DNA from: Bdellovibrio sp. KM01
Lineage (GTDB): Bacteria > Bdellovibrionota > Bdellovibrionia > Bdellovibrionales > Bdellovibrionaceae
Length of the DNA stretch: 64,000 nucleotides
NCBI RefSeq assembly: GCF_013752535.1
Contig: NZ_CP058348.1
Location: 3,162,001 to 3,226,000 of the forward strand
Reading direction: 5' to 3'
Under the pieces are notes generated by a model that made no database searches, had not been told where the DNA came from, and saw nothing but the letters and a program-made list of their open reading frames with translations. Position 1 is the stretch's first letter, and the number at the start of each line of letters is the position of its first letter. Below, piece after piece: positions 1-64,000 of this stretch. The position numbers and the translations under genes were made by a program.

Positions 1-335
1 ATATCCATGACCAGAATCAAACCCGCCAGGGATTCGCGTGAGTTCAAATAGACTTCGATCATTTTATGCCAGTCGCGAATCTCATCTCCCGAACGAGCCG
101 CAAATCCATAACCCGGCATATCGACAAGAACGAAAGAATCCATATCAAAGAAATTCAACAGGCGAGTTTTACCTGGCGTCGAACTGACCTTGGCGATTTT
201 ATTTGTCGCTAAACCATTAATAAATGAACTTTTGCCAGCATTGGATCTACCTGCGATCGCCACTTCAGCTTTTTTGTGGACGGGGTAGTCTTTCTCTAGA
301 ACGGCGCTTTTAATGAATCTGATCTGTTTTGGCAT
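1..335 (-). CDS. engB: EngB/YsxC-type ribosome biogenesis GTPase (partial)
   Basis: N-terminal 111 codons of a TRAFAC GTPase; the rest lies beyond the window edge. Translating the minus strand from the ATG at 335 gives MPKQIRFIKSAVLEKDYP, then the G1/P-loop GRSNAGKSS, the G2-region threonine in SSTPGKTR, and the G3 motif DMPGYGFA, the combination typical of EngB (YihA/YsxC). The family binds GTP and acts in late assembly of the 50S ribosomal subunit in the cytoplasm. What is seen is the motif set; the ribosome role is family knowledge. The gene diverges from the FHA regulator that starts about 160 bp to the right. Confidence 0.93.
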   Translation of the reverse strand, partial: MPKQIRFIKSAVLEKDYPVHKKAEVAIAGRSNAGKSSFINGLATNKIAKVSSTPGKTRLLNFFDMDSFVLVDMPGYGFAARSGDEIRDWHKMIEVYLNSRESLAGLILVMD

Positions 336-498
336 AACGTAGGCTACCAATAAATAAGCCGATGCTCAATTCTCAATTCTTGGAAAGCTATCTTAGGCCC
401 AATACATCATGGCCCCAAAACAGCCCCGGCGATCACTTATATTCGAATTGAGCCCTGGCGAGGCCCTTGCTCTAGAAATCCTCGCGAAGGAGAAAATC

Positions 499-1731
499 AT
501 GAACCAAGCTTTACTAAAACACATGGGTGAAAACCCGAAAACCTATCAAGTCAGTGACTTTCTGACAGTCGGCAAAGACGCCCAATGTCAGATTCAAATC
601 TTCGGAGAAGAACTCGCCGAGCGCCACTTTAGAATCGAGCGCCGCGAGCAAACCTACTACATCCGAGACCTTAGAAGCCCCCAGGGAACCTATCTAAATA
701 ATGCCCGTATTATGGAAGCGATCCTACAAGAAGGCGATATTATCCGCGCCGGCAGTCAGGAACTTTTATTTACCTATAAAACCGGCGAGGAATCTTCGGA
801 ATTTCCTTTAAAAAGTAAAAACGAAGTTTGGAATGAAGAATTGCAAAGTCTTCGTCACGTCGCCGTCACTGAATTCCCTGTCCTTATTCTTGGTCCTTCC
901 GGGACCGGCAAAGATGTTATTGCTCAAGCCCTGCACAACGAAAGCTTGCGCAAGAACGCAAACTTTATGAGTGTGAATTGCAGCGCTTTAAGTGAAACGT
1001 TGATCGAGTCCGAACTCTTTGGTCACGTGAAAGGCAGCTTTACTGGTGCTATTTCTGATCGTAAGGGGGCTTTTGAAGCCGCCCGTGGCGGAACTTTGTT
1101 CCTGGATGAAATCGGTGATCTTTCCTATGCTCTGCAAGCGAAACTCTTGCGAGCACTGGAAAATGGCGAAATTCGTCCGGTGGGAGCAGACCGCAACATC
1201 AAAACTGATGTGCGAATCATCGCTGCCACTCATCAAAGCTTGCCTGAAAAAATTCGTGAAGGTGCTTTCCGTGCCGACTTGTATTTCCGTTTGAATGTCG
1301 TGACAGTGACCCCGCCCGCACTGGTTCACCGCATGGAAGACTTTGAAGACCTGCTTTACATGTTTGCTAAAAAAATGCGCGTGCGTTTTTCATTTGGCGC
1401 CATTGCCCGTCTGAAAAAGCATCCATGGCCAGGTAATATCCGTGAATTGAAAAATCTGGTCACACGCACGGCGGCCCTTTATCCTCGGGAGCATATCGAA
1501 GAGAAACATATCGAAAAGCTTCTGGATAAAACGTTGCTGACTCCGACTGAAGCCGAGTCCACCAACGATATTCCTGTAATTAAAGAGATTGAAAAACAAA
1601 TGATCATCAAACGTTTGACGGCCAATCGTGGCAATCAACGTCGCACAGCTGCTGATTTAGGAATGCCCAAATCCACTCTGCACGATCGCTTGAAATACTA
1701 TAATATCAAGGTGGAAAACTTTAAGGTTTAA
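499..1731 (+). CDS. FHA-domain sigma-54 activator (enhancer-binding protein)
   Basis: A 410-residue transcriptional activator of sigma-54 RNA polymerase. Residues about 15-92 form an FHA phosphothreonine-binding domain (VGKDAQCQI, RHFRI, LRSPQGTYLNN) in place of the usual receiver domain. Residues about 105-330 are the AAA+ domain: Walker A GPSGTGKD, the sigma-54 contact loop as GSFTGA (normally GAFTGA), Walker B GGTLFLDEIGD, and arginine-finger region FRADLYFRLN. The C-terminus has a Fis-type helix-turn-helix (RRTAADLGMPKSTLHDRL). An in-frame ATG exists at 409, but the one at 499 has the Shine-Dalgarno GAAGGAG at 486-492 and is preferred. The FHA input suggests control by a Ser/Thr kinase, not encoded here. 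Its stop overlaps the convergent FliL-like gene by 11 bp. It could drive the -24/-12 promoters at 52-59 kb, but that is only a guess. Confidence 0.9.
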   Translation: MNQALLKHMGENPKTYQVSDFLTVGKDAQCQIQIFGEELAERHFRIERREQTYYIRDLRSPQGTYLNNARIMEAILQEGDIIRAGSQELLFTYKTGEESSEFPLKSKNEVWNEELQSLRHVAVTEFPVLILGPSGTGKDVIAQALHNESLRKNANFMSVNCSALSETLIESELFGHVKGSFTGAISDRKGAFEAARGGTLFLDEIGDLSYALQAKLLRALENGEIRPVGADRNIKTDVRIIAATHQSLPEKIREGAFRADLYFRLNVVTVTPPALVHRMEDFEDLLYMFAKKMRVRFSFGAIARLKKHPWPGNIRELKNLVTRTAALYPREHIEEKHIEKLLDKTLLTPTEAESTNDIPVIKEIEKQMIIKRLTANRGNQRRTAADLGMPKSTLHDRLKYYNIKVENFKV

Positions 1732-2701
1732 TGACGGCGGTTTTATAAAAGATCCTGCGCACTTTACCCTTGGTCAGGATCTTATTGATTTCTTTGCGAA
1801 GGCGTTCGCACAACATCTGCTTGCCTTCGGCCGAAGACAATTGATCGTAATTCATATCCTCAACGACTCTTAAAAACAAATCTTTCACTTCAGGCTCGCG
1901 GTCTTTAATTTCAACGACCACGTCGGCGTCCGTGCCCTCGACATAAAACTCCAGGGCGGCCATCGGGTTCGGGCCTGACTGTGAAGACTTACGAATGTTC
2001 GCAAAAATTCTTTGGGTACTAAAAATATTCTGAGCCACGCGAGTGGAGTCATAAAAAGGCTCCACTTGAGTTGCTTCGAAGAATTCCTTTTTATCGGCCC
2101 AATCTTCCAACGTTGGCAAAAACAATTCTTCTTGGTGAGGGATCAGTTTGTTGTTGGCGATTTTATATAGAACGACTCCGCCGATACCTGTTGCGATCAA
2201 CAAAACCACCACTCCCAGCTTTTGCATCAGAGAGAATGTTTTGAAAGTCGCACCCAGCTCGCCAAGCCAGCTTTTAATGCTTCCTAAAACTTCAATGAGC
2301 CCATGTTTTAAGTTAGGCCCCAGATTCTTTAAGAAATGAATCGTTTGTTCTTTGGTTTTACGCCACGTCAGACGCAAAGCCATGTGTTGCAGGCGAACGT
2401 AGTACGAAATACGCGGCAAGAACGGCAGAAATTTTACTAATTTCTTGCGCCAGCCTTCTTGGCGATTCCAGTACTTTACTTCATCTTCAATTTTATATTC
2501 GAGATCTGATTCTTCAATAACGATGGGATTTGAAGGATCATCCGGACCGATATTTTTAAGAGATTTGGCGAACTCGGGATCCTCTTTTTCCAAAATAGAA
2601 TCCAAAGATTCCAGCGACAAAAGATCTTCCGAACTTTCCTCTTCTGGTGAATCCTCAGGTTTTTGCGACTCTACTTTGGTCGGGTTTTCGTTTTCAGCCA
2701 A
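1721..2701 (-). CDS. FliL-like single-pass membrane protein
   Basis: A 326-residue protein when started at the TTG at 2701, which has GGGAG six bases upstream; the frame also runs up to a TTG at 2737 without a good ribosome-binding site. The N-terminal part is acidic and charged (many E, S and P residues), followed by basic segments, then one transmembrane helix (QKLGVVVLLIATGIGGVVLY) and a C-terminal domain. The last 90 residues follow the FliL pattern: a paired-residue helix, SSAEGKQMLCERLRKEIN, then GKVRRIFYKTAVIKP. FliL proteins surround MotAB stators and strengthen torque. The long cytoplasmic N-terminal region is not usual for FliL (normally about 160 residues). The homology is read by eye and is moderately sure. 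It converges with the regulator gene on its left. Confidence 0.6.
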   Translation of the reverse strand: MAENENPTKVESQKPEDSPEEESSEDLLSLESLDSILEKEDPEFAKSLKNIGPDDPSNPIVIEESDLEYKIEDEVKYWNRQEGWRKKLVKFLPFLPRISYYVRLQHMALRLTWRKTKEQTIHFLKNLGPNLKHGLIEVLGSIKSWLGELGATFKTFSLMQKLGVVVLLIATGIGGVVLYKIANNKLIPHQEELFLPTLEDWADKKEFFEATQVEPFYDSTRVAQNIFSTQRIFANIRKSSQSGPNPMAALEFYVEGTDADVVVEIKDREPEVKDLFLRVVEDMNYDQLSSAEGKQMLCERLRKEINKILTKGKVRRIFYKTAVIKP

Positions 2702-2803
2702 TGATTGCTCCCAAGACGATTGTAAGAAAAGAACCAAATACCCCGCAAGAACAATTTATAAACAAGCCCTCATCCAGTAGAATAAAACCTTAGGAGTTCA
2801 TTC

Positions 2804-3433
2804 ATGAGAGTATTGTTTGTCGTATCTGTTTTGGGCTTATCATTGTCTGCTTGTACAGGTTTTCAAAGATCCGCGAATAGCGGCTACGGATCCTCATCCG
2901 ATTATACTTCTCGAGACTCCCGCGATATCATCCGCGACCGCTCGGTTCGTCAAACCGCCTATGAGTTGGGTAAAGACCCCGGCAATCTTAGTGCCAGCGA
3001 CATTCAAGAAATCCAAGATCGCAATACTGTCCGCCAAATGGAGCGAACTCTGCGTTCAAACAAGGAAAAAGAGCAGTATTCACGCATCTTGCCTTGGTTG
3101 CAGTCCGATGCCGAAAAGGTAGAGTTCCTATCGATTCCGTCGATTGAGGGACGTCAGGTTTGGATCAATAAAAATAAAATTTGGAGCCGCTCCACAGCTC
3201 CAAGCCAAATGAAAGATCTGGTAGAAAACCAGGATATCGCCGTTGGCATGCCACAGGAATACGTGAAAAAATCCTGGGGTGAGCCGACATCAGTCGATGT
3301 CTCAGGAAATCCAATCTATAAAAACGAACGCTGGCGCTATGAACGCCAAAGCTCGACCTCTTCGGGCTACCGCAAAGAAACCCGCTTCGTCTACTTCGAA
3401 GGCGGCCGCGTCGTCGGCTGGGAAACTCAATAA
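2804..3433 (+). CDS. Lipoprotein with BamE/SmpA-like C-terminal region
   Basis: A 209-residue lipoprotein: the signal peptide ends in the lipobox LSAC (Cys17), so it should be lipidated and reach the inner or outer membrane. The start has TAGGAG nine bases upstream. After a Ser/Arg-rich, probably flexible section, the last 70 residues (VGMPQEYVKKSWGEPTSV ... NERWRYE ... RFVYFEGGRVVGWETQ) resemble the small alpha-beta fold of BamE/SmpA-type lipoproteins, in which a G.P turn, an aromatic strand and a final FxxGxVxGW strand are typical. Function is unknown; assembly or envelope maintenance is possible. It is divergent from the FliL-like gene (103 bp apart), and its stop codon touches the stop codon of polA. 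Confidence 0.75.
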   Translation: MRVLFVVSVLGLSLSACTGFQRSANSGYGSSSDYTSRDSRDIIRDRSVRQTAYELGKDPGNLSASDIQEIQDRNTVRQMERTLRSNKEKEQYSRILPWLQSDAEKVEFLSIPSIEGRQVWINKNKIWSRSTAPSQMKDLVENQDIAVGMPQEYVKKSWGEPTSVDVSGNPIYKNERWRYERQSSTSSGYRKETRFVYFEGGRVVGWETQ

Positions 3434-6013
3434 TTAGTGCGCTTCGTCCCAGTTGTCACCGATTGCATAGTTCACTTTAAGAGGAACGCGTAGCTGAGCG
3501 ATGTTTTCCATTATGCTCACAAGTTGTGGTGTCATTTTTTCCAGATTTTCGGTGAAATCCTCAAAGATCAATTCGTCGTGCACTTGCAATAGCATGCGCA
3601 CGGGAACCGTTTTATTCACTTCGATCATGGCCTTTTTCACCAAGTCGCTGGCTGTTCCTTGTATCGGAGAATTGATAGCTGCGCGCTCGCCGAATTTCTT
3701 AAGCATGGCATTACCCGATTGAAGTTCGTCGATGTAGCGGCGGCGGCCGAACAGTGTTTCGACGTAACCTTTTTCATGGGCGAGCTTGATCGTGTTATCG
3801 ATGTACTCACGGACGTTTTTAAAGCGCGTGAAATAGCGATCGATAATATCTTTACCCTCGGTGCGGGAAATACCCAAAGTTTCTGCCAATCCGAACGCAC
3901 CCTGGCCGTAAGCGATACCAAAGTTCACAGCTTTGGCTGTGCGACGATGTTCTGCATTCACGTCCTTCAATGGAATATTGAAAATTTCTGCCGCAGTCGC
4001 CGCATGGATGTCCAAGTCATCCGCGAAGGCTTTGCAAAGATTTGGATCTTCGGAAATATGGGCCAGAATTCTTAACTCAATTTGCGAGTAGTCCACTGAC
4101 AATAGTTTCATACGAGGATTTGCAATGAACGCTTTACGCACCAACTGCCCCCGAGGCGTGCGGATCGGAATGTTCTGCAAGTTAGGTGAGGTACTGGAAA
4201 GACGACCCGTCGTCGTCAATGCCTGATTAAAGCTGGTATGAACACGGCCGTCTTTGGCATGTACCATCGCTGGTAAGGCATCGACGTATGTTGATTTAAG
4301 CTTGGAAAGCTCACGCCACTGCAGAACCAACTTCGCAATGGGGTGCTCAAGGGCTTCTAGAACATCTTCACCTGTGGAATAACCCGTTTTCGTTTTCTTA
4401 CCAGCAGGCAGTCCCAGTTTTTCAAACAGGATCACGCCCAGCTGTTTTGGACTGCCGACATTAAAGGTTTCACCAGCTTGCTCATGAATCTGCTTTTCCA
4501 AAACTTCGATTTCTTTTTCAAGTTCTTTACTTAAGTTGTGCAAAAGATCCGTGTCGATGCGAACGCCCAGGTTTTCCATGCTCAAAAGAACTTTGACCAA
4601 AGGAAGTTCCAGATCACGGAAAACTTTTTCACCATGGATCTCGTGAAGCTTTTTATCCAATGTTTTAGCAAGGTGCAGGTGTGCATTGTATGTCTGACTT
4701 GGAGAAGCCATTTCTGGCAAAGCCTCCCCCATGTGTTTTTCATAGACCTTGCCAAAGTCCGAAGTGTCAGAGGCTTTCAAAACATAAGCTGCAAGCATGG
4801 AATCCCAATCAGCCACGGGATTCTTGGAGCCGATTTTATGCCATAGATCTTTTAAATCGAAGCCCTTCCAATTAACTTTGAAAGTGTCCGTTAACTTACC
4901 CAGGAACTCAGCGTCGGAGACATTGATGATATCAGAATCAGTTCCAATGAAAACGCCTCTGGCATCAGTGAAGCCCCACAAAGGTTGATTCGCGGCAAAC
5001 ATTCCTGCGAGGTCCTTTGTGGAAAGAGTTTTTTCATTAAATTCTTTCGTCTGATGTTCGGCCAACATTGGTGTCGCCATCGCATCAGGAGCGGCCGCCG
5101 GCGTTGCAGCTTCAGCATAATAAGCCTTACCGGCTTCAGCAGGCGTCATCGGTGCAGATCCGGCCTCACCGAAAAGATTTTTTTCGAATGTTTTAAAATT
5201 GAATTCACGCAAGTAAGCGCGAAGCTCGTCGTCTTTGCGCGGACGCAGGCGATAGCTTTCGATATTGTGGTCTACAGGAATTTCTGTCGCAATGGTCACC
5301 AATTTTTTAGAAAGGAAGGCCATTTCTTTGGCATCGATCAATTTCTGCTTAATGCTTTTGCCTTCGACCTTGTCGATGTTTTCGTAAATGTCTTCAAGAT
5401 GCTTAAACTGCTCTAAAAGTTTAATCGCACCTTTTTCACCGATACCTTTGACCCCCGGAATGTTGTCCGAGGTATCACCGACGATCGCAAGGTAATCAAT
5501 AAACTGGTCAGGACGCACGCCCCACTTTTCAAAGACTCCCGCAGAATCATAACGATGATCTTTCATGGTGTCGTAAAGGATCACACCGTCTTCGATCAAC
5601 TGGCCAAAGTCTTTATCGCCACTGACAATCACGACTTCAACGCCGTTCTTTTTACCAACTTTCGCTAACGTCCCAATAATGTCATCGGCTTCATAACTTG
5701 GAATTTCCAAGGCAGGAATTCCCAGAATATCGGCAAGTTGTTTGATGTAAGGAATTTGTACCGCAAGATCTTCGGGCATTTCTGAACGATGGGCTTTATA
5801 TTCCACGTACATATCATGACGGAAGGAAGGCTCTTTACGGTCATAACAGAAAACCATGTACTCTGGTTTTTCTTCCTTCATGAGTTTGGTAACCATGGAG
5901 ATAAAACCGTAGATGGCATTAACGGGCATGCCCTTAGGAGATGTCAGCTGTCTAATCGCAAAGAATGCGCGAAAGAACATCGAGCTGACATCAATAAGAT
6001 AGATTTTTTTCAT
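3434..6013 (-). CDS. polA: DNA polymerase I
   Basis: An 859-residue PolA that fills gaps and removes RNA primers during replication and repair. The ATG at 6013 is chosen because GGGAG lies just upstream; the frame extends to a TTG at 6040. Residues 1-290 are the 5' nuclease domain, with the helix-3-turn segment GVKGIGEKGAIKLL. Residues about 330-470 occupy the 3'-5' exonuclease position, but the DxE of Exo I is missing (LWGFTDARGVFIG) and the Exo III tyrosine is not followed by the catalytic Asp, so proofreading is probably lost as in Taq or Bacillus PolA. Polymerase motifs A (SVDYSQIELRILAH, about 640), B (RRTAKAVNFGIAYGQG, about 688) and C (VHDELIFE, about 811) are intact. It lies 57 bp downstream of the helix-turn-helix gene and may be co-transcribed with it. 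Confidence 0.97.
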   Translation of the reverse strand: MKKIYLIDVSSMFFRAFFAIRQLTSPKGMPVNAIYGFISMVTKLMKEEKPEYMVFCYDRKEPSFRHDMYVEYKAHRSEMPEDLAVQIPYIKQLADILGIPALEIPSYEADDIIGTLAKVGKKNGVEVVIVSGDKDFGQLIEDGVILYDTMKDHRYDSAGVFEKWGVRPDQFIDYLAIVGDTSDNIPGVKGIGEKGAIKLLEQFKHLEDIYENIDKVEGKSIKQKLIDAKEMAFLSKKLVTIATEIPVDHNIESYRLRPRKDDELRAYLREFNFKTFEKNLFGEAGSAPMTPAEAGKAYYAEAATPAAAPDAMATPMLAEHQTKEFNEKTLSTKDLAGMFAANQPLWGFTDARGVFIGTDSDIINVSDAEFLGKLTDTFKVNWKGFDLKDLWHKIGSKNPVADWDSMLAAYVLKASDTSDFGKVYEKHMGEALPEMASPSQTYNAHLHLAKTLDKKLHEIHGEKVFRDLELPLVKVLLSMENLGVRIDTDLLHNLSKELEKEIEVLEKQIHEQAGETFNVGSPKQLGVILFEKLGLPAGKKTKTGYSTGEDVLEALEHPIAKLVLQWRELSKLKSTYVDALPAMVHAKDGRVHTSFNQALTTTGRLSSTSPNLQNIPIRTPRGQLVRKAFIANPRMKLLSVDYSQIELRILAHISEDPNLCKAFADDLDIHAATAAEIFNIPLKDVNAEHRRTAKAVNFGIAYGQGAFGLAETLGISRTEGKDIIDRYFTRFKNVREYIDNTIKLAHEKGYVETLFGRRRYIDELQSGNAMLKKFGERAAINSPIQGTASDLVKKAMIEVNKTVPVRMLLQVHDELIFEDFTENLEKMTPQLVSIMENIAQLRVPLKVNYAIGDNWDEAH

Positions 6014-6070
6014 AAGACTCTCCCGTAATTTGCAGTTCAAAAAACTACAACGGGAGAGTGCGAATGTCGA

Positions 6071-6373
6071 TTATTCTAAGTCTGCTTTGACGCGTGAAAA
6101 ATCAACTTGATCAAGTGCTTGCTTATCACACTCGTTTTCACAAGCTGGAGTAAAGCGAACTTGGTCAGAGCACTCATCTGCTTGACGATGAATCAGAGCT
6201 AATTCGCCCTTGATGTGTGAGTTGAACAGCAATTCGCCTTGACCTTCTTCCCACGATTCGATTTCTGTTAACTCACACTTTAATCTGCGAGCCATATCAG
6301 AACGGCTCCAGCCAAGACGAAGGCGAAGCGCGCGAAGAGTGTCTTTATTCCATTCATTTGAGTTTTCGAACAT
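6071..6373 (-). CDS. Small helix-turn-helix (Xre-like) protein
   Basis: A 100-residue protein. Residues 8-45 (NKDTLRALRLRLGWSRSDMA then RRLKCELTEIESWEEG) fit a Cro/Xre-type helix-turn-helix with the usual recognition pattern. The second half is a helix followed by a cysteine-containing tail (ADECSDQ ... PACENECD) and ends acidic. DNA binding is inferred from the fold; no target is known. The start at 6373 has a GGGGG run about 9 bases upstream. It sits between ftsB-like and polA on the same strand, with 100 bp upstream that contains a TATACT -10-like box, so it probably has its own promoter and may be the first gene of a short unit with polA. Confidence 0.75.
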   Translation of the reverse strand: MFENSNEWNKDTLRALRLRLGWSRSDMARRLKCELTEIESWEEGQGELLFNSHIKGELALIHRQADECSDQVRFTPACENECDKQALDQVDFSRVKADLE

Positions 6374-6473
6374 AACCGTAAACCCCCGGTATCACTTCAA
6401 AATAGATTTGAAATAGAGTTGAGATACTATTGCTAGTATACCCGAGAGACATCAAATAACGATTCGCGTTAGG

Positions 6474-6779
6474 CTATTGTTCAGGGAAAACGAAAACTAA
6501 ATCGTGTTCGCCAGCCAGGTCTAATTTATCGCGAGCCTGGCGTTCGATAAACGCTGGATCTTTGGCCTGCTTGAGCTGGACTTCGAGGTCAAGTGTGGCT
6601 TTTTTGCTATCATTGATCTCAGTTGAGATTCTGTCGAAATCTCTATGCAGTCCCCATAGGCGCCACAAGTTACCGTTTAGAACGATAGATACCCCGAAGA
6701 TGAGCATGCAAATGAATGCGACTCTTCCTGGGTGATTTAATAGTCTTCTTAGGCCCACGGCAAAACGAGAATACGACAT
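6474..6779 (-). CDS. ftsB: FtsB/DivIC-like septum protein
   Basis: A 101-residue bitopic membrane protein: short basic cytoplasmic tail, one transmembrane helix (about residues 19-38, VAFICMLIFGVSIVLNG), a coiled-coil segment rich in D, E, K and L, then the family end motif DPAFIERQARDKLDLAGEHD followed by a hydrophobic strand. This is the layout of FtsB/DivIC, which binds FtsL and FtsQ in the divisome. The neighbourhood of eno supports it, since ftsB lies next to eno in many Proteobacteria. The ribosome-binding site is weak, so a start a few codons downstream is possible. An unusually long palindrome-rich gap separates it from eno. Confidence 0.8.
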   Translation of the reverse strand: MSYSRFAVGLRRLLNHPGRVAFICMLIFGVSIVLNGNLWRLWGLHRDFDRISTEINDSKKATLDLEVQLKQAKDPAFIERQARDKLDLAGEHDLVFVFPEQ

Positions 6780-6807
6780 ACAAAAAGTCTAATTTCGCTC
6801 TTTGCTG

Positions 6808-7018
6808 CTGGGTAGTCCAGATCGTTCTTCTTCGAACGTTCTGATCTTTGCCTGACGGCCTTGGGGGTATGTGCTTCTTGGGCACACCGTCCGTGGTTCA
6901 TCGCCGCCCGCTTCGCGGGTTCGCGCATCGTGCGCCGGCGAAGGCCCGGCGAATCACATACCCCCAAGTCCGCCAGTCAAAGCTCAGAGTGCTCGGAGAA
7001 ATTCGATGGACCACCCCT
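6808..7018. repeat. Long imperfect inverted repeat upstream of ftsB
   Basis: The arms at 6841-6873 and 6955-6987 match in reverse complement at 29 of 33 positions, including a perfect 14-bp core (CTTGGGGGTATGTG and its complement). Weaker pairing continues outward to about 6808 and 7018 (GGTAGTCC against GGACCACC). The 81-base centre is GC-rich and holds its own small hairpins (CCCGC-TTC-GCGGG near 6908). Short reading frames cross it in several frames, which palindromic sequence often produces; none looks like a gene. It may be a palindromic repeat element or a structured RNA in the leader of ftsB; which one cannot be told from one copy. Confidence 0.7.
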
Positions 7019-7053
7019 GAGTTCATCGCTCGTTTTTGCGGAGAAAAGAAAAT

Positions 7054-7084
7054 AAAAAAGCCACCCGTCGAGGGTGGCTTTTTT
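7054..7084. terminator. Rho-independent terminator (bidirectional)
   Basis: Perfect 7-bp stem GCCACCC (7060-7066) and GGGTGGC (7072-7078) with the 5-base loop GTCGA, extended by an A-run on the left and a T-run on the right, so it can end transcripts from either side. On the minus strand it closes the eno transcript and isolates the ftsB-like gene. Confidence 0.9.
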
Positions 7085-7130
7085 AGAGAGCGAGCGCGGA
7101 ACGCGCCAGCCAGAATTTTTACCGTGAAAC

Positions 7131-7259
7131 AAGCACGCTTCAAAAGTGGTCGAATCCAAGGCGGACCGACCGAATGAGCGCGCAGGCGTACTGCAGGTAC
7201 GTCGGAGCGATCAGGCGATCGGTCCAACGCAGGAGGCGGCCGCTTTTCAAGCGTGCCTT
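7131..7259. repeat. Large imperfect palindrome at the 3' end of eno
   Basis: The outer arms AAGCACGCTTCAAAAG (7131-7146) and CTTTTCAAGCGTGCCTT (7243-7259) pair almost fully, the middle parts pair partly (GGACCGACCG against CGATCGGTCC), and the centre is GTAC-TGCAG-GTAC (7188-7200). The right end overlaps the eno stop codon. In the eno mRNA this would fold into one long hairpin just after translation ends, upstream of the terminator. It is distinct in sequence from the palindrome at 6808-7018. Confidence 0.65.
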
Positions 7260-8526
7260 ATCTAAAGGCGGCTTTGTCCCAGTAGATGCCCATCCCACCC
7301 AAGTCTTCTTCGATACGAAGAAGTTGGTTGTACTTGGCGATACGTTCAGAACGGCACAAGCTGCCGGTTTTGATTTGGTGACAGTTCAAAGCAACCGCTA
7401 GGTCGGCGATGAATGTGTCTTCTGTTTCGCCTGAGCGGTGAGACATGACTGTTTTATATTTGTTTCTTTGAGCCAAATTTACGGCTTCGAATGTTTCTGT
7501 CAAAGTTCCGATTTGATTTACTTTAACTAGCAAGGCATTCGCGGCTTTTTTCTCTAGGCCCATGCGCAGGCGTTTTGGGTTTGTTACGAACAAGTCGTCG
7601 CCAACCAGTTGCATCGTATTGCCCATTTCGGATGTGCATTTTACCCATGAATCCCAGTCGTCTTCAGAGAAGCCGTCTTCGATAGTGATCAATGGATATT
7701 TTTCTGCCCATTTTTTGTAAACGCCCAATAGATCAGTTGGAGAGATCAACTCGCCGTCGAATTGGTATTTGCCGTCTTTGTACATTTCAGTTGCAGCAAC
7801 GTCCAAGCCCAAGAATACGTTTTGACCTGGATCATAGCCCGCATCAACGATTGCGTTCATGATCAAATCCAAAGCTTCTTGGTTGCCAGACAATTTAGGA
7901 GCGAAGCCACCTTCGTCACCCACTGCTGTCGTCAAACCTTTTTTGCCCAAGATTTTTTTAAGCGCGTGGAAGATCTCTGCACCAGCGCGAAGAGATTCGG
8001 CGTATGAGTTGTTCACAGTTGGAACGATCATGAATTCCTGAATATCAAGACCGTTGTTCGCGTGCGCACCACCGTTCAATACGTTCATCAATGGAACTGG
8101 CAAGCGGCAAGCTTGAGAACCACCGATGTAACGGTATAAAGGAAGATTTACGTCAGCTGCTGCGGCTTTCGCTGCTGCCAAAGAAACACCCAGGATCGCA
8201 TTTGCGCCCAAGTTTGTTTTGTTTTCAGTTCCGTCGATTTCGCGAAGAACTTTGTCCAAGTAAACTTGTTCAGTTACTTGCAGACCCAAGATTTCAGGAG
8301 CGATTTTTTCGCGGATGTTATCAACCGCTTTGAACACGCCTTTACCACCGTAACGATTTTTATCACCATCACGAAGCTCACAAGCTTCATGGGCACCTGT
8401 AGAGGCACCTGATGGAACTGCTGCGCGACCGATGTTACCTTCAGCTGTTGTTACTTCAACTTCAACTGTTGGGTTACCACGGCTATCAAGAATTTCACGA
8501 GCTACGACACTGATGATTTCAGACAT
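7258..8526 (-). CDS. eno: Enolase
   Basis: A 422-residue enolase, converting 2-phosphoglycerate to phosphoenolpyruvate in glycolysis; in other bacteria it is also part of the RNA degradosome. Length and sequence fit the family closely: N-terminal [16 protein letters not shown], the loop SGASTG, the magnesium-ligand segments [20 protein letters not shown] and [13 protein letters not shown], and the signature [20 protein letters not shown] near the C-terminus. The ATG at 8526 has AGAAGGAAGG upstream. Its first 8 bases overlap the end of the upstream minus-strand gene, so the two are probably co-transcribed and translationally coupled. Confidence 0.98.
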
Positions 8527-9580
8527 GATGAGTACCTTCCTTCTCGGATTGCTTAGAGTTTATTTTTTTAACCAGTTCCATGCTGTTGAAAACGGTGCGC
8601 GGGTATTCCGTTTTTACGAACTCCCAGTCAACACGTCTCATGGCTTCTTTCACTGCAGGATTTGTTTTACCCTGGGAAGCCAGCATAGTGATCAATTGCT
8701 GAGCGCGCACCATGTAGTCATGCATACGTGCCAGATTTTGATTTAAAGAATACGCAGGAGATTCCACATCGAAACTCAAATGCGACAAAGAACCCTCGTG
8801 AGGAATCAATGAAGCTTTGCCTTCGATAGTATCTGCCGCTTCGATTTGGGCGGCCTGCTGCTGTCTTTGTTTTTCAAACGTACGAATTTTGTCTTCAAGA
8901 TCGCCCACGTATTTTTGCAAGTCTTCGCGCTCACGCTGAGTGCGTTGCAAATCGTTGAGCAAGCTTTGGAACAAATCAGGGCTGACCTGATGACCGACGT
9001 TTTCATTTTCACTGAAGATCGTTTGCTGTTGTGTTGCCCAGCTCAATTTCAGAGTAATGCCGGACCATTCACAACGCGCCAAGGGTTGGCCGACGTAAAC
9101 CGGCAAAGACTCGAATGCTGCCATCAGGTATGTCGTCACCAATGGATATTGTTCTGCAGGAAGTGGCAAATCGAAAGAGATGCTGACTTCGTCTTTGCGA
9201 AGATTATCGATCGGTGGTTTGGGAGAAATGAAATACGACAAGAACTGTTCAGGCTGATTAAAAATTTCCTGCGGACGAGGCATCATGCGCAACACACTGT
9301 CGAGCACTCCCCACGCACGCAATTCAGGTCCGTTATGTCCCGCACGAGTCAAAACATCGCCATCTTTTTTGAGCGGAAGTCGCAAACACATTTCCAGGAA
9401 TTGCTCCATGTCAGGAGCGCTGATCCAGTAAGAAGAATCTCGCAACAACTCAACCGATAGATGAGTTTGTTCATAGAGGGGCGTAAGGTCTTCACCTTGC
9501 TCCTCAAGAACCGTCAAAACTGAGTTGGAGATCTTACAACTAAAGTGCACGCAAAAGTGATAGCCCAAATGCGAAGCCAT
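8519..9580 (-). CDS. Hypothetical protein, AraC_N-like domain plus coiled coil
   Basis: A 353-residue protein with no signal peptide, placed directly upstream of eno and overlapping it by 8 bp. Residues about 18-195 have a pattern recalling the effector-binding N-terminal half found before some AraC-type regulators (helix around [35 protein letters not shown], then [18 protein letters not shown]), but no AraC DNA-binding domain follows. Instead residues about 205-255 form a Gln/Glu/Arg-rich coiled coil ([20 protein letters not shown]), and the C-terminus is helical. The domain guess is low confidence; a sensor or scaffold role is possible. The ATG at 9580 lacks a strong ribosome-binding site; TATAGT/CATAAT boxes lie 15-25 bases upstream. 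Confidence 0.6.
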
Positions 9581-9757
9581 TGAAATAACTATATTATGCT
9601 TAAACCAGTTGACGCGGATGGGTCAGAAAATCAACCAATCCTCTGCATTTTAGGGCCTCGCCATTATTTCGAAGAGCAAAGCACGATTCAGTGAGTCACG
9701 ACATCGCGGGGAACACACCTTATGCGCGACGCGTCCGTAAACAGGACCTGGCACCTT

Positions 9758-10864
9758 TTAGGCGGCTTTATTGAATTTGGCTTTGGGGAAGGGAAGTTTG
9801 TTATCGATGATTTCTTCCATGAAGGTTGGAACATTTCCAGTCGCTTCCAACTTACCTTCAAGGGTTCCGTCGGGGCGACGTACTAAACGTCCCAGTTCAA
9901 ATATTGGAACCACATCATAAGAACCATCGGGCAAGAAGCCACGAACTTCACTGATCGCACCGATGCGACGTGAACCGTCTCCGTAACGAGAGATTTGTAC
10001 GATCAAATCAATTGCGGATGCCACTTGTTGACGAAGAGCACGCTCGCTGATTTTGCCGTCTCCACCTTGAGCCAAAGCTTCCAGACGCACGATCGCATCT
10101 TCAGGCGAGTTCGCATGCACAGTGCCCATGCAACCCTTGTGACCTGTATTCATCGCATTCAAAAGTTCAAGAGCTTCGCCAGAACGAACCTCCCCCACGA
10201 TGATACGATCAGGACGCAAACGGAGAGCACTTTTCACCAGATCTTTGATCGTCACTTCACCTTTGCCTTGCGCATCGGCCATGCGAGTTTCAAACATCAC
10301 CAAGTGTTCATAATCGACCTGCAACTCTGACGAGTCCTCGATGATCAACACTCGCTGACCTTTGGGAATACGCGAACACAACAGCGACAACAAAGTCGTC
10401 TTACCGGAACCGGTACCACCGCTCACGATAATGTTTTTTCCCAAAAACATCGCGATATCCAAAAAGCGCGCGCCGTCTTCGGAGATTGTGCCCATTTTGA
10501 TGTAGTCATTGAAAGTAATTTTAGTGCTCGTAAATTTACGAATCGACAGAGTCGTACCCTTACGGGACATCGGTGGAATCACCGCCGCGATACGCGAACC
10601 ATCCGGCAAACGCGCATCCAGACGAGGATTCTCGTCATTGATACGACGACCGACGGATTGTGCGATGGAGTTCACTGCGGCACGCAAGTCGTCTTCGGAA
10701 GGGAACTTTTCAGAAACCTTTTCGAGCTTACCTTTGCGTTCGACGAAAATTTCACTGGGACCATTCACCAGAATCTCGGACACACCCGGGTCATCAAGAT
10801 ACTTCACAACAGGACCGAGGTTCTGTTGAATAGTCTGCTTGAAAACGTTCGACTGGTCCGACAT
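9758..10864 (-). CDS. cpaF: CpaF/TadA-type secretion ATPase
   Basis: A 368-residue hexameric ATPase of the type II/IV secretion superfamily. Residues about 15-130 are the N-terminal domain ([19 protein letters not shown], the usual CpaF start). The nucleotide-binding part carries Walker [14 protein letters not shown], an Asp box ([11 protein letters not shown]), Walker [17 protein letters not shown] and the His box [17 protein letters not shown]. CpaF drives Flp/Tad pilus assembly on the cytoplasmic face of the inner membrane. The ATG at 10864 is chosen over an in-frame TTG at 10876. No tadB/tadC, pilin or secretin genes flank it, so it is an orphan here and must work with components encoded elsewhere, or in a different machine. 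Confidence 0.92.
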
Positions 10865-10894
10865 GGTTACACCCAATGTACTTGGTTTGCGTTT

Positions 10895-11413
10895 TTAGTT
10901 AGAAGCGGGTTTTCTGCCACCTGGGACAGAATTCGCATCCGAATAAATAATGAATTTACCTTGCACTGCTGTTTCAGGGCATTGGTAAGAGAAAATACCA
11001 TCTGTTTTCGGCATCACATTGAAAGTCTTCTCTTCTCCAAACACAGTGTTATGGTGTTCAGAAAAGGCATCCAACACAAAGCTGACGTTTTTCTCTTTAC
11101 CGTTCACGTTCACAACATGAATACGATAGTTGTTACCCTTTTTCAGGCGCACAGTCTCTGGTACAAAACCTTTTTCTGTGTTCATGATCACGATATCTTG
11201 AGTCGGCTCGACCGAGTCGAACACGTTGCTCAATATACTTACGGATTGATCTTCTTTGATGCTGGCAGGCAATCGATCTTCGTTCGTCACCTTGTTGAAA
11301 TCAACCTGACGACGAGAAAAATCAACTTCCCAGGCATTTGCCACGCTGGTGATAAGCAGAGCTGTTACAAGACTAGTGCAAATCTTTACGGTCTTGGAAT
11401 TCACAAAACTCAC
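10895..11413 (-). CDS. Exported cupredoxin-like protein lacking full copper site
   Basis: A 172-residue protein with a Sec signal peptide (about residues 1-27, cleaved after SVANA). The mature part contains the beta-sandwich pattern of cupredoxins: FVPETVRLKKGNNYRIHVVN, then VLDAFSEHHN, and FSYQCPETAVQGKFIIY. In copper-binding members the last segment carries Cys, His and Met (C-x-x-H-x-x-M); here only the Cys is kept, so a type-1 copper site is unlikely. The GTG at 11413 is used because GGAGG lies five bases upstream; it overlaps the end of the upstream gene by 41 bp. It lies 30 bp upstream of cpaF and may be co-transcribed with it. Periplasmic location is inferred. Confidence 0.7.
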   Translation of the reverse strand: MSFVNSKTVKICTSLVTALLITSVANAWEVDFSRRQVDFNKVTNEDRLPASIKEDQSVSILSNVFDSVEPTQDIVIMNTEKGFVPETVRLKKGNNYRIHVVNVNGKEKNVSFVLDAFSEHHNTVFGEEKTFNVMPKTDGIFSYQCPETAVQGKFIIYSDANSVPGGRKPASN

Positions 11414-11651
11414 GAGCGACCTCCATAGCGATATAACTTACGGATCTTTGATCCATCATGTGTAGCTTCTGGATAAGTAGATCTTTGTCTCCACGGCAAC
11501 CGTTGATGCTTTGGAAAGCTTCACTTAAAAGTGCTGGATTTGCCATCATCTCTTTTGTGACTTCCTGCCAATCCAATTTAAGCACAGGATCAATTGCGCC
11601 CACGCTGTAAAGTGCATCGAACATTACTTGTAAATCGCCTTGAAGAAACAT
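11373..11651 (-). CDS. Small conserved-looking hypothetical protein
   Basis: A 92-residue cytoplasmic protein. The ATG at 11651 has GGAGG five bases upstream and is preferred to an upstream in-frame start at 11672. The sequence is mostly helical (LQVMFDALYSVGAIDPVLK, EMMANPALLSEAFQSINGC, LHMMDQRSVSYIAMEVAREF) and begins with a QGDLQ motif. I do not recognise the family. Its end overlaps the cupredoxin-like gene by 41 bp, and the order small protein, cupredoxin, cpaF suggests one transcript. It could help assemble or regulate whatever the ATPase serves, but nothing in the sequence shows that. Confidence 0.6.
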   Translation of the reverse strand: MFLQGDLQVMFDALYSVGAIDPVLKLDWQEVTKEMMANPALLSEAFQSINGCRGDKDLLIQKLHMMDQRSVSYIAMEVAREFCEFQDRKDLH

Positions 11652-11803
11652 TGAATCCTCCATCTGCTGCACTCTGATTTTTTAAATCAAAGTGGAGAGC
11701 GTCCTGCTCCCCGTTACCTATTGTTTCTATCGGTAGGAGTTCATTAGAACTTGAGTCAATTTGAGGCGATTTTCAGAGAGTTGAGGAGGTCTTTGTTTTG
11801 ACG

Positions 11804-11835
11804 CTGGTCTCTGGTCAGAAAGTACCAGAGACCAG
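11804..11835. repeat. Perfect 12-bp inverted repeat
   Basis: The arms CTGGTCTCTGGT (11804-11815) and ACCAGAGACCAG (11824-11835) are separated by 8 bases. Neither side has a T-run, so it is not a classical terminator. It lies in the 235-bp gap upstream of the small gene at 11373-11651 and could be an operator or an mRNA hairpin. Confidence 0.6.
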
Positions 11836-11855
11836 TCGGGTCGAGGGAAAATTTT

Positions 11856-11878
11856 GCCGGATTTAGAGTGGATCCGGC
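11856..11878 (-). terminator. Probable terminator after the 11887-12504 gene
   Basis: Hairpin GCCGGAT (11856-11862) with ATCCGGC (11872-11878), 9-base loop, nine bases past the stop codon of the minus-strand gene. It is followed on the minus strand only by AAAATTTT, so termination may be partial. Confidence 0.5.
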
Positions 11879-11886
11879 GAACTTAT

Positions 11887-12504
11887 TTACTTCTTTTTCT
11901 TCTTTTCGTCTTTAGATGCAGCTGGCTTCTCTACCGGATTCTGCTCAAGCACACGCTTCGCCAAATCCGATGGTGAATCCCCTACTTTCATGCCACGAAG
12001 GCTACGCTCATTTTTTGCCTCTCGGGTCATTTCAATTTTTGCGTCGCGGATTTTTTCTAAAAGTTTGCGCTCAAAACCATTGGATTTTGCGTAAGGTTTA
12101 GATTCAGCAACGAAGTTTTCCAAAAAGACAGCGTACGTGTTTTGAATGACAGGTTTGACACCTTTAGGATGCTTAAGTGCATCAACGGCTTCATCAACCA
12201 GGATCGTCAACGCGTTCTCCCATTGATCCAATTCATCCAACTTCGTGCGCAATGGACCGACAACTTTATCAATCATGTCATCGGTGCCGTCAGGGCGCGA
12301 GAAAACCGCCTGAAGAGCTTCCTTCAACGGGACGTATTTCTCGTCATGAAGCTGTTCTGATTCCTGGATCTTTTCATTCACGAGCTCGTTCATCTGATCG
12401 AGATCTTTTGTCGCCAGGGTTGCGTAGTTTGCGATAAGACCGGCTTGTGCGTGAAGGCAAAAAGCGGTCACGAGTGTTGCTAAAATAAAATTTGGTTTTT
12501 TCAT
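11887..12504 (-). CDS. Exported hypothetical helical protein
   Basis: A 205-residue protein starting MKKPNFILATLVTAFCLHAQA, a clear Sec signal peptide; the ATG at 12504 is preferred to an upstream in-frame start at 12522 because it gives a normal signal. The mature protein is almost wholly helical and charged (DLDQMNELVNEKIQESEQLH, DKVVGPLRTKLDELDQWENA) and ends in a run of lysines. No catalytic motif is visible and I do not recognise the family. It stands alone, with a hairpin after the stop and the divergent DsbA-type gene about 175 bp upstream. A periplasmic structural or nucleic-acid/cell-wall-associated role is possible, given the basic tail. Confidence 0.65.
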   Translation of the reverse strand: MKKPNFILATLVTAFCLHAQAGLIANYATLATKDLDQMNELVNEKIQESEQLHDEKYVPLKEALQAVFSRPDGTDDMIDKVVGPLRTKLDELDQWENALTILVDEAVDALKHPKGVKPVIQNTYAVFLENFVAESKPYAKSNGFERKLLEKIRDAKIEMTREAKNERSLRGMKVGDSPSDLAKRVLEQNPVEKPAASKDEKKKKK

Positions 12505-12679
12505 AGTTTCCAGTCTAAACACACAGAAACTTCACGCAAGTCCAATCACTTCATGCAGCACGGCAAGAATAGGGTACAGGACTTAGGTTCGGGTTTTTTT
12601 CCTTCCCTCGTGGAAAATACATGGCACAATGGGAGGGCTTTTGAGTTTTAACAAATTAAATTCCTTTATGGAGGCGACA

Positions 12680-13465
12680 TTGAAAGCATTTAAATTAGCA
12701 GCAGTTTCAGCGTTGGCACTTTCCCTTGTGAACTGTGCTCCATCCGCAAAACAACTTAAAGAAGTGGTAGAAAAAGATCCAAGCATCGTTTTCGCAGCTA
12801 TCGAAAAAGACCCTGAGCAATTCATCGAAGTGGTGAATAAAGCGGCTCAAGGTGCACAAAAGAAAGCTCAAGAAAAAGCTATGGCTGAAGAAGGCAAAAA
12901 GCGTGACGAAGAGTTCGCAAATCCTTTGAAACCAGCTATCGACGACAGCCGTGTATTCTTCGGTCCTAAAGACGCGAAAATCACAATTGTTGAATACTCT
13001 GATTTCGAATGCCCATACTGCTCTAAAGGTCACGCGACTGTTGATGAAGTTATGAAAGCGTACCCTAAAGACGTTCGCGTAATTTACAAGCACTTGCCTT
13101 TGGATTTCCATCCTATGGCGATGCCTGCAGCACGCTACTTCGAAGCAATCGCGATGCAAGACCATGCGAAAGCTGAAAAGTTCTATAACATCGTTTTCGA
13201 AAACCAAGGCGAACTTCGCACTAAAAAAGAAGCATTCTTGAAAGATGCTGCGAAAAAAGCTGGCGCGGACATCAAACGTGTTGAAAAAGATCTTAAAGAC
13301 GAAAAAATCACTAAAATCATCGAAGCTGACATGGAAGAAGCTAAAAAATTCAACTTCTCCGGGACTCCAGGCTTCTTGATCAACGGCGTTTCCCTTCGTG
13401 GTGCGTATCCGTTCTCTGAGTTCAAAGACATTATCGACCGTCATTTGAAAACTGCGGCTAAATAG
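12680..13465 (+). CDS. DsbA-family thiol oxidoreductase lipoprotein
   Basis: A 261-residue lipoprotein with a thioredoxin-fold domain. The start is taken as the TTG at 12680, which has GGAGG five bases upstream; the signal peptide then reads MKAFKLAAVSALALSLVNC with lipobox Cys19. A Lys/Glu-rich helix (about 22-80) acts as a spacer. The catalytic domain has the active site ECPYC (Cys111/Cys114), the DsbA-type helical insertion, and the cis-proline segment FSGTPGFLINGV. The family forms or shuffles disulfides in periplasmic proteins; the anchored, long-spacer form resembles BdbD or Com1-like proteins. No DsbB/VKOR partner is adjacent. It is followed by a terminator and is probably monocistronic. 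Confidence 0.9.
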   Translation: MKAFKLAAVSALALSLVNCAPSAKQLKEVVEKDPSIVFAAIEKDPEQFIEVVNKAAQGAQKKAQEKAMAEEGKKRDEEFANPLKPAIDDSRVFFGPKDAKITIVEYSDFECPYCSKGHATVDEVMKAYPKDVRVIYKHLPLDFHPMAMPAARYFEAIAMQDHAKAEKFYNIVFENQGELRTKKEAFLKDAAKKAGADIKRVEKDLKDEKITKIIEADMEEAKKFNFSGTPGFLINGVSLRGAYPFSEFKDIIDRHLKTAAK

Positions 13466-13490
13466 TCTCTTTGCACAAGGTGCACTGAAG

Positions 13491-13522
13491 AACCCACGGC
13501 TCACAAGGCTGTGGGTTTTTTT
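13491..13522 (+). terminator. Rho-independent terminator after the DsbA-type gene
   Basis: The stem AACCCAC with GTGGGTT, extended by GC/GC around a TCACAAG centre, is followed by a T-run (GGGTTTTTTTATT). It begins 26 bases after the stop codon. Confidence 0.9.
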
Positions 13523-13595
13523 ATTTGCAAAAGCGCAATGATCTTTCATGATTAATTTGCGTTTGCTCAATGACGAGCCCGCAGAGGAATCTGCA

Positions 13596-15359
13596 ATGTC
13601 TTTAAAAGTAAAATTTCTGCTGATTGTTTCGGTTCTTTTAATCGCTTCTTCCGCGACTATCTTTTTCTTAAATCGCGAGACTTTTCTCTCTGACAAGCGC
13701 TCTTATGTCTATGCCAATGCCCTCGAGAGAATCGATGGAATCAGTCAAAACTTTAATCAGGATTTCAATACCAGTTTCGAAAGAATTCGCTCCGCACTTC
13801 AGCTTTTCGATGCCTCCACTCAACAGTTCCCTCCCCAGGTCAAAGCCCTCGCCAACAACCAAAAATGGGGTGATATTTCGATTTTTATCGCTCAAGACGG
13901 TTTCCCACTGCGTCTTATGGACGTTCTCGGAACACAAATTTCCACCTCGGAAGCGATCACCAACCGACTGACTTCCATGAAGGAAAATGAGCTCATCGTC
14001 GAAAACGACATTCAATTTCCTGACAAGCTCACGGTCCTGTTTCGTCAGGGTCCTTACCGAGTTTACGCAAACTTGCAATTCCCCTTTTTTAAGAATATTC
14101 AAAGCCGCAATGAAGTCGCCCTTTACCTGGCTAAAACCAATCAATGGTGGTTTCCCGCTTCTTCCAATGATGGTTTCAACTCCATCACTCCCCGCCTGAA
14201 AGAATTTTTTCAACAAAGCTCCAGTGGCGTGAAGGACATCGACTTAAATAATCGACGTTATCTGATGTCTTTCAAAAAACTGTCACAGCTGGATGTTTAT
14301 GTTTTTGAAGTCTTCGATAAGAAAAGTATTTTCTCAGTTGTCGATTCCATCATGAACAAAACCTTGGCTGCGAGCTTGATCATACTGGTGATCGGCTTGG
14401 TTGCCGTCTTCCTTTCCATCGATAGTCTCACACAAAACTTGCTTCGCCTGGCAAATGCCATGAGTGAATTTTCAAAACATGGGACTGCGAAGCCTTTGAA
14501 AATTGCCAATAAAGATGAAATTGGGCAAATGGCGGGAGTTTTTAATTCCATGCAGAGCAAGATCGAAGGACTGCTGCAACAGACTCAGGAGAAAGTGCGA
14601 ATGCAGGCGGAACTTGAGACAGCCAAAGAGGTTCAGACGACTCTGCTTCCGAAAATGAAGGTGGAAACAGAGGCCTATTCCCTGAAAGGATATTATCACC
14701 CCGCTTCGGAATGTGGTGGCGATTTGTGGTTTCATAACTGCGCCGAAGATAAAATTTTTGTATTTATCGGCGATGCAACCGGACACGGAGTTCCGGCTGC
14801 TTTGATCACGGCAGCGACTCGTTCCATCTTGTCCTTGACGGTAGATGAAAAAATCTGGAGCCCGGGAAGAACTTTGGGTCGAATCAATCAAGTTCTGTGT
14901 GACGTCGCCAAGGGAGAGAAAATGATGACCGCTTTTGCCGCCACAATCGATTTGAAAGCGGAGAAAATCACTTACGCCAATGCCAGCCATGAACAACCGC
15001 TTTTACTTCCTTTAAGTGAAGAAGGACGCAAGTTCAAAAAATCAGATATCACCTTGCTGGGCGAAGTAAACGGCAAGCGACTGGGACACGAGAAAGACAC
15101 CGTGTACGAGGAGATTTCAACTGACTTCAAATTAGGCCAAACTCTTTTTGCCTATACCGATGGTTTGACTGATGCCGAGAACACCAAGAAAGAACAATTC
15201 GGCGAGCGCACCGTATTTAAGTTGGCAGCGGATGCTTGCACAAAAGGATCTCAGCGAAGCCTTCACGATCAAATAGCCAAACGGATTGTTGAGTTCACGC
15301 AGGAAATCGAACAACCCGATGACATCACTTTCCTTAGCCTTCATTTGCGCGAATCTTAG
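13596..15359 (+). CDS. Membrane-bound SpoIIE/RsbU-type PP2C phosphatase
   Basis: A 587-residue signalling protein. The ATG at 13596 has AGAGGAA upstream; an in-frame ATG at 13548 lacks a ribosome-binding site. Order: TM helix 1 (about 5-24), a periplasmic sensor region of about 220 residues, TM helix 2 (KTLAASLIILVIGLVAVFLS, about 250-272), a HAMP-like linker (KIANKDEIGQMAGVFNSMQS), a coiled coil, then the PPM phosphatase domain: AKEVQTTLLP, SECGGDLW, IGDATGHGVPAALITA, and YTDGLTDAEN. The metal-binding Asp residues are present. RsbU/SpoIIE enzymes dephosphorylate anti-anti-sigma (STAS) proteins. No STAS or RsbW gene is adjacent. It converges with the FliF/FliG-like gene, overlapping its end by 26 bp. 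Confidence 0.92.
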   Translation: MSLKVKFLLIVSVLLIASSATIFFLNRETFLSDKRSYVYANALERIDGISQNFNQDFNTSFERIRSALQLFDASTQQFPPQVKALANNQKWGDISIFIAQDGFPLRLMDVLGTQISTSEAITNRLTSMKENELIVENDIQFPDKLTVLFRQGPYRVYANLQFPFFKNIQSRNEVALYLAKTNQWWFPASSNDGFNSITPRLKEFFQQSSSGVKDIDLNNRRYLMSFKKLSQLDVYVFEVFDKKSIFSVVDSIMNKTLAASLIILVIGLVAVFLSIDSLTQNLLRLANAMSEFSKHGTAKPLKIANKDEIGQMAGVFNSMQSKIEGLLQQTQEKVRMQAELETAKEVQTTLLPKMKVETEAYSLKGYYHPASECGGDLWFHNCAEDKIFVFIGDATGHGVPAALITAATRSILSLTVDEKIWSPGRTLGRINQVLCDVAKGEKMMTAFAATIDLKAEKITYANASHEQPLLLPLSEEGRKFKKSDITLLGEVNGKRLGHEKDTVYEEISTDFKLGQTLFAYTDGLTDAENTKKEQFGERTVFKLAADACTKGSQRSLHDQIAKRIVEFTQEIEQPDDITFLSLHLRES

Positions 15360-17088
15360 TCACTTTGATGGCTCCATCAATCAGATCAGTCATGGTGATG
15401 GAGCGATACTCCAAGATCGTTTCAATTTGCAGGCAAATTTTTCTGCGGGTCTCGGCCGTGATTTTTTGTGAAGGAATCATGGCCATATCACTTAGCTCTC
15501 TCTCTAAAATCATCGCTTTTTTCTCTGGCAATGCCGACAAAGCGGCGTTGATAACAGGGCGTTGGCAACGGAAAAATGCTCCGTAAAGCATTTCCACTTC
15601 AAACAGCCCCAATACCTCAGACAGAATGTCTCCTGGTACCAATGCAACGTCTTCAAAAATCAAAATCGAACGACGAACACGCTCCAACTCCGCAGGATTT
15701 TCCACCGCAAACAGTGTCAGAATATTCATTTCTTCCTCTGGTGACATACCACGGATGACCTTTGACAAGACTGTGGCGCCATCCACCCTCGGCTCTGGCT
15801 TCAGACGGATTTCGCTGACACGTTGTTTGAATGCTTGAATCACAGACTGCAAAACGTCATGAGGAATCTTTTCAATGCGAGAGAGCTCACCCATCACGCG
15901 GATTTTCTTATCTCCTTCCAGAGTTGCCAATATACCCGCTGTGACTTCTGACGGCGCATGCAAACACAGTATTGCAATATTTTTGGCACTTTCTTTCTCC
16001 AGGATTTGGGTTCGTTGATCATCACGCAATTTTAAAACGAAATTAAACGGACCGGCTTCGTCTTCAGCCATTTCGTGTTCGATGTAAGAAGCAAGCAAGG
16101 CACGATAAGTTTCTCGCACGCCTTTTTCAATTTGCGCTGGCAACGGATCACCAGAGCGCTCTTTAACCGAACGCCCCATCCGAGCCCAAGCCATGGCTGG
16201 AATTTCTGTAAAAAGATGCTTCGCTGTATCCCAACCGATAAAGTCCATCAGGTAAGTTGTATTTTCTTCGGCTCCTTGCAAGCAATACTCGGCAATGGCC
16301 CGAGATGCCATTTGAGGATATTGAGTTCCAATTTGAATGACGTGCTGGCGCACACTTTCCAAATCCATATCCCAAACCATTTCTTCTGATTTGGCAGCGA
16401 CCACTGGATCTGCGGGTGCACTTACCACAGGCGGAACAACTTCCGGTTTTGAATCTGGTTTGTCATCAGGTTCATGGATGTATTCATGGTTTTCTTTGAT
16501 GTCTTTCTTCGCATCTGCATTTTTACTGCGTCTCCAAACTGCAAACATCAATCCGGCAACCGCTAACAGAGACAGAATTACCACCAGCACCCACGTTTTC
16601 CACGTCAACTCTGGCAACTGTTTCGGTGGCTCTTGAACTTTGGGATCCATGGGCAATTCGATGCGACGGATATTTACGGCGTCACCGGCTGTGGAATCCA
16701 AATGGAGTTTAGAGACCAATAGATCACGGATCACCTTTTCCACTTCCGGAGAAACATTGCGCGACAAAACCACGCTGATGTCGGTCTTGGCTTTCATTTC
16801 GTGAAGCTTATTTGCAGCCATAGGAGCCACCGGCACATCACCCATCATCGGCATACCTGGAAGATATTGAAGCTCTGCTTCCTCATGAAACTCTTTCAGC
16901 TTCTTTTCATCTCGATCCAATTCCACTGAAACAACCAGAGTATACTCCGTGGGACGAAGAATTGTATTCAACACCGAGCGGGCTCTGACCTCGTACAGAC
17001 TTTCCAAGGAGCCAATTTCTTCGATATACTGGGCTTTCACAACCAGGGACGAAAGCACAAGTGCCAGAACTAAAAAAACGTGCTTCAT
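15334..17088 (-). CDS. FliF-like/FliG-like fusion membrane protein
   Basis: A 584-residue protein with AGGAGG upstream of its ATG. Residues 1-19 are a signal peptide or N-terminal membrane segment. Residues about 30-150 follow the C-terminal periplasmic part of the flagellar MS-ring protein FliF: RARSVLNTILRPTEYTLVV, a loop, TDISVVLSRNVSPEVEKVIR, then AGDAVNIRRIELP. A TM helix follows (about 165-186), then a charged, proline-rich linker. Residues about 350-565 follow FliG middle and C-terminal domains: SAKNIAILCLHAPSEVTAGI, ILIFEDVALVPGDILSEVLG, and the charged torque-helix region LPEKKAMILERELSDM. This would be an MS-ring and rotor-switch protein in one chain. Homology is read by eye. It overlaps the upstream gene by 4 bp and is the last gene of a four-gene cassette just downstream of motAB. 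Confidence 0.72.
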   Translation of the reverse strand: MKHVFLVLALVLSSLVVKAQYIEEIGSLESLYEVRARSVLNTILRPTEYTLVVSVELDRDEKKLKEFHEEAELQYLPGMPMMGDVPVAPMAANKLHEMKAKTDISVVLSRNVSPEVEKVIRDLLVSKLHLDSTAGDAVNIRRIELPMDPKVQEPPKQLPELTWKTWVLVVILSLLAVAGLMFAVWRRSKNADAKKDIKENHEYIHEPDDKPDSKPEVVPPVVSAPADPVVAAKSEEMVWDMDLESVRQHVIQIGTQYPQMASRAIAEYCLQGAEENTTYLMDFIGWDTAKHLFTEIPAMAWARMGRSVKERSGDPLPAQIEKGVRETYRALLASYIEHEMAEDEAGPFNFVLKLRDDQRTQILEKESAKNIAILCLHAPSEVTAGILATLEGDKKIRVMGELSRIEKIPHDVLQSVIQAFKQRVSEIRLKPEPRVDGATVLSKVIRGMSPEEEMNILTLFAVENPAELERVRRSILIFEDVALVPGDILSEVLGLFEVEMLYGAFFRCQRPVINAALSALPEKKAMILERELSDMAMIPSQKITAETRRKICLQIETILEYRSITMTDLIDGAIKVTKIRANEG

Positions 17089-18071
17089 TTAGCGCCTCCT
17101 GAAATGGTCAATAAAGAAAGGGCCATGCTTTTGGTCTCGGGATAACGCGACTGATTGGCAATGCGCTGGACATCGGAGCGATACTTATCGACAACGTTCA
17201 ACTCGCGAACCCCCACTAAGAAAGCATCTTCCGCATTTTCACTATCGTACGAATTTTTTGCCAAGGATTCCAAATGGCTGCTCAGATCTTCCTTAATCAG
17301 TTGATGACGAATTACCAACTGTTTAAAAATCATCGCGCGATATTGTTGCGGATAAGATTTAAAGTTCTTAGCCACTTCATTCCATAACTCGGCCGCTGCT
17401 TTTGCATCCCGCATTTGAGCAATCAGCACAACGCCCTGATAGGGATCTTGTTTGGACGTGATTTTGTCGCGAACGATCTTTCGACCTTTTTCAGGCAAGG
17501 GATTCAGACGCAACAACGTTTCCCCCACGATGTCTCTTTGATTTCTTTGACCTTCGGCTGTCGCTACGCCATAGAAATGTGACAGCGCATTTATCGTCTC
17601 CTCGGGTAAGGAACTAAACTTCAATAAAACTTTAGACGCATAACTAAGAGCCTGAGCCTCCGGGCCCAATACCGGCTTTTCACGCTTGCCCATCATGTAT
17701 TCTGCAATGGCAACTTGTAGCCCCTGTAAAGACTGTTTGTCCTCGGGTTTCCACTCAGGTTTGGTCACATCAAGAATATAAATACTCGCCTGAAAAAATG
17801 AGATATTGTCCTGGACATTCTTATTCAGCCCAAACATCGAACGCAGTTGTACAAAGTCTTTTGCTTTCCAGGCTTTTCCAACAGGAGAATCCAAATGGGT
17901 TTTTAAAGCCATTCCCGCGTTGAGCTGTGCCGCTTTTAGGACCTCAATGCCACCTTCATGAGTTACTCCTGTCGTTTTCACAACCGCCCGATCCTTACGA
18001 AGCAAATATCCAGCGGCAACGGCAAGTCCAATCAAAACAATTCCCGATACTAAAACATTTGTCTTTTTCAT
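17085..18071 (-). CDS. Membrane-anchored helical-repeat protein of the motor-like cassette
   Basis: A 328-residue protein (start ATG at 18071; a GTG at 18077 overlapping the previous stop is the alternative). Residues about 5-24 form a single N-terminal hydrophobic helix (LVSGIVLIGLAVAAGYLL), leaving most of the chain in the periplasm. The rest is helical and recalls HEAT/TPR-like packing (AKAAAELWNEVAKNFKSY, YRAMIFKQLVIRHQLIKEDL, AEDAFLVGVRELNVV). I do not recognise the family. Its stop overlaps the start of the FliF/FliG-like gene by 4 bp and its start abuts the outer-membrane-like gene, so all are translationally coupled. A scaffold linking membrane layers fits the context but is inference. 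Confidence 0.65.
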   Translation of the reverse strand: MKKTNVLVSGIVLIGLAVAAGYLLRKDRAVVKTTGVTHEGGIEVLKAAQLNAGMALKTHLDSPVGKAWKAKDFVQLRSMFGLNKNVQDNISFFQASIYILDVTKPEWKPEDKQSLQGLQVAIAEYMMGKREKPVLGPEAQALSYASKVLLKFSSLPEETINALSHFYGVATAEGQRNQRDIVGETLLRLNPLPEKGRKIVRDKITSKQDPYQGVVLIAQMRDAKAAAELWNEVAKNFKSYPQQYRAMIFKQLVIRHQLIKEDLSSHLESLAKNSYDSENAEDAFLVGVRELNVVDKYRSDVQRIANQSRYPETKSMALSLLTISGGAK

Positions 18072-18073
18072 AA

Positions 18074-18661
18074 TCACTCAAAGCCCACAAAGCGCAGGCC
18101 AGCAAAAAGAGTCATAAATTGATAACTGACACTGTCTTCTTCACTCGAGGCGGTCAAACTGCTTCCCAAAGCCACCTGTCCCACCAATAGCATGTTGGAC
18201 ATTACCGGGATCTCGACCCCGCCCCGCACACTCAAATCCAGTAACGACGCATTTAATTTATCCACGGCCAAATTACTTAAACCTAAATTCATCGCGATAA
18301 ATGGAGTCGAACGCCACACCTTCGCCTGTGTGCGACTGTCCAACACCGTACGCATTCCGTTCACACCCATTAAATAGTAACGAGCACCAACTGCAATTCG
18401 CGTAAAGGGCAATTGCAATCCCCCGGCGTCAGTGATTTCCATAAATGACAATGTCATGGCCGTATTAATGGAGGGATTATTGATGCTGTAATTTACTTCC
18501 ACCGTCGTAGAAGATTCCAATGACTTAGAAGCCTCTAAGCGAGAAAAGTCGTACTGCAGGCTCGTGATCCCCAGACTGGCATCCCAATCTGATGTCATAT
18601 ACGCCCACGCTGGACTTGAAACAAAAAGTACAACAAGAATCCCCCAGAGTTTATACATCAT
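18074..18661 (-). CDS. Small outer-membrane beta-barrel-like protein
   Basis: A 195-residue exported protein with a signal peptide cleaved after SSPAWA. The mature chain alternates polar and hydrophobic residues in short strands (TVEVNYSINNPSINTAMTL, PFTRIAVGARYYLMGV, PFIAMNLGLSNLAV, NMLLVGQVALGSSLTA) and ends with YQFMTLFAGLRFVGFE, an aromatic final strand fitting an 8-stranded outer-membrane barrel. The family is not recognised. It is overlapped by 4 bp at both ends region-wise: ATGA with the PEGA/TPR lipoprotein gene upstream, and a near-zero gap to the helical protein downstream. In the cassette it would provide the outer-membrane component. Confidence 0.65.
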   Translation of the reverse strand: MMYKLWGILVVLFVSSPAWAYMTSDWDASLGITSLQYDFSRLEASKSLESSTTVEVNYSINNPSINTAMTLSFMEITDAGGLQLPFTRIAVGARYYLMGVNGMRTVLDSRTQAKVWRSTPFIAMNLGLSNLAVDKLNASLLDLSVRGGVEIPVMSNMLLVGQVALGSSLTASSEEDSVSYQFMTLFAGLRFVGFE

Positions 18662-19548
18662 CGGACCTGTGTATCTCGGCGACGCTTTTCTATCTCAACA
18701 TTAGAAGCAGGATATCTCATCTCTGCACCTGTTTGCGGAAGCGGTGCCATTCCTAAACGTTTATAAACATCAGACAAATATTGATACGCTACTTTATTAT
18801 AGGGATCGATCTTCAGGCAGCGCTCCCAAGCGATCTTGGCACCTTCAAAGTCCTTCTGCAGATATTTGATGGAACCTTTCAACAGCCACGCATTGTTGGA
18901 GTACTCATCCATCGTGAGGGCTTTGTCTACTTCTGCCAGGGCCTGTTTATAATCACCCTTCATGATAGATTTCTGACCTTGAAAAATAAGTCCAACCACC
19001 CGTTCACTGCGATCACGATCTTGAGTGGGCATGCCGCCGGATAAACGCGGCGAGAACAATGCATCTTTATAAAATGACGATGTATTTTCCAACAAGGCCA
19101 CACGTAATTTCAGCTCGGCGAGGTCTGCTAACAAATCTTCCATCTTTTTGTCTTCAGGTTTTTTCTTGTCATCCGGTTTTGGCGGCTGTTGATCCTGTTT
19201 TTTATCGTCGTTTTTAGCTAGCTCTTCGGCCTTCTTTTCCTCATCAGACAAGGGATCCAGACGGGCTTGCACGGCAATACTTTCACCTTCATTGACCTTC
19301 ACCATGACTTCTTTGGTACGATAGTTTTGCTTTTCAAAGATCAGGAAGAAGACATCACCCAGTTTTGATTCCTCCTGAATATTCAGCGGAGAAATTCCCA
19401 GTAGTTTTTTTTCATTCGTCTGCATATCCTTAACGTAAACCTTTGAACCTTGAGGATAAGATTTAATGGAATACTTTCCCGCGCAGGCCGAAACCAACAC
19501 TGACGAAAGAACAAGGAACAACATTTTCAGTTGTTGTCTTAGAAACAT
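18658..19548 (-). CDS. PEGA/TPR lipoprotein of the motor-like cassette
   Basis: A 296-residue lipoprotein; the ATG at 19548 has GGAGG eight bases upstream (an in-frame ATG at 19563 is less likely). Signal peptide with lipobox VSAC. Residues about 20-95 look like a PEGA domain (SYPQGSKVYVKDMQTNEK ... LGISPLNIQEESKLGDV ... FEKQNYRTKEVMVKVNEG), a small surface or peptidoglycan-associated beta fold. A Lys/Asp/Pro-rich linker follows, then a coiled segment, and two or three TPR repeats near the C-terminus (ALAEVDKALTMDEYSNNAWL, KDFEGAKIAWERCLKIDPYN). It is the first gene of the cassette, overlapping the barrel-like gene by 4 bp. Partner binding through TPRs is inferred. Confidence 0.78.
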   Translation of the reverse strand: MFLRQQLKMLFLVLSSVLVSACAGKYSIKSYPQGSKVYVKDMQTNEKKLLGISPLNIQEESKLGDVFFLIFEKQNYRTKEVMVKVNEGESIAVQARLDPLSDEEKKAEELAKNDDKKQDQQPPKPDDKKKPEDKKMEDLLADLAELKLRVALLENTSSFYKDALFSPRLSGGMPTQDRDRSERVVGLIFQGQKSIMKGDYKQALAEVDKALTMDEYSNNAWLLKGSIKYLQKDFEGAKIAWERCLKIDPYNKVAYQYLSDVYKRLGMAPLPQTGAEMRYPASNVEIEKRRRDTQVR

Positions 19549-19633
19549 TTCCATATCCTCCATGACATGTGAAACTGATTGAAGCGGCTCGCTGATTTCA
19601 TTCTCCTAACCAGAGAGGAAAAAAACATATTCT

Positions 19634-20248
19634 ATGAAACCATTCTTCACTTTGGTCCTAATCTTACTGTTCGGTGATGTTTCGGGTGCTAGTATTCAGG
19701 CGCCGATGCTGAAAGCAAAGCTCTCCATGTACAATACAACCGTATCTGCCGGAGAGTTGGTGCATGATGAAACTTTGGGCAGCATGATGACAATTCAACC
19801 AACGCTGTTGTGGGATATACCCTCCATGAATTCGCGTGTGGGCGTTCACTATATTCTTGATATCAATAGTAAATACGGAGCCACTCCGATCTCAGGAATC
19901 GGACTCAGTGGCTACTACTATTTTAAAGGATTGTCTTCGGCTTATGAAATCAGCCCAGACGAAGTATTACTGCAGAAATCTCGTCCAGGAATATTTACCT
20001 TCGCAAGCTTTACTCCGGTGAACTTCAATCTGAATAAACTGGATAAAAGTGATCCAAATCAATCGTTTTCTTTCAGTGCCCTGGTGTATGAATTTATTCT
20101 GGGCGCCGGTTTTGAATACCCTTTAAAACCAAACTCCTTGCTTTCATTCGAGCTTTCAATGAGAGAAGGCTCCTCAGCCTCGAATGACCTTTCGGTCAAG
20201 TATTCGGGATTTGGAGCCTCCTTGGTATTCTCGACTTCGTATTACTGA
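19634..20248 (+). CDS. Exported hypothetical beta-rich protein
   Basis: A 204-residue protein with signal peptide MKPFFTLVLILLFGDVSGA. The mature part is rich in short amphipathic strands and aromatic residues (SRVGVHYILDINSKYG, GIGLSGYYYFKGLSS, LVYEFILGAGFEYPL) and ends in YSGFGASLVFSTSYY, consistent with an outer-membrane beta-barrel. It recalls the 195-residue barrel-like protein at 18074-18661 in size and style but is not clearly a paralogue. It is transcribed in the opposite direction to the cassette (85 bp between starts) and its end overlaps the end of motB by 7 bp. Confidence 0.65.
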   Translation: MKPFFTLVLILLFGDVSGASIQAPMLKAKLSMYNTTVSAGELVHDETLGSMMTIQPTLLWDIPSMNSRVGVHYILDINSKYGATPISGIGLSGYYYFKGLSSAYEISPDEVLLQKSRPGIFTFASFTPVNFNLNKLDKSDPNQSFSFSALVYEFILGAGFEYPLKPNSLLSFELSMREGSSASNDLSVKYSGFGASLVFSTSYY

Positions 20249-21195
20249 GCTTTTTGCTCGTAACTCTTAGTTTTTGTTTCGAGAGCCTCGATTTGCTTCT
20301 CGAGCTTTTGTAACTGTTGTTCTTTACGCTTCTGCTCAGCCTGTTCACGGTATTTGCGCTGAGCTTCTTCGAACCGAACCTTGGCGAGTTTCATCTTATC
20401 CTGAAGCTCGTTTTCTTTCTTCTGGCGTTCCACTTCTTCTTTAGTCAGCTGCTTCTTAAACTGTTGCTGCTGCAGGCGATAAGCCTCTTCCGGATCCATC
20501 AATTTCACTTGAACGACCACCCGACGATTGGCAGCCTTGTTGATTTCAAGCGGATTTCCCTGAGCATCTTTTTCAGGAGCCACAGGATGAGACGAACCAA
20601 AACCAACAGCCGCCAAGACATTCGAACTCAGACCACTTTCTTCAAAGTATCTGACCACAGAGCTAGCTCGCATGGATGAAAGCTCCCAGTTTGATTTAAT
20701 CACGGAGCTTTGCATAGGATCGCCATCGGTATGACCTTCGACGCTGATTTTCTCAACACTTGGAACCGTTCGCAACGCCGCCACAACTTGGCGCAAAGCT
20801 GGTTTAGCAGCGTCTTTCAACTCGGTCGCACCCGATTCAAAAAGAACATTGCCTTCGAATTTGAGTTGCAGAGTATTGTCAGAGCCTTTCGAGATCTCGA
20901 CACCTTTCATTTCTCCTGAACCCAGCAAAGCCGTTTTTAGCTTTTGCTCTGCCTCGAGAACCGTGCTGATTTCCTTGATGTTACCGCCAAAGTATTTAGC
21001 GACTTCTTTACGAACCAAATCGAAGCGCGTGTTATCAAAACGAGAGAGCGAATACATCAAAACGAAGAAACCAAACAACAAAGTCATCATATCGGCGTAA
21101 CTGACCAGCCAGTTGGATTCGTCGTGAGCACTGCTGTGCTCCTGACCATGTTCATCATCATGGTGACGACGATAATTGCGTTTATGCGCGCCCAT
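20242..21195 (-). CDS. motB: MotB-type stator protein with long C-terminal coiled coil
   Basis: A 317-residue stator subunit. After a His-rich N-terminus comes the single TM helix with the proton-carrying Asp35 in SNWLVSYADMMTLLFGFFVL, the plug region (SRFDNTRFDLVRKEVAKYFGG) and an OmpA-type peptidoglycan-binding domain (about 125-235: VEGHTDGDPMQ, NWELSSMRASSVVRYF, AANRRVVVQV). The final 80 residues are an unusual Lys/Glu/Gln coiled coil (KEEVERQKKENELQDKMKLA ...), absent from typical MotB. MotB anchors the stator to the wall while ion flow through MotA4B2 turns the rotor. It starts one base after the motA stop, so the two are coupled. Confidence 0.93.
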   Translation of the reverse strand: MGAHKRNYRRHHDDEHGQEHSSAHDESNWLVSYADMMTLLFGFFVLMYSLSRFDNTRFDLVRKEVAKYFGGNIKEISTVLEAEQKLKTALLGSGEMKGVEISKGSDNTLQLKFEGNVLFESGATELKDAAKPALRQVVAALRTVPSVEKISVEGHTDGDPMQSSVIKSNWELSSMRASSVVRYFEESGLSSNVLAAVGFGSSHPVAPEKDAQGNPLEINKAANRRVVVQVKLMDPEEAYRLQQQQFKKQLTKEEVERQKKENELQDKMKLAKVRFEEAQRKYREQAEQKRKEQQLQKLEKQIEALETKTKSYEQKAQ

Positions 21196-22002
21196 CTAAG
21201 CCACCTTTTTCAACGAACCAACATCACCGCCGTCTTGTCTTTGTTGCGGAGGCAAGAAAGACTTCAAATATTCTCGGATAAACATCGGGTGCTTCTTTTC
21301 ATGAATCAGCAAGACACCTTCTTTAATAATCTCACGCAACGTCAAGTCCGCTTGAGAAACGCTGGAAAGTTTTTCCGCAATCGGAAGCAACACTAAGTTG
21401 GCTGTTAACAGACCATAGAAAGTTGCAACCAGAGCTGTGGCCATAGCTGGACCGATGCGATCCTGAGCTCCGGGCTCACCCAGTGTTTGCAAAAGAGAGA
21501 TCATCCCCAACGTCGCACCCAACAAACCGAATGCTGGCGGGAATCTGGAGATCGTCTGCCATACTTTGATTTCATCAGCATCACGTTTCTTTTTACCACG
21601 AACGGCATTATGCAAGATTTCATCTAGCTCTTCATGATTGAAACCGTAATCTAACAAAAGATGGACACCGTCTTTGAGGAAAGGATGGTCCGTAGGCTTC
21701 ATCATAGTTTGAAGAGACTTAGGATCCTTGCGATATGACTCTGATAGCGTCACGATTCTTTCAATCGACTCATTATAGTTGATGGCACGTTCGCGACCGA
21801 AGTACTTGCGAGCGATAATTTTCAGCGCGCTCCAAAGACTTTTAAAGTTGAAACTCATCAAAGCCACTGTAATCGTACCACCGATGACCAGGGCGATCCC
21901 GTGTGGATCCGCAAAAACTTTTGGGTTTTTTGCACTGTCCATGATCGCAAAAGCTGAAATACCTACCGCAGCAATTAATCCCAGTAATCCTGCAAAGTTC
22001 AT
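21196..22002 (-). CDS. motA: MotA-type stator protein
   Basis: A 268-residue inner-membrane protein with four TM helices: LLGLIAAVGISAFAIM, HGIALVIGGTITVALMSF, FGLLGATLGMISLLQTL and ALVATFYGLLTANLVLLPIA. Between TM2 and TM3 is the charged cytoplasmic domain that contacts FliG, and the conserved prolines of the ion channel are present (RFPPAFGLLG, LLPIAEKL). TTTGGAGGCGCT precedes the ATG. Together with MotB it forms an ion-driven torque unit. B. bacteriovorus is known to carry more than one motAB pair; this one is flanked by the FliF/FliG-like cassette and not by flagellar structural genes, so its rotor may not be the flagellum. A TATG-type -10 box lies about 45 bases upstream. Confidence 0.95.
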   Translation of the reverse strand: MNFAGLLGLIAAVGISAFAIMDSAKNPKVFADPHGIALVIGGTITVALMSFNFKSLWSALKIIARKYFGRERAINYNESIERIVTLSESYRKDPKSLQTMMKPTDHPFLKDGVHLLLDYGFNHEELDEILHNAVRGKKKRDADEIKVWQTISRFPPAFGLLGATLGMISLLQTLGEPGAQDRIGPAMATALVATFYGLLTANLVLLPIAEKLSSVSQADLTLREIIKEGVLLIHEKKHPMFIREYLKSFLPPQQRQDGGDVGSLKKVA

Positions 22003-22161
22003 AGCGCCTCCAAATAGAGCTCGAAATATTTACATACTAAATCGTAAGAAGATTTGATTCGCTGAACTGTACCTAGGCTTAGATTTCCAAATTACCTCAC
22101 GATTGCTTTTTCGAAAACGTACTTCGCATTTATACTAAGAGCATTAGCAAGGATGAAATTC

Positions 22162-22548
22162 ATGACCGTAGCTATCACAATCGTTTTTATCGCTGTTTGC
22201 CTCGTAGAAATCGTTCTTATAACCAAAGAAGTTCACCGAACATCAACGAACACTTTGTCGAAAACTGAGTCTCCAAAGCTTGTCAGTGAGACTCAAGTCC
22301 TCGCTGAAAAACTGGCAGTTACCACTCAGAAATTGGAAGAGGCGCAAAGAGAAATTCAAGGTATCAATGTGCTTTGGAATAGAAGCTTACAGGTAGAACA
22401 GCGCCTACGGGCTGATCTCGAAATTGCAAAAGTACAACTGACATATCTGGCTCAAACGCTTTTAAAAGTTAAAGCCGGTAAAACACAAACGGCTTACTGG
22501 ACTGAAAATGAAAAAGCATCCGAGCTCGTCCAAAAGGATTTCATGTAA
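22162..22548 (+). CDS. Small membrane-anchored coiled-coil protein
   Basis: A 128-residue bitopic protein. The start at 22162 has AAGGA eight bases upstream; an in-frame ATG at 22153 is inside that site's spacing and less likely. Residues about 2-22 form a TM helix (VAITIVFIAVCLVEIVLITK), and residues about 40-105 a coiled coil (VLAEKLAVTTQKLEEAQREI, EQRLRADLEIAKVQLTYLAQ). Similar short TM-plus-coil proteins exist in many chemosensory and envelope clusters, but I cannot assign a family. It is divergent from motA (about 160 bp between starts); a TATACT -10-like box lies about 25 bases before the start. Confidence 0.6.
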   Translation: MTVAITIVFIAVCLVEIVLITKEVHRTSTNTLSKTESPKLVSETQVLAEKLAVTTQKLEEAQREIQGINVLWNRSLQVEQRLRADLEIAKVQLTYLAQTLLKVKAGKTQTAYWTENEKASELVQKDFM

Positions 22549-22553
22549 ATCAA

Positions 22554-23786
22554 TCATTTGCATTCGATGACCGAATATCCCGCTCCGTCTTTGGTGTTCG
22601 CTGCTAACAGATGACGCTGTCCCGGTAATACCACCCACATCTGCTGATGCGCCAAAGAGTTTCTTAAAAATGGATCGTCAATCTCGTAACTCTGCTTGGT
22701 ACCTTCTGCCGTCACGTGTGTTAGGAGAAATTTATCAAAGAAATAGTAGCTCTTATAGCGCTCCGCCACCCAATAGCCATTTACTTTTTTTGATTCCTCT
22801 AACGAATAATCACCACGAAAGGCTAAAGGCTCCGCTGTCATGATGAAGGGAGCATCCGCCCGATTGTTAGCCAAATCAGAGAGCTTATAGAGCTTCCATT
22901 GTTCGGTGCGATCCAACCAGCCACTGACTTTAACGCCGAATACGTTTTCTTTGCTTACTACGAAATCAGCAAGACCGTCTTTTAGTGGCGATAATGGCAA
23001 GGGATCCAATTTGAATTTATCGACCGCCACACTATAGAGACTCAGCGTGCCTGAAATTCCAGAAGAAAAGCCCATCAGGCCGTCGTCCACGCGTAAACGT
23101 GCATGGCGATTTTCCGCAAGTTGATTACACTGCCCCACACTCAAACTGCTATCCGGGTCCACTACCATCAAAGTGTCAGGAGAACGACCCACTCCTTTGG
23201 GAACATAGTCCGACAGACGTCGTAAATCATAAAAACCAATTTGGCCCTTGGCGTTTGCAAAGACGACATTATCGCGATTCACTCGTTGAATGCGAACATC
23301 CTCTGACCAGTTGCCCGTGCAAAGCCCCAAATTGGATTTTTCCAAAGCTTTGCTCTTATTTAAGTTTACGGCAACGATTTGTCCAAGGTTGCTGCGAATA
23401 AAGGCCCAGTCTTTGTTTGTTCCCGCCAACTGAAACTCTCCCGCACCTGAATTCTTTAACGAACTGGCATGACGGGCATTAAGATCCCAATAAGGCTGTG
23501 CATCTTCGGCAAACCCCATTTTTCCAATAAGCCATCCGTCTTTATTTTCAGTCAGACCCGCAATCATATACTGACCATCCGGATTGATATACAGATGGGT
23601 CAATAAACCCATTTTTTGATCTCCCACCTTGATTGGCCCGGAGTATTTAACCTGGCACTGTAGAGGCACACCTGCACTCTTAGGCAAGTTCTCAAACAAG
23701 GTCACAAACAGCAGGACCAACGACAAAAATATCGCTGAGAACACCGGAACTTTAATCGACAAAGGAATCTTTTTTACTTTATTCAT
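22554..23786 (-). CDS. Membrane-anchored hypothetical protein ending the surface operon
   Basis: A 410-residue protein (ATG at 23786; a GTG at 23795 overlapping the previous stop is possible). A basic N-terminus precedes one TM helix (VPVFSAIFLSLVLLFVTLF, about residues 11-30). The exported remainder is beta-rich and contains several short repeats around aromatic-glycine turns (HLYINPDGQYMIAGLTENKD, GMGEFQL-like and WAFIRSNLGQIVAVNL segments), which could be a propeller-like fold; four cysteines are present. I do not recognise it. It is the last gene of the 20-kb surface operon and is coupled to the VWA gene. Confidence 0.6.
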   Translation of the reverse strand: MNKVKKIPLSIKVPVFSAIFLSLVLLFVTLFENLPKSAGVPLQCQVKYSGPIKVGDQKMGLLTHLYINPDGQYMIAGLTENKDGWLIGKMGFAEDAQPYWDLNARHASSLKNSGAGEFQLAGTNKDWAFIRSNLGQIVAVNLNKSKALEKSNLGLCTGNWSEDVRIQRVNRDNVVFANAKGQIGFYDLRRLSDYVPKGVGRSPDTLMVVDPDSSLSVGQCNQLAENRHARLRVDDGLMGFSSGISGTLSLYSVAVDKFKLDPLPLSPLKDGLADFVVSKENVFGVKVSGWLDRTEQWKLYKLSDLANNRADAPFIMTAEPLAFRGDYSLEESKKVNGYWVAERYKSYYFFDKFLLTHVTAEGTKQSYEIDDPFLRNSLAHQQMWVVLPGQRHLLAANTKDGAGYSVIECK

Positions 23787-23791
23787 AGCAG

Positions 23792-25153
23792 TCACTTCTT
23801 AACCTTCGAGCACTGAAGCTTCACAACTTCCTTGTTTGAGCCCATAATGATGTCTTTAAAAATACATTTATCATCGACACGAATTTCATAAACGCCCTTA
23901 CCCAGAACCAGCGGGAAGTTCGTCACGTGATTTCCCATCATGATGCCCCGGTTACCGAAGACATAGATTCCCTTAACCTGAGGATCCTCGACATAAGCGA
24001 CACCGGCTTCCTCGATGGTATATTCGTATTCCGCATTCGGCACCACGAGGTAGTTATTCACGACTTTTTCATAAAAAGGATCTCGGTAAAATCGGAAGTT
24101 CCATTTTCCTGGTGGCAATGACACAACGGCGTCACTATTAAAGCGTTTGACCACCTTACGGTTTTTATTCAGAAGTTCCACCTTCATCAAGCCGTCAATA
24201 AAGTTCGCTTTAAACTTGGCTTCGCCCTTCACTTTCAAGGTCACCTTTTTATTTGGTGGAACTATAAATTCCTTAAAGCGATATTTCGGTTTCAGATTCA
24301 CGACCGCATAATACCTGCCCGGAGGAACCTGAATCCCATAAGACGCCTGGAATCGACGGTAGATCTCATTGGGAGTTTCAGCACGGAACAACATCACGGT
24401 TGCTTGCGGCTCCGGGCTGTCGACAAATAGATTCTTATTGGGATTCAAATCTTTATCTAGGTCTTCAAACATTTTATCCAATTGTTCCTCATCATCAGCC
24501 TGATGAAGATCGCCGATACATTTTAGCTTTTGCAAAGTTTCTTGTTGCCCTTGCAGCCCAAATGCCACGACAAAGAACTTCAAATCCACATTCTTATTTT
24601 TGAACTCTTCAGAAAGCTTGCAGGGATCTTTGCCACAGGTTTCCTCTCCGTCCGTAAAGATTACCACACGCTTAGGACCATCGTACTTTTCCAAATCCTT
24701 ATAAGCCTCTTTCATTGAATCATAAAGAGGTGTCATGCCCACCGGATCCATTGACTTCACCATGCCCTCGATAAGACCCAACTTGGCATTACCAGGAGGG
24801 ATTGCCAGATAGTTGTCCTTACAATCTTTTTTGCGACGTGAGCCAATGACTCGCATGCCACTGGAAGTTTTTTCCGTCCACTGAGAAACCAAATAACGGG
24901 ATAAGAGCTTCTTCATGACAAAGATTTTGGTTTTCTTGCCTGTGAGAATTTGTCCCATCGATCCGGAACTGTCGATAATGTATTCCACCAAAGGTGTCGG
25001 TACACCCTGCAGCTCGCCCAGATCCGCAGTTCCCTGTTCACTGACGGGAATCTTCGATGGATCATAGTCAAACTTGTCCAAGTCTTCGGCACCAAATGCC
25101 GAAGTGACAGAAAATCCCAATAAAAGAGTCAAACAAAGGGCTTTAATCATCAT
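23792..25153 (-). CDS. Secreted von Willebrand factor A domain protein
   Basis: A 453-residue protein with signal peptide ending SAFGA. Residues about 50-240 are a VWA domain with a complete metal-ion-dependent adhesion site: IIDSSGSMG, GMTPLYDSM and IFTDGEETCG. The remaining 210 residues hold two or three beta-sandwich segments of PEGA/carboxypeptidase-regulatory type (VPPGRYYAVVNLKPKYR, SLPPGKWNFRFYRDPFYE, VLGKGVYEIRVDDKC). VWA domains bind protein ligands through a divalent metal. It overlaps both neighbours by about 4 bp (ATGA with the outer-membrane-like gene upstream), so it belongs to the operon of giant surface lipoproteins and may bind them or a prey or host surface ligand; that is inference. 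Confidence 0.85.
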   Translation of the reverse strand: MMIKALCLTLLLGFSVTSAFGAEDLDKFDYDPSKIPVSEQGTADLGELQGVPTPLVEYIIDSSGSMGQILTGKKTKIFVMKKLLSRYLVSQWTEKTSSGMRVIGSRRKKDCKDNYLAIPPGNAKLGLIEGMVKSMDPVGMTPLYDSMKEAYKDLEKYDGPKRVVIFTDGEETCGKDPCKLSEEFKNKNVDLKFFVVAFGLQGQQETLQKLKCIGDLHQADDEEQLDKMFEDLDKDLNPNKNLFVDSPEPQATVMLFRAETPNEIYRRFQASYGIQVPPGRYYAVVNLKPKYRFKEFIVPPNKKVTLKVKGEAKFKANFIDGLMKVELLNKNRKVVKRFNSDAVVSLPPGKWNFRFYRDPFYEKVVNNYLVVPNAEYEYTIEEAGVAYVEDPQVKGIYVFGNRGIMMGNHVTNFPLVLGKGVYEIRVDDKCIFKDIIMGSNKEVVKLQCSKVKK

Positions 25154-26343
25154 CTTGTCTTCATAAGTTTGCTGACGAAATCATCTAAACGGAGACCTAA
25201 CATCACTTTGAAATACGACTGACTTTCGCTGTAGGATTGCCCCGCGGGAATGACATAAGCTCCATCGGGTGCGCTCTTGGTATCTCCAGAGAAACTCATT
25301 TCTGCCTGGGATAAACCATAACTGACGTCCAGCGAATAACGTTTCAACCATGGAATAAATGGAACATAGAACAAGGCCGTTGCACCCACCTTGATTTCCA
25401 TCATGGTGCCCGACGAGGCGCCGCCGCGACTTACGGAACCATCGGTTACGTTATAACTCAGGAAATAGTTCATATCGCAATAGACACGGTTTAACTTCCA
25501 ACCCAGCCCTTTTTCCGTCTTATATAAATTGTCCGAGAAGAGATAATGAAAGTTCACTCCCAATCCCAACCCGGAAGACTGCGAGGATAAAACATACTCA
25601 TCCTCGTTCGTCGTAATAAATTTATTCCCGAGGGAGATCAGCTTTAATGTGGGACGTAGTTCTTTCCAAATCGGCAGCATGCGATAGTGCAACGACATGC
25701 GTGTTTCTTCTGACGTCGTGGGACGATCTTCGCGATAGTAGGATTTCACCGGAATCCCCGCACTAGAAGATTGATACTCGATACCGTATCTCCACAGCAT
25801 GTCGATATACCAAAGAAAATGCATCTCAGTGAATTTGAAGTCATAGACTTTGTATTGATTCGCCTGATTGGGAGACTGACTTTCAAAATGCCCCTGATAA
25901 GTTCCCATTTCAAAAATCATATACCCTGGCTCATAGGGATCTGCTTGCTCAATAATAGGAACATCCGGTGGCTGAGGGAAAAGAGGATCATCTGGCGGAG
26001 GTTTCAGTTTCGACAAACTGACAACCCAGTCCCGAGCTTTAGGAATTTTAGAAATAGAAGGGCCTTCCATAACAACCAATAGCTCATTGTTCTGAACGGT
26101 TTCAGCGGCTCCACGGGCAATCACCTCGACGTCATCGCCCTGAACACGCAGGACGACCACCAAGTCACCCACGGCAACGCGATTGCTGCGAGCCAAAAAG
26201 ACCACGTCGTCCATCACGCGACGAACGGGAACTGCATTCTTTTTGATGAAGTCGATGTTGATCCAGCTACTGGCCAAGGCCAGTTCGCTAAGGCAAAAAG
26301 ACATCCATGTTGCCATCATTAAGATGATAAAAATCCTTTTCAT
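25150..26343 (-). CDS. Exported outer-membrane-type protein
   Basis: A 397-residue protein with a signal peptide (MKRIFIILMMATWMSFCLSE, cleaved near LALA). Residues about 25-105 look like a small beta domain (RVAVGDLVVVLRVQGDDVEV), followed by a Pro/Asp-rich stretch (PPPDDPLFPQPPDVP) and about 260 residues of strand-rich sequence with alternating aromatics (FLWYIDMLWRYGIEYQSS, GLGVNFHYLFSDNLYKTE, MLGLRLDDF) typical of outer-membrane barrels. No known family recognised. It directly follows the 2068-residue lipoprotein (stop and start adjacent) and overlaps the VWA gene by 4 bp. It could anchor or export the large surface proteins of the operon, but no export motif is visible. Confidence 0.65.
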   Translation of the reverse strand: MKRIFIILMMATWMSFCLSELALASSWINIDFIKKNAVPVRRVMDDVVFLARSNRVAVGDLVVVLRVQGDDVEVIARGAAETVQNNELLVVMEGPSISKIPKARDWVVSLSKLKPPPDDPLFPQPPDVPIIEQADPYEPGYMIFEMGTYQGHFESQSPNQANQYKVYDFKFTEMHFLWYIDMLWRYGIEYQSSSAGIPVKSYYREDRPTTSEETRMSLHYRMLPIWKELRPTLKLISLGNKFITTNEDEYVLSSQSSGLGLGVNFHYLFSDNLYKTEKGLGWKLNRVYCDMNYFLSYNVTDGSVSRGGASSGTMMEIKVGATALFYVPFIPWLKRYSLDVSYGLSQAEMSFSGDTKSAPDGAYVIPAGQSYSESQSYFKVMLGLRLDDFVSKLMKTR

Positions 26344-29300
26344 CTATTTTGCTCTGAAAACCTTTCCTTTGCTTCGGCTGATCAATAAGATCTGCCCGGA
26401 ATCGTAACTCGCAATACTTGAGATCGGCGCCGGTGCGGCACTCACGTAAACGTGATTGTCGTTAAGATCAATTGTGAAAACTTGGTTGGCGCCTTCCATC
26501 GTTCCGATCAACAGACGATCTGCCGCCCTTAAAACCAAACGTCGACCGGCACCAGGGACGTCAAATGCCGAAGCGTTCAATTCGTTTACCCCGATATACT
26601 GCATACTACCCGTGGTCGGTGTTGAGGAACTGCCATCAGGGAATGTCACGACTCCACCTGTACCGCTTAACAGTGCATAGACGCGGTTGGTGACGGAATC
26701 ATATACAACATCCGTCGGCTTACAGTCTTCATGTCCTGTCACGCCATCAAATACCGGCAACGTGGCGACCAATGAAGGAGTTCCTCCACTGCGGGCTGCC
26801 GTCACACTGAAAACATAAATTTTGTGAGAAACAGACGGAGTCGTCTGTTGCGTGGTCACATACAAGCGATCAATGGCCCGATTCAACGTCATACCTGTGA
26901 TCTTTGAAGTTCCAAAACTGTACACCATCTTAGGGTTGTCTGGCGTCAGATAGTCGTAATACAAAACGTTCTGTGAATCAGAGGCATAGAACGTATAGGC
27001 CGAGTCCATCGAAGCCGTGATACGCGAATCTGAATAAAAAGGACTGGTATAAAGCTGAGTTGGACAGTCACCGGAACATTTATTGCTGCCGCTAAGTGTG
27101 AGTGCGGTTAGATCTCCGTTGAGGATATGCAAAGCTTCGGTCGTCAGTCCGAAAGGACCACCGCGCGCGACCTGCGACGTCATCAACATATCATAACCAG
27201 TTCCCACAGGGTTGATCGCCACGCGACGAGTGGAGGCACCTGTCAACCATGGCAATGACTCCGTAAAGTTCCATGGTGGGATTGTCACGGTACCATTCGG
27301 TTTAGCGACCACTCCATTCACGCTCAACAAATCCCACAGGAAGTGCTTGGTAAATGAACCCGACAAATAACTTCCGTAAATGATCAAATGATCCTGATAG
27401 CTTGTCCCTTGAGAGATACCATAAGGAATTTCGCCACTCCAAGTGACATTCAAAGGAGTCGTGGCCGGCAAACTTTCCGTTCGAGCCGCCGTTAAATCAA
27501 AGATCGATTCTCCCAGGAGATAAGTATTTTTAACTTTCACATTCCAAGTTCGTGAAACGGTATAGTTACCATCCGTCACGTCCACTCGAACCGAGAATTC
27601 CCCGGCAGTTTTAGGCCCACTGCCGTCCACGTCAACTGAACCATCCGTATCCAATGGTTTGAAAATGTAAGAAGGCCCTTCGTCATATTTCAATACGTCA
27701 TTCACATACCAGCGATAGAACAAAGTATCATTAGTATTTGGATCCGTCGCATTTACCAAAAAGTTCAATGAAGCTTTTTCGGAAATCAAAACTGAATCTG
27801 AGGATGGAATGACTGAACTAATCACTGGCGGCTCTTCCAGAGGAGAAATCGCACTTTGAACTTTCAGATAAAAGTGAGCGGCATCCGTTTCTCCCGTGAC
27901 GGCGTCACGAACCTGAACACGGACCAGGCTGCCAGCGCCATTGGTCGACGTCAAATCGGTCGTATAGTTTGGAACCCAAGAAATCACTCCCGTTGTGGGA
28001 TCAATACACATGCCATTTATTTCGCCACAGGCGCGAGGAGAATTTAAAAGCGAATACTCCAGTGGATTCTTCTGCGAGTTGTTCACCAGCACTTCATATC
28101 TGAATGGATAGGAACCCATACTCGCTGCGGTTTGGGGCATAAAATGAATTGGAATATTACTGATATCCACACGAGGACTGACCAAGAATACCGGCGCGAC
28201 AACTGTGATTTGCAATGGGGCCGAACTGATGGCACGACTTGAAGTAATTCCGTCACGGTCCACATCCCCATTATCACTCACATCCAATTCGGCAGAGTAA
28301 ACACCGATGTGACCACGTTGCGGACACCATTCCATTTGATACTTCTGACGAAGGACACCCGATACCAGCTCCGGTGAACCCACTGGACTGAATTTAGGCA
28401 CCGCAAGATCGGTATTCAGAACACCACTGCTGTAGCATGGACTCACCGTACGATTTTTATCGTAGGAGCTATCAAATGCCACTAATTCAGAAGCAAATGT
28501 TGTCGTCGTCGCATGACAAATATAGGGATCAGAAGAACCCGAATCCAAAACAGCATTTTGCAAAGGATTCCCATTGCTATCACGGCAAATGGATAGCAAC
28601 GTCGAAAACGTGCCTCCCTGAGGAATATAAGCATCATTATCGTAAAGATAGAATTCCTTTTTTACATACGTATCGGCAAAGACTCGAACCTGATTGTCCG
28701 TCGCCATTTGCCCAATAGAAGGAATCTGATTTTTATTGATCACACGAATTTTGTAATAACCATAAATCGTTTGCGTTAAATCCGGTGAGGACTTGGCATC
28801 ATAGATCTTCATCTTGACAACAAATCCCGCCGCACCAGAAAACTTTTTAGATTCCTGATCCGTTGGTGTCCAAGAAATTCGCGCCGTCGTTTTACTTCCT
28901 GCCGTTGCTGTGAGGTCTTCGACCTTATCCACGCTCACACTCAGACCCGCAGGTCGCGTAACCCAGGTATTGGTTTTCAAATCATAAACTTGAGGATCCA
29001 ATTCAAAATTAGTCGTCTTAAGTTCAATCCCTTTGTTGGTATCTTTAGTATACAGATTGTAATATCCGGCGACGCCTTCTTCGTAGTCTCCCAGGTAAAC
29101 TGGATTCGAAGTCGATGCACCCAGGCCAGCACTAAAGGTCGTAAAAGAACTGTCTGTCAAAATAGACGGATGATTGATCTCATTGACCACCAAAGTAATA
29201 TTCGTCGTCCACGATGCCGCCGACGTCCATGTATCAGGATTTCCTTTATTCATGATCTCATTGACCGTTAATTTGAATGAGAATGTTCCTGACAAATCCG

Positions 29301-32300
29301 CTGTCACCGGGTGATAGCGTAAATAGCATTTATTGGTGTTAAAATACTTACGCCCCGAAGATGGATGCGTCGACAATAAATTCGATCCGGAAACTGGCAC
29401 ACACTTGTTCGTACAAGTCGTTCCGGCATTTCCAGGATCTCGGCAAAGATCCCACGTCCCCGTCGGAGCCGTTCCTGATGCGGCAATACTATAGGAATAG
29501 GTATCGCGGCGATCATATGGATACCAATAGTTCGTAATTCCATAAAGAGGATTCGGCACTTCAGAGTAGTTATCTGATACCTCAATCGCTCCGTTGGTCA
29601 GCTCTACACCCTCGTAAGCTTGAATCACAGGATCGGTGACCAATTTTGAAGCCACATTCAAGTGAGTGTAATTATAGGTCACGGTCTTATAAGCTGGATA
29701 ACCGATATTATTGGTTCGGCGAACCCAAACACCTGTAACAGAAGCTGTGCCCGCATTCATCGTCACTGCACTCATTGTTTCATAAAGAGTGCGATTGGCT
29801 GTCATAATTTTTGTACCAACGGGCAAAGTAAAAGACGTCGTGGTACTTGTCCGAGTAAAGTTCACCAGGCCTTCCATATCAAAGGACGTCGGATTCGTGA
29901 CCTTTAATGTCGCCGCTGCAGCAGGCAAGGTATCATAGAAAACATTAATCGTATTAACCGCAGGCTTTTCACCATCCAAAGCACGAACTGTAAATTTACG
30001 TGCCGTCGGCGTAACAAAGTTCGGTTCCACAAACAAGGACGTCATGTCATAGTTTGCCAGTTTCGAGACTGTTTTTGCCGTAAAGGTAAATCCCGTCGGC
30101 TGACTTGGCGCCGGAGAAGCATAAGCTATTGTCAGAGGCGTATTTGCAGGGATTTCTGTATAAAGACGCCACACCGGCACCGTAACAGACAGGGTGCCAA
30201 TCGGCATCACGACCGCGGCCGGCACTTCGAACCTGGCGCTATTCACAAACGGAGATCCCGAAGATTCGGCTGTCTTCACAACCGTACCCGCAGGAATTGT
30301 TAAGGCCACCGTCGCCGTAGCGCGAGTGAAAGTGACGGTTCCTTTTAAATCGATTGCGGCAGAGTTCGTAACACTCAGACCCGCGATTGCACTTTCGAAT
30401 ACCGTGATTTTGCCGGCAGGAACATCCGTCGTATCTGGAACCACCGGCACATAAAGCAGCCAGTCCTGCGGTTGCACCACAACGTCATAATAAGTTTTAA
30501 ACTTTTGAATATATCCTGCAGCAGTCGAAGTCAGAACTGTGCCTTTTTTTATCGTTGTCGCGGCAGTCGGTCTGCCCGTCAGTGTGTTGGAGCGCTCAAA
30601 GGTCACGTACCCAGCTCCACCCCACCATTCCGTGTCCCAACGTCCACGCACACACAGTGTTCCGGAGTTCTTACGATAGGTCGGCTCAGTTTGAGTGACA
30701 TTTTGTTTTAACAACAGAGGTTGCGAGGTTCCGCAATCGGTAAGAAGTTTCAAAAAGTCATAACTTGAATTAGCCGCAAAGCCAAAAGCCTCAACCCATA
30801 AAGATCCACCGTCTTTATCTGAGCTTGTGAAATTCGTGTTCGTGCCGGCAGAAACATAAGTCAACGCAGCCGAGACATCCGATCCGCCCAAGCACGGTTT
30901 GGTATTTCGATCCTGGGACGTAAAGTTCAGTGTGATTGCGGAAGCAGTTCCGCCGTGATTGTCTTTTGCTACGACAATGAACGTACCGGTTTTCACTGCA
31001 TGAGTCGGTTTCCAATCATAGGTATAGCGGATGCCACCCGCAATCGCTGTTTCTGAAACTTTTGTCATATAAGAAGTCAACGTCCCAGATGTCGCGATTG
31101 AAACGACATCCGCTGGTGTAGGGGGCGGCGTCACTAAATTATCTGGATCGACAATATCGAAATAAAAACGATAAGGCGGAACTCCATCGGGAACCTCCAG
31201 CGCACAGTAATCATATTCATAGGGATCATTGTAGACGACTTTAGCACCTGCTGTTCCATCCACCAGATAAGGTGCCCGGTTGCTGTCGCCAACATTCAAA
31301 TTCAAAGTCGCAATCGTAATCCCGGATGATTCATCGGTGAAAGCCAAGGCTACTGTGGCTGATTTTTTCAATGCGTCACTATTAGTTGGCGTCCAACGCA
31401 ATTCAACTTCGTTCAAACCATCGATTTGAGCTGGCGCCGCGACACCGTTGATGGTGATCGGTCCGGAATCAACGATCGGCTCCAAGGAAACAGATACTTT
31501 TTCTTTATCTGGATCCTTATAGGTAATTTTACAGATCCATTCCTTATCTTCCAAGGCATCCAAGGAACAAGTATGAGAATATTCAGGACGACGATTTACA
31601 TTCGTCACAAACACATTCCAATTAATGCGCGTAACCTTACCCCCATCGGAGAAAATCACCGACATTTGGTAAGGATCAACACGGCCTTGTTCAAAATCAG
31701 GAATCCACTTCACAACGCCATCTTCGCTGGCGAGGGGTTTGTTTTCAAAAGCCCAGGCATAGAAAACTTCATCGCCATCTGGATCGCGAGCCGCAGCTCT
31801 CATGAGTAGCGTCGCCATTTCATTGACACTTTGGTCTACCTGTTTTGTCGTCGCTTTATCGTCGACTATTGGAGGACGGTTATCGAAGTTAAAAGGATAT
31901 GGTTCCGCCGCAATATCCCCGTTGCTGTCAAAGTCGAACTTGATGTTGAAAGTTTTAAGAAACGTTAAAAACTGCGGATCGCTCGACAAACCATTGCGCA
32001 CGAATCGGTATAGCAGGTCCGGGCTGAAATCGCTGGCAATTCCAAATAGCGCCATACGCTCTTTGCGGAATGCAATCACGGCTTCAGTAATTTGTTGAAC
32101 TTCTGCATACGTATAGGAACTTAATGCGCGATCTGGGTATGAGGACAACAGCGAGAATACCAAAGTCGAATCCATATCGACCTTATTCACGACATCGGGG
32201 AAGACAATCGCATACCAAGGCGTAGAACGATACTCCATGACCACTTTGGCGACCGCTGAAGACGTTAAGATCAAATTTTTCGGTAAGATCTGACGGATCA

Positions 32301-32550
32301 AATCAGGTTTTACATCCGTCGTCATGTCCATCAGATTGCGGGTTTTTTTATCTGCAGGCAGATACTCGGCTAAATACAAAGAATAGTGATTTTCACCGAC
32401 GATATTCACCGTACTCATATCCAATTGAATCAATCCACCCGGCGGAATGACAATAGCCGAAGACGAGCTTGTCTCTTCAAGACAGCCCCCCAATGAAAGC
32501 ACGGCAAGGAATATCAGCAAGTAACGTCCTATCACAAAACCCTTCCCCAT
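26344..32550 (-). CDS. Giant multidomain surface lipoprotein (Ig-like, baseplate-J-like repeats)
   Basis: A 2068-residue lipoprotein (lipobox LGGC, Cys23). Residues about 25-220 are mainly helical. From about 225 many Ig/cadherin-like modules follow, marked by RPPIVDD, RDPDGDEVFYAWAFE, NRRPEYSHTC, NRAPYLVDG and LGESIFDLT-type boundaries. Between about 650 and 945 are three repeats of the form G-x-V-x-F-x-R, T-x-x-(L/I)-P-x-G-T-x-(V/I) (for instance KGTVTFTRATATVALTIPAG), recalling phage baseplate-J repeats. The last 370 residues have a propeller-like arrangement (DRLYVTTQQTTPS, TNRVYALLSGTGG, DNHVYVSAAPAP). It is probably outer-membrane anchored and extended. It is the third gene of the operon, 9 bp after the FG-GAP protein gene. 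Confidence 0.8.
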   Translation of the reverse strand: MGKGFVIGRYLLIFLAVLSLGGCLEETSSSSAIVIPPGGLIQLDMSTVNIVGENHYSLYLAEYLPADKKTRNLMDMTTDVKPDLIRQILPKNLILTSSAVAKVVMEYRSTPWYAIVFPDVVNKVDMDSTLVFSLLSSYPDRALSSYTYAEVQQITEAVIAFRKERMALFGIASDFSPDLLYRFVRNGLSSDPQFLTFLKTFNIKFDFDSNGDIAAEPYPFNFDNRPPIVDDKATTKQVDQSVNEMATLLMRAAARDPDGDEVFYAWAFENKPLASEDGVVKWIPDFEQGRVDPYQMSVIFSDGGKVTRINWNVFVTNVNRRPEYSHTCSLDALEDKEWICKITYKDPDKEKVSVSLEPIVDSGPITINGVAAPAQIDGLNEVELRWTPTNSDALKKSATVALAFTDESSGITIATLNLNVGDSNRAPYLVDGTAGAKVVYNDPYEYDYCALEVPDGVPPYRFYFDIVDPDNLVTPPPTPADVVSIATSGTLTSYMTKVSETAIAGGIRYTYDWKPTHAVKTGTFIVVAKDNHGGTASAITLNFTSQDRNTKPCLGGSDVSAALTYVSAGTNTNFTSSDKDGGSLWVEAFGFAANSSYDFLKLLTDCGTSQPLLLKQNVTQTEPTYRKNSGTLCVRGRWDTEWWGGAGYVTFERSNTLTGRPTAATTIKKGTVLTSTAAGYIQKFKTYYDVVVQPQDWLLYVPVVPDTTDVPAGKITVFESAIAGLSVTNSAAIDLKGTVTFTRATATVALTIPAGTVVKTAESSGSPFVNSARFEVPAAVVMPIGTLSVTVPVWRLYTEIPANTPLTIAYASPAPSQPTGFTFTAKTVSKLANYDMTSLFVEPNFVTPTARKFTVRALDGEKPAVNTINVFYDTLPAAAATLKVTNPTSFDMEGLVNFTRTSTTTSFTLPVGTKIMTANRTLYETMSAVTMNAGTASVTGVWVRRTNNIGYPAYKTVTYNYTHLNVASKLVTDPVIQAYEGVELTNGAIEVSDNYSEVPNPLYGITNYWYPYDRRDTYSYSIAASGTAPTGTWDLCRDPGNAGTTCTNKCVPVSGSNLLSTHPSSGRKYFNTNKCYLRYHPVTADLSGTFSFKLTVNEIMNKGNPDTWTSAASWTTNITLVVNEINHPSILTDSSFTTFSAGLGASTSNPVYLGDYEEGVAGYYNLYTKDTNKGIELKTTNFELDPQVYDLKTNTWVTRPAGLSVSVDKVEDLTATAGSKTTARISWTPTDQESKKFSGAAGFVVKMKIYDAKSSPDLTQTIYGYYKIRVINKNQIPSIGQMATDNQVRVFADTYVKKEFYLYDNDAYIPQGGTFSTLLSICRDSNGNPLQNAVLDSGSSDPYICHATTTTFASELVAFDSSYDKNRTVSPCYSSGVLNTDLAVPKFSPVGSPELVSGVLRQKYQMEWCPQRGHIGVYSAELDVSDNGDVDRDGITSSRAISSAPLQITVVAPVFLVSPRVDISNIPIHFMPQTAASMGSYPFRYEVLVNNSQKNPLEYSLLNSPRACGEINGMCIDPTTGVISWVPNYTTDLTSTNGAGSLVRVQVRDAVTGETDAAHFYLKVQSAISPLEEPPVISSVIPSSDSVLISEKASLNFLVNATDPNTNDTLFYRWYVNDVLKYDEGPSYIFKPLDTDGSVDVDGSGPKTAGEFSVRVDVTDGNYTVSRTWNVKVKNTYLLGESIFDLTAARTESLPATTPLNVTWSGEIPYGISQGTSYQDHLIIYGSYLSGSFTKHFLWDLLSVNGVVAKPNGTVTIPPWNFTESLPWLTGASTRRVAINPVGTGYDMLMTSQVARGGPFGLTTEALHILNGDLTALTLSGSNKCSGDCPTQLYTSPFYSDSRITASMDSAYTFYASDSQNVLYYDYLTPDNPKMVYSFGTSKITGMTLNRAIDRLYVTTQQTTPSVSHKIYVFSVTAARSGGTPSLVATLPVFDGVTGHEDCKPTDVVYDSVTNRVYALLSGTGGVVTFPDGSSSTPTTGSMQYIGVNELNASAFDVPGAGRRLVLRAADRLLIGTMEGANQVFTIDLNDNHVYVSAAPAPISSIASYDSGQILLISRSKGKVFRAK

Positions 32551-32559
32551 AAATACTCT

Positions 32560-35500
32560 TTAGAACAACAAGAAATACGTACCGATCCGAACACCCTGAA
32601 CACTGCCCGCACCGTTATAAAACTCGGTCGGTACCATCAAATCCATCGTGCCATCTCCATTCACATCCCCCGTTGATGTATTTGAATAGAAATAGCGTGG
32701 AGATTGCGTGCTTGTATCTGCACGTTGAACGATATAAGGCTTCAAGTGCCCCGAACTATCGGCAACAACAGAAGTATCTGGATAATCCGCAGTGTGCAGA
32801 CCCGTAGCCGAACCAAAGAAAACCACTCCGCGACCGAAGTTTGAGATTGAGTTCACTTGGTCATCCCAGAACGGCGCACCCAATACAACGTCGTCATAAC
32901 CATCGCCATTGAAGTCGCCTTTTTTCTTTCTGCCAGACATAATCTCATAACCACTAAGGTCGCCCGAGTTCGAATCCAAAATATAGAATGGCATTGGCGC
33001 AGGCTTCATATTTCCCGATGCCTGAGCACACTCGGCCATCGGACTCACACCGCTGGCCACAATCAAACTATCGGTAAATTTATATTGAGTATTTAAATTT
33101 GATCCCAATGTAGTCCACATATCAGTCGCATTGTCGTTACCACAAAGGGGACCATAGAATATATACCCCATGCCTGCGGAATCCAGACCACTCTTTGGCG
33201 ATTCCGCCGATGAAACGATCAAATCCTCATAACCATCATTATTGACGTCCCCCGCAGAGGAGACCATCCAACCAAATCTACGATTGGTACGATTCGAACC
33301 TAAATCACCATTCATTATTGGCGGCATCAACGAGCGAACTTTGCCAGCGCCATTCAAGTTCAGGCTGGTCACATTCAGACTTTGGAAAAGATCATCACTT
33401 TGACAGGCGCCACTGGTCGCCGTGCTGTCGTAATACGATCGTTGATCGGCTGCCAAGATACCGCTCGCACTGCCGCGAAATAAGAAAATGCGACCTATTG
33501 TACTGCGCGGATTAGAATCATAATAACAGGAAGCTTCTTCCCAATCCGGAGCCGACACCACAAGATCGTCTATTCCGTCATGGTCAAAGTCCATCACTGC
33601 AACACTTTTACCAAAGTGATGTAGCAATCGATCATATCCATGCGGCACGTTATCGATGAACGGATCATACATAAACTGCATTTTGCAGTTTTTCGTGGTC
33701 GTACCCGTGCAGGCTTTATTAGTGCCGGACTCCGAACCATAAGCATCCACCATGTACGAAGTATTGGCCGACGCAAGATTATTTCCAACAGCAGGTTCCA
33801 GATCAGAAGCAGAATAGCCTTTCACTTTTGGTGTTTGCACACCGCTTGTCGATCCATAATAGATCCACATGCGACCACTTTCATATGTCGGAGCTCCCCC
33901 CGTACATCCCGAGTCTGTCGCATCTGAACACTGCCAACCAGTTCCTGAAGACCAGCCACCACTGGCATTTCCGTCGGGCGGTTGAACACCAATATTATAT
34001 CCGCCCGATTTATTCTGAATAAAGAAACCGCTCGCGTAAGGACTGCTGATCACCAAATCCGACAATCCGTCTCCGTTGAAGTCACCGTGGTAAATCAACT
34101 CACGACGGCTGACAGCCCCGTTCGTTCCGCTCGCCGTGTTGGTTGGACTTTCTTGGTAAGCCCAGCGCTTCGTTACAATCTGAGGATCGCCGTATGCGGG
34201 CACCCACTGAGGATTGTTAACCGCTTGCAAACCAGAACGCGATCCAAAATATACAACAACCTGACCGCCGCTTTGGATTGTCGCATCCACGAAAACAACG
34301 TCAGCGAATCCGTCACCATTTACATCGCCCGCATCAAAGGCACGATGAGCCCAAGTGCTACTTAAATTCGTAGGCTGAGAAATCAGCTGTGGTAAAGCGA
34401 TATCCTCGAGGGTGATCCCTTGTGCCGGCGTTGTCGCCGGATAACAAGAATCATCATTCGCACTTGAATCTTTGAAAACCTTGGCTTTATTAGCCAAACA
34501 ATAGTCAGTGGTCACCAAGCCAATCTTGGATCCAAAGAAAACGACAGCTTCAGTCGTATAAGCTGCGGTGTTTTTTGAAGGACGAGTGATTTTCGCGACT
34601 GCATCAGCATAACCATCACGATTGATGTCACCGACAATACGAATACTGTCGTAACCAAACAATTGGGGACTCCCGAGGGTATCGTAAATGGCAAACGAAG
34701 GTACAGAGTTCACGGATGGCAACGCTTGACCATTACTATTGAACCCGTAAATTCCTCCGCCGCCATTCTTGGACGTTTTATCCAAATATGTTCCCGCAGC
34801 GACGTCATTCAAAGGACGAACACCTGTGAAATCGCCGTCGAAATTGCCAACGGCCACCGAGCGGCCCATGTAGTCATAAGCTTGGGCTCCGGAATTATAG
34901 AACTTCAAGAAGTTGGTCGTAAGGCCGGCACCGGCCAAACTGGTGAAAGCATAAACGGCACCAGAGTTCGTACCTTTCGTGCTATCACCCACTGCACCCA
35001 CGACAATGTCTTTCAGACCATCACCTGTCACATCTCCGACCGCAATCCCTTCAGGATGCAGCGCCAGATTATAATATGCTCCGATGGAGTTACTGCGAAT
35101 CAACGTCGGAGCACATTGCTCACGAACCACAGCATTGTCCGTCGTAAATGCCGCACACTGAGCCAGGCCATCATTCCAGTCCAAATCCTTATTGGTTGGA
35201 GTGACCGGATCGATTTGATAGAAGTCATTGTACTCGTAGCGTCTGTATGGATTTCCATAAAAAACCCACAAGGCGCCGGTACTCGTATTTGCGTAGTTCG
35301 AAAAATATCCTGTGCCCACTACGGCTTCGGCGTACCCATCACCATTCGTATCTGACGGGCTAGTGATCGCCGCATTATTACTGTCGTAGTGCGACGGATC
35401 TCCAACCAAGGCGACTGAAGTTCCGAAACCTAAGTTCTTTAATTTATTCGTGCCACTCGTTTTATAACCACTTCGTGGGAACAAAACTCTGACACTCGCT

Positions 35501-37791
35501 GAATTTACCAGACAAGAATAGTGCTCGCCCGGGTTGCTCATTTTTCTGCCACTGCACCCCCAGAATGCATTACGCGAGGGACTTTCTTGCACACCGGAAG
35601 CCGGAGGAGTATCAGCACCACGACCGAAATACAAAAAGGCAGCTCCTACGCCATCGCCGACGTTAACGGAGGTTGCAGCATTCGTCGGCAATCCATAGTA
35701 ATGAGCGGATCCATCCGAATTGCTGGTAAATCCACCCCAGCCACCATTTGTGAAACCGAAAGAAGCACATTCACCACTGCCGGGGTTACAAGCTCCTAGC
35801 AATTTCAATTTAGAAAGGCTGGTGATTTGCGGATAGCGATCTCCCGGTGCCCCAACAATCATATCTGAACCACCCACAAGCTTATCTTGGGTGTTACGGA
35901 TTTTATATTTACCATCGACGTCTGCACCGCCGGCGACAGAATAGCCAAATAACTGACCTTCATGCGGAGTTGGAGAGAAAATCTTTAAAAAACGGAACTT
36001 TACAGAAGAATCGGAAGTTGGAGTCTCATACCCCAAACCACTCTTAGATCCAAAGAACATCGCTACGTAACCGGTTTTGATAACCATCTTTGCCGTACCA
36101 GAAGCATTCGAATCAGCGACACCATCCCAAGGAGCGGTCGGTGCACCCACGGCGATGTCGTCATATCCATCGGCATTGAAGTCCCCGACAAAGGAAACTG
36201 CGAAACCAAACTGAGGATCATCAGCATTCATCATGGAACTCGGATTCACATAGGCACTTGGCAAGATTGCCATATTCGGCCATAGCATCACGGCGGAACA
36301 AGTCGCATTCTCGACCAACCCATTACATGTCTCGACGTTTTGCTGCATGTCTTTAATACGCGAAGGAGCCGTCAAACCTTTGGAACTTCCAAAAAATACA
36401 AAGGCAGCGCCATCGTAAGTTTTATCCGCGGAAGACGTGTTGGGAGTGTTGTAACCAGGAGCTCCCACTAACAAGTCTTGGCAGGCATTCCCCAGCAAAG
36501 TATCGCCATTCAGGTTTCCATTTCCAGAAAGAGATTTACCAAAGCGTGAATAATCCGTCAGATCTTCGAATGTCAAAAGTTGAGGATCTGAACCAGGATT
36601 CGCGGGGTTGCGACTCGGAGTCCCCGCTGTATTTAATTTATATACCCCTGTCGCAGGATTCTTAACCGAATAGTAAACATAAACGGCGCCCGCTCTTGGT
36701 GTCGTCACACCTGCCGAAGTCACAGACACGCTTGGCAATCCGATTGCTAAATCTGGATAGCCGTCACAGTTGAAGTCGCCGGTCGACATGGCTTCACCCA
36801 TAAACGCCACGCCTGAATCAACTGATTTAATCGGAGGGATCGCATTCAACCCCAAAATACCTTTGATATAAGTGCTTAGCTTATCAAAAATCAGCGTCTC
36901 TGTTTTACCAGCGGCGGTATAGCTGACTTGCAAAGAAAGGTTTTCAACTTTTCCGTTCGTCACACCCGTACCCGGGGAAAACACAATCGTTCCCGCCCCG
37001 GTCATGGGGTCTGAAATCGGCGATGATCCCAAATACATTCGGGAAACATAGTTTTCATTCTTATAAGTCGAATTCACAACGGGTGTCACTTTTACGAAGG
37101 GAAGTGAGCCAATCGAAATCGGACTTAAATCATACGTAGGTGTCGGGAATGAGGAGTTCGTACTGATATTCACAGCTTTTGTGGGATGTTCATAAGTCTC
37201 ATCCAAGTACTTCACCTGTACTACAAAGTGATAGCGTGTAGACCCTTCCAAACCACGGAAAGTATATTTGGTATCGTAAGCGGTGTAATCAACCGAAGTC
37301 CAATTGCTGGTATTGCTTGCGGTTGGGTCTTCATATTTTTTCATATAGATCTGATAGGAAGAAACCTTAGGAGAATAAGTCCAAGACAAAAGCAAATTTC
37401 CATCAGAGTCTTTGATAACTTTATCAACACCACTAAATGGCTTGAGAGTCGTTACGGCGATTTCTTTATTTCCACCAATACTTAAAGTTCCGTCCGTCGC
37501 GACAACTTTGAAAGTATAGGCAGTGTTTGGATTCAAATTACGAATGATTGCTTCAGAACGAGGAGTTTCCGCAACCGCCGTACTGGAAGTGTTGTTATAG
37601 ACTTGGTAGTTCTGGTAACGATCATGCAAATTCCAGTACACGCGCACTGCTGTCGGAGACAACGGCTCAACACCAGCAATACCGAAGAAATCTTTTAACA
37701 CGCTGCCCGTTTCAACTTTTTCCGTGCAGGATAGTGTCGTGAATAAAACGGATCCCAACAGGGCCCATTTGATCAACTTAGTAAAGGACAT
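32560..37791 (-). CDS. FG-GAP (integrin-alpha-like) beta-propeller lipoprotein B
   Basis: A 1743-residue lipoprotein. The ATG at 37791 has GGGAG six bases upstream; the frame reads on to 38010 but that part lies inside the upstream gene. Lipobox TLSC (Cys20). Two fibronectin-III-like domains come first (SPTAVRVYWNLHDRYQNYQV), then about fourteen FG-GAP units with calcium-loop motifs such as GDFNADGYDDIAVGAP, GDVTGDGLKDIVVGA, GDFNGDGLSDLVISSP and GDFNGDGYDDVVLGAPF, enough for two seven-bladed propellers. FG-GAP propellers bind protein or glycan ligands with calcium. It overlaps its paralogue upstream by 14 bp. An adhesin role is likely but not shown. Confidence 0.88.
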   Translation of the reverse strand: MSFTKLIKWALLGSVLFTTLSCTEKVETGSVLKDFFGIAGVEPLSPTAVRVYWNLHDRYQNYQVYNNTSSTAVAETPRSEAIIRNLNPNTAYTFKVVATDGTLSIGGNKEIAVTTLKPFSGVDKVIKDSDGNLLLSWTYSPKVSSYQIYMKKYEDPTASNTSNWTSVDYTAYDTKYTFRGLEGSTRYHFVVQVKYLDETYEHPTKAVNISTNSSFPTPTYDLSPISIGSLPFVKVTPVVNSTYKNENYVSRMYLGSSPISDPMTGAGTIVFSPGTGVTNGKVENLSLQVSYTAAGKTETLIFDKLSTYIKGILGLNAIPPIKSVDSGVAFMGEAMSTGDFNCDGYPDLAIGLPSVSVTSAGVTTPRAGAVYVYYSVKNPATGVYKLNTAGTPSRNPANPGSDPQLLTFEDLTDYSRFGKSLSGNGNLNGDTLLGNACQDLLVGAPGYNTPNTSSADKTYDGAAFVFFGSSKGLTAPSRIKDMQQNVETCNGLVENATCSAVMLWPNMAILPSAYVNPSSMMNADDPQFGFAVSFVGDFNADGYDDIAVGAPTAPWDGVADSNASGTAKMVIKTGYVAMFFGSKSGLGYETPTSDSSVKFRFLKIFSPTPHEGQLFGYSVAGGADVDGKYKIRNTQDKLVGGSDMIVGAPGDRYPQITSLSKLKLLGACNPGSGECASFGFTNGGWGGFTSNSDGSAHYYGLPTNAATSVNVGDGVGAAFLYFGRGADTPPASGVQESPSRNAFWGCSGRKMSNPGEHYSCLVNSASVRVLFPRSGYKTSGTNKLKNLGFGTSVALVGDPSHYDSNNAAITSPSDTNGDGYAEAVVGTGYFSNYANTSTGALWVFYGNPYRRYEYNDFYQIDPVTPTNKDLDWNDGLAQCAAFTTDNAVVREQCAPTLIRSNSIGAYYNLALHPEGIAVGDVTGDGLKDIVVGAVGDSTKGTNSGAVYAFTSLAGAGLTTNFLKFYNSGAQAYDYMGRSVAVGNFDGDFTGVRPLNDVAAGTYLDKTSKNGGGGIYGFNSNGQALPSVNSVPSFAIYDTLGSPQLFGYDSIRIVGDINRDGYADAVAKITRPSKNTAAYTTEAVVFFGSKIGLVTTDYCLANKAKVFKDSSANDDSCYPATTPAQGITLEDIALPQLISQPTNLSSTWAHRAFDAGDVNGDGFADVVFVDATIQSGGQVVVYFGSRSGLQAVNNPQWVPAYGDPQIVTKRWAYQESPTNTASGTNGAVSRRELIYHGDFNGDGLSDLVISSPYASGFFIQNKSGGYNIGVQPPDGNASGGWSSGTGWQCSDATDSGCTGGAPTYESGRMWIYYGSTSGVQTPKVKGYSASDLEPAVGNNLASANTSYMVDAYGSESGTNKACTGTTTKNCKMQFMYDPFIDNVPHGYDRLLHHFGKSVAVMDFDHDGIDDLVVSAPDWEEASCYYDSNPRSTIGRIFLFRGSASGILAADQRSYYDSTATSGACQSDDLFQSLNVTSLNLNGAGKVRSLMPPIMNGDLGSNRTNRRFGWMVSSAGDVNNDGYEDLIVSSAESPKSGLDSAGMGYIFYGPLCGNDNATDMWTTLGSNLNTQYKFTDSLIVASGVSPMAECAQASGNMKPAPMPFYILDSNSGDLSGYEIMSGRKKKGDFNGDGYDDVVLGAPFWDDQVNSISNFGRGVVFFGSATGLHTADYPDTSVVADSSGHLKPYIVQRADTSTQSPRYFYSNTSTGDVNGDGTMDLMVPTEFYNGAGSVQGVRIGTYFLLF

Positions 37792-40700
37792 ACACGACTC
37801 CCGTTGCAAAGGCTTTTCCAGAAGGATGACTGCGCCCCGGAGCTCCCAACAAAACATCAGGAATTCCATCGCCGTTGATATCACCTGCTGGTGAACTCGA
37901 AATATAAGTAAATTCAGACGCTTCACGGTTTGGCAGATATAACAGCGTCGGCTCGCAGACTGGTGTCGTACCACCGTAACAACGAGGTGTTGTCGTTGGA
38001 GCTGAATCAATTTTCAGACCATATTCGCCGCCATAGAAAATGACGAAGGCTCCCGTGTTCGCTAAGACAGTATCCAAGTCATAGTTTCGTCCGGGAACAT
38101 TGACGATGATGTCAGCATAACCATCGGCATTTATATCGCCGACAGCCGCAATCCCGGCTCCAAAGTGATCTGTTGTAGAACCTTGGAATAACGTCGGAGA
38201 AGAGCGTTGCGGTTTTAAATCCATATTTCCCGCATTGACCGTATTGATCGCCAAAGCCCCCGCACCGAAATACGTTGTTGAGTTGATATCGGTCGCCCCC
38301 TTAAAGGCCATGACCGTGCCGACAGCGCCACCAAAGAATGTATAAACTGTGGCATTCACCGACACCGAAGGTGTACGGGGAGCAGAAACCACTAAATCAC
38401 TCACGCCATCTTTGTTAATGTCACCCGGAGCGATAACACTGTAGCCAAAGCCCTCACCGGTCGTGGAACCTTGAAGCTTTTGAACAGGAGTGTAGGCAAG
38501 TCCACGATTTGTGCCCTTGTATAAATACGCGCGACCTGTGTATGTCGAATAACCTGGATCACTAACAACCAGCTCGTCATAAATTTCACCTGACTGCGTT
38601 TCCAAAGATTTAATGGTTGCCGCACTCCAACCAAAGCGAACTCCACCGGCAGCTTCGTTTGATAGCAACATCTGAACCTTGCAAACGGCCGGGACCGTCA
38701 CTGTACAAGGATTCTCGACCACGATGTCAGCCGCATATCCGTTAGAATCACTCAACAGAGTTTTACCGTTCGTTCGATTTGTTTGAGGACCATCTTTTGA
38801 CCCATAGAAAACAAAGACGCGACCATAATTCGCAGTCGTATAAAGCAAGGACCCCACACGAACATCTGTGGATGGCAGATCGGCAGAATCTGTGGCAACG
38901 GTAAAATCACCGAAGCCATCGCCGTTGAAATCACCGTAAGTGACCGCCCGATTTTTAGGGGTGAAATCCGAGAAGCCCAACTCGCTTGGAACTATGTTTG
39001 CTGCCGTGCGCTTTGTAGCGCCAGAGTAATGGAAGTAAACGGAGTTGGTATCTGCCAGGGCAAAACTCATTGGATTTTGGCCTACTGGCGAAACCGATGG
39101 TGTGGAATTTGCGACCAATCCGCTCGAAGAACCATAGTAAATATAAGAAGCCTTGTTTCCAATCACCATCAAGTCATCGTATGCGTCACCATTTACGCTG
39201 CCGATACGATAGAACTCACCACCTAAACCAGGATCTAAATCCACCACCAATTTCAATGGCGCTAAGTCTGTTGCTGGATTTCTGGATGGGTCAGGTGTTA
39301 AAACCAATCCCGAAGCACTGCCGTAATAAATAACAACTTCAACCGTATTTCCGACCGAGATTTGGGTCACGACGTCCATATAGCCGTCGCCATTAAAGTC
39401 TCCGGCAACTTTCGCGCGTTCATAATGATAGTTCAGCTCTTTACTGAAGTTCACATCGATCGTTTGATCTGCTTTTGTCACTGAAGATGCAAAGTTACCT
39501 GTGGAGTTGAATATGAAGGCGCCGCCATTATAATAGACCGGCGAAGAAAGATATGGAGCCCCCACAATCAGGTCACCTGAACCATCACCGTTAAAGTCAG
39601 CCCCCGCAGCTCCGCCCAAACCGAAATTTGAGTTGGCGGTAAGATCACGCGGATAAATAACAGAAGCTCCAAATGGATTCACTCCCCCGCTGTACCATGT
39701 ACAGTTGCTGGCGCAAGCCGTATTGTCATTATCCGACAAGCGAGGAGTATCGATACGTGTGGCACCTTCATAGCCCAGTGTGGAAACGTCAGGTTTGTAC
39801 AAATAGATGACGCCACTTGCTGCAATCGTCGTATTTCCCGTCGACGATGTCGTGGAACGATAAGGCGCCGAGATCGCCAATGATGGCATCGCGCGAGAAA
39901 TGGTTTCGATATCGGCCACCGTTCCCATTGAATAACCAAATTGAACGTAAGATTCAGGTGGGTTCGTATGGATCACCTGATTTTCACAATGCTTTAAAGA
40001 ACCTGTCGTCACGTTTGTATTGCGTGAATCACAGGCGACACGATTGATCGCGGTGATGCTTTGCAAGGGGTCCAAGATCCCCATGATACCACCTGTGGCA
40101 TAATCGTTTGAACGTGGAGTCACATAGTAACCAAACACCACACCAGCATTGGTCATTCCACTCACCGTGGAAGTCGGAGCACCGACAAAGACAGCACCAT
40201 TCAAATTAGGAACATTGTTGGTGGTCCCGATAATGTTCGTCAGGGGATAACCATTCTGATTCGGGACACCTAAAATGCTCGAGCCATAGCCTTGGACGGT
40301 AATATAATTAGCTTCCGAGTTTGAACTAAGATCAGGATATGACTCCTGGCATGTCCACGAAGAGATCTTCTGTAAATCGGCCGCACCACTTGCGATCGTT
40401 GGCATCACACCTTTACAAGCCAAAATGGATCCTCTGCCAGAAGAGCGCCCTGGCACACCGATCACCAAGTCATCACACTTGGTGAAATCATAACCTTTAT
40501 TCTTAGGAGCTGGAGACGTCTCGCCGGCATAATTCGTTTGTCTGAATGTATAAGTGGCATTGTTTTCACAGACGCGAGAGTTGTATGCGGTTCCCAAGGC
40601 TTTGGCGAAGTCTTCAGTATAACTTTTACCAGCGAAAGTTCCATCCGCTGCGATTAAAGAAGACAAACCGATACTTTCAGCATCGATAACCGGGAATGAT

Positions 40701-42481
40701 TTGGTCGAAGTAACGGGAAAAAGTCCCATGCGATCGCCGCGAAGAACCGCCACCTGACGTTTATAATTTGGAGCCACATAAGTCGTTACCCCAATCGCCA
40801 AATCATCAAATCCGTCGTTATTAAAATCACCAAATGATATAGATGTCGTCGCCACGGTTGTGTCGTCATAAATTTTGACCGGCCGACATTTAAAAGATGT
40901 TGGATCACAAGTCGTTTCATTCACACCATATGAAATACCGCCAGAACCTGTAACTAAACCTCGAGTTGGATCACCAAAGGCGACAAACACTTGGCCTTGG
41001 CTGGTCATCATCGCCAAGTCATCACAGCGATAGATCTTTTTTACTTTGGAGATATCCGAAATACCTGAAGCCGGAGTAAATAAGTTGTCGCAAAGTCCGA
41101 CTTTGTTGGCCTTCGAATCACTTAAATCAGTATAGCGACTGAAACAGTCACCATTGATATTCCCCACTGCCAGGGCTTGCCCTAAGCGAGTTCCCGTTGG
41201 CAACCCAGGATAAAAGACAAGTTGTGGATCAGGATACGCGGCATCAGCACTGGGAGTCGGTGATGTTTTTAACGTCGGACCAGGATCTATCAGATTTCCC
41301 TGAGCATCATAGTAAGGAGGAGCATCATATCCATAATATACAACAACGGCACCAGTGGAATCCTCGTGCTTGTCACCAACATAGGCCGTGGCTTTGGGAG
41401 CACTCACCGCTACGTCCATCAAGCCATCGCAGTTGAAATCCCCCACCGCCACTTGAGAGCCCAACTCCTGCATGCCCAAACCGCCATTCACCAGACGCGG
41501 ATATAACGGCACCGGGGCAGATACACCCTCGAGTGAACGAATCAATGGCTTTTTAATCTTTCCAGAACCTTCAATTAAGACACTAACGATCGTACTGGCA
41601 CCCGTTGCAGAAGTCACTTTCGCATACATGTCTTTTTGCCCAGGAGAGATCGGAACGATCGAACGGAAATAATCATTCCCATTAACGATGGCCCAACGAA
41701 TATCCGTCGCGCGCTCAAAAATTTCGGTCGTATACGTGGAGTCGCCCCCCTCAGTCCAAAACCAGGGGAAATTTCCGACAGTTGCCATTTGCATTTTCAC
41801 TGTGGGCAGATTAGCCAATTGCGACTGCACCAGAACACAAGGCGCCTTTGAATTGATGTAGGCTTCGGACATATTGGCTGGCTCAAATGTGCCGTCTTGA
41901 TAGTAAGCCATCACCCAGAAACAATATTTGTTTCCACTTGGCAAATTTGTCACGGAACCAACACTTTTATTGATGATCGTCGCCGCTGGATTCGTCAGAT
42001 CCCAGGTTTCACTCTCTTTTTTGGTATAGATTTTATAAGTAACTCCGTCGCCGTTTTTTACCCAGCTGACTTCCACAGAACCATTGGTTTGCGCCGTCAA
42101 ACCCGACGCGGGAACGCCGCCGAACGTACTCATGGTTTTCACGGATAGCGATTTATCGTAACCGATCTCAGCTCCGTCAGTGGCACTTACACCCGTCACA
42201 GAGAAATCATAAAACGTATCAACAGCCAAAGGAGAAATTGTCGTTGTCGCAAATGTTTCAACTTTATCCGGAGCACTGAAGCCTTTGCGATAGACACGAT
42301 ATTCCTTGAAACGCGCTTGGAGAGACCATGACAGCTTCACTGCTGTTGGTGAAATCGCGACAGCTTCCTGCACGCCTTCAAACTTTGAAGGTATGGATGT
42401 TCCTTGCAATCCTGCGTTGTTACAAGATGCCAAGATGAAGCCAAATATGATTAGCGACGAACAAGAAAGGAAATGTCTCAT
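37778..42481 (-). CDS. FG-GAP (integrin-alpha-like) beta-propeller lipoprotein A
   Basis: A 1567-residue lipoprotein, first gene of the 20-kb operon. Lipobox LASC (Cys20). Two fibronectin-III-like domains follow (SPTAVKLSWSLQARFKEYRV; NGSVEVSWVKNGDGVTYKI), then about twelve FG-GAP units with D-x-D/N-x-D-G loops (GDFNCDGLMDVAVSAP, GDFNNDGFDDLAIGV, ADFNGDGSGDLIVGAP, GDINKDGVSDLVVSAP, GDINADGYADIIVNVP). Domain order and sequence make it a paralogue of the next gene, so the pair arose by duplication. No strong ribosome-binding site precedes the ATG. An AT-rich stretch with a TATAAG box sits about 12-20 bases upstream. Confidence 0.88.
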   Translation of the reverse strand: MRHFLSCSSLIIFGFILASCNNAGLQGTSIPSKFEGVQEAVAISPTAVKLSWSLQARFKEYRVYRKGFSAPDKVETFATTTISPLAVDTFYDFSVTGVSATDGAEIGYDKSLSVKTMSTFGGVPASGLTAQTNGSVEVSWVKNGDGVTYKIYTKKESETWDLTNPAATIINKSVGSVTNLPSGNKYCFWVMAYYQDGTFEPANMSEAYINSKAPCVLVQSQLANLPTVKMQMATVGNFPWFWTEGGDSTYTTEIFERATDIRWAIVNGNDYFRSIVPISPGQKDMYAKVTSATGASTIVSVLIEGSGKIKKPLIRSLEGVSAPVPLYPRLVNGGLGMQELGSQVAVGDFNCDGLMDVAVSAPKATAYVGDKHEDSTGAVVVYYGYDAPPYYDAQGNLIDPGPTLKTSPTPSADAAYPDPQLVFYPGLPTGTRLGQALAVGNINGDCFSRYTDLSDSKANKVGLCDNLFTPASGISDISKVKKIYRCDDLAMMTSQGQVFVAFGDPTRGLVTGSGGISYGVNETTCDPTSFKCRPVKIYDDTTVATTSISFGDFNNDGFDDLAIGVTTYVAPNYKRQVAVLRGDRMGLFPVTSTKSFPVIDAESIGLSSLIAADGTFAGKSYTEDFAKALGTAYNSRVCENNATYTFRQTNYAGETSPAPKNKGYDFTKCDDLVIGVPGRSSGRGSILACKGVMPTIASGAADLQKISSWTCQESYPDLSSNSEANYITVQGYGSSILGVPNQNGYPLTNIIGTTNNVPNLNGAVFVGAPTSTVSGMTNAGVVFGYYVTPRSNDYATGGIMGILDPLQSITAINRVACDSRNTNVTTGSLKHCENQVIHTNPPESYVQFGYSMGTVADIETISRAMPSLAISAPYRSTTSSTGNTTIAASGVIYLYKPDVSTLGYEGATRIDTPRLSDNDNTACASNCTWYSGGVNPFGASVIYPRDLTANSNFGLGGAAGADFNGDGSGDLIVGAPYLSSPVYYNGGAFIFNSTGNFASSVTKADQTIDVNFSKELNYHYERAKVAGDFNGDGYMDVVTQISVGNTVEVVIYYGSASGLVLTPDPSRNPATDLAPLKLVVDLDPGLGGEFYRIGSVNGDAYDDLMVIGNKASYIYYGSSSGLVANSTPSVSPVGQNPMSFALADTNSVYFHYSGATKRTAANIVPSELGFSDFTPKNRAVTYGDFNGDGFGDFTVATDSADLPSTDVRVGSLLYTTANYGRVFVFYGSKDGPQTNRTNGKTLLSDSNGYAADIVVENPCTVTVPAVCKVQMLLSNEAAGGVRFGWSAATIKSLETQSGEIYDELVVSDPGYSTYTGRAYLYKGTNRGLAYTPVQKLQGSTTGEGFGYSVIAPGDINKDGVSDLVVSAPRTPSVSVNATVYTFFGGAVGTVMAFKGATDINSTTYFGAGALAINTVNAGNMDLKPQRSSPTLFQGSTTDHFGAGIAAVGDINADGYADIIVNVPGRNYDLDTVLANTGAFVIFYGGEYGLKIDSAPTTTPRCYGGTTPVCEPTLLYLPNREASEFTYISSSPAGDINGDGIPDVLLGAPGRSHPSGKAFATGVVYVLY

Positions 42482-42767
42482 AACATTAAGCTTATAATTG
42501 CGAGAAAATTATTGGAAATCTTGAGACTTGAGAGCCCTCTATTGGTACAGGTGCCTTGATTCGAACATAAATTCTGCAAAAAATGGTGCGAGCTTGAACG
42601 TATTGAATATCAGCCCTCACTTCGCTCATTGAGCGGGCAAAAATTAATGCATTCGCTGAACTCCACCGAACAACCCCGAACACTTTCAAATGTTGCCTCA
42701 CCTCGAGGAGGTCATAACGTTGTCGCAATGAAGTGAAATCAACGCAACAAAATGAAATTATAGATGC
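42482..42767. other. Divergent intergenic region of the surface operon
   Basis: 286 bp between the minus-strand FG-GAP operon and the plus-strand FecR-type gene. It must hold both promoters. The palindrome ACCTC-GAG-GAGGT (42700-42712) and the direct ACGTTGTCGCAATGAA / ATCAACGCAACAAAATGAA similarity near the FecR start are possible regulator sites. A 78-codon open frame crosses it on the minus strand without a credible start. I find no good -24/-12 element in it. Confidence 0.4.
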
Positions 42768-45764
42768 ATGAAGAAAAACATGCTCTTGGCTATTGCATCA
42801 CTTGTGGTATTGGGAATCGCTGGAGTCTTTCTGACTCAATCAACTGACACCGCCGAAGAAAATTTGGGCCGCCCTTTGGGAGTTTTGCGCGAATTAAAAA
42901 AAGAAATTCGCTATAAGTACACTCGTACTTTCTTTTGGAAAGACGCCCAGGAGGGACGCAAAGTTTACGATGGATCACAAATCTTTGTCGGCCCCAAATC
43001 CTCAGCCCTTTTGGTTTTCGCCGAAAATCGTAAAATCCGCTTGAACGAGGAAACTCTGCTGCGCCTTTCTCAGGTCGAACAAAATCCCGCACTGATTGCT
43101 TTGCAAATCAATGATGGAGGATTCAACTTGAAAAGCGGCAAAGGTCCGATGGACCCCTTGGTTCTAAATTTGGATGATGGCCAATTCAAAATCATTTCTA
43201 AAGATGCCTACGATATCTATGTAAAGAAATCAGACAAAAAGTTGTCTCTTTCAGTCGCTCTGGGAAATCTGACTTTACAAAATGTCAGCGGAAAAACCGA
43301 GGTCGCAACTGGCACATCTATCACTCTTGAAACAGGGACTGTCACTGAAAACGGTACTTCCAGCAAACAGATCGTCGCTAAAGAAGTTTCACCGATCTCG
43401 TTCAATTTATTAGCACCCTATGATGGCGAAATCGTCCGCGAACAGGTGCAACCCGTTTTCTTTAAATGGGAAGCAGAGGGAGCAAGCGCTCTTCATCTTC
43501 AATATTGCTCACAGCCCGATTTCGCAGAAAACATAGTCGATCTCGATGTGACCTCTCAACAATTCTTTCCCATCCCCTTAAATACTCTCAAGGGAGATGT
43601 TTTCTGGCGCTTGGTTGCTCATAAAGATGGCGTGCCGATCTATTCTCGATCCTCGTTCTTTAAAGTCGGCCAAGTCGAAGCGATTCACCTGCAGGTTTCA
43701 GCACCCAATTATGTTCGCAAAGGTGTTTGGAAGGTTCAGGCCACAATAGCTGATGACAACAAATCAAATTTCGATTTCCAGGTTAGTAAGACGGAAAACT
43801 ATGCGACTTTGCAGGATGCTTATCTAGGTAAGGCACCCTTTACTTCCCTGTTGGATTCTCCAGGTGAATATTTTATTCGCGCGCGCAAAAATTTTGGCAA
43901 TGGACTCTTTTCTCCCTGGTCTGCCTCTCAAAAAGTAACTATTCGCGAATCTTTGAAGTCTCCCGTAATTGAATTTTCAGACAGAACCGAGGACCGGGTC
44001 GGAAATGTGATTTCTGAAATCAAATGGTCAGAAGTTCCTGCGGCGAAACAGTATATCGTCCAGGCTTCAAATGCAGCCTCTTTCAACCCCGTCATTTCAC
44101 AAAAGACAGTGACCACTGTTGAATCCGCTGTTCAACACAGCAGCCCTCGCAAAGTATATTACCGTGTGATCGCGGTTTCCGAAGAAGGCGAAAATTCCGC
44201 TCCGTCCAATCTGCTGGTTTCCGAAGGTTCCTCTCGCCTGCAGGAAGAAGAACAAAAACGCCTGGCTTTGGAGCAATCTGAAAGTGACAAAAGCAAACAA
44301 GCCGCGAAGCCAGTCACAAAATCACCTGATGAATTCAATTCGATGCTTTTACTGCCATTGGATGGTTCGGTCTTTTATACGAACGACAGCATCCGCTTTG
44401 AATGGGAACCCTTCTTTAAAAAGCCCACCGTCGAAATATCTTATGTTTCAGATTTTTCTCAAGACGTGATCAGAATTGTCGCCGAAAAAGAAAACTCCAC
44501 CAAAATCAAACCGATGGAGCGTGTCGGAAAGTACTATTGGCGCCTCTCCTTCGAACAGGCCTTGGGGCAAATTGAGTACAGCAAAACTCAATCCTTCACC
44601 GTCAGTGCCGCCCTTTCCACGCAGATCGAAAAGCTCACGCTGAAATTCGTGGAAAGAAACAAATGGAATCTAAGCCTGCAAATCAAAGATGCAAAACCAG
44701 AAGAACAATTCATCATGCAAGCAAGCCTTGATTCGACGTTCGCCAAAGTTGAACACGAACAATCCGGCCGTACAAAAGACGTTATCGCCCTATCAAAGCC
44801 AGGAAGGTATTATGTGCGAGCCCGTCGCGCCAAAGGAGCTTCTGAAATCCAAGGTTGGTCGAACATCATGACACAAGTTTTGCGCCCACCATTGACCGCT
44901 CCCATGCTTAAAGATCCCCAAGAAGCCTTGGCCGGTCCCGATCTTGCCAAAGTTCATTTGGGTTGGAGTGATGTTAAGTACGCCGCTCAATATATTGTGG
45001 AGTTGAACAACACCAACACGTTCGGCTCTGTTTTAAGAAGCTACCGCGTGCCTGAAAATACTTATGACCTTCTTCATTCCCAGCGAGATGCCTCCTACAT
45101 TCGCATCTTGGCACAATCTGCGGAAGGCGAGCTTTCTCCGCCGTCAAATATCGTCAAAGTGAAAGGCCTCCTCCCGGGTCCTAACATCGACAAGTACGAA
45201 ATCGTCTATGCAAATTTGGATTCCAAAGACAGCATCGATCAGTTGCATATTTTGTGGGCTCACCGAAAGAATGCCCTGAAATATATAATCGAAGTCTCCC
45301 GATCAGAAAAGTTTGAGCAAGTTCAAAGATTCGAAACGAAAAACATCGAATTCTTCACGCCGGTCAAAGATATCGGTTGGTATTACTTCAAGGTGACTCC
45401 TATTTCTGCCATGACGGATTACTTTTTTGCTCCGACAACGGTCTTTGCTGTCGAATACAAAAAAGTTGAAAGCCTGCAATTGGCAACCGTGGAAGAGCCC
45501 GCAAATGGAGCAAAGTTCCCTTACAATAACGGAAAATACTCTGTGATCTTTAAGTGGGGACAAACTCTGGGAGCAGGTTGGTACGACTTTGAGATCTCAC
45601 AGAATTCTGATTTCAAAGAAAGTAAACTATTTAAGGTCGAAGCCCGACAATATAGATTGCCTCCACAGCTAAAAGATGGCACTTGGTATTATAGGCTTCG
45701 TGGAAGAAACCCTAATCAAGCATCTCCATGGAGTCCGATAAAGACTTTTACTTTGCTAAAATAA
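42768..45764 (+). CDS. FecR-domain protein with fibronectin-III-like repeats
   Basis: A 998-residue exported protein with an N-terminal membrane anchor or signal (KNMLLAIASLVVLGIAGVFL). Residues about 60-200 match the FecR pattern (GRKVYDGSQIFVGPKSSALL, KIRLNEETLLRLSQVE, SLSVALGNLTLQNVSGKTEV, ATGTSITLETG), a beta fold that in other proteins sits beside LysM or sensor domains. The rest is a chain of about eight Fn3-like units, each with a W-x-x-V/x-x-A-x-x-Y-x-V/I pattern (IKWSEVPAAKQYIVQAS, LGWSDVKYAAQYIVELN, LWAHRKNALKYIIEVS) and ending in ...ASPWSPIKTFTLLK. It diverges from the FG-GAP operon, so both may respond to one signal. A periplasmic or surface stalk role is inferred. Confidence 0.8.
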   Translation: MKKNMLLAIASLVVLGIAGVFLTQSTDTAEENLGRPLGVLRELKKEIRYKYTRTFFWKDAQEGRKVYDGSQIFVGPKSSALLVFAENRKIRLNEETLLRLSQVEQNPALIALQINDGGFNLKSGKGPMDPLVLNLDDGQFKIISKDAYDIYVKKSDKKLSLSVALGNLTLQNVSGKTEVATGTSITLETGTVTENGTSSKQIVAKEVSPISFNLLAPYDGEIVREQVQPVFFKWEAEGASALHLQYCSQPDFAENIVDLDVTSQQFFPIPLNTLKGDVFWRLVAHKDGVPIYSRSSFFKVGQVEAIHLQVSAPNYVRKGVWKVQATIADDNKSNFDFQVSKTENYATLQDAYLGKAPFTSLLDSPGEYFIRARKNFGNGLFSPWSASQKVTIRESLKSPVIEFSDRTEDRVGNVISEIKWSEVPAAKQYIVQASNAASFNPVISQKTVTTVESAVQHSSPRKVYYRVIAVSEEGENSAPSNLLVSEGSSRLQEEEQKRLALEQSESDKSKQAAKPVTKSPDEFNSMLLLPLDGSVFYTNDSIRFEWEPFFKKPTVEISYVSDFSQDVIRIVAEKENSTKIKPMERVGKYYWRLSFEQALGQIEYSKTQSFTVSAALSTQIEKLTLKFVERNKWNLSLQIKDAKPEEQFIMQASLDSTFAKVEHEQSGRTKDVIALSKPGRYYVRARRAKGASEIQGWSNIMTQVLRPPLTAPMLKDPQEALAGPDLAKVHLGWSDVKYAAQYIVELNNTNTFGSVLRSYRVPENTYDLLHSQRDASYIRILAQSAEGELSPPSNIVKVKGLLPGPNIDKYEIVYANLDSKDSIDQLHILWAHRKNALKYIIEVSRSEKFEQVQRFETKNIEFFTPVKDIGWYYFKVTPISAMTDYFFAPTTVFAVEYKKVESLQLATVEEPANGAKFPYNNGKYSVIFKWGQTLGAGWYDFEISQNSDFKESKLFKVEARQYRLPPQLKDGTWYYRLRGRNPNQASPWSPIKTFTLLK

Positions 45765-45785
45765 TAAGCAGAGAATGGAGCCAGC

Positions 45786-46172
45786 ATGAGCGTATCAACA
45801 GCGAAGTCTATGATTCTAAAAGCACAGGACAACATCGATATCGCACAAAAAAACATGGGTGACGAAAGCCAACACGACATTGTCGGCTACAACTTGGCGC
45901 AAGCTTGCGAATTGTACTTAAAAGCCATGATGTCTTTGCGTGAACTTGATTTCCCAGAAGGCGATGACAGCCACGACCTGGATTTCTTGATGACGACTTT
46001 AGAAGAAGAAGGTTTCGCTGAGATTTCATCTCACGCTGACGTAATTGAATTAACTCAATACAACGACCCAAGCGCCCACGTCCGTAAAGACGAACGCTTG
46101 GATCTAGATGAATATTTGGGCTACGTTAATGACCTGAAGAAACTTGTGGGCGAGCAGTTGAAGCTTTATTAG
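45786..46172 (+). CDS. HEPN-domain protein
   Basis: A 128-residue helical protein of the HEPN type: an N-terminal helix (AKSMILKAQDNIDIAQKNMG), the characteristic second helix NLAQACELYLKAMMSL, a DSHDLDFLMTTLEEEGF segment, and a final helix LGYVNDLKKLVGEQLKLY. Many HEPN proteins are the toxin or substrate-binding half of HEPN-MNT pairs; no nucleotidyltransferase gene is next to it and the catalytic R-x4-6-H of HEPN ribonucleases is not evident, so a toxin role is unlikely. It lies 21 bp after the FecR-type gene and may share its transcript. Its 3' end overlaps the convergent lipoprotein gene by 47 bp. Confidence 0.7.
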   Translation: MSVSTAKSMILKAQDNIDIAQKNMGDESQHDIVGYNLAQACELYLKAMMSLRELDFPEGDDSHDLDFLMTTLEEEGFAEISSHADVIELTQYNDPSAHVRKDERLDLDEYLGYVNDLKKLVGEQLKLY

Positions 46173-48429
46173 CAAACGGATTGCCAATTGGTTTTACAAC
46201 GGGCTTTTCAATAACCGTGCTGGTGTAAGGCAAACGCTCCAATGTCCCCAGGAAAGGCATCTTAGGATCGATGCCTACACGTTCGATTTTTTCTTTTACC
46301 TTCCAGTGAACGGCGGCAACGTCAAAAGCCTCATTTGATCTTCTGAAGAAAACTCTCGCGATATATTTCCGTTTTAGATTTTTAAAGTCAAAAATACTGC
46401 AAATTCCATATAAGCCGCCGCTTTCATAGGCGGACGCCGCATCCCCAGTTACCTCACTACATGTTCTAAGTTGAATTGTTTTTTCCCTTTTGAGATCTGC
46501 TAAGAACTCCAAAGCCGGAAGGCAACTTTCCTCGGACTCCCCACCCTGCATGAAACACTCTTTATCAGCGAACGCAAAGAAGCTCTCTCTGAAAAAAGAA
46601 TCACGTAGCGAACCATTTGTAAGCACTGACTTAAGCAAGTCAGCATGCATTGCCTCGGTGGATGTGGTCGCCGTCTCGCCAGGTCTATTAACGACATTGG
46701 CGGAAACTTGGTTGTCCAATCCTCGCTCTGAAAATTCCAGATCTGAAGCTTGAGTTATCTTTCTATAGACATCGGAATAAGTGTCGCAATCCAAACCATA
46801 ATCAAGCTTGTTGTCATCCACTGAAAGACTGAATTGAACTAATTTGCGAACTTTATTGTTAATTTTTTTATAGGCTTCCGAACTCATCACGCGAACCACT
46901 TCACTTTCTGAATATGTCCCCTGCTTGATACGATACAGGACGACCGGTAGTTCAGCAGACAAATCAGTGTGTCTAGCAACCGAGAAAGACGCGACCACTC
47001 CCGTAGCCGATGCACGCATATGTTTTTCGATCTTGATCAGCTCTGCCTGCCATCGCGGAAAACCATTTGGAAAAATTCCCGTTTTAAGTGCATCATCGAT
47101 TTCCGCATTCAAAGCAGCGATGGCTCCAAGCACTTCCTCTTTTGAAGCCCCGACCAGTCCCACGGCTTTTAAAAGCCGCTCTTCAATTTCATAGTTCATC
47201 TGTAAAGCCAGCTCCGCAGAGGATTTGAGTTCGTCCTTACCTCGGGCAACTTCATCTGCCATCGGGTTTAAAATCGCCAACTTCACAGTTCTATTCTTGG
47301 TGGGAATATTCAAAGCAATAATTTCACGAGAAAGATTTTCCAGCCCACGGTGAGTGGCATCCGTTCTTCCTGTAATAGAGTTTTGATTAAAATCCATAGG
47401 AACGGGATCCAGGTTGTCCACAATAAACTGATCCGTAATTAAGCCCAAAATATCCGTCGGTCCCGGCGTAAAAGATGTCGTGACACTTTGGAACGGAGGC
47501 AATGAATAGTTAGAGGATTTCAAAGAAGGAATAACAATTCGCTGAATTCCCTTATCATCTTTATATTGATAAAGTTTTATAAACGAACCACGTTCACCAG
47601 CAGAACCACTGCAAGACTTATAACCCTTCGGCGAATCTGGCAGCGCATAGGCCAACTGGGGATCTTTCGACGGAACCCAGCCTGGAAACAAAGGTGGCAT
47701 ACCCTCAACTGAAAGCAATTGGCCCACTTTATAACGAGCATAATCTGAATTGGTAAAGCCAGCTTCACGGGCTCTTTTAAAAAAATATTCGTGAGCTAAC
47801 AAGGCCGCTTTATTGAATTGATCAAGTTTCAGCCAAAGAGTTTTATCCACATACAAAGTTCCATCTTCGACCACGCCCGCTGATTCGTCCCAATAGGCGA
47901 TTTGCACGATACTGCAACCCTTTGGCAACGCCAGTGGCGAATTGGCATCTTTACTTGGATAGAGTGACGCTTGATCCGGCACAAATGAAATTTTTTGGGA
48001 AAAATCTGTCCAATATTTGGCGTAACCAATATCCGTGTCACGTAAAGCGGGCCCATAGTATCGCTTCAATGCTGCAAGGATAAAGTTTACTGTCGCCTCA
48101 TCTACTTTTTCAGTACCTGCAGGACCAAGCCCTTGAGTTACCATCGTACGACGGTAATTGTATTGTGCTTCATACACATCACGAACCATCAATTTGCCAC
48201 GAAGAGTAGTATCTTTCATCTCATCACTGCAAAGGACACCCTGTCCACCACCACCGTCACCGGTACCACCGCCGCCCCAACCGTCTGGATCGGAGGTACG
48301 AGTGTTGCCGCTGGCTTGAGAAGTCGCCGGAGGATTATTTTGAATAGTTTTGTTTTCAGTACATGCCAGTGAACTAAACAGCATTAAAGAAAATAAAAGA
48401 TGAACAACACATTTATGCTTTATTTCCAT
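46126..48429 (-). CDS. Lipoprotein with conserved Gly-rich linker (paralogue 2)
   Basis: A 767-residue lipoprotein (lipobox SLAC). After the lipidated Cys comes a segment SQASGNTRTSDPDGWGGGG followed by more glycines, shared almost exactly with the next upstream gene, and then a long mixed domain: ALKRYYGPALRDTDIGYAKY, SPLALPKGCSIVQIAYWDES, LDQFNKAALLAHEYFFKRA. The LLAHE segment resembles a shortened metal-binding helix (HExxF) but lacks the second His, so peptidase activity is not supported. The C-terminal 200 residues, rich in Cys, have no counterpart in the paralogue. Function unknown. It follows its paralogue by 12 bp on the same strand. Confidence 0.65.
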   Translation of the reverse strand: MEIKHKCVVHLLFSLMLFSSLACTENKTIQNNPPATSQASGNTRTSDPDGWGGGGTGDGGGGQGVLCSDEMKDTTLRGKLMVRDVYEAQYNYRRTMVTQGLGPAGTEKVDEATVNFILAALKRYYGPALRDTDIGYAKYWTDFSQKISFVPDQASLYPSKDANSPLALPKGCSIVQIAYWDESAGVVEDGTLYVDKTLWLKLDQFNKAALLAHEYFFKRAREAGFTNSDYARYKVGQLLSVEGMPPLFPGWVPSKDPQLAYALPDSPKGYKSCSGSAGERGSFIKLYQYKDDKGIQRIVIPSLKSSNYSLPPFQSVTTSFTPGPTDILGLITDQFIVDNLDPVPMDFNQNSITGRTDATHRGLENLSREIIALNIPTKNRTVKLAILNPMADEVARGKDELKSSAELALQMNYEIEERLLKAVGLVGASKEEVLGAIAALNAEIDDALKTGIFPNGFPRWQAELIKIEKHMRASATGVVASFSVARHTDLSAELPVVLYRIKQGTYSESEVVRVMSSEAYKKINNKVRKLVQFSLSVDDNKLDYGLDCDTYSDVYRKITQASDLEFSERGLDNQVSANVVNRPGETATTSTEAMHADLLKSVLTNGSLRDSFFRESFFAFADKECFMQGGESEESCLPALEFLADLKREKTIQLRTCSEVTGDAASAYESGGLYGICSIFDFKNLKRKYIARVFFRRSNEAFDVAAVHWKVKEKIERVGIDPKMPFLGTLERLPYTSTVIEKPVVKPIGNPFANKASTARPQVSSGH

Positions 48430-48441
48430 AAAATCATCTCT

Positions 48442-50196
48442 CTATTTCTGTGAAGCGGGTTTTGCCGCATCCTTAGCCACAATACTTTGGTAAACCTGAT
48501 CATAAGAAAAGCAGTTCAAATAGAAATTGGTCCGCTTCTCATCAATTTCCACGCTGACTTCTCCGTCATCTCGTTTATTTAATTTAACAAAGCCATCAAC
48601 ACCTAAAACAGCATCGACGTCATCATAGGTGTATTGTCCAAATCTAAAATGATAAATACCGGTTGGAATCAGTTGATAAGCGTACTTACGCTCCCACTCA
48701 GTCAACTTAACTCCGGCTTTCTCGAACTTTTGAACTTCTGCAGTCCACTTAGGAAACCCTCTTGGATAAATTCCTTGTTTAATTCCCTCATCAATTTCGT
48801 TATTCAAAATTGAAAGAGCCTGAAGAACTTGAGTTTTGTCCGTGACTTTTGCTTTATCCGGATTATCGGTAAATACTTCGATAGCGCCGGCATAAACTAG
48901 ATTAAGCAGTTTTTCACGAGGAAGAATTTCACGCTTTTCATATGATGTGTAGCCAAACAGCGGATTATTAATTGAGATATAGCCTTCACTGGAAAAAGTT
49001 TGAAACGAAGGACCCGGAATTTTATCTCCGAAATCAAGCGCGTCCTGTCCAGCGGCCGTCAAACCACTCCCGCTAATAGCCAATGGCACACCCAATTTAT
49101 CCGCGTCAGCGGCTTTCACACCCTTCATTTTATCGTAAAATCTATCCGAGACTCCCGCTAATACATCGTACATTCCGTCATCTTTTTTGAACGTCTGATA
49201 GGCCGCTTCAAAAGGACGCATTTGTTTGTTTCCAGCGCGGATACCCGTCCACAGAATCGTTTGTCTGTCGAATTTGTCCTGATATTGGTAGTACACCAAT
49301 TGGCCTCGCAAACTTTGATCAACTCCCTGACAAATTTTAAAACCTTTTGATGACTCAGGCAGAAGACCGTTCAATTTTGGATCACTTGCAGGCGCCCAAT
49401 CAAGAAACAGGGCTGGCAAACCTTCCGTAGAAAAAAGTTGTCCCAGTTTTTTGCGAATATAGTCTGAATCTTTGGTACCAGCCATGCGCGCAATTTTAAA
49501 ATAGTGTTCGTGAGCCAACAGCGCCACTTTATTGAATTGATCGAGTTTCTTCCAGCTCACGGGATCGACAAACAAAACACCCTGATCATTACTTCCAGCG
49601 GACTCCGACCAATAGGCGATCTGCACCAACTGACAACCCTTAGGTAGATCCAACGGCGAATTTGCATCCTGACTTGGGCGCAACTTAACTCCACTCGGAA
49701 CAAAAGAAATCGCGCCCACAAAATCCTGCCAATACTTCAGCTTTGCAACTTTCTCATAGAACATCGCCGGACCGTAAAAACGGGACAGCGTTTTTAAAAG
49801 ATAACTGTAAGACTCCTGAGCAACTTCAGAAGTTCCCGCGGGCCCTAAATTTTCGCCCGTCATCTTCAATTGATAGTTGAATTCCGCTTCATATACGTCG
49901 CGCACAATAAGTCTGTCTTTAAGACGGGCCTCAGAAACCTCAGGAGAGCAATATACTCCCTGTCCACCACCACCGTCGCCGGTACCGCCACCTCCCCAAC
50001 CATCTGGGTCTGAAGTGCGTGTATTGCCACTAGCTTGAGACGAAGGAGGTGGGGCTTGGTTGATCGTAGTGCTTTCTGTGCAGGCCGCCTGAATCAAAAG
50101 CATTGCTGCGATGAAAAGGCGCAAAATGTCGCCCAAGTGTTTAGGGATTAACACTAAATAAGAATTAATACGACTTGGGAAACTTTTTGTATCCAT
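48442..50196 (-). CDS. Lipoprotein with conserved Gly-rich linker (paralogue 1)
   Basis: A 584-residue lipoprotein (lipobox QAAC). The ATG at 50196 gives an unusually long N-terminus before the hydrophobic core; a TTG at about 50121 would start MRLFIAAMLLIQAAC, a compact lipoprotein signal. The same Gly-rich SQASGNTRTSDPDGWGGGG segment as in the downstream gene follows, then matching blocks SPLDLPKGCQLVQIAYWSES, LDQFNKVALLAHEHYFKIAR and FSTEGLPALFLDWAPASDPK. The paralogues are about 40 percent alike by eye over their first 500 residues. Family unknown. A sigma-54-like site lies just upstream (50209-50224). It is followed by paralogue 2 with a 12-bp gap. Confidence 0.65.
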   Translation of the reverse strand: MDTKSFPSRINSYLVLIPKHLGDILRLFIAAMLLIQAACTESTTINQAPPPSSQASGNTRTSDPDGWGGGGTGDGGGGQGVYCSPEVSEARLKDRLIVRDVYEAEFNYQLKMTGENLGPAGTSEVAQESYSYLLKTLSRFYGPAMFYEKVAKLKYWQDFVGAISFVPSGVKLRPSQDANSPLDLPKGCQLVQIAYWSESAGSNDQGVLFVDPVSWKKLDQFNKVALLAHEHYFKIARMAGTKDSDYIRKKLGQLFSTEGLPALFLDWAPASDPKLNGLLPESSKGFKICQGVDQSLRGQLVYYQYQDKFDRQTILWTGIRAGNKQMRPFEAAYQTFKKDDGMYDVLAGVSDRFYDKMKGVKAADADKLGVPLAISGSGLTAAGQDALDFGDKIPGPSFQTFSSEGYISINNPLFGYTSYEKREILPREKLLNLVYAGAIEVFTDNPDKAKVTDKTQVLQALSILNNEIDEGIKQGIYPRGFPKWTAEVQKFEKAGVKLTEWERKYAYQLIPTGIYHFRFGQYTYDDVDAVLGVDGFVKLNKRDDGEVSVEIDEKRTNFYLNCFSYDQVYQSIVAKDAAKPASQK

Positions 50197-50208
50197 ACCC
50201 AGAGGTAT

Positions 50209-50224
50209 TACAAAGTCCGTTCCA
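50209..50224 (-). promoter_or_regulatory. Possible sigma-54 (-24/-12) promoter, imperfect
   Basis: On the minus strand TGGAACGGACTTTGTA compares with the consensus TGGCACRNNNNTTGCW; the GG is followed after 10 bases by GT instead of GC. The start point would fall at about 50197, which argues for a translation start inside the gene (TTG near 50121). Weaker than the three sites at 52-59 kb. Confidence 0.35.
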
Positions 50225-50233
50225 GCAAAAACG

Positions 50234-50269
50234 AAAAAAAGGCCGTCTCACTATGAGACAGCCTTTAAA
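50234..50269 (-). terminator. Rho-independent terminator after the L,D-transpeptidase gene
   Basis: On the minus strand AAAGGCTGTCTCA-TAG-TGAGACGGCCTTTTTTT forms a long stem with one mismatch followed by a T-run, starting about 18 bases past the stop at 50287. Confidence 0.9.
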
Positions 50270-50286
50270 TGTAATCAGATATTTAA

Positions 50287-51066
50287 TTAGTTTGTTGCAG
50301 ATGCGTAGATGATAGAGCCACCTTTAATTGTGTCGATCACCTTAGTTCTGATGCTCATTGAGACCGCTGGGCAACCCCAGCTACGGCCTTGGGTTACGTT
50401 GGCTTCAGACACATAGTCCGCGCCATGCACCACCACGGCTCTTGACCGGGCATTGCTGTTTGTTGAAGACAAACCATCCAAGCGCAAAGAGTATCCGTGA
50501 GAGCCCGAGTAAGTTTCAGCTGTTTTATAGATTCCGACCGAACTGGCGTTAGATCCAGAAACATTGCTGAAGGAATTCGCGTAACCGTCATGATCAGGGT
50601 CAGAACCTTTACCATGAGCCACTCGCACACTCCATACCTCACCTGTTTTCATATTGATAATATGGAAACGTTGTTTTCCAGAGTATTTGCTGAAATCCAA
50701 TACAGACAAAACGTCGGTATTTTTAATTTTAGCCAAATTTTTATGGTAATAAAGGATCGCATTTTTCAACATCGTTTGATTGATCGTTTTACCCGTATCA
50801 ACATATGAGTACTTTGCGATGATTTGTGCGTCTGTCAACGTGCCGCTAGAAGTGCCGCCCGATGATGAATCCGTGCCTGAGCCTGTGCTTGGTGTTTCCA
50901 CCTCTGCTGGCGGAACGGCTTGAGCTGTGTCGCCGGCTGATTGTTCTGTGTCTGGATCGTCAGGTAAAACTGTAGAAGAGCTTTCGAAACCGCCTTTTGC
51001 ACAGGCTGCCATTAAGAAAGTGACGGATAGTAATGCCAGAACATTCTTTGTTTTTTTGAATGTCAT
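50287..51066 (-). CDS. Murein L,D-transpeptidase catalytic-domain lipoprotein (YkuD_2 type)
   Basis: A 259-residue lipoprotein (lipobox MAAC) with GGAGG upstream of the ATG. A Ser/Thr/Gly/Pro-rich linker of about 55 residues precedes the catalytic domain. Key residues of the YkuD_2 type are visible: His214 in VVVHGADYVSEANVTQGRSW and Cys232 in GRSWGCPAVSM. The domain also has FHIINMKTGEVWSVRVAHGK and SLRLDGLSS segments common to the family. These enzymes form or edit 3-3 or lipoprotein cross-links in peptidoglycan. In a predator they may modify its own or the prey cell wall; that part is inference. It is probably monocistronic, closed by the terminator at 50234-50269. Confidence 0.9.
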   Translation of the reverse strand: MTFKKTKNVLALLSVTFLMAACAKGGFESSSTVLPDDPDTEQSAGDTAQAVPPAEVETPSTGSGTDSSSGGTSSGTLTDAQIIAKYSYVDTGKTINQTMLKNAILYYHKNLAKIKNTDVLSVLDFSKYSGKQRFHIINMKTGEVWSVRVAHGKGSDPDHDGYANSFSNVSGSNASSVGIYKTAETYSGSHGYSLRLDGLSSTNSNARSRAVVVHGADYVSEANVTQGRSWGCPAVSMSIRTKVIDTIKGGSIIYASATN

Positions 51067-51186
51067 ATAAACCTCCGTGTTGGTTACACAGAGGTCTTCG
51101 GTGCGCTCATATTAGGACTTTAAAGATTTTTTTTGTGTCGCTATTTTCTACACGAGACTTTAGGGAAGTGTCAGAGTGATTTTCAT

Positions 51187-52512
51187 TTAATCACAAACTG
51201 CAGTACTACCGGAAGGCGTGCATCCGAGTGCTTTTTGCATCTCGGGCTGCGCGAATAAAATCTTGTCAACACGACGAGAAATCTTAGGGTGTGGAACTTT
51301 CGTGGGGTCTGCATAGCCATCGGGATGCAACAGTTGTTCTTTATAATCTGCGAACTGAGGGCAATCATTTTTTAACGCTGCTTCAATGCGGTTGATGGCT
51401 GCTAATTTCACGCTTTCACATTCAGAAGCTGCCGATGTGAGCTGTGCTTCAAACGCATAGGTCTTGGCTGCCGCAGGATCTTTAATTTCAGAAACTTTCT
51501 GAGCTAAAACTTTGGCAGAGACCCAGTCTGCAAATCCCTCTTGCATATCTGCGTTTCGGGAGAAATTTCTGCAGTAGCGATATCTATCGAAATTCTGATC
51601 AACGATTTCTCGACGTTTCTCATATTCTGCTTTCACCTCTGCCGACAAAGGGCCCAGGGATTTAGCATAATCTTTTTCTTCTGCGGTAATTGCATCTTTA
51701 ATTTGTTTCTTAGAAAAATCCTTAGCTCCCATTGAGTTGGGTTTACTTAAACAGCTTACAACCTCACGAAAGGGATTTTTGCCGACAGCAACAGATTCGC
51801 CTGCGATTTGCGAGTACACATTGCAGGGATCCACCGCATGTCCAATTTCGTGCGACAGTGCCGACAATATAGAGGCGTCGGGCATTCCCAGCATCTGCGG
51901 GCACACGACCACGATATTGCTATTCGAATCATAGCTTGCACCTGGATAGGCGCAGTCTCTTTCCAGTTCTCGCTTATCCGTAAACACAGGACTTGCCATC
52001 TTGATCCCTTGAATGCGTTTGATCTCTTGATCAATTTCTTTAGAGTTACCGGCGTTCTTTCTTGATTCCAAAAGCTTCACGACTCGTGCCTGCGCATCCT
52101 CAAAAACCTTTTGAGCGCGTACGAGTTCCGATTTATATCGGGGATCCGATTTTTTAAGCTTAAGGGGATTTGCAAAAATATCCTGCGTGTCCACTTCGGG
52201 TAACGGTTGATCCAGACAAGCCCGCACCTGATCCACCAGACGGATAAAAAATGAGTTTGGAACTGTTTTGCCATCGCTATTTTTATAAAGATAAAAATTC
52301 TGACTTTGATTGCGAAGACTTTGGCAGTAGTCACTGTACTTGCAACTTTTCACTTGCGAGGCCTCGCAGGCCACCGCCGACTTTTCACTTTGTTTTAAAT
52401 CTTGTTGCAACTTTTGCAGATTTTTAAAAAGCGCCTGATAGTCCGGTTCTGACTGAGCAAACAAAGCTAAGGGTGTGAAAAACGTGACTACAATAAGAGC
52501 GATAGACTTCAT
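51187..52512 (-). CDS. Exported gluzincin-like metallopeptidase
   Basis: A 441-residue exported protein with signal peptide MKSIALIVVTFFTPLALFAQ. The zinc-binding helix SHEIGHAVDP (HEIGH, about residue 220) and a downstream MQEGFADWVSA helix whose Glu could be the third ligand support a zinc peptidase of gluzincin type. Ten or more Cys residues (SCKYSDYC, ERDCAYPG, VVCPQML, VSCLSKP, YRYCRNFS) suggest disulfide bonding in the periplasm. The end contains DGYADPTKVPHPKISRRVDK. Substrate unknown; I cannot assign a MEROPS family. It is divergent from the sigma-54 operon starting at 52737 and stands alone on its strand. Confidence 0.75.
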   Translation of the reverse strand: MKSIALIVVTFFTPLALFAQSEPDYQALFKNLQKLQQDLKQSEKSAVACEASQVKSCKYSDYCQSLRNQSQNFYLYKNSDGKTVPNSFFIRLVDQVRACLDQPLPEVDTQDIFANPLKLKKSDPRYKSELVRAQKVFEDAQARVVKLLESRKNAGNSKEIDQEIKRIQGIKMASPVFTDKRELERDCAYPGASYDSNSNIVVVCPQMLGMPDASILSALSHEIGHAVDPCNVYSQIAGESVAVGKNPFREVVSCLSKPNSMGAKDFSKKQIKDAITAEEKDYAKSLGPLSAEVKAEYEKRREIVDQNFDRYRYCRNFSRNADMQEGFADWVSAKVLAQKVSEIKDPAAAKTYAFEAQLTSAASECESVKLAAINRIEAALKNDCPQFADYKEQLLHPDGYADPTKVPHPKISRRVDKILFAQPEMQKALGCTPSGSTAVCD

Positions 52513-52622
52513 ATTAAAAGCTTACCGTCATCTGGTTATGGGGTCTCGGGTAATCCCAAAATAAAGGTCTTAGGTCGAATCCAACTTCCGATTTTTTAGA
52601 ATAATTCTCCTCAGATTTCCCA

Positions 52623-52637
52623 GAATCCGGAATCCGG
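52623..52637 (+). promoter_or_regulatory. Candidate enhancer site for the toxin operon
   Basis: GAATCCGGAATCCGG holds two overlapping copies of the half-site GAATCCGG. It is about 66 bp upstream of the -24 element of the promoter at 52695-52710, the range where sigma-54 activators bind. The same GAATCCGGA occurs as a palindrome upstream of the next operon (56707-56727) at nearly the same distance. Confidence 0.55.
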
Positions 52638-52694
52638 CCACCCACGGACGCCCGTAACTGTCTGTTTTTACTTATTTTTGAGTTTTCCCCTATC

Positions 52695-52710
52695 TGGTAC
52701 GGAGATTGGA
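52695..52710 (+). promoter_or_regulatory. Sigma-54 promoter of the toxin operon
   Basis: TGGTACGGAGATTGGA matches TGGCACRNNNNTTGCW at most fixed positions; GG and the -12 pair are 10 bases apart, but the -12 pair is GG in place of GC. The predicted start point is about 52721, leaving a short leader that contains the Shine-Dalgarno AGGAG just before the ATG at 52737. Confidence 0.65.
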
Positions 52711-52736
52711 ATATCCCACCAGCATTAGGAGAAATC

Positions 52737-53378
52737 ATGAACAATCTAAAACTTATTACTATTACTTCAGCCTTTTTATTTTCAGTAAATAGCCTTGCCT
52801 TTACGATCCAACTTCCAACTCTTCCAAGCATTCCAGGCGTTTCGGGACCGTGCTTTCCCCCTGGAAAACCTATTCCATTTCCAAAGTTTGAATTTCCGAA
52901 ACTGAAACAAGATCAGTGCATCGGACTTTTATGCTCGCCCTTATTGGAACAAATTGTTGCTCCAAACAGAGACCAATCCATCGAAGAGGTCACAACTCAA
53001 ATCCAATTGATCGAAAAAAACATCGTCGCGATCGAGATGCTGGAACAGGCCATGTCATACAGTGCGATGTTCGACTCTATTCAGGATTTACGCCTGCAAA
53101 TTTCACATCCGCCAGAAGATCAAGCCATGCAGGTGGCTATACCACGGTTCAAACAAACTTATGCTGGAGACTACGAGAAAGCCTTCACAGATCTAAACCT
53201 GGAGATCAAAGAAATCAGCTCGGATTTTGGAATCTCGCGCGATGTTCTTTTCCGCAAGTTCATCCGAATGCTGACTCAAGAAGGAGTTTCCGCAAGGAAA
53301 ACGGTCAATGAATACAAACACGAAAACGTACAACTACTCATCACATATCAAGAAATTCTAAACACACTTTCAAAATAA
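52737..53378 (+). CDS. Exported hypothetical protein, first gene of the toxin operon
   Basis: A 213-residue protein with signal peptide MNNLKLITITSAFLFSVNSL (cleaved near LA). The mature N-terminus is proline-rich (QLPTLPSIPGVSGPCFPPGK), with paired cysteines (KQDQCIGLLCSPL). The remaining 150 residues are helical (EEVTTQIQLIEKNIVAIEML, DLNLEIKEISSDFGISRDVL). I do not recognise the family. It is first in a five-gene unit (to 56698), gaps 15, overlaps 4 and 4, then 1 bp. It may be a chaperone, exporter accessory or structural partner of the toxin; none of this is shown by sequence. Confidence 0.65.
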   Translation: MNNLKLITITSAFLFSVNSLAFTIQLPTLPSIPGVSGPCFPPGKPIPFPKFEFPKLKQDQCIGLLCSPLLEQIVAPNRDQSIEEVTTQIQLIEKNIVAIEMLEQAMSYSAMFDSIQDLRLQISHPPEDQAMQVAIPRFKQTYAGDYEKAFTDLNLEIKEISSDFGISRDVLFRKFIRMLTQEGVSARKTVNEYKHENVQLLITYQEILNTLSK

Positions 53379-53393
53379 AAAAGGAAACCTTTT

Positions 53394-54290
53394 ATGAAAA
53401 AAAATATTATGACTCTTTCAATTGCCACACTTCTTTCAACTCAAGCCTTTGCATTTGACATTAGTATTGGACCTATCCGTATCAAAGGTGATGATCCCCA
53501 AATCATCAAAGACGTCACTGAAGGAGCGAAGCATCTTGGCGGTCAAATTTCCAATGGCGTTCGCGATACGATTGCAGCAGTGGGTAATGCGACAGGCATC
53601 ACGAATATTATTGATAGCAATCGCGATACATTCGCTACTATCGGCTCGGGCTATGCGTGCATCGCCACTTTATGCTACAGCGAAAAACTAAAGAAAGAAC
53701 AATTAGAAGAAGCTGAAAGAGAAGCCAAAGCGAACTGTGACGCCAAAGTTGCCGAATCCAGAAAAAACTATGCAAAGTTAGATAGCGAAGCACGCATTCA
53801 GGAACTTAAGGAAGAAATGGAGATGTATAAAAAACAAATCTCTATTCTCAATCAACAAAAGTCCCTGGTCTCTAATAGATTGGTTGTATTGAACGCAACG
53901 ACGTCGGCAATCGCAACTCAGATGAAATGGCGTCAATCAATGGCGGAACACGGTGTTAGCACACCACCGCCATTGCAAGACCAGCAGATGAGAAATCCTA
54001 CTGATAAGTTTGAGATCGCTTTTGCGCAAAACCAACAACAGGCTCTGGAACAGATCAATGCGGATATCGATGCGATTTCTAACGCTTCAAAGCGCGCCCG
54101 TGCCGACTTGATGGCTGACTTTCTTTACATGTTAAGAACGGAAACATTGGTAAAATTGACGGAGATCATCGCGACCGAAAAAGCCAACACCAACCAGGAG
54201 CTTGCAACTCTTGATCTTAAACACACTGAAGCACAAATGGGCCTTGCAAGTGCAAGCGCATACTACGCACAGGAAACTCAAAACAAATGA
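53394..54290 (+). CDS. Exported coiled-coil protein of the toxin operon
   Basis: A 298-residue exported protein (signal peptide MKKNIMTLSIATLLSTQAFA). After FDISIGPIRIKGDD comes a Gly/Asn-rich segment, then GSGYACIATLCYSEKLKKEQ and a long coiled coil (LEEAEREAKANCDAKVAESR, ELKEEMEMYKKQISILNQQK), a Pro/Gln-rich break (HGVSTPPPLQDQQM) and a second helical half (QALEQINADIDAISNASKRA). Family not recognised. ATGA overlaps the next gene by 4 bp. The alternation of hydrophobic and coiled segments suggests a structural, perhaps oligomeric protein. Confidence 0.65.
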   Translation: MKKNIMTLSIATLLSTQAFAFDISIGPIRIKGDDPQIIKDVTEGAKHLGGQISNGVRDTIAAVGNATGITNIIDSNRDTFATIGSGYACIATLCYSEKLKKEQLEEAEREAKANCDAKVAESRKNYAKLDSEARIQELKEEMEMYKKQISILNQQKSLVSNRLVVLNATTSAIATQMKWRQSMAEHGVSTPPPLQDQQMRNPTDKFEIAFAQNQQQALEQINADIDAISNASKRARADLMADFLYMLRTETLVKLTEIIATEKANTNQELATLDLKHTEAQMGLASASAYYAQETQNK

Positions 54291-54904
54291 AAAAACTAAT
54301 ATTTTCACTGACACTTTTGATCTCGTCTCGTTCTTTGGCCATGAGTGATATCGATCGGGCCATCCTATTCGGTGCCAATGCGGCATCGATGGGAACGTTC
54401 ATCGCGCAAATGGAAGGCGAAATCGCCATGATCAAACTCAATTACGAAAAAAAGTTTGCACAATTCCAATTGGACATGGAAACAAATCGCCGGGATCTTT
54501 TAAAACAAACTTGGCAGAGAGAAATCGACCTGTGCCGCAAGCAACAAGTAACGTACGCAGAGCTTCTACAGACAGCGCAGCTACGATCAAAATCTTACGA
54601 TGAAGTCGTAAAAATTGTTGAAGACCTTTACAAAGGCCTTCTTAAAAAAGAATTGATTGTCTCTGAAATTGCCAAGCTTAACGAGGAGTTCCCGGTCGCC
54701 GGAAAAGACCTGGAAGAAATTTTGAACTCATATCAAGGCACAGATATCGCAAGCCTGAGCTCTGGGCAATATGAACAAGTGCTGCTTTTGGCTTTGAATA
54801 TTCGTGCTCGGTCCTCTGGGGCCGAACAAGATCTTCAGAATGAGATCGAATCACTTAATACAAAAATTAAAACTTTGGAAAATGGATTAGCGGAACTAAA
54901 ATGA
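54287..54904 (+). CDS. Exported coiled-coil protein of the toxin operon (2)
   Basis: A 205-residue exported protein with signal peptide MKKLIFSLTLLISSRSLA. The mature part is helical throughout: ILFGANAASMGTFIAQMEGE, LNYEKKFAQFQLDMETNRRD, a middle of LLQTAQLRSKSYDEVVKIVE, and a coiled-coil end (QDLQNEIESLNTKIKTLENG). Family not recognised. It overlaps the toxin gene start by 4 bp (ATGA), so the two are translationally coupled and probably made in fixed ratio, which fits a chaperone or delivery partner. Confidence 0.65.
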   Translation: MKKLIFSLTLLISSRSLAMSDIDRAILFGANAASMGTFIAQMEGEIAMIKLNYEKKFAQFQLDMETNRRDLLKQTWQREIDLCRKQQVTYAELLQTAQLRSKSYDEVVKIVEDLYKGLLKKELIVSEIAKLNEEFPVAGKDLEEILNSYQGTDIASLSSGQYEQVLLLALNIRARSSGAEQDLQNEIESLNTKIKTLENGLAELK

Positions 54905-56307
54905 AAACTCTTTTAACCTTCCTTATTTCCTGCATTTACTCAGTGAATACTTTTGCGGCCTATTGGAATCCAGCTGTGACTTTGCCGGTGACGATCGTCG
55001 ACATTAGCGCGAATCAATACCAATTCTATTTGGACGCTCCAAAAACGACACAGTTCCAAGTAGGCCAGATGTATTACTTCTTCGACGCTGCTCAAGGAAA
55101 ATGGATCAGCGCCGTCTACACTGGAACTATCGATGGTGTCACTCGGTGGTCCAATCTAAGTGATATTTCCAGTGATGCGCCCCCGGTAGGGACTTCAGCC
55201 TCTCCATTGCCACCTCCAGGCTATTTCGATAGCGAAACCCATGAACACGCCATGGGTGCCGCAGTAACCACTGGGATGGCTCATGCTATTTACCGTGAAT
55301 TGCTTTGGAATGATGCCGTCACAGATCAAATGAATGGGTACAATAAAAGAATCGAAGAGGGCAACAAAGCCATACAAGAAAATTACAAGAAGATTACGGA
55401 TGGAATTGAAAACAATGCCAATGCCGCCGTTCGCGCTTTAGCAACAGCCACAAGTTCCTTAAAAATGGCGATCGCACAAGGCGGCAGCAATGAAGGAACA
55501 GAGTTCATCAGCAAAGATGAAGACTTTGTTCGCGACCTTCAGGAGATTGACACGATTTTGCGCACTCAGCGCTCGACGATTCCAAAACGTGACGATGCCA
55601 GACGCTGGGGCCACAGAATGGTTCAAGCCGCCGATACGATGCATGCCGCTGGTGATATTCAATCTGCAAATGGTTTTAAAAAGTACGCGGAAGCATTTGC
55701 CGACATTGCCGTGGGGTTAGATCCGGTCACGGGGCCTATTCGCGATACCTATGAAGCCTTCACGGGGAAAAATCTGGTGACTGGCGAACAGCTCACCGAC
55801 TGGGAGCGAGGCTTTGCGATACTAGGTGCAGTGACATTTGGATTTGGTTCAAAAATCGCTCGCGGCATCAGCGCCATAAGAAAAATCGAAAAAATTGGTC
55901 ACATTGAGCTCGCTATCAAGCGCGCCGTTAGCATCGATTCGCACATCGCTTCTAAAGTGGGCCATGAGCTGTCACCCAAAAACCGCGCTCTTTACGAAAA
56001 GTATCTAGCAGATCTTCGCAAGACGATGGAAAAGCCCCAAAATATTATCGATCCTAACGTACGTAAAAATATCAACGAATACTGGAGAGCGGAATCCGAA
56101 TATGGCAACGGAAGTACCGCCGCTGCATTTCGCTGGGAAAGACTGACAGGAGAACCTGTAAAAGGAACATTCCATGAAATAAAAATGCGACAACGCCTGA
56201 ATAATTTTATGGATATTTTAAAAAATCGCAAAGACCTACCGTCCAGTGATAGAATTGCACTTGAACATATCGTGAAAGATATTCTTGAAGCATTAAAAGG
56301 AAACTAA
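54901..56307 (+). CDS. Sec-exported polymorphic toxin with pre-toxin TG segment
   Basis: A 468-residue protein with signal peptide MKTLLTFLISCIYSVNTFAA. Residues about 22-95 form a beta-rich domain (YWNPAVTLPVTIVDISANQY), about 115-230 are helical (YNKRIEEGNKAIQENYKKIT), and about 273-330 match the pre-toxin TG domain found before toxins in polymorphic systems: DPVTGPIRDTYEAFTGKNLV, TGEQLTDWERGFAILGA. The C-terminal 120 residues, presumably the toxin, carry NGSTAAAFRWERLTGEPVKG then HEIKMRQRLNNFMDIL and DRIALEHIVKDILEAL; I recall similar GNGSTA-type ends in toxins of Gram-positive bacteria but cannot name the activity. The gene one base downstream is a probable immunity gene. Target and export route beyond Sec are unknown. 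Confidence 0.75.
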   Translation: MKTLLTFLISCIYSVNTFAAYWNPAVTLPVTIVDISANQYQFYLDAPKTTQFQVGQMYYFFDAAQGKWISAVYTGTIDGVTRWSNLSDISSDAPPVGTSASPLPPPGYFDSETHEHAMGAAVTTGMAHAIYRELLWNDAVTDQMNGYNKRIEEGNKAIQENYKKITDGIENNANAAVRALATATSSLKMAIAQGGSNEGTEFISKDEDFVRDLQEIDTILRTQRSTIPKRDDARRWGHRMVQAADTMHAAGDIQSANGFKKYAEAFADIAVGLDPVTGPIRDTYEAFTGKNLVTGEQLTDWERGFAILGAVTFGFGSKIARGISAIRKIEKIGHIELAIKRAVSIDSHIASKVGHELSPKNRALYEKYLADLRKTMEKPQNIIDPNVRKNINEYWRAESEYGNGSTAAAFRWERLTGEPVKGTFHEIKMRQRLNNFMDILKNRKDLPSSDRIALEHIVKDILEALKGN

Positions 56308-56308
56308 C

Positions 56309-56698
56309 ATGAATCAGAACTTAAAAACCACCCAAGATCTGTTGCAAGAACTGGCACAGGGCCAGTTCTGTTTAAAAAACGAGATTTCCAAAATCCTTGA
56401 TAAAGGCGCCTCTTTTTCAATCGACGGGATGGCTATTTTCTATTTTGGTATGGAACTGGCAGAGCATATCGAACAAATCGACTGGGCTCTTTTCTTTCAA
56501 ACGATCGAAAAAGTCCTCTCCGACAATAGCTACCAACAATTTCGCGATGAAATCCGCACGAATATTTTAGAAAGCTTATCCAACCTGGCTTCAAACGGGA
56601 GTATGTCCCCGGCTTTACTGGTTGCGCACGTAGGTCCGATTGCCCGTGAATACCTACGGGCGTACGAGCTTCAGCAATCTGGAAAAACGATCTTCTAG
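56309..56698 (+). CDS. Probable immunity protein for the adjacent toxin
   Basis: A 129-residue, acidic, signal-less helical protein (LLQELAQGQFCLKNEISKIL, FYFGMELAEHIEQIDWALFF, EIRTNILESLSNLASNGS). It begins one base after the toxin stop, the usual place and size for the cytoplasmic antidote of a polymorphic toxin. That role is inferred from position, size and charge; the family is not recognised. If the toxin really is exported from this cell, a signal-less antidote implies that its action is in the cytoplasm of target cells. A palindromic site follows at 56707-56727. Confidence 0.55.
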   Translation: MNQNLKTTQDLLQELAQGQFCLKNEISKILDKGASFSIDGMAIFYFGMELAEHIEQIDWALFFQTIEKVLSDNSYQQFRDEIRTNILESLSNLASNGSMSPALLVAHVGPIAREYLRAYELQQSGKTIF

Positions 56699-56706
56699 TG
56701 GAGCGG

Positions 56707-56727
56707 TCCGGATTCTAGGAATCCGGA
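56707..56727 (+). promoter_or_regulatory. Palindromic candidate enhancer site
   Basis: TCCGGATTC (56707-56715) and GAATCCGGA (56719-56727) with a 3-base spacer TAG: a perfect 9-bp inverted repeat centred about 62 bp upstream of the -24 element of the 56832 operon. It could be a weak terminator for the previous operon, but no T-run follows. The same half-site occurs at 52623-52637. Confidence 0.6.
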
Positions 56728-56777
56728 TCGATTTCGAACGCGAACTCAAATATATCGCATCTGACATCCGTTTCCGT

Positions 56778-56793
56778 TGGCTCAGGGACTGCA
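56778..56793 (+). promoter_or_regulatory. Sigma-54 promoter of the lipoprotein/helical-protein operon
   Basis: TGGCTCAGGGACTGCA has the invariant GG and GC separated by exactly 10 bases and matches TGGCACRNNNNTTGCW elsewhere at TGGC, C and TGCA. The predicted start point is about 56804; a Shine-Dalgarno CGGAGA follows before the ATG at 56832. Confidence 0.7.
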
Positions 56794-56831
56794 ATCCTCC
56801 CAGACATAAACAATAGAAACGGAGATAAGAA

Positions 56832-57494
56832 ATGAACTTCCTAAAAGCACTTCCCCTTGTATTCCTTTTGGCAGCCTGCCAAGAACCTTCAAAAAAAATA
56901 AATCTAGATATTACCCCCTCGCCTCCCCAAGAACGCAAGTCACAAACTATTGAGGGCGCTTCTGGTTCAGTATGGATCGAGATGATCACTTCCCAAGAAG
57001 AAGCTCAATTGCCATCCCAAATCAATGTCACTTTCGAGAAACCGAATGCAACGAACAGCAACCTCACTGTTCGAAATCTGTCTCCCCTTTATGTCGATCT
57101 TATTTATTCTAAAAACAAGGACGTAGTCTCTTATGGTTGTCCAGATAGTGAAATCAAAGAGCTTCCTGCAAATATCGATGCTGGAAAAGTAATTCTTTGC
57201 GGCGATCTGCAAATCCCCGATGGACAATTCTCTTTGCGTGCGAGCGAAATTGAAATGTATGAGGTTTCGCTTCACACTGGCGGCGACTACAATGGTGAGA
57301 CCGAAATTTCCGGCGTAACACTTTATGCAGGTCGCTTAACTCTTCATGGTCAAAACTTGATCGAGCTTTCTGGCAAGTCCAACGACCACCGCAGATTCTA
57401 TGCTCCACCGTTGTTCTTTTATCTGAATCACACTTCCGGTGAGGGCACCCTTGATATTTTATCCAGAAAACAGTTCGAAGTAATGAGTCTGTAA
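56832..57494 (+). CDS. Lipoprotein of unknown function
   Basis: A 220-residue lipoprotein (lipobox LAAC, Cys16) with ACGGAGATAAGAA before the ATG. The mature part is beta-rich (NLTVRNLSPLYVDLIYSKNK, KVILCGDLQIPDGQFSLRAS, YAGRLTLHGQNLIELSGKSN) with two cysteines, possibly a disulfide, and ends FYLNHTSGEGTLDILSRKQF. I do not recognise it. One base separates its stop codon from the start of the 366-residue gene, so the two form an operon behind the sigma-54 promoter at 56778-56793. Confidence 0.65.
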   Translation: MNFLKALPLVFLLAACQEPSKKINLDITPSPPQERKSQTIEGASGSVWIEMITSQEEAQLPSQINVTFEKPNATNSNLTVRNLSPLYVDLIYSKNKDVVSYGCPDSEIKELPANIDAGKVILCGDLQIPDGQFSLRASEIEMYEVSLHTGGDYNGETEISGVTLYAGRLTLHGQNLIELSGKSNDHRRFYAPPLFFYLNHTSGEGTLDILSRKQFEVMSL

Positions 57495-57495
57495 T

Positions 57496-58596
57496 ATGAA
57501 ACGCCTCAGTCTGATTTTACTTGTCGCTATCTTCAGTTTTACCTCCCTGGGCCGAGCTGAAGAACCTAAATCCAGCCTAGAAATCATTATCGAGGAAATG
57601 GCAAAGCAATATGCCCTCACCGCAGCCCAAGACTATGCAACCAAAAAAACTTTCGAGTTGGTGGCGCAGAAGTTCGGAGAAAAAATCGCCGAGCAAGCAT
57701 CGAAATACTTGTCCAACACGCTGGCCGTCATTGGGTTGATTGAAAATGTGCGTTCTTACGATTCGGCCACTTCTGAAAGCCAGCGATATTCGGCCGCCTC
57801 GCATGCGGCCGCGAATGTTGTTTCGATGGCGTTTCCACCAGCAGGACTGGTTGCTCAGTTCGGAGTCTTGGCTCAAGACCTCAGTGCGGCGTTCGTGTCC
57901 CAAACTTATCAACTGAAAATGGCGGCAACACTTGCGGAAATCGTAGAGATCAATAAAAAGTCATCGGATCTGCAGTTAGCAGAATTCAATGCCGAGTCGA
58001 AAGAGCTACAGGCCTTGGCTATGCGAGCAGAGGCTATCAATGACCTGCTTAAGGATAACTCAGAAAGATATGAACGGGACTGCGCACGCGAGAATGACGA
58101 CGTCAAAAATCCGCAGGCTTGTCTGCCAAAGCTCCTGGTCTTCACTCAGCTTTTGGTAAAACAAGCACAGACAGTCAAAAGTTTGATCGAATACCAAGGG
58201 CGTTTTTTGAACTTAAGCAATGTCATGAAACCGGAGGAGATCAACAAACTTAAAGATTTGTTCGTGGAGGCCAATAAAAAATTAAGAAAGATGATGCTCT
58301 TTACAGAAGAAGTCTTGGCTCAATATGCATTTGATCAGGTGTCTGCGATTCGCAGTCAGGCGGAGTTAGATAAGATCACCGTTCAATGCAAAACATCGAT
58401 TGTGATTGAATTGAAAGATATCCTAAATTTAAAAAAAGATATTTTAACTGCGCAAAGAAAAGAGTGGTGGAAGGACTCTATGCTTGAAGAGAGAAAAACA
58501 GACCTCAAAAATCTGACTCAAGGCCTTTGCCAAAACTATTATGCCTCTTCAGTACCCGATGACCTGAAAATAATCATTACCCGAGCCCTAAAATAA
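57496..58596 (+). CDS. Exported helical protein with central hydrophobic segment
   Basis: A 366-residue exported protein with signal peptide MKRLSLILLVAIFSFTSLGRA. It is helical (EMAKQYALTAAQDYATKKTF, LIEYQGRFLNLSNVMKPEEI), with a hydrophobic, glycine/alanine-rich central stretch (about 97-135: ASHAAANVVSMAFPPAGLVA) that recalls the hydrophobic hairpin seen ahead of toxin domains or in pore-forming helices. Cysteines in a CAREND and ACLP pair and near the end may be bonded. It shares no clear sequence with the PT-TG toxin at 54901. Function unknown; co-transcribed with the lipoprotein. Confidence 0.6.
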   Translation: MKRLSLILLVAIFSFTSLGRAEEPKSSLEIIIEEMAKQYALTAAQDYATKKTFELVAQKFGEKIAEQASKYLSNTLAVIGLIENVRSYDSATSESQRYSAASHAAANVVSMAFPPAGLVAQFGVLAQDLSAAFVSQTYQLKMAATLAEIVEINKKSSDLQLAEFNAESKELQALAMRAEAINDLLKDNSERYERDCARENDDVKNPQACLPKLLVFTQLLVKQAQTVKSLIEYQGRFLNLSNVMKPEEINKLKDLFVEANKKLRKMMLFTEEVLAQYAFDQVSAIRSQAELDKITVQCKTSIVIELKDILNLKKDILTAQRKEWWKDSMLEERKTDLKNLTQGLCQNYYASSVPDDLKIIITRALK

Positions 58597-58610
58597 GGCT
58601 CAAAAAGCTC

Positions 58611-58626
58611 TGGCACCGCAAATGCA
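58611..58626 (+). promoter_or_regulatory. Sigma-54 promoter upstream of the 58684 gene
   Basis: TGGCACCGCAAATGCA agrees with TGGCACRNNNNTTGCW at nearly every fixed position: TGGCAC, then TGCA, with the GG and GC exactly 10 bases apart. It is the best of the three in this region. The predicted start point is about 58637. No GAATCCGGA site was found upstream of it, where it would lie inside the preceding gene. Confidence 0.75.
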
Positions 58627-58683
58627 GTTAGTTTGCGTGACCAATACTAATAGCGGTCACTTTCTATGAATTGGGGTTGGAAA

Positions 58684-59067
58684 ATGGCATTAAAAAAACG
58701 AGTGGAACCTTTGAGATACAAGGTTTCTTTGAAAACGAAAGACCGATTTGCGATTCCCGAAAAGCTGATTCCAGCAGATTTCGCGAGTGCCCTGAAAAGC
58801 TTTTTTAGTGATGAATTAGTCGTTCGTAAAGCCGCCTACGTATTAGTCGAACGAAATCATGAATTTAGTTATCTGATTGCTATTGATTTTAAAGTCTATC
58901 CAGACGAAGCCGAAGAACAGTTGCAAAATCTTAAAAAACGCTTGGGACAATTTGTAAAAATTCAATATCAAGGCAAATGGCCCTTGGATTTTGGAGTCTG
59001 GTCTGACGGAGTCTTTGATTTTGCCGTCAGCCAGAAACCAGAACTGCTTTTGTACTCTAAAAAATAA
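58684..59067 (+). CDS. Small hypothetical protein under sigma-54 control
   Basis: A 127-residue protein without signal peptide. The start is uncertain: the ATG at 58684 follows GGGGTTGGAAA, while one at 58666 has no ribosome-binding site. The sequence has alternating basic and hydrophobic patterns (LRYKVSLKTKDRFAIPEKLI, YLIAIDFKVYPDEAEEQLQN) and ends KPELLLYSKK. I do not recognise a family; an alpha-beta fold is likely. It is the last of the three sigma-54-linked units and converges with sfsA. Confidence 0.6.
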   Translation: MALKKRVEPLRYKVSLKTKDRFAIPEKLIPADFASALKSFFSDELVVRKAAYVLVERNHEFSYLIAIDFKVYPDEAEEQLQNLKKRLGQFVKIQYQGKWPLDFGVWSDGVFDFAVSQKPELLLYSKK

Positions 59068-59118
59068 CAATTCACGGCCCGTTTCTGGAATTTAGTTCAA
59101 GAAGAGCCGCCGCAGTCC

Positions 59119-59850
59119 TTAGAGGACAACCTCAAGTTTGTTTTCGGATAAAACTGCTTCTGTCGGTGTCAGATCAATAATGTGCGGGGAAATTTTAAGA
59201 CCTTTTGTTGAAGCCTCACGCAATAAGCGGCCATACTCGGGATCAATATCATCAGCCGGCGAGAAAGTTGCACAGTCATGGCGTTGCACTGTGAATACCA
59301 ACTCGGCTGTGTGTCCTTGTTCCATCAAGGCCATCAACTCACGCAAGTGTTTTTGCCCACGTTCAGTCACGGCATCTGGAAACTTCGCAACACCGTCTTC
59401 ACCCAACGTCACGTTTTTCACTTCAATAAAATGCATTTTGTCGGTGTCTTTTTTCTTAAGCGCGAAATCCAAACGTGTTTCGGCAGAAATTTTGTATTCT
59501 GGTTTCGCTTCATCAAAGGCAGCCCAGTGAGCAAACCCTGGCACTTCGTGATGAGGCCTACCGATGGTGTTGAGGACGGCCTCTTTAACCACTGTATTTG
59601 GAGTCGCTGTATTAACCCCTACCCATGAACCTGTCGGAGACTTAATCATCTCCAGAGTGAATTTCAATTTACGTTCTGGGTTGTCGGATTCTGAAAAGAG
59701 GCACAATTGACCGGGGTTATTGACGCTTTTCATGCTCCCCGTGTTGGGAACGTGCGCCACAATGGTCTGACCCTCAAACTCGATATCGGCAAAGAAGCGT
59801 TTATAGCGTTTTAGGAAGGTGCCTTCCTTGAGTTTACGAGAATATTTCAT
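59119..59850 (-). CDS. sfsA: SfsA-type DNA/RNA nuclease homologue
   Basis: A 243-residue SfsA. The ATG at 59850 follows GGGGG and is preferred to an upstream in-frame start at 59901. The N-terminal OB-type part carries FLKRYKRFFADIEFEG and AHVPNTGSMKSV; the C-terminal nuclease-like part carries ETRLDFALK, HFIEVKNVTLGEDG with the catalytic-type E-x-K, FPDAVTERGQKHLRELM and DIDPEYGRLLREA. SfsA proteins have been reported to cut nucleic acid and were originally linked to sugar fermentation; the true role is unclear. It is divergent from the E2 gene by about 180 bp. Confidence 0.93.
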   Translation of the reverse strand: MKYSRKLKEGTFLKRYKRFFADIEFEGQTIVAHVPNTGSMKSVNNPGQLCLFSESDNPERKLKFTLEMIKSPTGSWVGVNTATPNTVVKEAVLNTIGRPHHEVPGFAHWAAFDEAKPEYKISAETRLDFALKKKDTDKMHFIEVKNVTLGEDGVAKFPDAVTERGQKHLRELMALMEQGHTAELVFTVQRHDCATFSPADDIDPEYGRLLREASTKGLKISPHIIDLTPTEAVLSENKLEVVL

Positions 59851-59987
59851 GGGACCCCCAAAATGATTTGTAAAATAACAACGCCAGAGCCCGAAATTCA
59901 ACCCTCAAACCGCTATGTTGCAGAGGGAAAAACAATTTATTTATGCACAGCATTAATCGGTGCAAATGAGCCCCCATCGCAATAGAA

Positions 59988-60029
59988 GGGAGTGTTTGAT
60001 TTTAAAGGCTAATATTGAAAGGAACTCCC
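59988..60029 (+). promoter_or_regulatory. Possible hairpin over the E2 ribosome-binding site
   Basis: GGGAGT (59988-59993) and ACTCCC (60024-60029) could pair around the Shine-Dalgarno AAAGGA (60018-60023), placing it in the loop just before the ATG at 60033. A 6-bp stem with a 30-base loop is weak, so a regulatory role is uncertain. Confidence 0.3.
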
Positions 60030-60032
60030 TGT

Positions 60033-61658
60033 ATGGCAACTGATGTAAAACTGCCTGAACTTGGCGAAGGCGTCACTGAAGGTGAATTGGTTAAATGGTT
60101 GGTTCAACCTGGTGATTCTGTAAAAGCAGATCAACCTATCGCTGAAGTATTGACTGACAAAGCAACTGTAGAGGTTCCATCTCCAGTCGCTGGCACTGTA
60201 AAAGATTTGAAATTCAAACCGGGCCAAGTTGTTAAAGTTGGTTCGACGATGATCGCTCTTGATGCTGGTGGCGCAGCTAAAGCGGCAGCTCCGGCTCCTG
60301 CGGCAGCGGCTCCTGCTCCAAAAGCAGCAGCTCCTCAAGCATCCGCTCCAGCTCCTGCAGCTGGTGGTAAAGCACAAGACGTAAAACTTCCTGAACTTGG
60401 TGAAGGTGTTACTGAAGGCGAACTAGTAAAATGGTTGGTTAAATCTGGTGACTCTGTAAAAGCGGATCAAGCGATCGCTGAAGTTCTAACTGACAAAGCC
60501 ACTGTTGAAGTTCCGACTCCAGTTGCAGGCGTTGTTGGCGAATTGAAATTCAAAGCCGGCGACGTTGTTAAAGTTGGTTCAGTAATGATCACTTTGACTG
60601 GGGCAGGTGGCGCGGTAGCGGCTCCGGCGGCTCCAGCTCCTCAAGCTTCTGCTCCGGCAGCGGCAAAAGCGGCAGCTCCAGTTGCTACTTCTTCTGCTTC
60701 TGCAGCTAACGGCATCTTCCCGCCGGTTGCTGATTCTAAAGTTCTTGCGACTCCGGCGACTCGCCGTCTTGCTCGCGAAACGGGTGTTGATATCAATGGT
60801 CTTTCTGGTTCTGGTCTTGCTGGCCGTGTCACTCGTGAAGACGTTTTGGCAGCAGGTGGTTCCGCGGCAGCGGGCAGTGCCGCAGCGACGGCAGGCGCGA
60901 AGGCTGGAGCAACTATGACTATTCCAAGACCAGCTTACCAAGGCCAAGCTGGTGCAGCTGAAGAGCGCGTAGCTCTTATCGGTATCCGCAAACGCATCGC
61001 TGAAAACATGCAGCGTTCAAAACAAATCATCCCTCACTTCACTATCATGGATGAAGCTAAGGTTGATTCATTGGTTGCGCTTCGTGAGTCTTTGAAAGAC
61101 TTCGCTGAGAAAAACGGAACTAAGATCACTTATCTTCCAATCGTGATGAAAGCGATGGTAGCAACGATCCGTGAATTCCCAATGTTCAACGCTTCTATCG
61201 ATGATGCTGCTGGTGAAATCGTTTACAAAAAATACTTCAACATCGGTTTCGCAGCTGACACTCCGACAGGCTTGGTAGTTCCAGTTATCAAAAACGCGGA
61301 TCAAAAAACGATTCTGGAGATCTCTAAAGAAATCATCGACCTTTCTAAACGTGCTCGTGATGGCAAGTTGAAACCAGATGAAATGAAGGGCGCTTGCATC
61401 ACTGTGACGAACATCGGTTCAATCGGTGGTACTTACGCCACTCCAGTGATCAACCACCCTGAAGTGGCGATCCTTGGTATGTACAAAATCGACGAAAAAC
61501 CGGTTATCAAAGATGGCCAGTTGAAAGCGATCAAAACAATGAACTACACAATGACTGCCGATCACCGTTTGATCGATGGCGCATTGGCTGCAAGATTCTT
61601 GGCTGCCTTCATCGGCCGTATCGAGAACCCAGGTAAACTTTTGGTGGAGATGCTATAA
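60033..61658 (+). CDS. Dihydrolipoyl acyltransferase (E2) of a 2-oxoacid dehydrogenase complex
   Basis: A 541-residue E2, core of the pyruvate (or branched-chain) dehydrogenase complex: it transfers the acyl group from lipoate to CoA. Two lipoyl domains lie at about 1-78 and 113-190, each with the lipoylated lysine in EVLTDKATVEV (Lys43, Lys155), joined by Ala/Pro-rich swinging arms. The E1/E3-binding domain (about 240-275) reads TRRLARETGVDINGLSGSGL. The catalytic domain ends with DHRLIDGALAARF (His511). The ATG at 60033 has AAAGGA upstream. No E1 gene lies in this window; the E3 gene is two genes downstream. Acetyl versus branched-chain specificity cannot be told from the motifs. Confidence 0.93.
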   Translation: MATDVKLPELGEGVTEGELVKWLVQPGDSVKADQPIAEVLTDKATVEVPSPVAGTVKDLKFKPGQVVKVGSTMIALDAGGAAKAAAPAPAAAAPAPKAAAPQASAPAPAAGGKAQDVKLPELGEGVTEGELVKWLVKSGDSVKADQAIAEVLTDKATVEVPTPVAGVVGELKFKAGDVVKVGSVMITLTGAGGAVAAPAAPAPQASAPAAAKAAAPVATSSASAANGIFPPVADSKVLATPATRRLARETGVDINGLSGSGLAGRVTREDVLAAGGSAAAGSAAATAGAKAGATMTIPRPAYQGQAGAAEERVALIGIRKRIAENMQRSKQIIPHFTIMDEAKVDSLVALRESLKDFAEKNGTKITYLPIVMKAMVATIREFPMFNASIDDAAGEIVYKKYFNIGFAADTPTGLVVPVIKNADQKTILEISKEIIDLSKRARDGKLKPDEMKGACITVTNIGSIGGTYATPVINHPEVAILGMYKIDEKPVIKDGQLKAIKTMNYTMTADHRLIDGALAARFLAAFIGRIENPGKLLVEML

Positions 61659-61659
61659 G

Positions 61660-62226
61660 GTGAAAAACCTTGTTCTTGTCCTTGTATCCCTGCTGCTAAC
61701 GTCTTGTGCTGCTCTTGAGCAGAACTACAAAAACACATGTGCTTCCTATGACTGGGAAGCCATGGGTTCACGAGACGCTCTTGCCGGCGAAAGCATGCAA
61801 TCCAGCGTCCTTTCCCAATGCATGCAGCATGGAATTCCTGCGACAAGAACGGCCTACGATCAAGGTTACGCTCGTGGCCTTATGCAGTTCTGCACTTATG
61901 AGTACGGAATCTATTGGGGCCGCGAAGGTAAGGATTACGAGAACACTTGCACTCCTTCCGTTGCGAATAACTTCCTAGCAGGATATTCCAAAGGAAAAAT
62001 GGAGTATCAGCGTCTTCAAGTCGCAAAAGCTCAAGTTGTTGCGATTCAAAGAGCCAGCGGACAATCCTGCACTTTCGATAGTGATTGTGAAATCAAAATC
62101 GAATGCAAAATGTCCAGCAGTGCTCCTTATAGCAGACAGTGTGCAGGTAACGGGAAAACCTGCAACTTCGACTCTGATTGCACACTTCCCGGCAGTTGTT
62201 CTTTTAACACCTGCACGAATAGATAA
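61660..62226 (+). CDS. DUF2799-type lipoprotein with cysteine-rich tail
   Basis: A 188-residue lipoprotein starting at a GTG at 61660 (MKNLVLVLVSLLLTSC, lipobox LTSC), two bases after the E2 stop. Residues about 25-110 follow the DUF2799 pattern (DWEAMGSRDALAGES, QGYARGLMQFCTYEYGIYWG, GYSKGKMEYQR). The C-terminal 50 residues add two copies of a Cys motif: SCTFDSDCEIKIECKMSS and TCNFDSDCTLPGSCSFN, likely two small disulfide knots. DUF2799 function is unknown. Its position between E2 and E3 genes is odd for a surface lipoprotein, since it is presumably co-transcribed with enzymes of central metabolism. Confidence 0.75.
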   Translation: MKNLVLVLVSLLLTSCAALEQNYKNTCASYDWEAMGSRDALAGESMQSSVLSQCMQHGIPATRTAYDQGYARGLMQFCTYEYGIYWGREGKDYENTCTPSVANNFLAGYSKGKMEYQRLQVAKAQVVAIQRASGQSCTFDSDCEIKIECKMSSSAPYSRQCAGNGKTCNFDSDCTLPGSCSFNTCTNR

Positions 62227-62243
62227 ATTTAAAAGGAATTCAT

Positions 62244-63665
62244 ATGCAAAATTTTGACGTAGTAGTAATTGGTGCGGGTCCCGGTGGTTATGTTGCCGCT
62301 ATCCGCTCTGCGCAACTTGGTTTTAAAACAGCAGTTATCGAACGTGAGTTCTTGGGTGGCGTGTGCTTGAACGTGGGTTGTATCCCATCTAAAGCCATGA
62401 TCACGGCGACTCACCTTTTGCACAAAGCTCAGCATAACTTCAAAGATATGGGCTTGATGATCAAAGGCGATATCAATGTTGATATGAAACAACTTGTGAA
62501 GTGGAAACAATCCGTTTCAGACAAAATGTCGAGCGGTGTTGGTCAACTTCTTAAAGGTTACGGCGTAACTCACATTAAAGGCGACGCTGAATTCAAATCT
62601 TCTAAAGAAATCTCTGTTAAGTCATCTGCAGGCACTGAAGCTATCCAAGCTAAGTACTTCATCGTGGCTACAGGTTCTCGTCCAATTGAAATCCCTGGTT
62701 TCAAATTCGACGAAAAAGACATCTGTTCTTCAACGGGCGCTTTGGCATTCGACGAAATTCCAAAACGCGTGGCAGTTATCGGTGGTGGCTACATCGGTCT
62801 TGAGATCTCTTCATACCTACGCAAACTAGGAACTGAAGTGACTGTGATCGAAGCAATGCCATCATTGCTTGCTGGTGTTGTTGATCCAGACTGTGCGAAC
62901 ATCGTTGTACGTAAGCTTGATAAAGCGGGCGTAAAAATCATGTACGGTGCAAAAGCTAAATCTCAGAAAAAAGCTAAAGACGGTTACGAAGTGACTGTTG
63001 AAATCAACGGTAAAGAAGAAGTTGTTAAATGCGATAAGATCCTAGTCACTGTTGGACGTCGTCCGAACGGTGACCAAGCGAACTTGAAAGCTGCGGGTAT
63101 CGCAGTTGACGAGCGTGGCTTTGTTAAAGTGGATGCTCAACGCAGAACAAACGTTCAAAACATCTTTGCTATCGGTGATATCTGTGGTCAGCCAATGCTG
63201 GCTCACAAAGCTTCACACGAAGGTGTGTTGGTTGCTGAAGTGATCTCTGGCGCGAACCGCGTTTACGACGCGAAAACAGTTCCAGCAGTTGTCTTTACAG
63301 ATCCAGAAATCGCATCTGCAGGTATGACTGAAGCTGAAGCAAAAGCCAAAGGTCACACGGAGCTTAAAATCGGCAAATTCCCATTTGGTGCCAACGGCCG
63401 CGCTGTCAGCATGATGGAAACCGAAGGCTTCGTAAAAATGATCGCTGATGCAAAAACGCATGTACTTCTAGGTGTTCACATCGTGGGCCCTGAAGCTTCG
63501 AACTTGATCTCTGAAGCAGTTCTTGCGATCGAGATGGGCGCACGCATTGAAGACTTGGCTCTTTCAATCCACCCTCACCCAACATTGGGCGAGACGATCA
63601 TGGAATGTGCTGAGGCAACATTGGGTCACGCAATCCACATCATCCAAAAGCCTCTGAAGAAATAG
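62244..63665 (+). CDS. lpdA: Dihydrolipoyl dehydrogenase (E3)
   Basis: A 473-residue FAD flavoprotein that re-oxidises dihydrolipoate on E2, passing electrons to NAD+. FAD-binding VVVIGAGPGGYVAAIRSAQL, redox disulfide GGVCLNVGCIPSK (Cys41/Cys46), NAD-binding VAVIGGGYIGLEISSYL, the second FAD motif NIFAIGDI, and the C-terminal base SIHPHPTLGE (His443/His445) are intact, at the usual family length. A TTTAAAAGGAATTCAT ribosome-binding site precedes the ATG, 17 bp after the lipoprotein gene. A bidirectional terminator follows at 63706-63737. Confidence 0.98.
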   Translation: MQNFDVVVIGAGPGGYVAAIRSAQLGFKTAVIEREFLGGVCLNVGCIPSKAMITATHLLHKAQHNFKDMGLMIKGDINVDMKQLVKWKQSVSDKMSSGVGQLLKGYGVTHIKGDAEFKSSKEISVKSSAGTEAIQAKYFIVATGSRPIEIPGFKFDEKDICSSTGALAFDEIPKRVAVIGGGYIGLEISSYLRKLGTEVTVIEAMPSLLAGVVDPDCANIVVRKLDKAGVKIMYGAKAKSQKKAKDGYEVTVEINGKEEVVKCDKILVTVGRRPNGDQANLKAAGIAVDERGFVKVDAQRRTNVQNIFAIGDICGQPMLAHKASHEGVLVAEVISGANRVYDAKTVPAVVFTDPEIASAGMTEAEAKAKGHTELKIGKFPFGANGRAVSMMETEGFVKMIADAKTHVLLGVHIVGPEASNLISEAVLAIEMGARIEDLALSIHPHPTLGETIMECAEATLGHAIHIIQKPLKK

Positions 63666-63705
63666 GTACGGACACACTTTTGGTAGCAATAGCGCATCAA
63701 AAACT

Positions 63706-63737
63706 AAAAAGGGAGTTCACATGAACTCCCTTTTTTT
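63706..63737. terminator. Bidirectional rho-independent terminator
   Basis: AAAAAGGGAGTTC (63706-63718) and GAACTCCCTTTTT (63723-63735) are perfect inverted arms around a 4-base loop, followed by more T residues. It ends the E2-E3 transcript from the left and the minus-strand gene from the right. Confidence 0.92.
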
Positions 63738-63750
63738 ATTTTTAGACCAT

Positions 63751-64000
63751 CTACATATCTAGTGGATTGTCGGATTTTGGCTTCGCGGTTTTTTCTTTAC
63801 CGAACAGGATGTCTAGACTCAGATTGACCGTTGTTGTTGGTGCAAATCCGTCGTCATACTTCCAGGCGCAAAGTGGAGAGATCTCCACAAAGATCCAATT
63901 CAATTTTCTGAATCCCGTACGATAAGTAAAGCCTGCTGTATAAGCGTCCGTGTACATCTCAAGTTTGATTGAACGCATGTTGAATCTTAAATCAAAAGAG
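63751..64000 (-). CDS. 3' end of an unrecognised minus-strand gene (partial)
   Basis: An open frame runs to the window edge and beyond; the visible part is the C-terminal 82 residues, including SFDLRFNMRSIKLEMYTDAY, FTYRTGFRKLNWIFVEISPL and ILFGKEKTAKPKSDNPLDM. The alternating aromatic, polar and basic residues before the tail fit an outer-membrane beta-barrel end, but the last strand is followed by a 25-residue charged tail. The ATG at 63978 is internal: the codons before it stay open to the edge. Function unknown. Confidence 0.55.
   Translation of the reverse strand, partial: SFDLRFNMRSIKLEMYTDAYTAGFTYRTGFRKLNWIFVEISPLCAWKYDDGFAPTTTVNLSLDILFGKEKTAKPKSDNPLDM

Follow-up and report, generated by a model that had tools for sequence, protein, structure and literature searches.

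We found that Bdellovibrio sp. KM01 encodes a single protein chain in which a periplasmic domain, predicted to resemble the RBM3 domain of FliF, is joined through a transmembrane (TM) helix to a cytoplasmic part homologous to FliG. We propose that this fused protein is likely the rotor of a non-flagellar rotary machine driven by MotAB, because of its homology to FliG, its RBM3-like model, and its conserved linkage to a distinct clade of MotAB; its rings, rotation and phenotype are without experiment. The textbook setting in which MotAB turns a FliG rotor is the flagellum. The window analysed is the whole stretch of 64,000 nucleotides from position 3,162,001 to 3,226,000 of contig NZ_CP058348.1, and the features of the rotor cluster in it are as follows.

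13548..15359, plus strand: SpoIIE-type phosphatase, named from its sequence with no family search; converges on the rotor gene
15334..17088, minus strand: fused ring-rotor protein, 584 aa (open reading frame, Pfam, family profile, AlphaFold2, Foldseek)
17085..18077, minus strand: helical protein of 330 aa with a membrane anchor; shares 4 bases with the rotor gene
18074..18661, minus strand: small secreted, probably outer-membrane beta-barrel protein (synteny; barrel inferred)
18658..19563, minus strand: PEGA/TPR lipoprotein, core partner (Pfam TPR_2 9.8e-8, PEGA weak)
19634..20248, plus strand, opposite to the rotor: second small outer-membrane-like protein, conserved
20242..21195, minus strand: MotB-type stator subunit (Pfam MotB_plug 2.5e-16, OmpA 8e-18)
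21196..22002, minus strand: MotA-type stator subunit (Pfam MotA_ExbB 4.5e-23; own clade; co-occurrence with the rotor)
22554..23795, minus strand: membrane-anchored protein, family unknown; conserved where genus members have the cluster
23792..25153, minus strand: secreted von Willebrand A (vWA) domain protein (Pfam VWA 2.6e-6); conserved in Bdellovibrionia clusters
25150..26343, minus strand: secreted protein, family unknown; conserved in the cluster
26344..32550, minus strand: giant lipoprotein of 2068 aa without a Pfam match
32560..38010, minus strand: giant lipoprotein of at most 1816 aa, its start codon being uncertain
37778..42481, minus strand: giant lipoprotein, 1567 aa (FG-GAP repeats 2e-45, fibronectin III (fn3) 1.2e-6)

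The rotor gene runs on the minus strand from an ATG at 17088 to a stop at 15334. An earlier note, made from the sequence alone, had placed the reading frame at 15334-17088, which held for the coordinates, the strand being minus; the four strings that it quoted (TDISVVLSRNVSPEVEKVIR, AGDAVNIRRIELP, ILIFEDVALVPGDILSEVLG and LPEKKAMILERELSDM) are all present in the 584-aa protein. A mis-called or split gene was rejected, since in 15 of the 16 relatives within Bdellovibrionia the frame is open throughout, and a contig end cuts the remaining one. Hydropathy analysis revealed a signal peptide and one TM segment at about residues 166-184, and the segment right behind it is strongly positive, which fits a cytoplasmic location. 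The full-length AlphaFold2 model, made from an alignment of 16 rows, had a mean pLDDT of 76.5 and a pTM of 0.32, and therefore its domains are usable while their mutual placement is uncertain. The layout of the protein is given below.

Residues ~1-20: signal peptide
Residues ~21-150: periplasmic alpha/beta domain, RBM3-like by prediction
Residues 163-190: TM helix (AlphaFold2 model)
Residues 191-240: disordered charged linker (AlphaFold2 model)
Residues 243-571: FliG N/M/C-like helical part, cytoplasmic

The FliG-like domains of the rotor protein are homologous to FliG. Pfam FliG_M (2.9e-7, 31 bits) and FliG_C (3.6e-6, 27.6 bits) were both found above their curated cut-offs of 25 and 23.3 bits, and the single sequence matched 1lkv in the PDB at 1.2e-7. 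A profile of 16 rotor relatives matched solved FliG structures over residues 345-555 with an E of 1.5e-29, a value on which chance resemblance to FliG was rejected. The family profile also recovered the genome's own FliG at 8e-28, in a search restricted to two FliG sequences. With Foldseek, the rotor model aligned to complete FliG chains over about 315 columns (E 1e-7). From this length we infer that the helices at 243-342 are probably a FliG_N-like domain, and that the cytoplasmic part is likely to be FliG-like over nearly its whole length. The protein reached just 31.8 bits against the cut-off of 226.7 for the flagellar FliG equivalog TIGR00207, and it is therefore FliG-like rather than a flagellar FliG.

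A charged helix sits at the place of the FliG torque helix, whose residues include R281 and D289 in E. coli numbering. Of 15 rotor relatives, 13 have K or R at the position of R281, and all have D or E at that of D289. The FliM-binding motif EHPQ is lost, being replaced by ESAK at 366-369 with the E alone invariant, and this fits the absence of a FliM/FliN switch.

Whether the periplasmic half is related to FliF was less clear by sequence. No Pfam family matched it, YscJ_FliF_C included, and a PF08345 search of the KM01 genome found the true FliF only and not the rotor protein. A profile of the rotor N-terminus gave just weak, unrelated matches in the PDB; at E 0.001 it did not reach the true FliF proteins of the phylum, as judged from the listed matches. 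Alignment with hhalign to 14 FliF sequences, with and without the collar, stayed at E of about 1e-3 and a probability of 9-17%. Sequence comparison is thus suggestive of FliF homology at most, without significance, and the FliF claim therefore rests on the fold. A separate AlphaFold2 model of the N-terminus was of moderate confidence (pLDDT 74.6, pTM 0.64). When it was submitted to Foldseek, the top 17 PDB matches were all the RBM3 (S-ring) domain of FliF (probability 1.00, E 3e-4 to 5e-3, TM-score about 0.6), and OsmC-like folds came after them. The modelled order of elements is helix, strand, insert, strand, helix, strand, which is also that of the split RBM of FliF (PMC4768692); a short helical insert takes the place of the FliF beta-collar. 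The rotor protein lacks RBM1, RBM2 and TM1, and has about 140 periplasmic residues behind the signal peptide and one further TM. The periplasmic domain is RBM3-like as predicted by the model, and the formation of rings, which in FliF hold about 33-34 subunits, is an inference.

The earlier note had read residues 30-150 as FliF-like and, behind a TM helix, FliG-M/C-like helices with a charged helix in place of the torque helix. Its FliG claims held, as did that of the charged helix, with the extent now widened to nearly full-length FliG, probably including an N-like helical domain. The FliF-like region failed the sequence-profile test but passed the fold test (AlphaFold2 and Foldseek, RBM3). 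Two outcomes had been named as refuting, another fold in the structure model and the absence of a significant FliF/FliG profile match from either half; the FliG half is clear of this on profile and the FliF half on fold. The description "about half of FliF" was corrected to one of three ring domains, RBM3 only.

The MotAB pair lies 3-5 kb upstream of the rotor gene in the same orientation. The MotB-type subunit has the plug, an OmpA peptidoglycan-binding domain, and an SYADMMTLL ion-site motif with the ion-site Asp. Neither subunit met the NCBIfam flagellar equivalog cut-offs (MotA-type best 151.5 of 341 bits; MotB-type best 143.5 of 283 bits). In a MotA tree, all 21 rotor-linked MotA proteins formed one group with 99/99 support, apart from flagellar-type MotA. 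These proteins carry R or K at the R90 position and have lost the glutamate of the E. coli E98 position, although the loop alignment is uncertain; the loss of this glutamate in the clade is taken to mean that the rotor contact differs. Among 15 genomes of the genus checked, the cluster MotA was present in all seven with the rotor and in none of the eight without it. Kinship makes a simple p-value meaningless here; the pattern itself is complete. As a side observation, rotor-linked MotA (window 21196-22002) has a basic GKKKRD-type stretch where flagellar-type MotA of these genomes has an acidic ETQI-TEE, and this stretch may possibly reflect a changed rotor contact.

Two of the cluster-bearing genomes we take to be B. 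bacteriovorus HD100 (G004) and Tiberius (G010). The former has three MotA genes, and the MotA of its cluster lies at 2.92 Mb. From the match in position to the published locus numbers MotA2-Bd3021 and MotB2-Bd3020 (PMC11323537), we infer that the cluster MotAB is likely the "motAB2" of HD100. MotAB2 reportedly contributes to swimming (Morehouse 2011, as given in citing papers), which speaks against our reading. Three MotAB pairs and two FliG copies have been described for HD100 and Tiberius, all counted as flagellar (PMC3539863; PMC11323537), with two FliG copies in each of the strains (PMC3539863). We infer that the second FliG copy is likely the fused rotor protein.

No flagellar genes were seen in the rotor cluster, and the genome keeps separate, normal and complete FliF and FliG about 310 kb away, on which ground a flagellar operon fragment was rejected. 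The claim that the gene adjoins motAB and not flagellar genes thus held, and in relatives, too, the set stays together apart from flagellar genes. The 18074..18661 gene has 4-base overlaps with both neighbours, and tblastn matches to the 17085..18077 protein were limited to closer genus members. SpoIIE-type phosphatase homologues recur beside other MotAB/rotor modules. The three giant lipoproteins in tandem (window 26344-42481) are conserved with the rotor, and their surface exposure is probable.

The fused protein was found in 26 of 369 Bdellovibrionota genomes. Sixteen of these are among 144 genomes of Bdellovibrionia (15 full, one in pieces, with plain-FliG matches kept apart), and the ten others come from other Bdellovibrionota families. 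Within the genus, 9 of 24 genomes have it; it therefore cannot be a general predation engine, though HD100 has it. Most genus members without the rotor and its MotA retain normal FliF and FliG. Clusters of Bdellovibrionia contain motA, motB, the PEGA/TPR lipoprotein, the two small outer-membrane-like proteins, the vWA protein, the 25150 protein and the three giant lipoproteins, apart from members that went undetected in a few cases or fell beyond a contig end or the limits of the stretch. In distant Bdellovibrionota clusters the rotor, motA, motB and the PEGA/TPR lipoprotein are kept, and the small outer-membrane-like proteins are usually there as well. The PEGA/TPR lipoprotein was kept in near and distant clusters alike wherever a long enough stretch was examined. 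A scan of GTDB contigs with the single rotor protein gave no match, and a scan with an alignment gave six, all in Bdellovibrionota. The alignment scan relied on a single peptide pattern, by which distant relatives are missed, and so does not delimit the range beyond the phylum.

Two observations concern distant members. In several genomes of a distant Bdellovibrionota family, a shorter protein of ring domain plus TM lies just upstream of the rotor (L120:404-1393, L123:416-1390, L126:227-1396 and L133:727-1959, the last with a weak FliG_M match). In genome G199, a fused rotor-like protein (L145:8324-10180) had no MotAB match in the 20 kb examined.

In the machine that we propose, the RBM3-like domains would hold copies of the rotor protein together as a small S-ring on the periplasmic face of the inner membrane, with a torque ring, built from the FliG parts in the cytoplasm, on its other face. 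Peptidoglycan-anchored MotAB units would pass ions and push the torque helix; because each rotor subunit is a single chain, both rings are inferred to turn as one piece. The FliM/FliN switch and the export apparatus would be no part of it. When FliF and FliG are fused artificially, assembly and rotation are retained (PMC4768692). With lower confidence, torque or rotation may be passed to the outer membrane via the PEGA/TPR lipoprotein and the small outer-membrane-like proteins. The output may fall on the giant FG-GAP lipoproteins and the vWA protein at the surface, giving adhesion or slow surface movement. Such a surface output, adhesion or gliding, is inferred from neighbouring genes only, and we lean slightly against it. 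The earlier note had also suggested a new rotor type and a link to the gliding engine; the conserved linkage and the separate MotA clade support a dedicated rotor, and the gliding link is still conjecture.

The alternative closest to the published record is that of a flagellar accessory, with MotAB2 as a third flagellar stator and the fused protein as a second FliG copy, either incorporated in the flagellar rotor or modulating it. The published counts for HD100 and Tiberius, in which the 3 MotAB and 2 FliG are all flagellar, speak for it (PMC3539863, PMC11323537). Against it, EHPQ is lost, the rotor lies outside flagellar operons, and the MotA forms its own clade with full rotor co-occurrence, while most genus members lacking both keep FliF and FliG. 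Moreover, in a two-hybrid test FliL bound MotB3, whereas MotB2 did not bind FliL (PMC11323537). We consider this explanation unlikely.

It is also improbable, in our judgement, that the ring is a static scaffold on which MotAB pulls the outer membrane, as a Tol-Pal-like force or tension transducer. ExbBD/TolQR-type systems do act on the outer membrane, and the lipoprotein and small outer-membrane-like partners would suit such a role; however, the system retains a FliG with a torque-helix-like element and a MotB that has a plug and is anchored to peptidoglycan, which are features of flagellar stators. Least credible, and very unlikely, is that the resemblance to RBM3 is superficial, the periplasmic domain being of an unrelated alpha/beta type and forming no ring, with the FliG-like part in some other MotAB-linked role. 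The lack of a significant FliF profile match and the OsmC-like folds next in the Foldseek list favour it, but FliF RBM3 filled the top 17 places with probability 1.00 ahead of those folds, and the sequence of domain, TM and FliG part is the order of FliF then FliG.

The proposed non-flagellar rotor shares with the flagellar MS-ring and C-ring an RBM3-like domain, a TM, a FliG N/M/C-like part, the torque-helix charges and peptidoglycan-anchored MotAB. It differs in being a single chain without RBM1, RBM2, TM1 and EHPQ, with a helical insert for the beta-collar and its own MotA clade, and its cluster showed no genes for FliM/FliN, the export gate, the rod or the filament. Pieces of FliF and FliG are also fused naturally in Chlamydiaceae, where no flagellum is present; that protein of about 330 aa keeps RBM2, two TMs and the FliG_M part only (PMC4768692), whereas the Bdellovibrio rotor has RBM3, one TM, a near-full FliG and MotAB. 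The Agl/Glt gliding system of Myxococcus (AglRQS, CglB) likewise spans the envelope and includes a motor of the MotAB class together with a surface protein of vWA type (PMC13104615), but a FliF/FliG-like rotor is not described there, and kinship is not established. The type IX secretion/gliding motor GldLM is also rotary and driven by ions, and it works on components of the outer membrane (PMC13104615); its stator and driven proteins are taken to be of other families. In the open-access literature searched, subscription papers and preprints being outside its scope, we found no account of a FliF/FliG rotor separate from the flagellum in Bdellovibrionota.

If our reading is true, a one-chain non-flagellar rotor with its own MotAB would mean that the torque pair works independently, and would offer a minimal rotor that could be studied and could inform questions on how flagella arose. 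The motAB2 of HD100, counted as a flagellar stator, would be reinterpreted. The Bdellovibrio gliding machinery was called unidentified by a 2026 review (PMC13104615), and the rotor/MotAB set is a concrete, testable candidate for it, the gliding link being conjecture.

A second MotAB pair of the KM01 genome (G000:C1, about 2552103) adjoins a second, diverged fused rotor-like protein of 616 aa, found by the family profile with E 4e-7.

L180:6670-8520, plus strand (G000:C1, about 2549669-2551519): second diverged fused rotor-like protein

It has a signal peptide, a periplasmic part, a TM and a FliG-like part, and lies near genes for a PEGA-type lipoprotein, a small outer-membrane-like protein, a vWA protein and a SpoIIE-type phosphatase. 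Similar MotAB/rotor sets are present in G017, G025, G038, G059, G063, G305 and G311, with three in G008. Most extra MotAB pairs examined adjoin a diverged protein of the same layout; no rotor-like neighbour was found for those in L188, L189, L193 and L195, and shuffled controls gave nothing significant. In another set (G305, G306, G311 and G356) the order is motA, motB, rotor-like protein, and these rotor-like proteins had no significant Pfam FliG match, so that their relation to FliG is weak. A bolder reading, possible only and put as one joint claim, is that Bdellovibrionota hold a whole class of non-flagellar, ion-driven, trans-envelope rotary machines acting on the outer surface. Each such machine would consist of a MotAB pair and a dedicated ring-rotor that unites ring domain, TM and FliG-like part in one chain. 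The machines would fall into several diverged subfamilies, a genome would have as many as three of them, and one would be the missing Bdellovibrio gliding engine.

Separately, we observed that the three MotAB pairs of G008 (L182, L183 and L184) each have their own fused rotor-like protein. The rotor-like proteins of 770-776 aa in G305 and G311 matched FliG_C at 5e-14 and 4e-10, respectively. In this subfamily (L190:7098-9410 and L191:7235-9565), with its clear FliG_C, the periplasmic part resembles two repeated domains.

Follow-up and report, generated by a model that had tools for sequence, protein, structure and literature searches.

A FliF-FliG fusion with its own MotAB in Bdellovibrionota: candidate core of a non-flagellar rotary machine

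Bdellovibrio sp. KM01 encodes a 584-aa protein that is a true fusion of FliF and FliG, and the gene for it belongs to a cassette that also contains its own motA and motB as well as genes for outer-membrane proteins and giant lipoproteins. The arrangement is inherited as a unit among Bdellovibrionota and coexists with the flagellar gene set. On balance, we think that the cassette probably specifies a dedicated, ion-driven and envelope-spanning rotary machine outside the flagellum. The window that we analysed is a stretch of 64,000 nucleotides (NZ_CP058348.1, positions 3,162,001 to 3,226,000; assembly GCF_013752535.1), and positions below refer to it. A preliminary description of this DNA had listed a stator, a fused rotor, and peptidoglycan-binding and outer-membrane parts, and this parts list is borne out by structure, synteny and co-occurrence.

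The cassette and its products

The core genes lie on the minus strand and are transcribed in the order motA (21196-22002), motB (20242-21195), PEGA/TPR lipoprotein (18658-19548), barrel A (18074-18661), membrane-anchored helical protein (17085-18071) and fusion (15334-17088). The spacing between motA and motB is 0 bp, and the junctions from the lipoprotein to the fusion gene measure -4, +2 and -4 bp, in agreement with the 4-bp overlaps and near-zero gaps described earlier. All of these reading frames are intact, and the four-gene run with motB and motA upstream and one divergent gene in between was correctly recognised from the start; the divergent gene (19634-20248, plus strand) encodes a second barrel, barrel B. 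The products are recognised by Pfam as MotA_ExbB (5e-23), MotB_plug (3e-16) and OmpA (8e-18, in motB), FliG_M (3e-7), FliG_C (4e-6) and TPR_2 (1e-7), and the PEGA match is weak (0.01). Convergent with the fusion gene lies a plus-strand gene for a protein with a HAMP and a SpoIIE-type phosphatase domain by Pfam (13548-15359), which likely is a regulator.

The fusion protein consists of a signal peptide or anchor (residues 1-19), a periplasmic RBM3-like domain (~20-146), a transmembrane segment (~163-188), a linker and a FliG-like armadillo part (~270-571). Positive charges directly follow the transmembrane segment, and the long C-terminal part is predicted to lie on the cytoplasmic side. When a profile of 15 fusion homologues was compared to the PDB, Thermotoga FliG (1lkv) was matched at E=1.4e-27 with both domains covered, the M and C domains being aligned over 210 residues. 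The FliF part gave no match in the Pfam search, but its identity is clear by structure. The AlphaFold (AF2) model of the fusion has a mean pLDDT of 74 and a pTM of 0.34, such that single domains are usable and their relative placement is not; with this model, the 13 best Foldseek matches are without exception FliG, followed by 18 FliF chains, at a probability of 1.00 for FliF. In VIA-align, residues 14-146 superimpose on the Vibrio FliF RBM3 ring 8z5v (Z 12.5, rmsd 2.2 A over 100 residues, 23% identity), with Z of 9.8-12.5 across FliF S-ring structures, and residues 271-566 superimpose on the C-ring FliG 8wiw (Z 15.7). Since OsmC-like chains reach a Z of 9.5 on region 14-146, the lead over common alpha-beta folds is a moderate one; RBM3 is nonetheless preferred, because the FliF matches rank first and are closer in sequence, and because the domain precedes a transmembrane segment and FliG. 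A generic MgtE/armadillo match or an E-ring head as the source of the FliG signal was rejected, since the M and C domains align at E=1e-27 along 210 residues and the RBM3 domain lies before the transmembrane segment.

The periplasmic part of the fusion amounts to ~140 residues with one RBM3-like domain, and RBM1 and RBM2 are absent. Of the FliM-binding motif EHPQ, Glu alone is invariant among 14 aligned fusions, none of which has the His or the Gln, whereas the motif is whole in the canonical FliGs checked in two of the same genomes. In the torque helix, all 14 carry an acidic residue (D/E) at the position of E. coli D289, while D288 is replaced; the R281 position is occupied by Lys in 12/14 and by Asn in 2/14.

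The channel proteins are of the flagellar, PomA-like kind. MotA is nearest to PomA/MotA structures (NCBIfam PomA 3e-44 vs TolQ 2e-5), and in a tree the MotAs of cassettes like this one, which we call type 1, group in a clade of their own (support 0.92), with the clades of two further cassette types nearby (type 2, 0.94; type 3, 1.0) and all three apart from flagellar MotAs and PomA. MotB has a transmembrane segment with the channel Asp (SYADMMTLL), a residue shared by all type 1 MotBs, followed by a plug and an OmpA-type peptidoglycan-binding domain. It ends in a charged C-terminal tail of 91 aa; type 1 MotBs have 91-216 residues after the OmpA domain, as compared to 13 in canonical MotB and 7-50 in the MotBs of other cassettes. 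In sequence, MotA and MotB have the features expected of a 5:2 ion-driven rotary motor, in which they would form a pentamer and a dimer. The torque loop of type 1 MotA keeps its Arg but has lost the acidic partner equivalent to PomA E96, such that the torque interface differs from the textbook one. Judging from these residues, the interface between MotA and the fusion may have kept its overall layout while changing in its details, as would be seen in two partners that diverged together.

The all-helical protein encoded beside the rotor has one N-terminal transmembrane segment and is fast-evolving; homologues in other cassettes were found at E 1e-16 to 4e-4 with weak alignment. Barrel A is modelled with eight strands (AF2, pLDDT 82), and its top Foldseek matches are NspA, OmpA, OmpX and OmpW; barrel B, which is also found in other cassettes, is its paralogue (hhalign probability 98.9). 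The PEGA/TPR outer-membrane lipoprotein has an invariant lipobox Cys and a mean column identity of 65%, which makes it the best conserved part specific to the type 1 cassette. Among the cassette parts we recognised no periplasmic protein of known function that would bridge the ring and the outer membrane.

A third tight operon, overlooked in the preliminary description, is part of the same unit. It runs upstream on the minus strand from 42481 to 22554 with junctions of -14 to +9 bp (taking giant 2 to start at the ATG at 37791), and the operons are set apart by two short plus-strand genes, that for barrel B and one for a small single-TM coiled protein (22153-22548) that is conserved at the same place in Bdellovibrio. 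Its first gene encodes giant lipoprotein 3 (37778-42481, 1567 aa), followed by giant 2 (32560-37791), both with FG-GAP repeats and fn3 domains by Pfam, and by giant 1 (26344-32550, 2068 aa, lipobox LGGC), homologues of which adjoin the cassette. The true start of giant 2 lies near 37791 and not at 38010, as its lipobox follows an internal ATG, and with this correction all three giants have a lipobox. Downstream come a secreted protein with no fold assigned (25150-26343) and a secreted VWA-domain protein (23792-25153; VWA E=3e-6), both conserved in other cassettes, and the operon closes with a protein that has a membrane anchor and a large soluble part (22554-23795), the gene for which overlaps the VWA gene by 4 bp. 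The pairing of VWA and FG-GAP domains is reminiscent of adhesins, an observation that we take as a lead only.

Distribution and co-inheritance

The type 1 fusion is found in 19 of the 192 Bdellovibrionota genomes that we sampled. Co-occurrence across the phylum had been proposed as a check on the idea of a motor, and the parts do travel together. Among 49 genomes searched with both the fusion and the PEGA lipoprotein, the two are present together in nine (9/9) and absent together in 40 (0/40) without exception (Fisher p=5e-10), and the co-occurrence tests overall range from p 6e-13 to 5e-10, all of them on genome counts that ignore shared ancestry. A MotA of the type 1 clade, at a cut-off of >=55% identity, occurs in 25/25 cassette genomes tested (in one of them as a fragment at a contig edge) and in 0/20 relatives that lack the cassette, the majority of which retain other MotAs. 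This bears on a point raised in advance, namely that loss of the cassette in relatives that keep motAB would speak against it: taken literally, such loss is seen in many relatives that keep flagellar motAB, but it does not refute the idea, because the cassette's own motAB disappears together with the cassette.

Giant 3 is present in exactly 10 of the 192 genomes, all of them fusion carriers outside the genus g41. In g41, other giants occupy its position, the fusion comes after a FliF-like protein that has no FliG part, and the genes for the fusion, motA and motB are directly consecutive. Overall, at least four families have the unit, with varying gene order and orientation. Found in 17 named genome records beyond the window and in divergent families, the arrangement is not a product of chance; it is inherited as a unit. 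The spread beyond Bdellovibrionota was judged by exact PEGA-derived patterns alone; a scan of 84,980 species with these patterns returned 17 loci, all of them in Bdellovibrio, Bdellovibrionaceae, Bdellovibrionales or Oligoflexia. A tblastn search of plasmids yielded nothing but an ordinary fliG.

Two paralogous kinds of cassette exist, each with its own MotAB. Type 2 comprises a PEGA/TPR lipoprotein, a fusion of ~600 aa, a barrel, motA and motB. Its fusion aligns with that of type 1 over 533 columns (probability 99.3), FliG was matched in 3/4 type 2 fusions tested, and the lipoproteins of the two types align at a probability of 99.5. The genome of the window itself carries such a second cassette at 2.549-2.554 Mb. 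In type 3, found in 37/192 genomes, a fusion of 750-900 aa with a long periplasmic part, a transmembrane segment and FliG M and C domains is accompanied by a TPR protein and motAB. Taken together, types 1 to 3 place a fusion in 59/192 genomes, while many Bdellovibrio are without type 1 and several are without every cassette type found here. For this reason, it is unlikely that the type 1 cassette is a universal gliding motor.

A rotary machine and its possible output

How might such a machine work? MotA5B2 units bound to peptidoglycan would rotate as ions flow in and push against the FliG-C helices of fusion subunits arranged in a ring. In this ring, the RBM3 domains would be assembled on the periplasmic side, and the covalent link would take the place of the joint between FliF and FliG. 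As the fusion no longer has the FliM-binding motif, a switch complex would be missing, and with it chemotactic reversal. Movement could then pass from the ring's periplasmic face, with the MotB tail and the helical protein taking part, to the lipoprotein and the barrels. More speculatively, the load would be the VWA protein and the giant lipoproteins, surface-exposed adhesins that would be set in motion for locomotion on surfaces or for the handling of prey, and this last suggestion about the output is one that we make tentatively, as a possibility that we would sooner doubt than assume. As to the broader idea that Bdellovibrionota possess a family of rotary motors with at least three types, in which MotAB and a fused FliF-FliG ring drive outer-membrane or surface structures without a flagellum, and that MotAB2 of HD100 belongs there rather than to the flagellum, the arguments seem to us evenly balanced.

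The reading of the cassette as a non-flagellar motor, put forward in the preliminary description, is the best-supported one, though it falls short of proof, all cassette genomes tested being flagellated. The acidic partner lost from type 1 MotA and the fact that no known periplasmic bridge was recognised also count against it. Flagellins and canonical FliF are present in 30/30 genomes tested, and among these 30 there is none with a cassette but without a flagellum. In the genome of the window, canonical FliF and FliG lie together at another locus.

The main competitor is an accessory module of the flagellum, in which the fusion would either make up an additional ring or be built into the MS/C ring, with MotAB2 as an additional stator. 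Such a module would raise torque or adapt a sheathed flagellum to a viscous environment, for instance the prey periplasm. We assume that the HD100 genome carries the cassette intact and that its MotAB is the MotAB2 of that strain (Bd3021/3020), the position of which agrees with the cassette locus. Each of the three motAB pairs of HD100 is reported, in work by Morehouse from 2011, to be dispensable and to have an effect on motility or swimming, that of MotAB2 being mild; this reported swimming effect is the chief reason to keep an accessory module in consideration. MotA2/MotB2 (Bd3021/Bd3020) have also been treated as a flagellar stator in HD100, and their expression was changed in a fliL mutant (PMC11323537). 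The FliF and FliG domains, the flagellar-type MotAB and the constant company of a flagellum in the genomes tested fit this reading as well. Against it, the fusion has lost the FliM-binding motif and is devoid of RBM1/2, the cassette does not cluster with flagellar genes but is tied to barrels and giant surface lipoproteins, most flagellated relatives lack it, and the paralogous cassettes each have their own MotAB. Moreover, in two-hybrid assays FliL (Bd1076) bound MotB3 but not MotB2 (PMC11323537). Taking these points together, we regard an accessory flagellar role as unlikely.

In a second alternative, ion flow would move the ring in order to export, assemble or rearrange the giants and not to move the cell, in the manner of Tol-Pal, Ton or GldLM/T9SS. 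The perfect co-occurrence of giant and fusion outside g41 and the conservation of lipoprotein and barrels are in line with such an energiser of the outer membrane, and GldLM of Bacteroidota serves secretion and motility alike (PMC13104615). However, the stator is of the PomA/MotA type with a FliG-like partner and not of the TolQ/ExbB type, no secretion channel was recognised within the cluster, and type 2 cassettes can be without FG-GAP giants, all of which makes such an energiser quite improbable. That ring and MotAB form a non-rotating scaffold or surface sensor, which senses load or contact and feeds the SpoIIE/HAMP phosphatase, would fit the presence of this phosphatase gene next to several type 1 and type 2 cassettes, but is very hard to reconcile with the channel Asp kept in every type 1 MotB, the largely kept charges of the torque helix and a rotor without a signalling domain.

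If the cassette is indeed a dedicated rotary machine, the best-known rotary engine in biology would have been put to a new use, with a FliG-type rotor and a MotAB of its own apart from the flagellum, and this would bear on the origin of the flagellar motor. Experiments in which MotAB2 was counted as a flagellar stator would then deserve a second look. For HD100, a predator that is tractable in the laboratory, the cassette locus supplies a candidate motor together with adhesin-like proteins. According to a 2026 review, the machinery by which Bdellovibrio glides still awaits identification (PMC13104615), and an earlier proposal pointed to the Agl/Glt cluster Bd0828-0838 (PMC3169522). Our literature search, which covered few subscription papers, found no published description of the cassette system and nothing relevant on the HD100 locus tags close to Bd3014-3019, where the fusion and the adjacent genes would be expected.

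Comparison with known systems

Of all known systems, the flagellar motor shares the most parts with the cassette, as FliF RBM3, the FliG M and C domains, MotA, and MotB with its channel Asp and peptidoglycan-binding domain all have their homologs here. It differs in that the cassette unites RBM3 and FliG in one protein, dispenses with RBM1/2 and the FliM-binding EHPQ, has no genes for export, rod or hook, and is linked to outer-membrane barrels and giant lipoproteins instead. The E-ring of MotE/FlbB/FlgY, which was seen in the motor of B. bacteriovorus, likewise consists of membrane-anchored proteins with FliG-like armadillo heads (PMC13023049). These heads, however, are small and sit just above the MS ring, whereas the FliG part of the fusion follows the transmembrane segment, is predicted to be cytoplasmic and matches the whole of FliG M and C.

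The nearest precedent for the rotor is the FliF-FliG protein of Chlamydia, a natural fusion outside a functional flagellum that has been discussed in connection with the injectisome (PMC4768692). It contains an RBM2-like part, no RBM3 and the middle region of FliG alone, while the cassette fusion combines RBM3 with FliG M and C and comes with a dedicated MotAB.

With respect to the coupling of an ion-driven stator across the envelope to outer-membrane proteins, the machine proposed here would resemble the Agl-Glt system of Myxococcus, which moreover has the VWA adhesin CglB where the cassette has a secreted VWA protein. Yet Agl-Glt uses the TolQR-like AglRQS and no FliG rotor, as opposed to the flagellar-type MotAB and FliF-FliG rotor of the cassette. 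Tol-Pal and ExbBD-TonB differ in the channel protein itself, which in the cassette is not of the TolQ/ExbB class (PomA 3e-44 vs TolQ 2e-5). Finally, GldLM/T9SS of Bacteroidota, a 5:2 rotary stator with surface adhesins as its output (PMC13104615), offers a likeness to what the genes of the cassette suggest, although neither GldL/M nor GldKN is among its parts.

Further fusion-bearing gene sets

Outside the window, the same genome (G000) harbors a paralogous, type 2 cassette (contig C1, 2549064-2553652, corresponding to 3065-7653 of locus L112) that encodes a PEGA/TPR lipoprotein, a 616-aa fusion-like protein, a barrel, MotA and MotB, and the genome therefore carries two such sets. Several type 2-like copies were also seen in G157, a Bdellovibrio genome without the type 1 cassette (locus L117 and two other places), one of which lies near a gene whose 1390-aa product contains a Peptidase_S74 (endosialidase-chaperone) domain.

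A third cassette type is present in 37 of 192 Bdellovibrionota genomes (for example at loci L051:7761-12268, L052 and L122-L124) and is common in deep-branching families. It encodes a protein of 750-900 aa that has a long periplasmic part, a TM and FliG M/C and is adjoined by a TPR protein and motAB.

In genus g41, a gene for a FliF-like protein with an RBM3-like domain and a TM, but without FliG, directly precedes the fusion gene (L042:8850-10022, L043:8475-9506, L045:8348-9325, L050:7299-8534), and this arrangement suggests a two-component ring.

Neighbors of the window's cassette

The HAMP-SpoIIE phosphatase at 13548-15359, a possible regulator, adjoins the fusion gene in Bdellovibrio; its relatives adjoin type 2 cassettes, including the paralogous one of this genome. 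Among the giant lipoprotein genes, the ORF at 32560-38010 is listed with a start too far upstream, the lipoprotein start being the ATG near 37791. Past the giants, 42768-45764 encodes a protein of 998 aa that matches FecR weakly; a 34% identical relative adjoins the cassette on the opposite side in another Bdellovibrio (L034:4732-6816).

The MotB tail

In all type 1 MotBs (the window's at 20242-21195), the peptidoglycan-binding domain is followed by 91-216 aa that form a charged C-terminal tail. This tail, a candidate coupling element, is missing from the flagellar MotBs with which they were compared.
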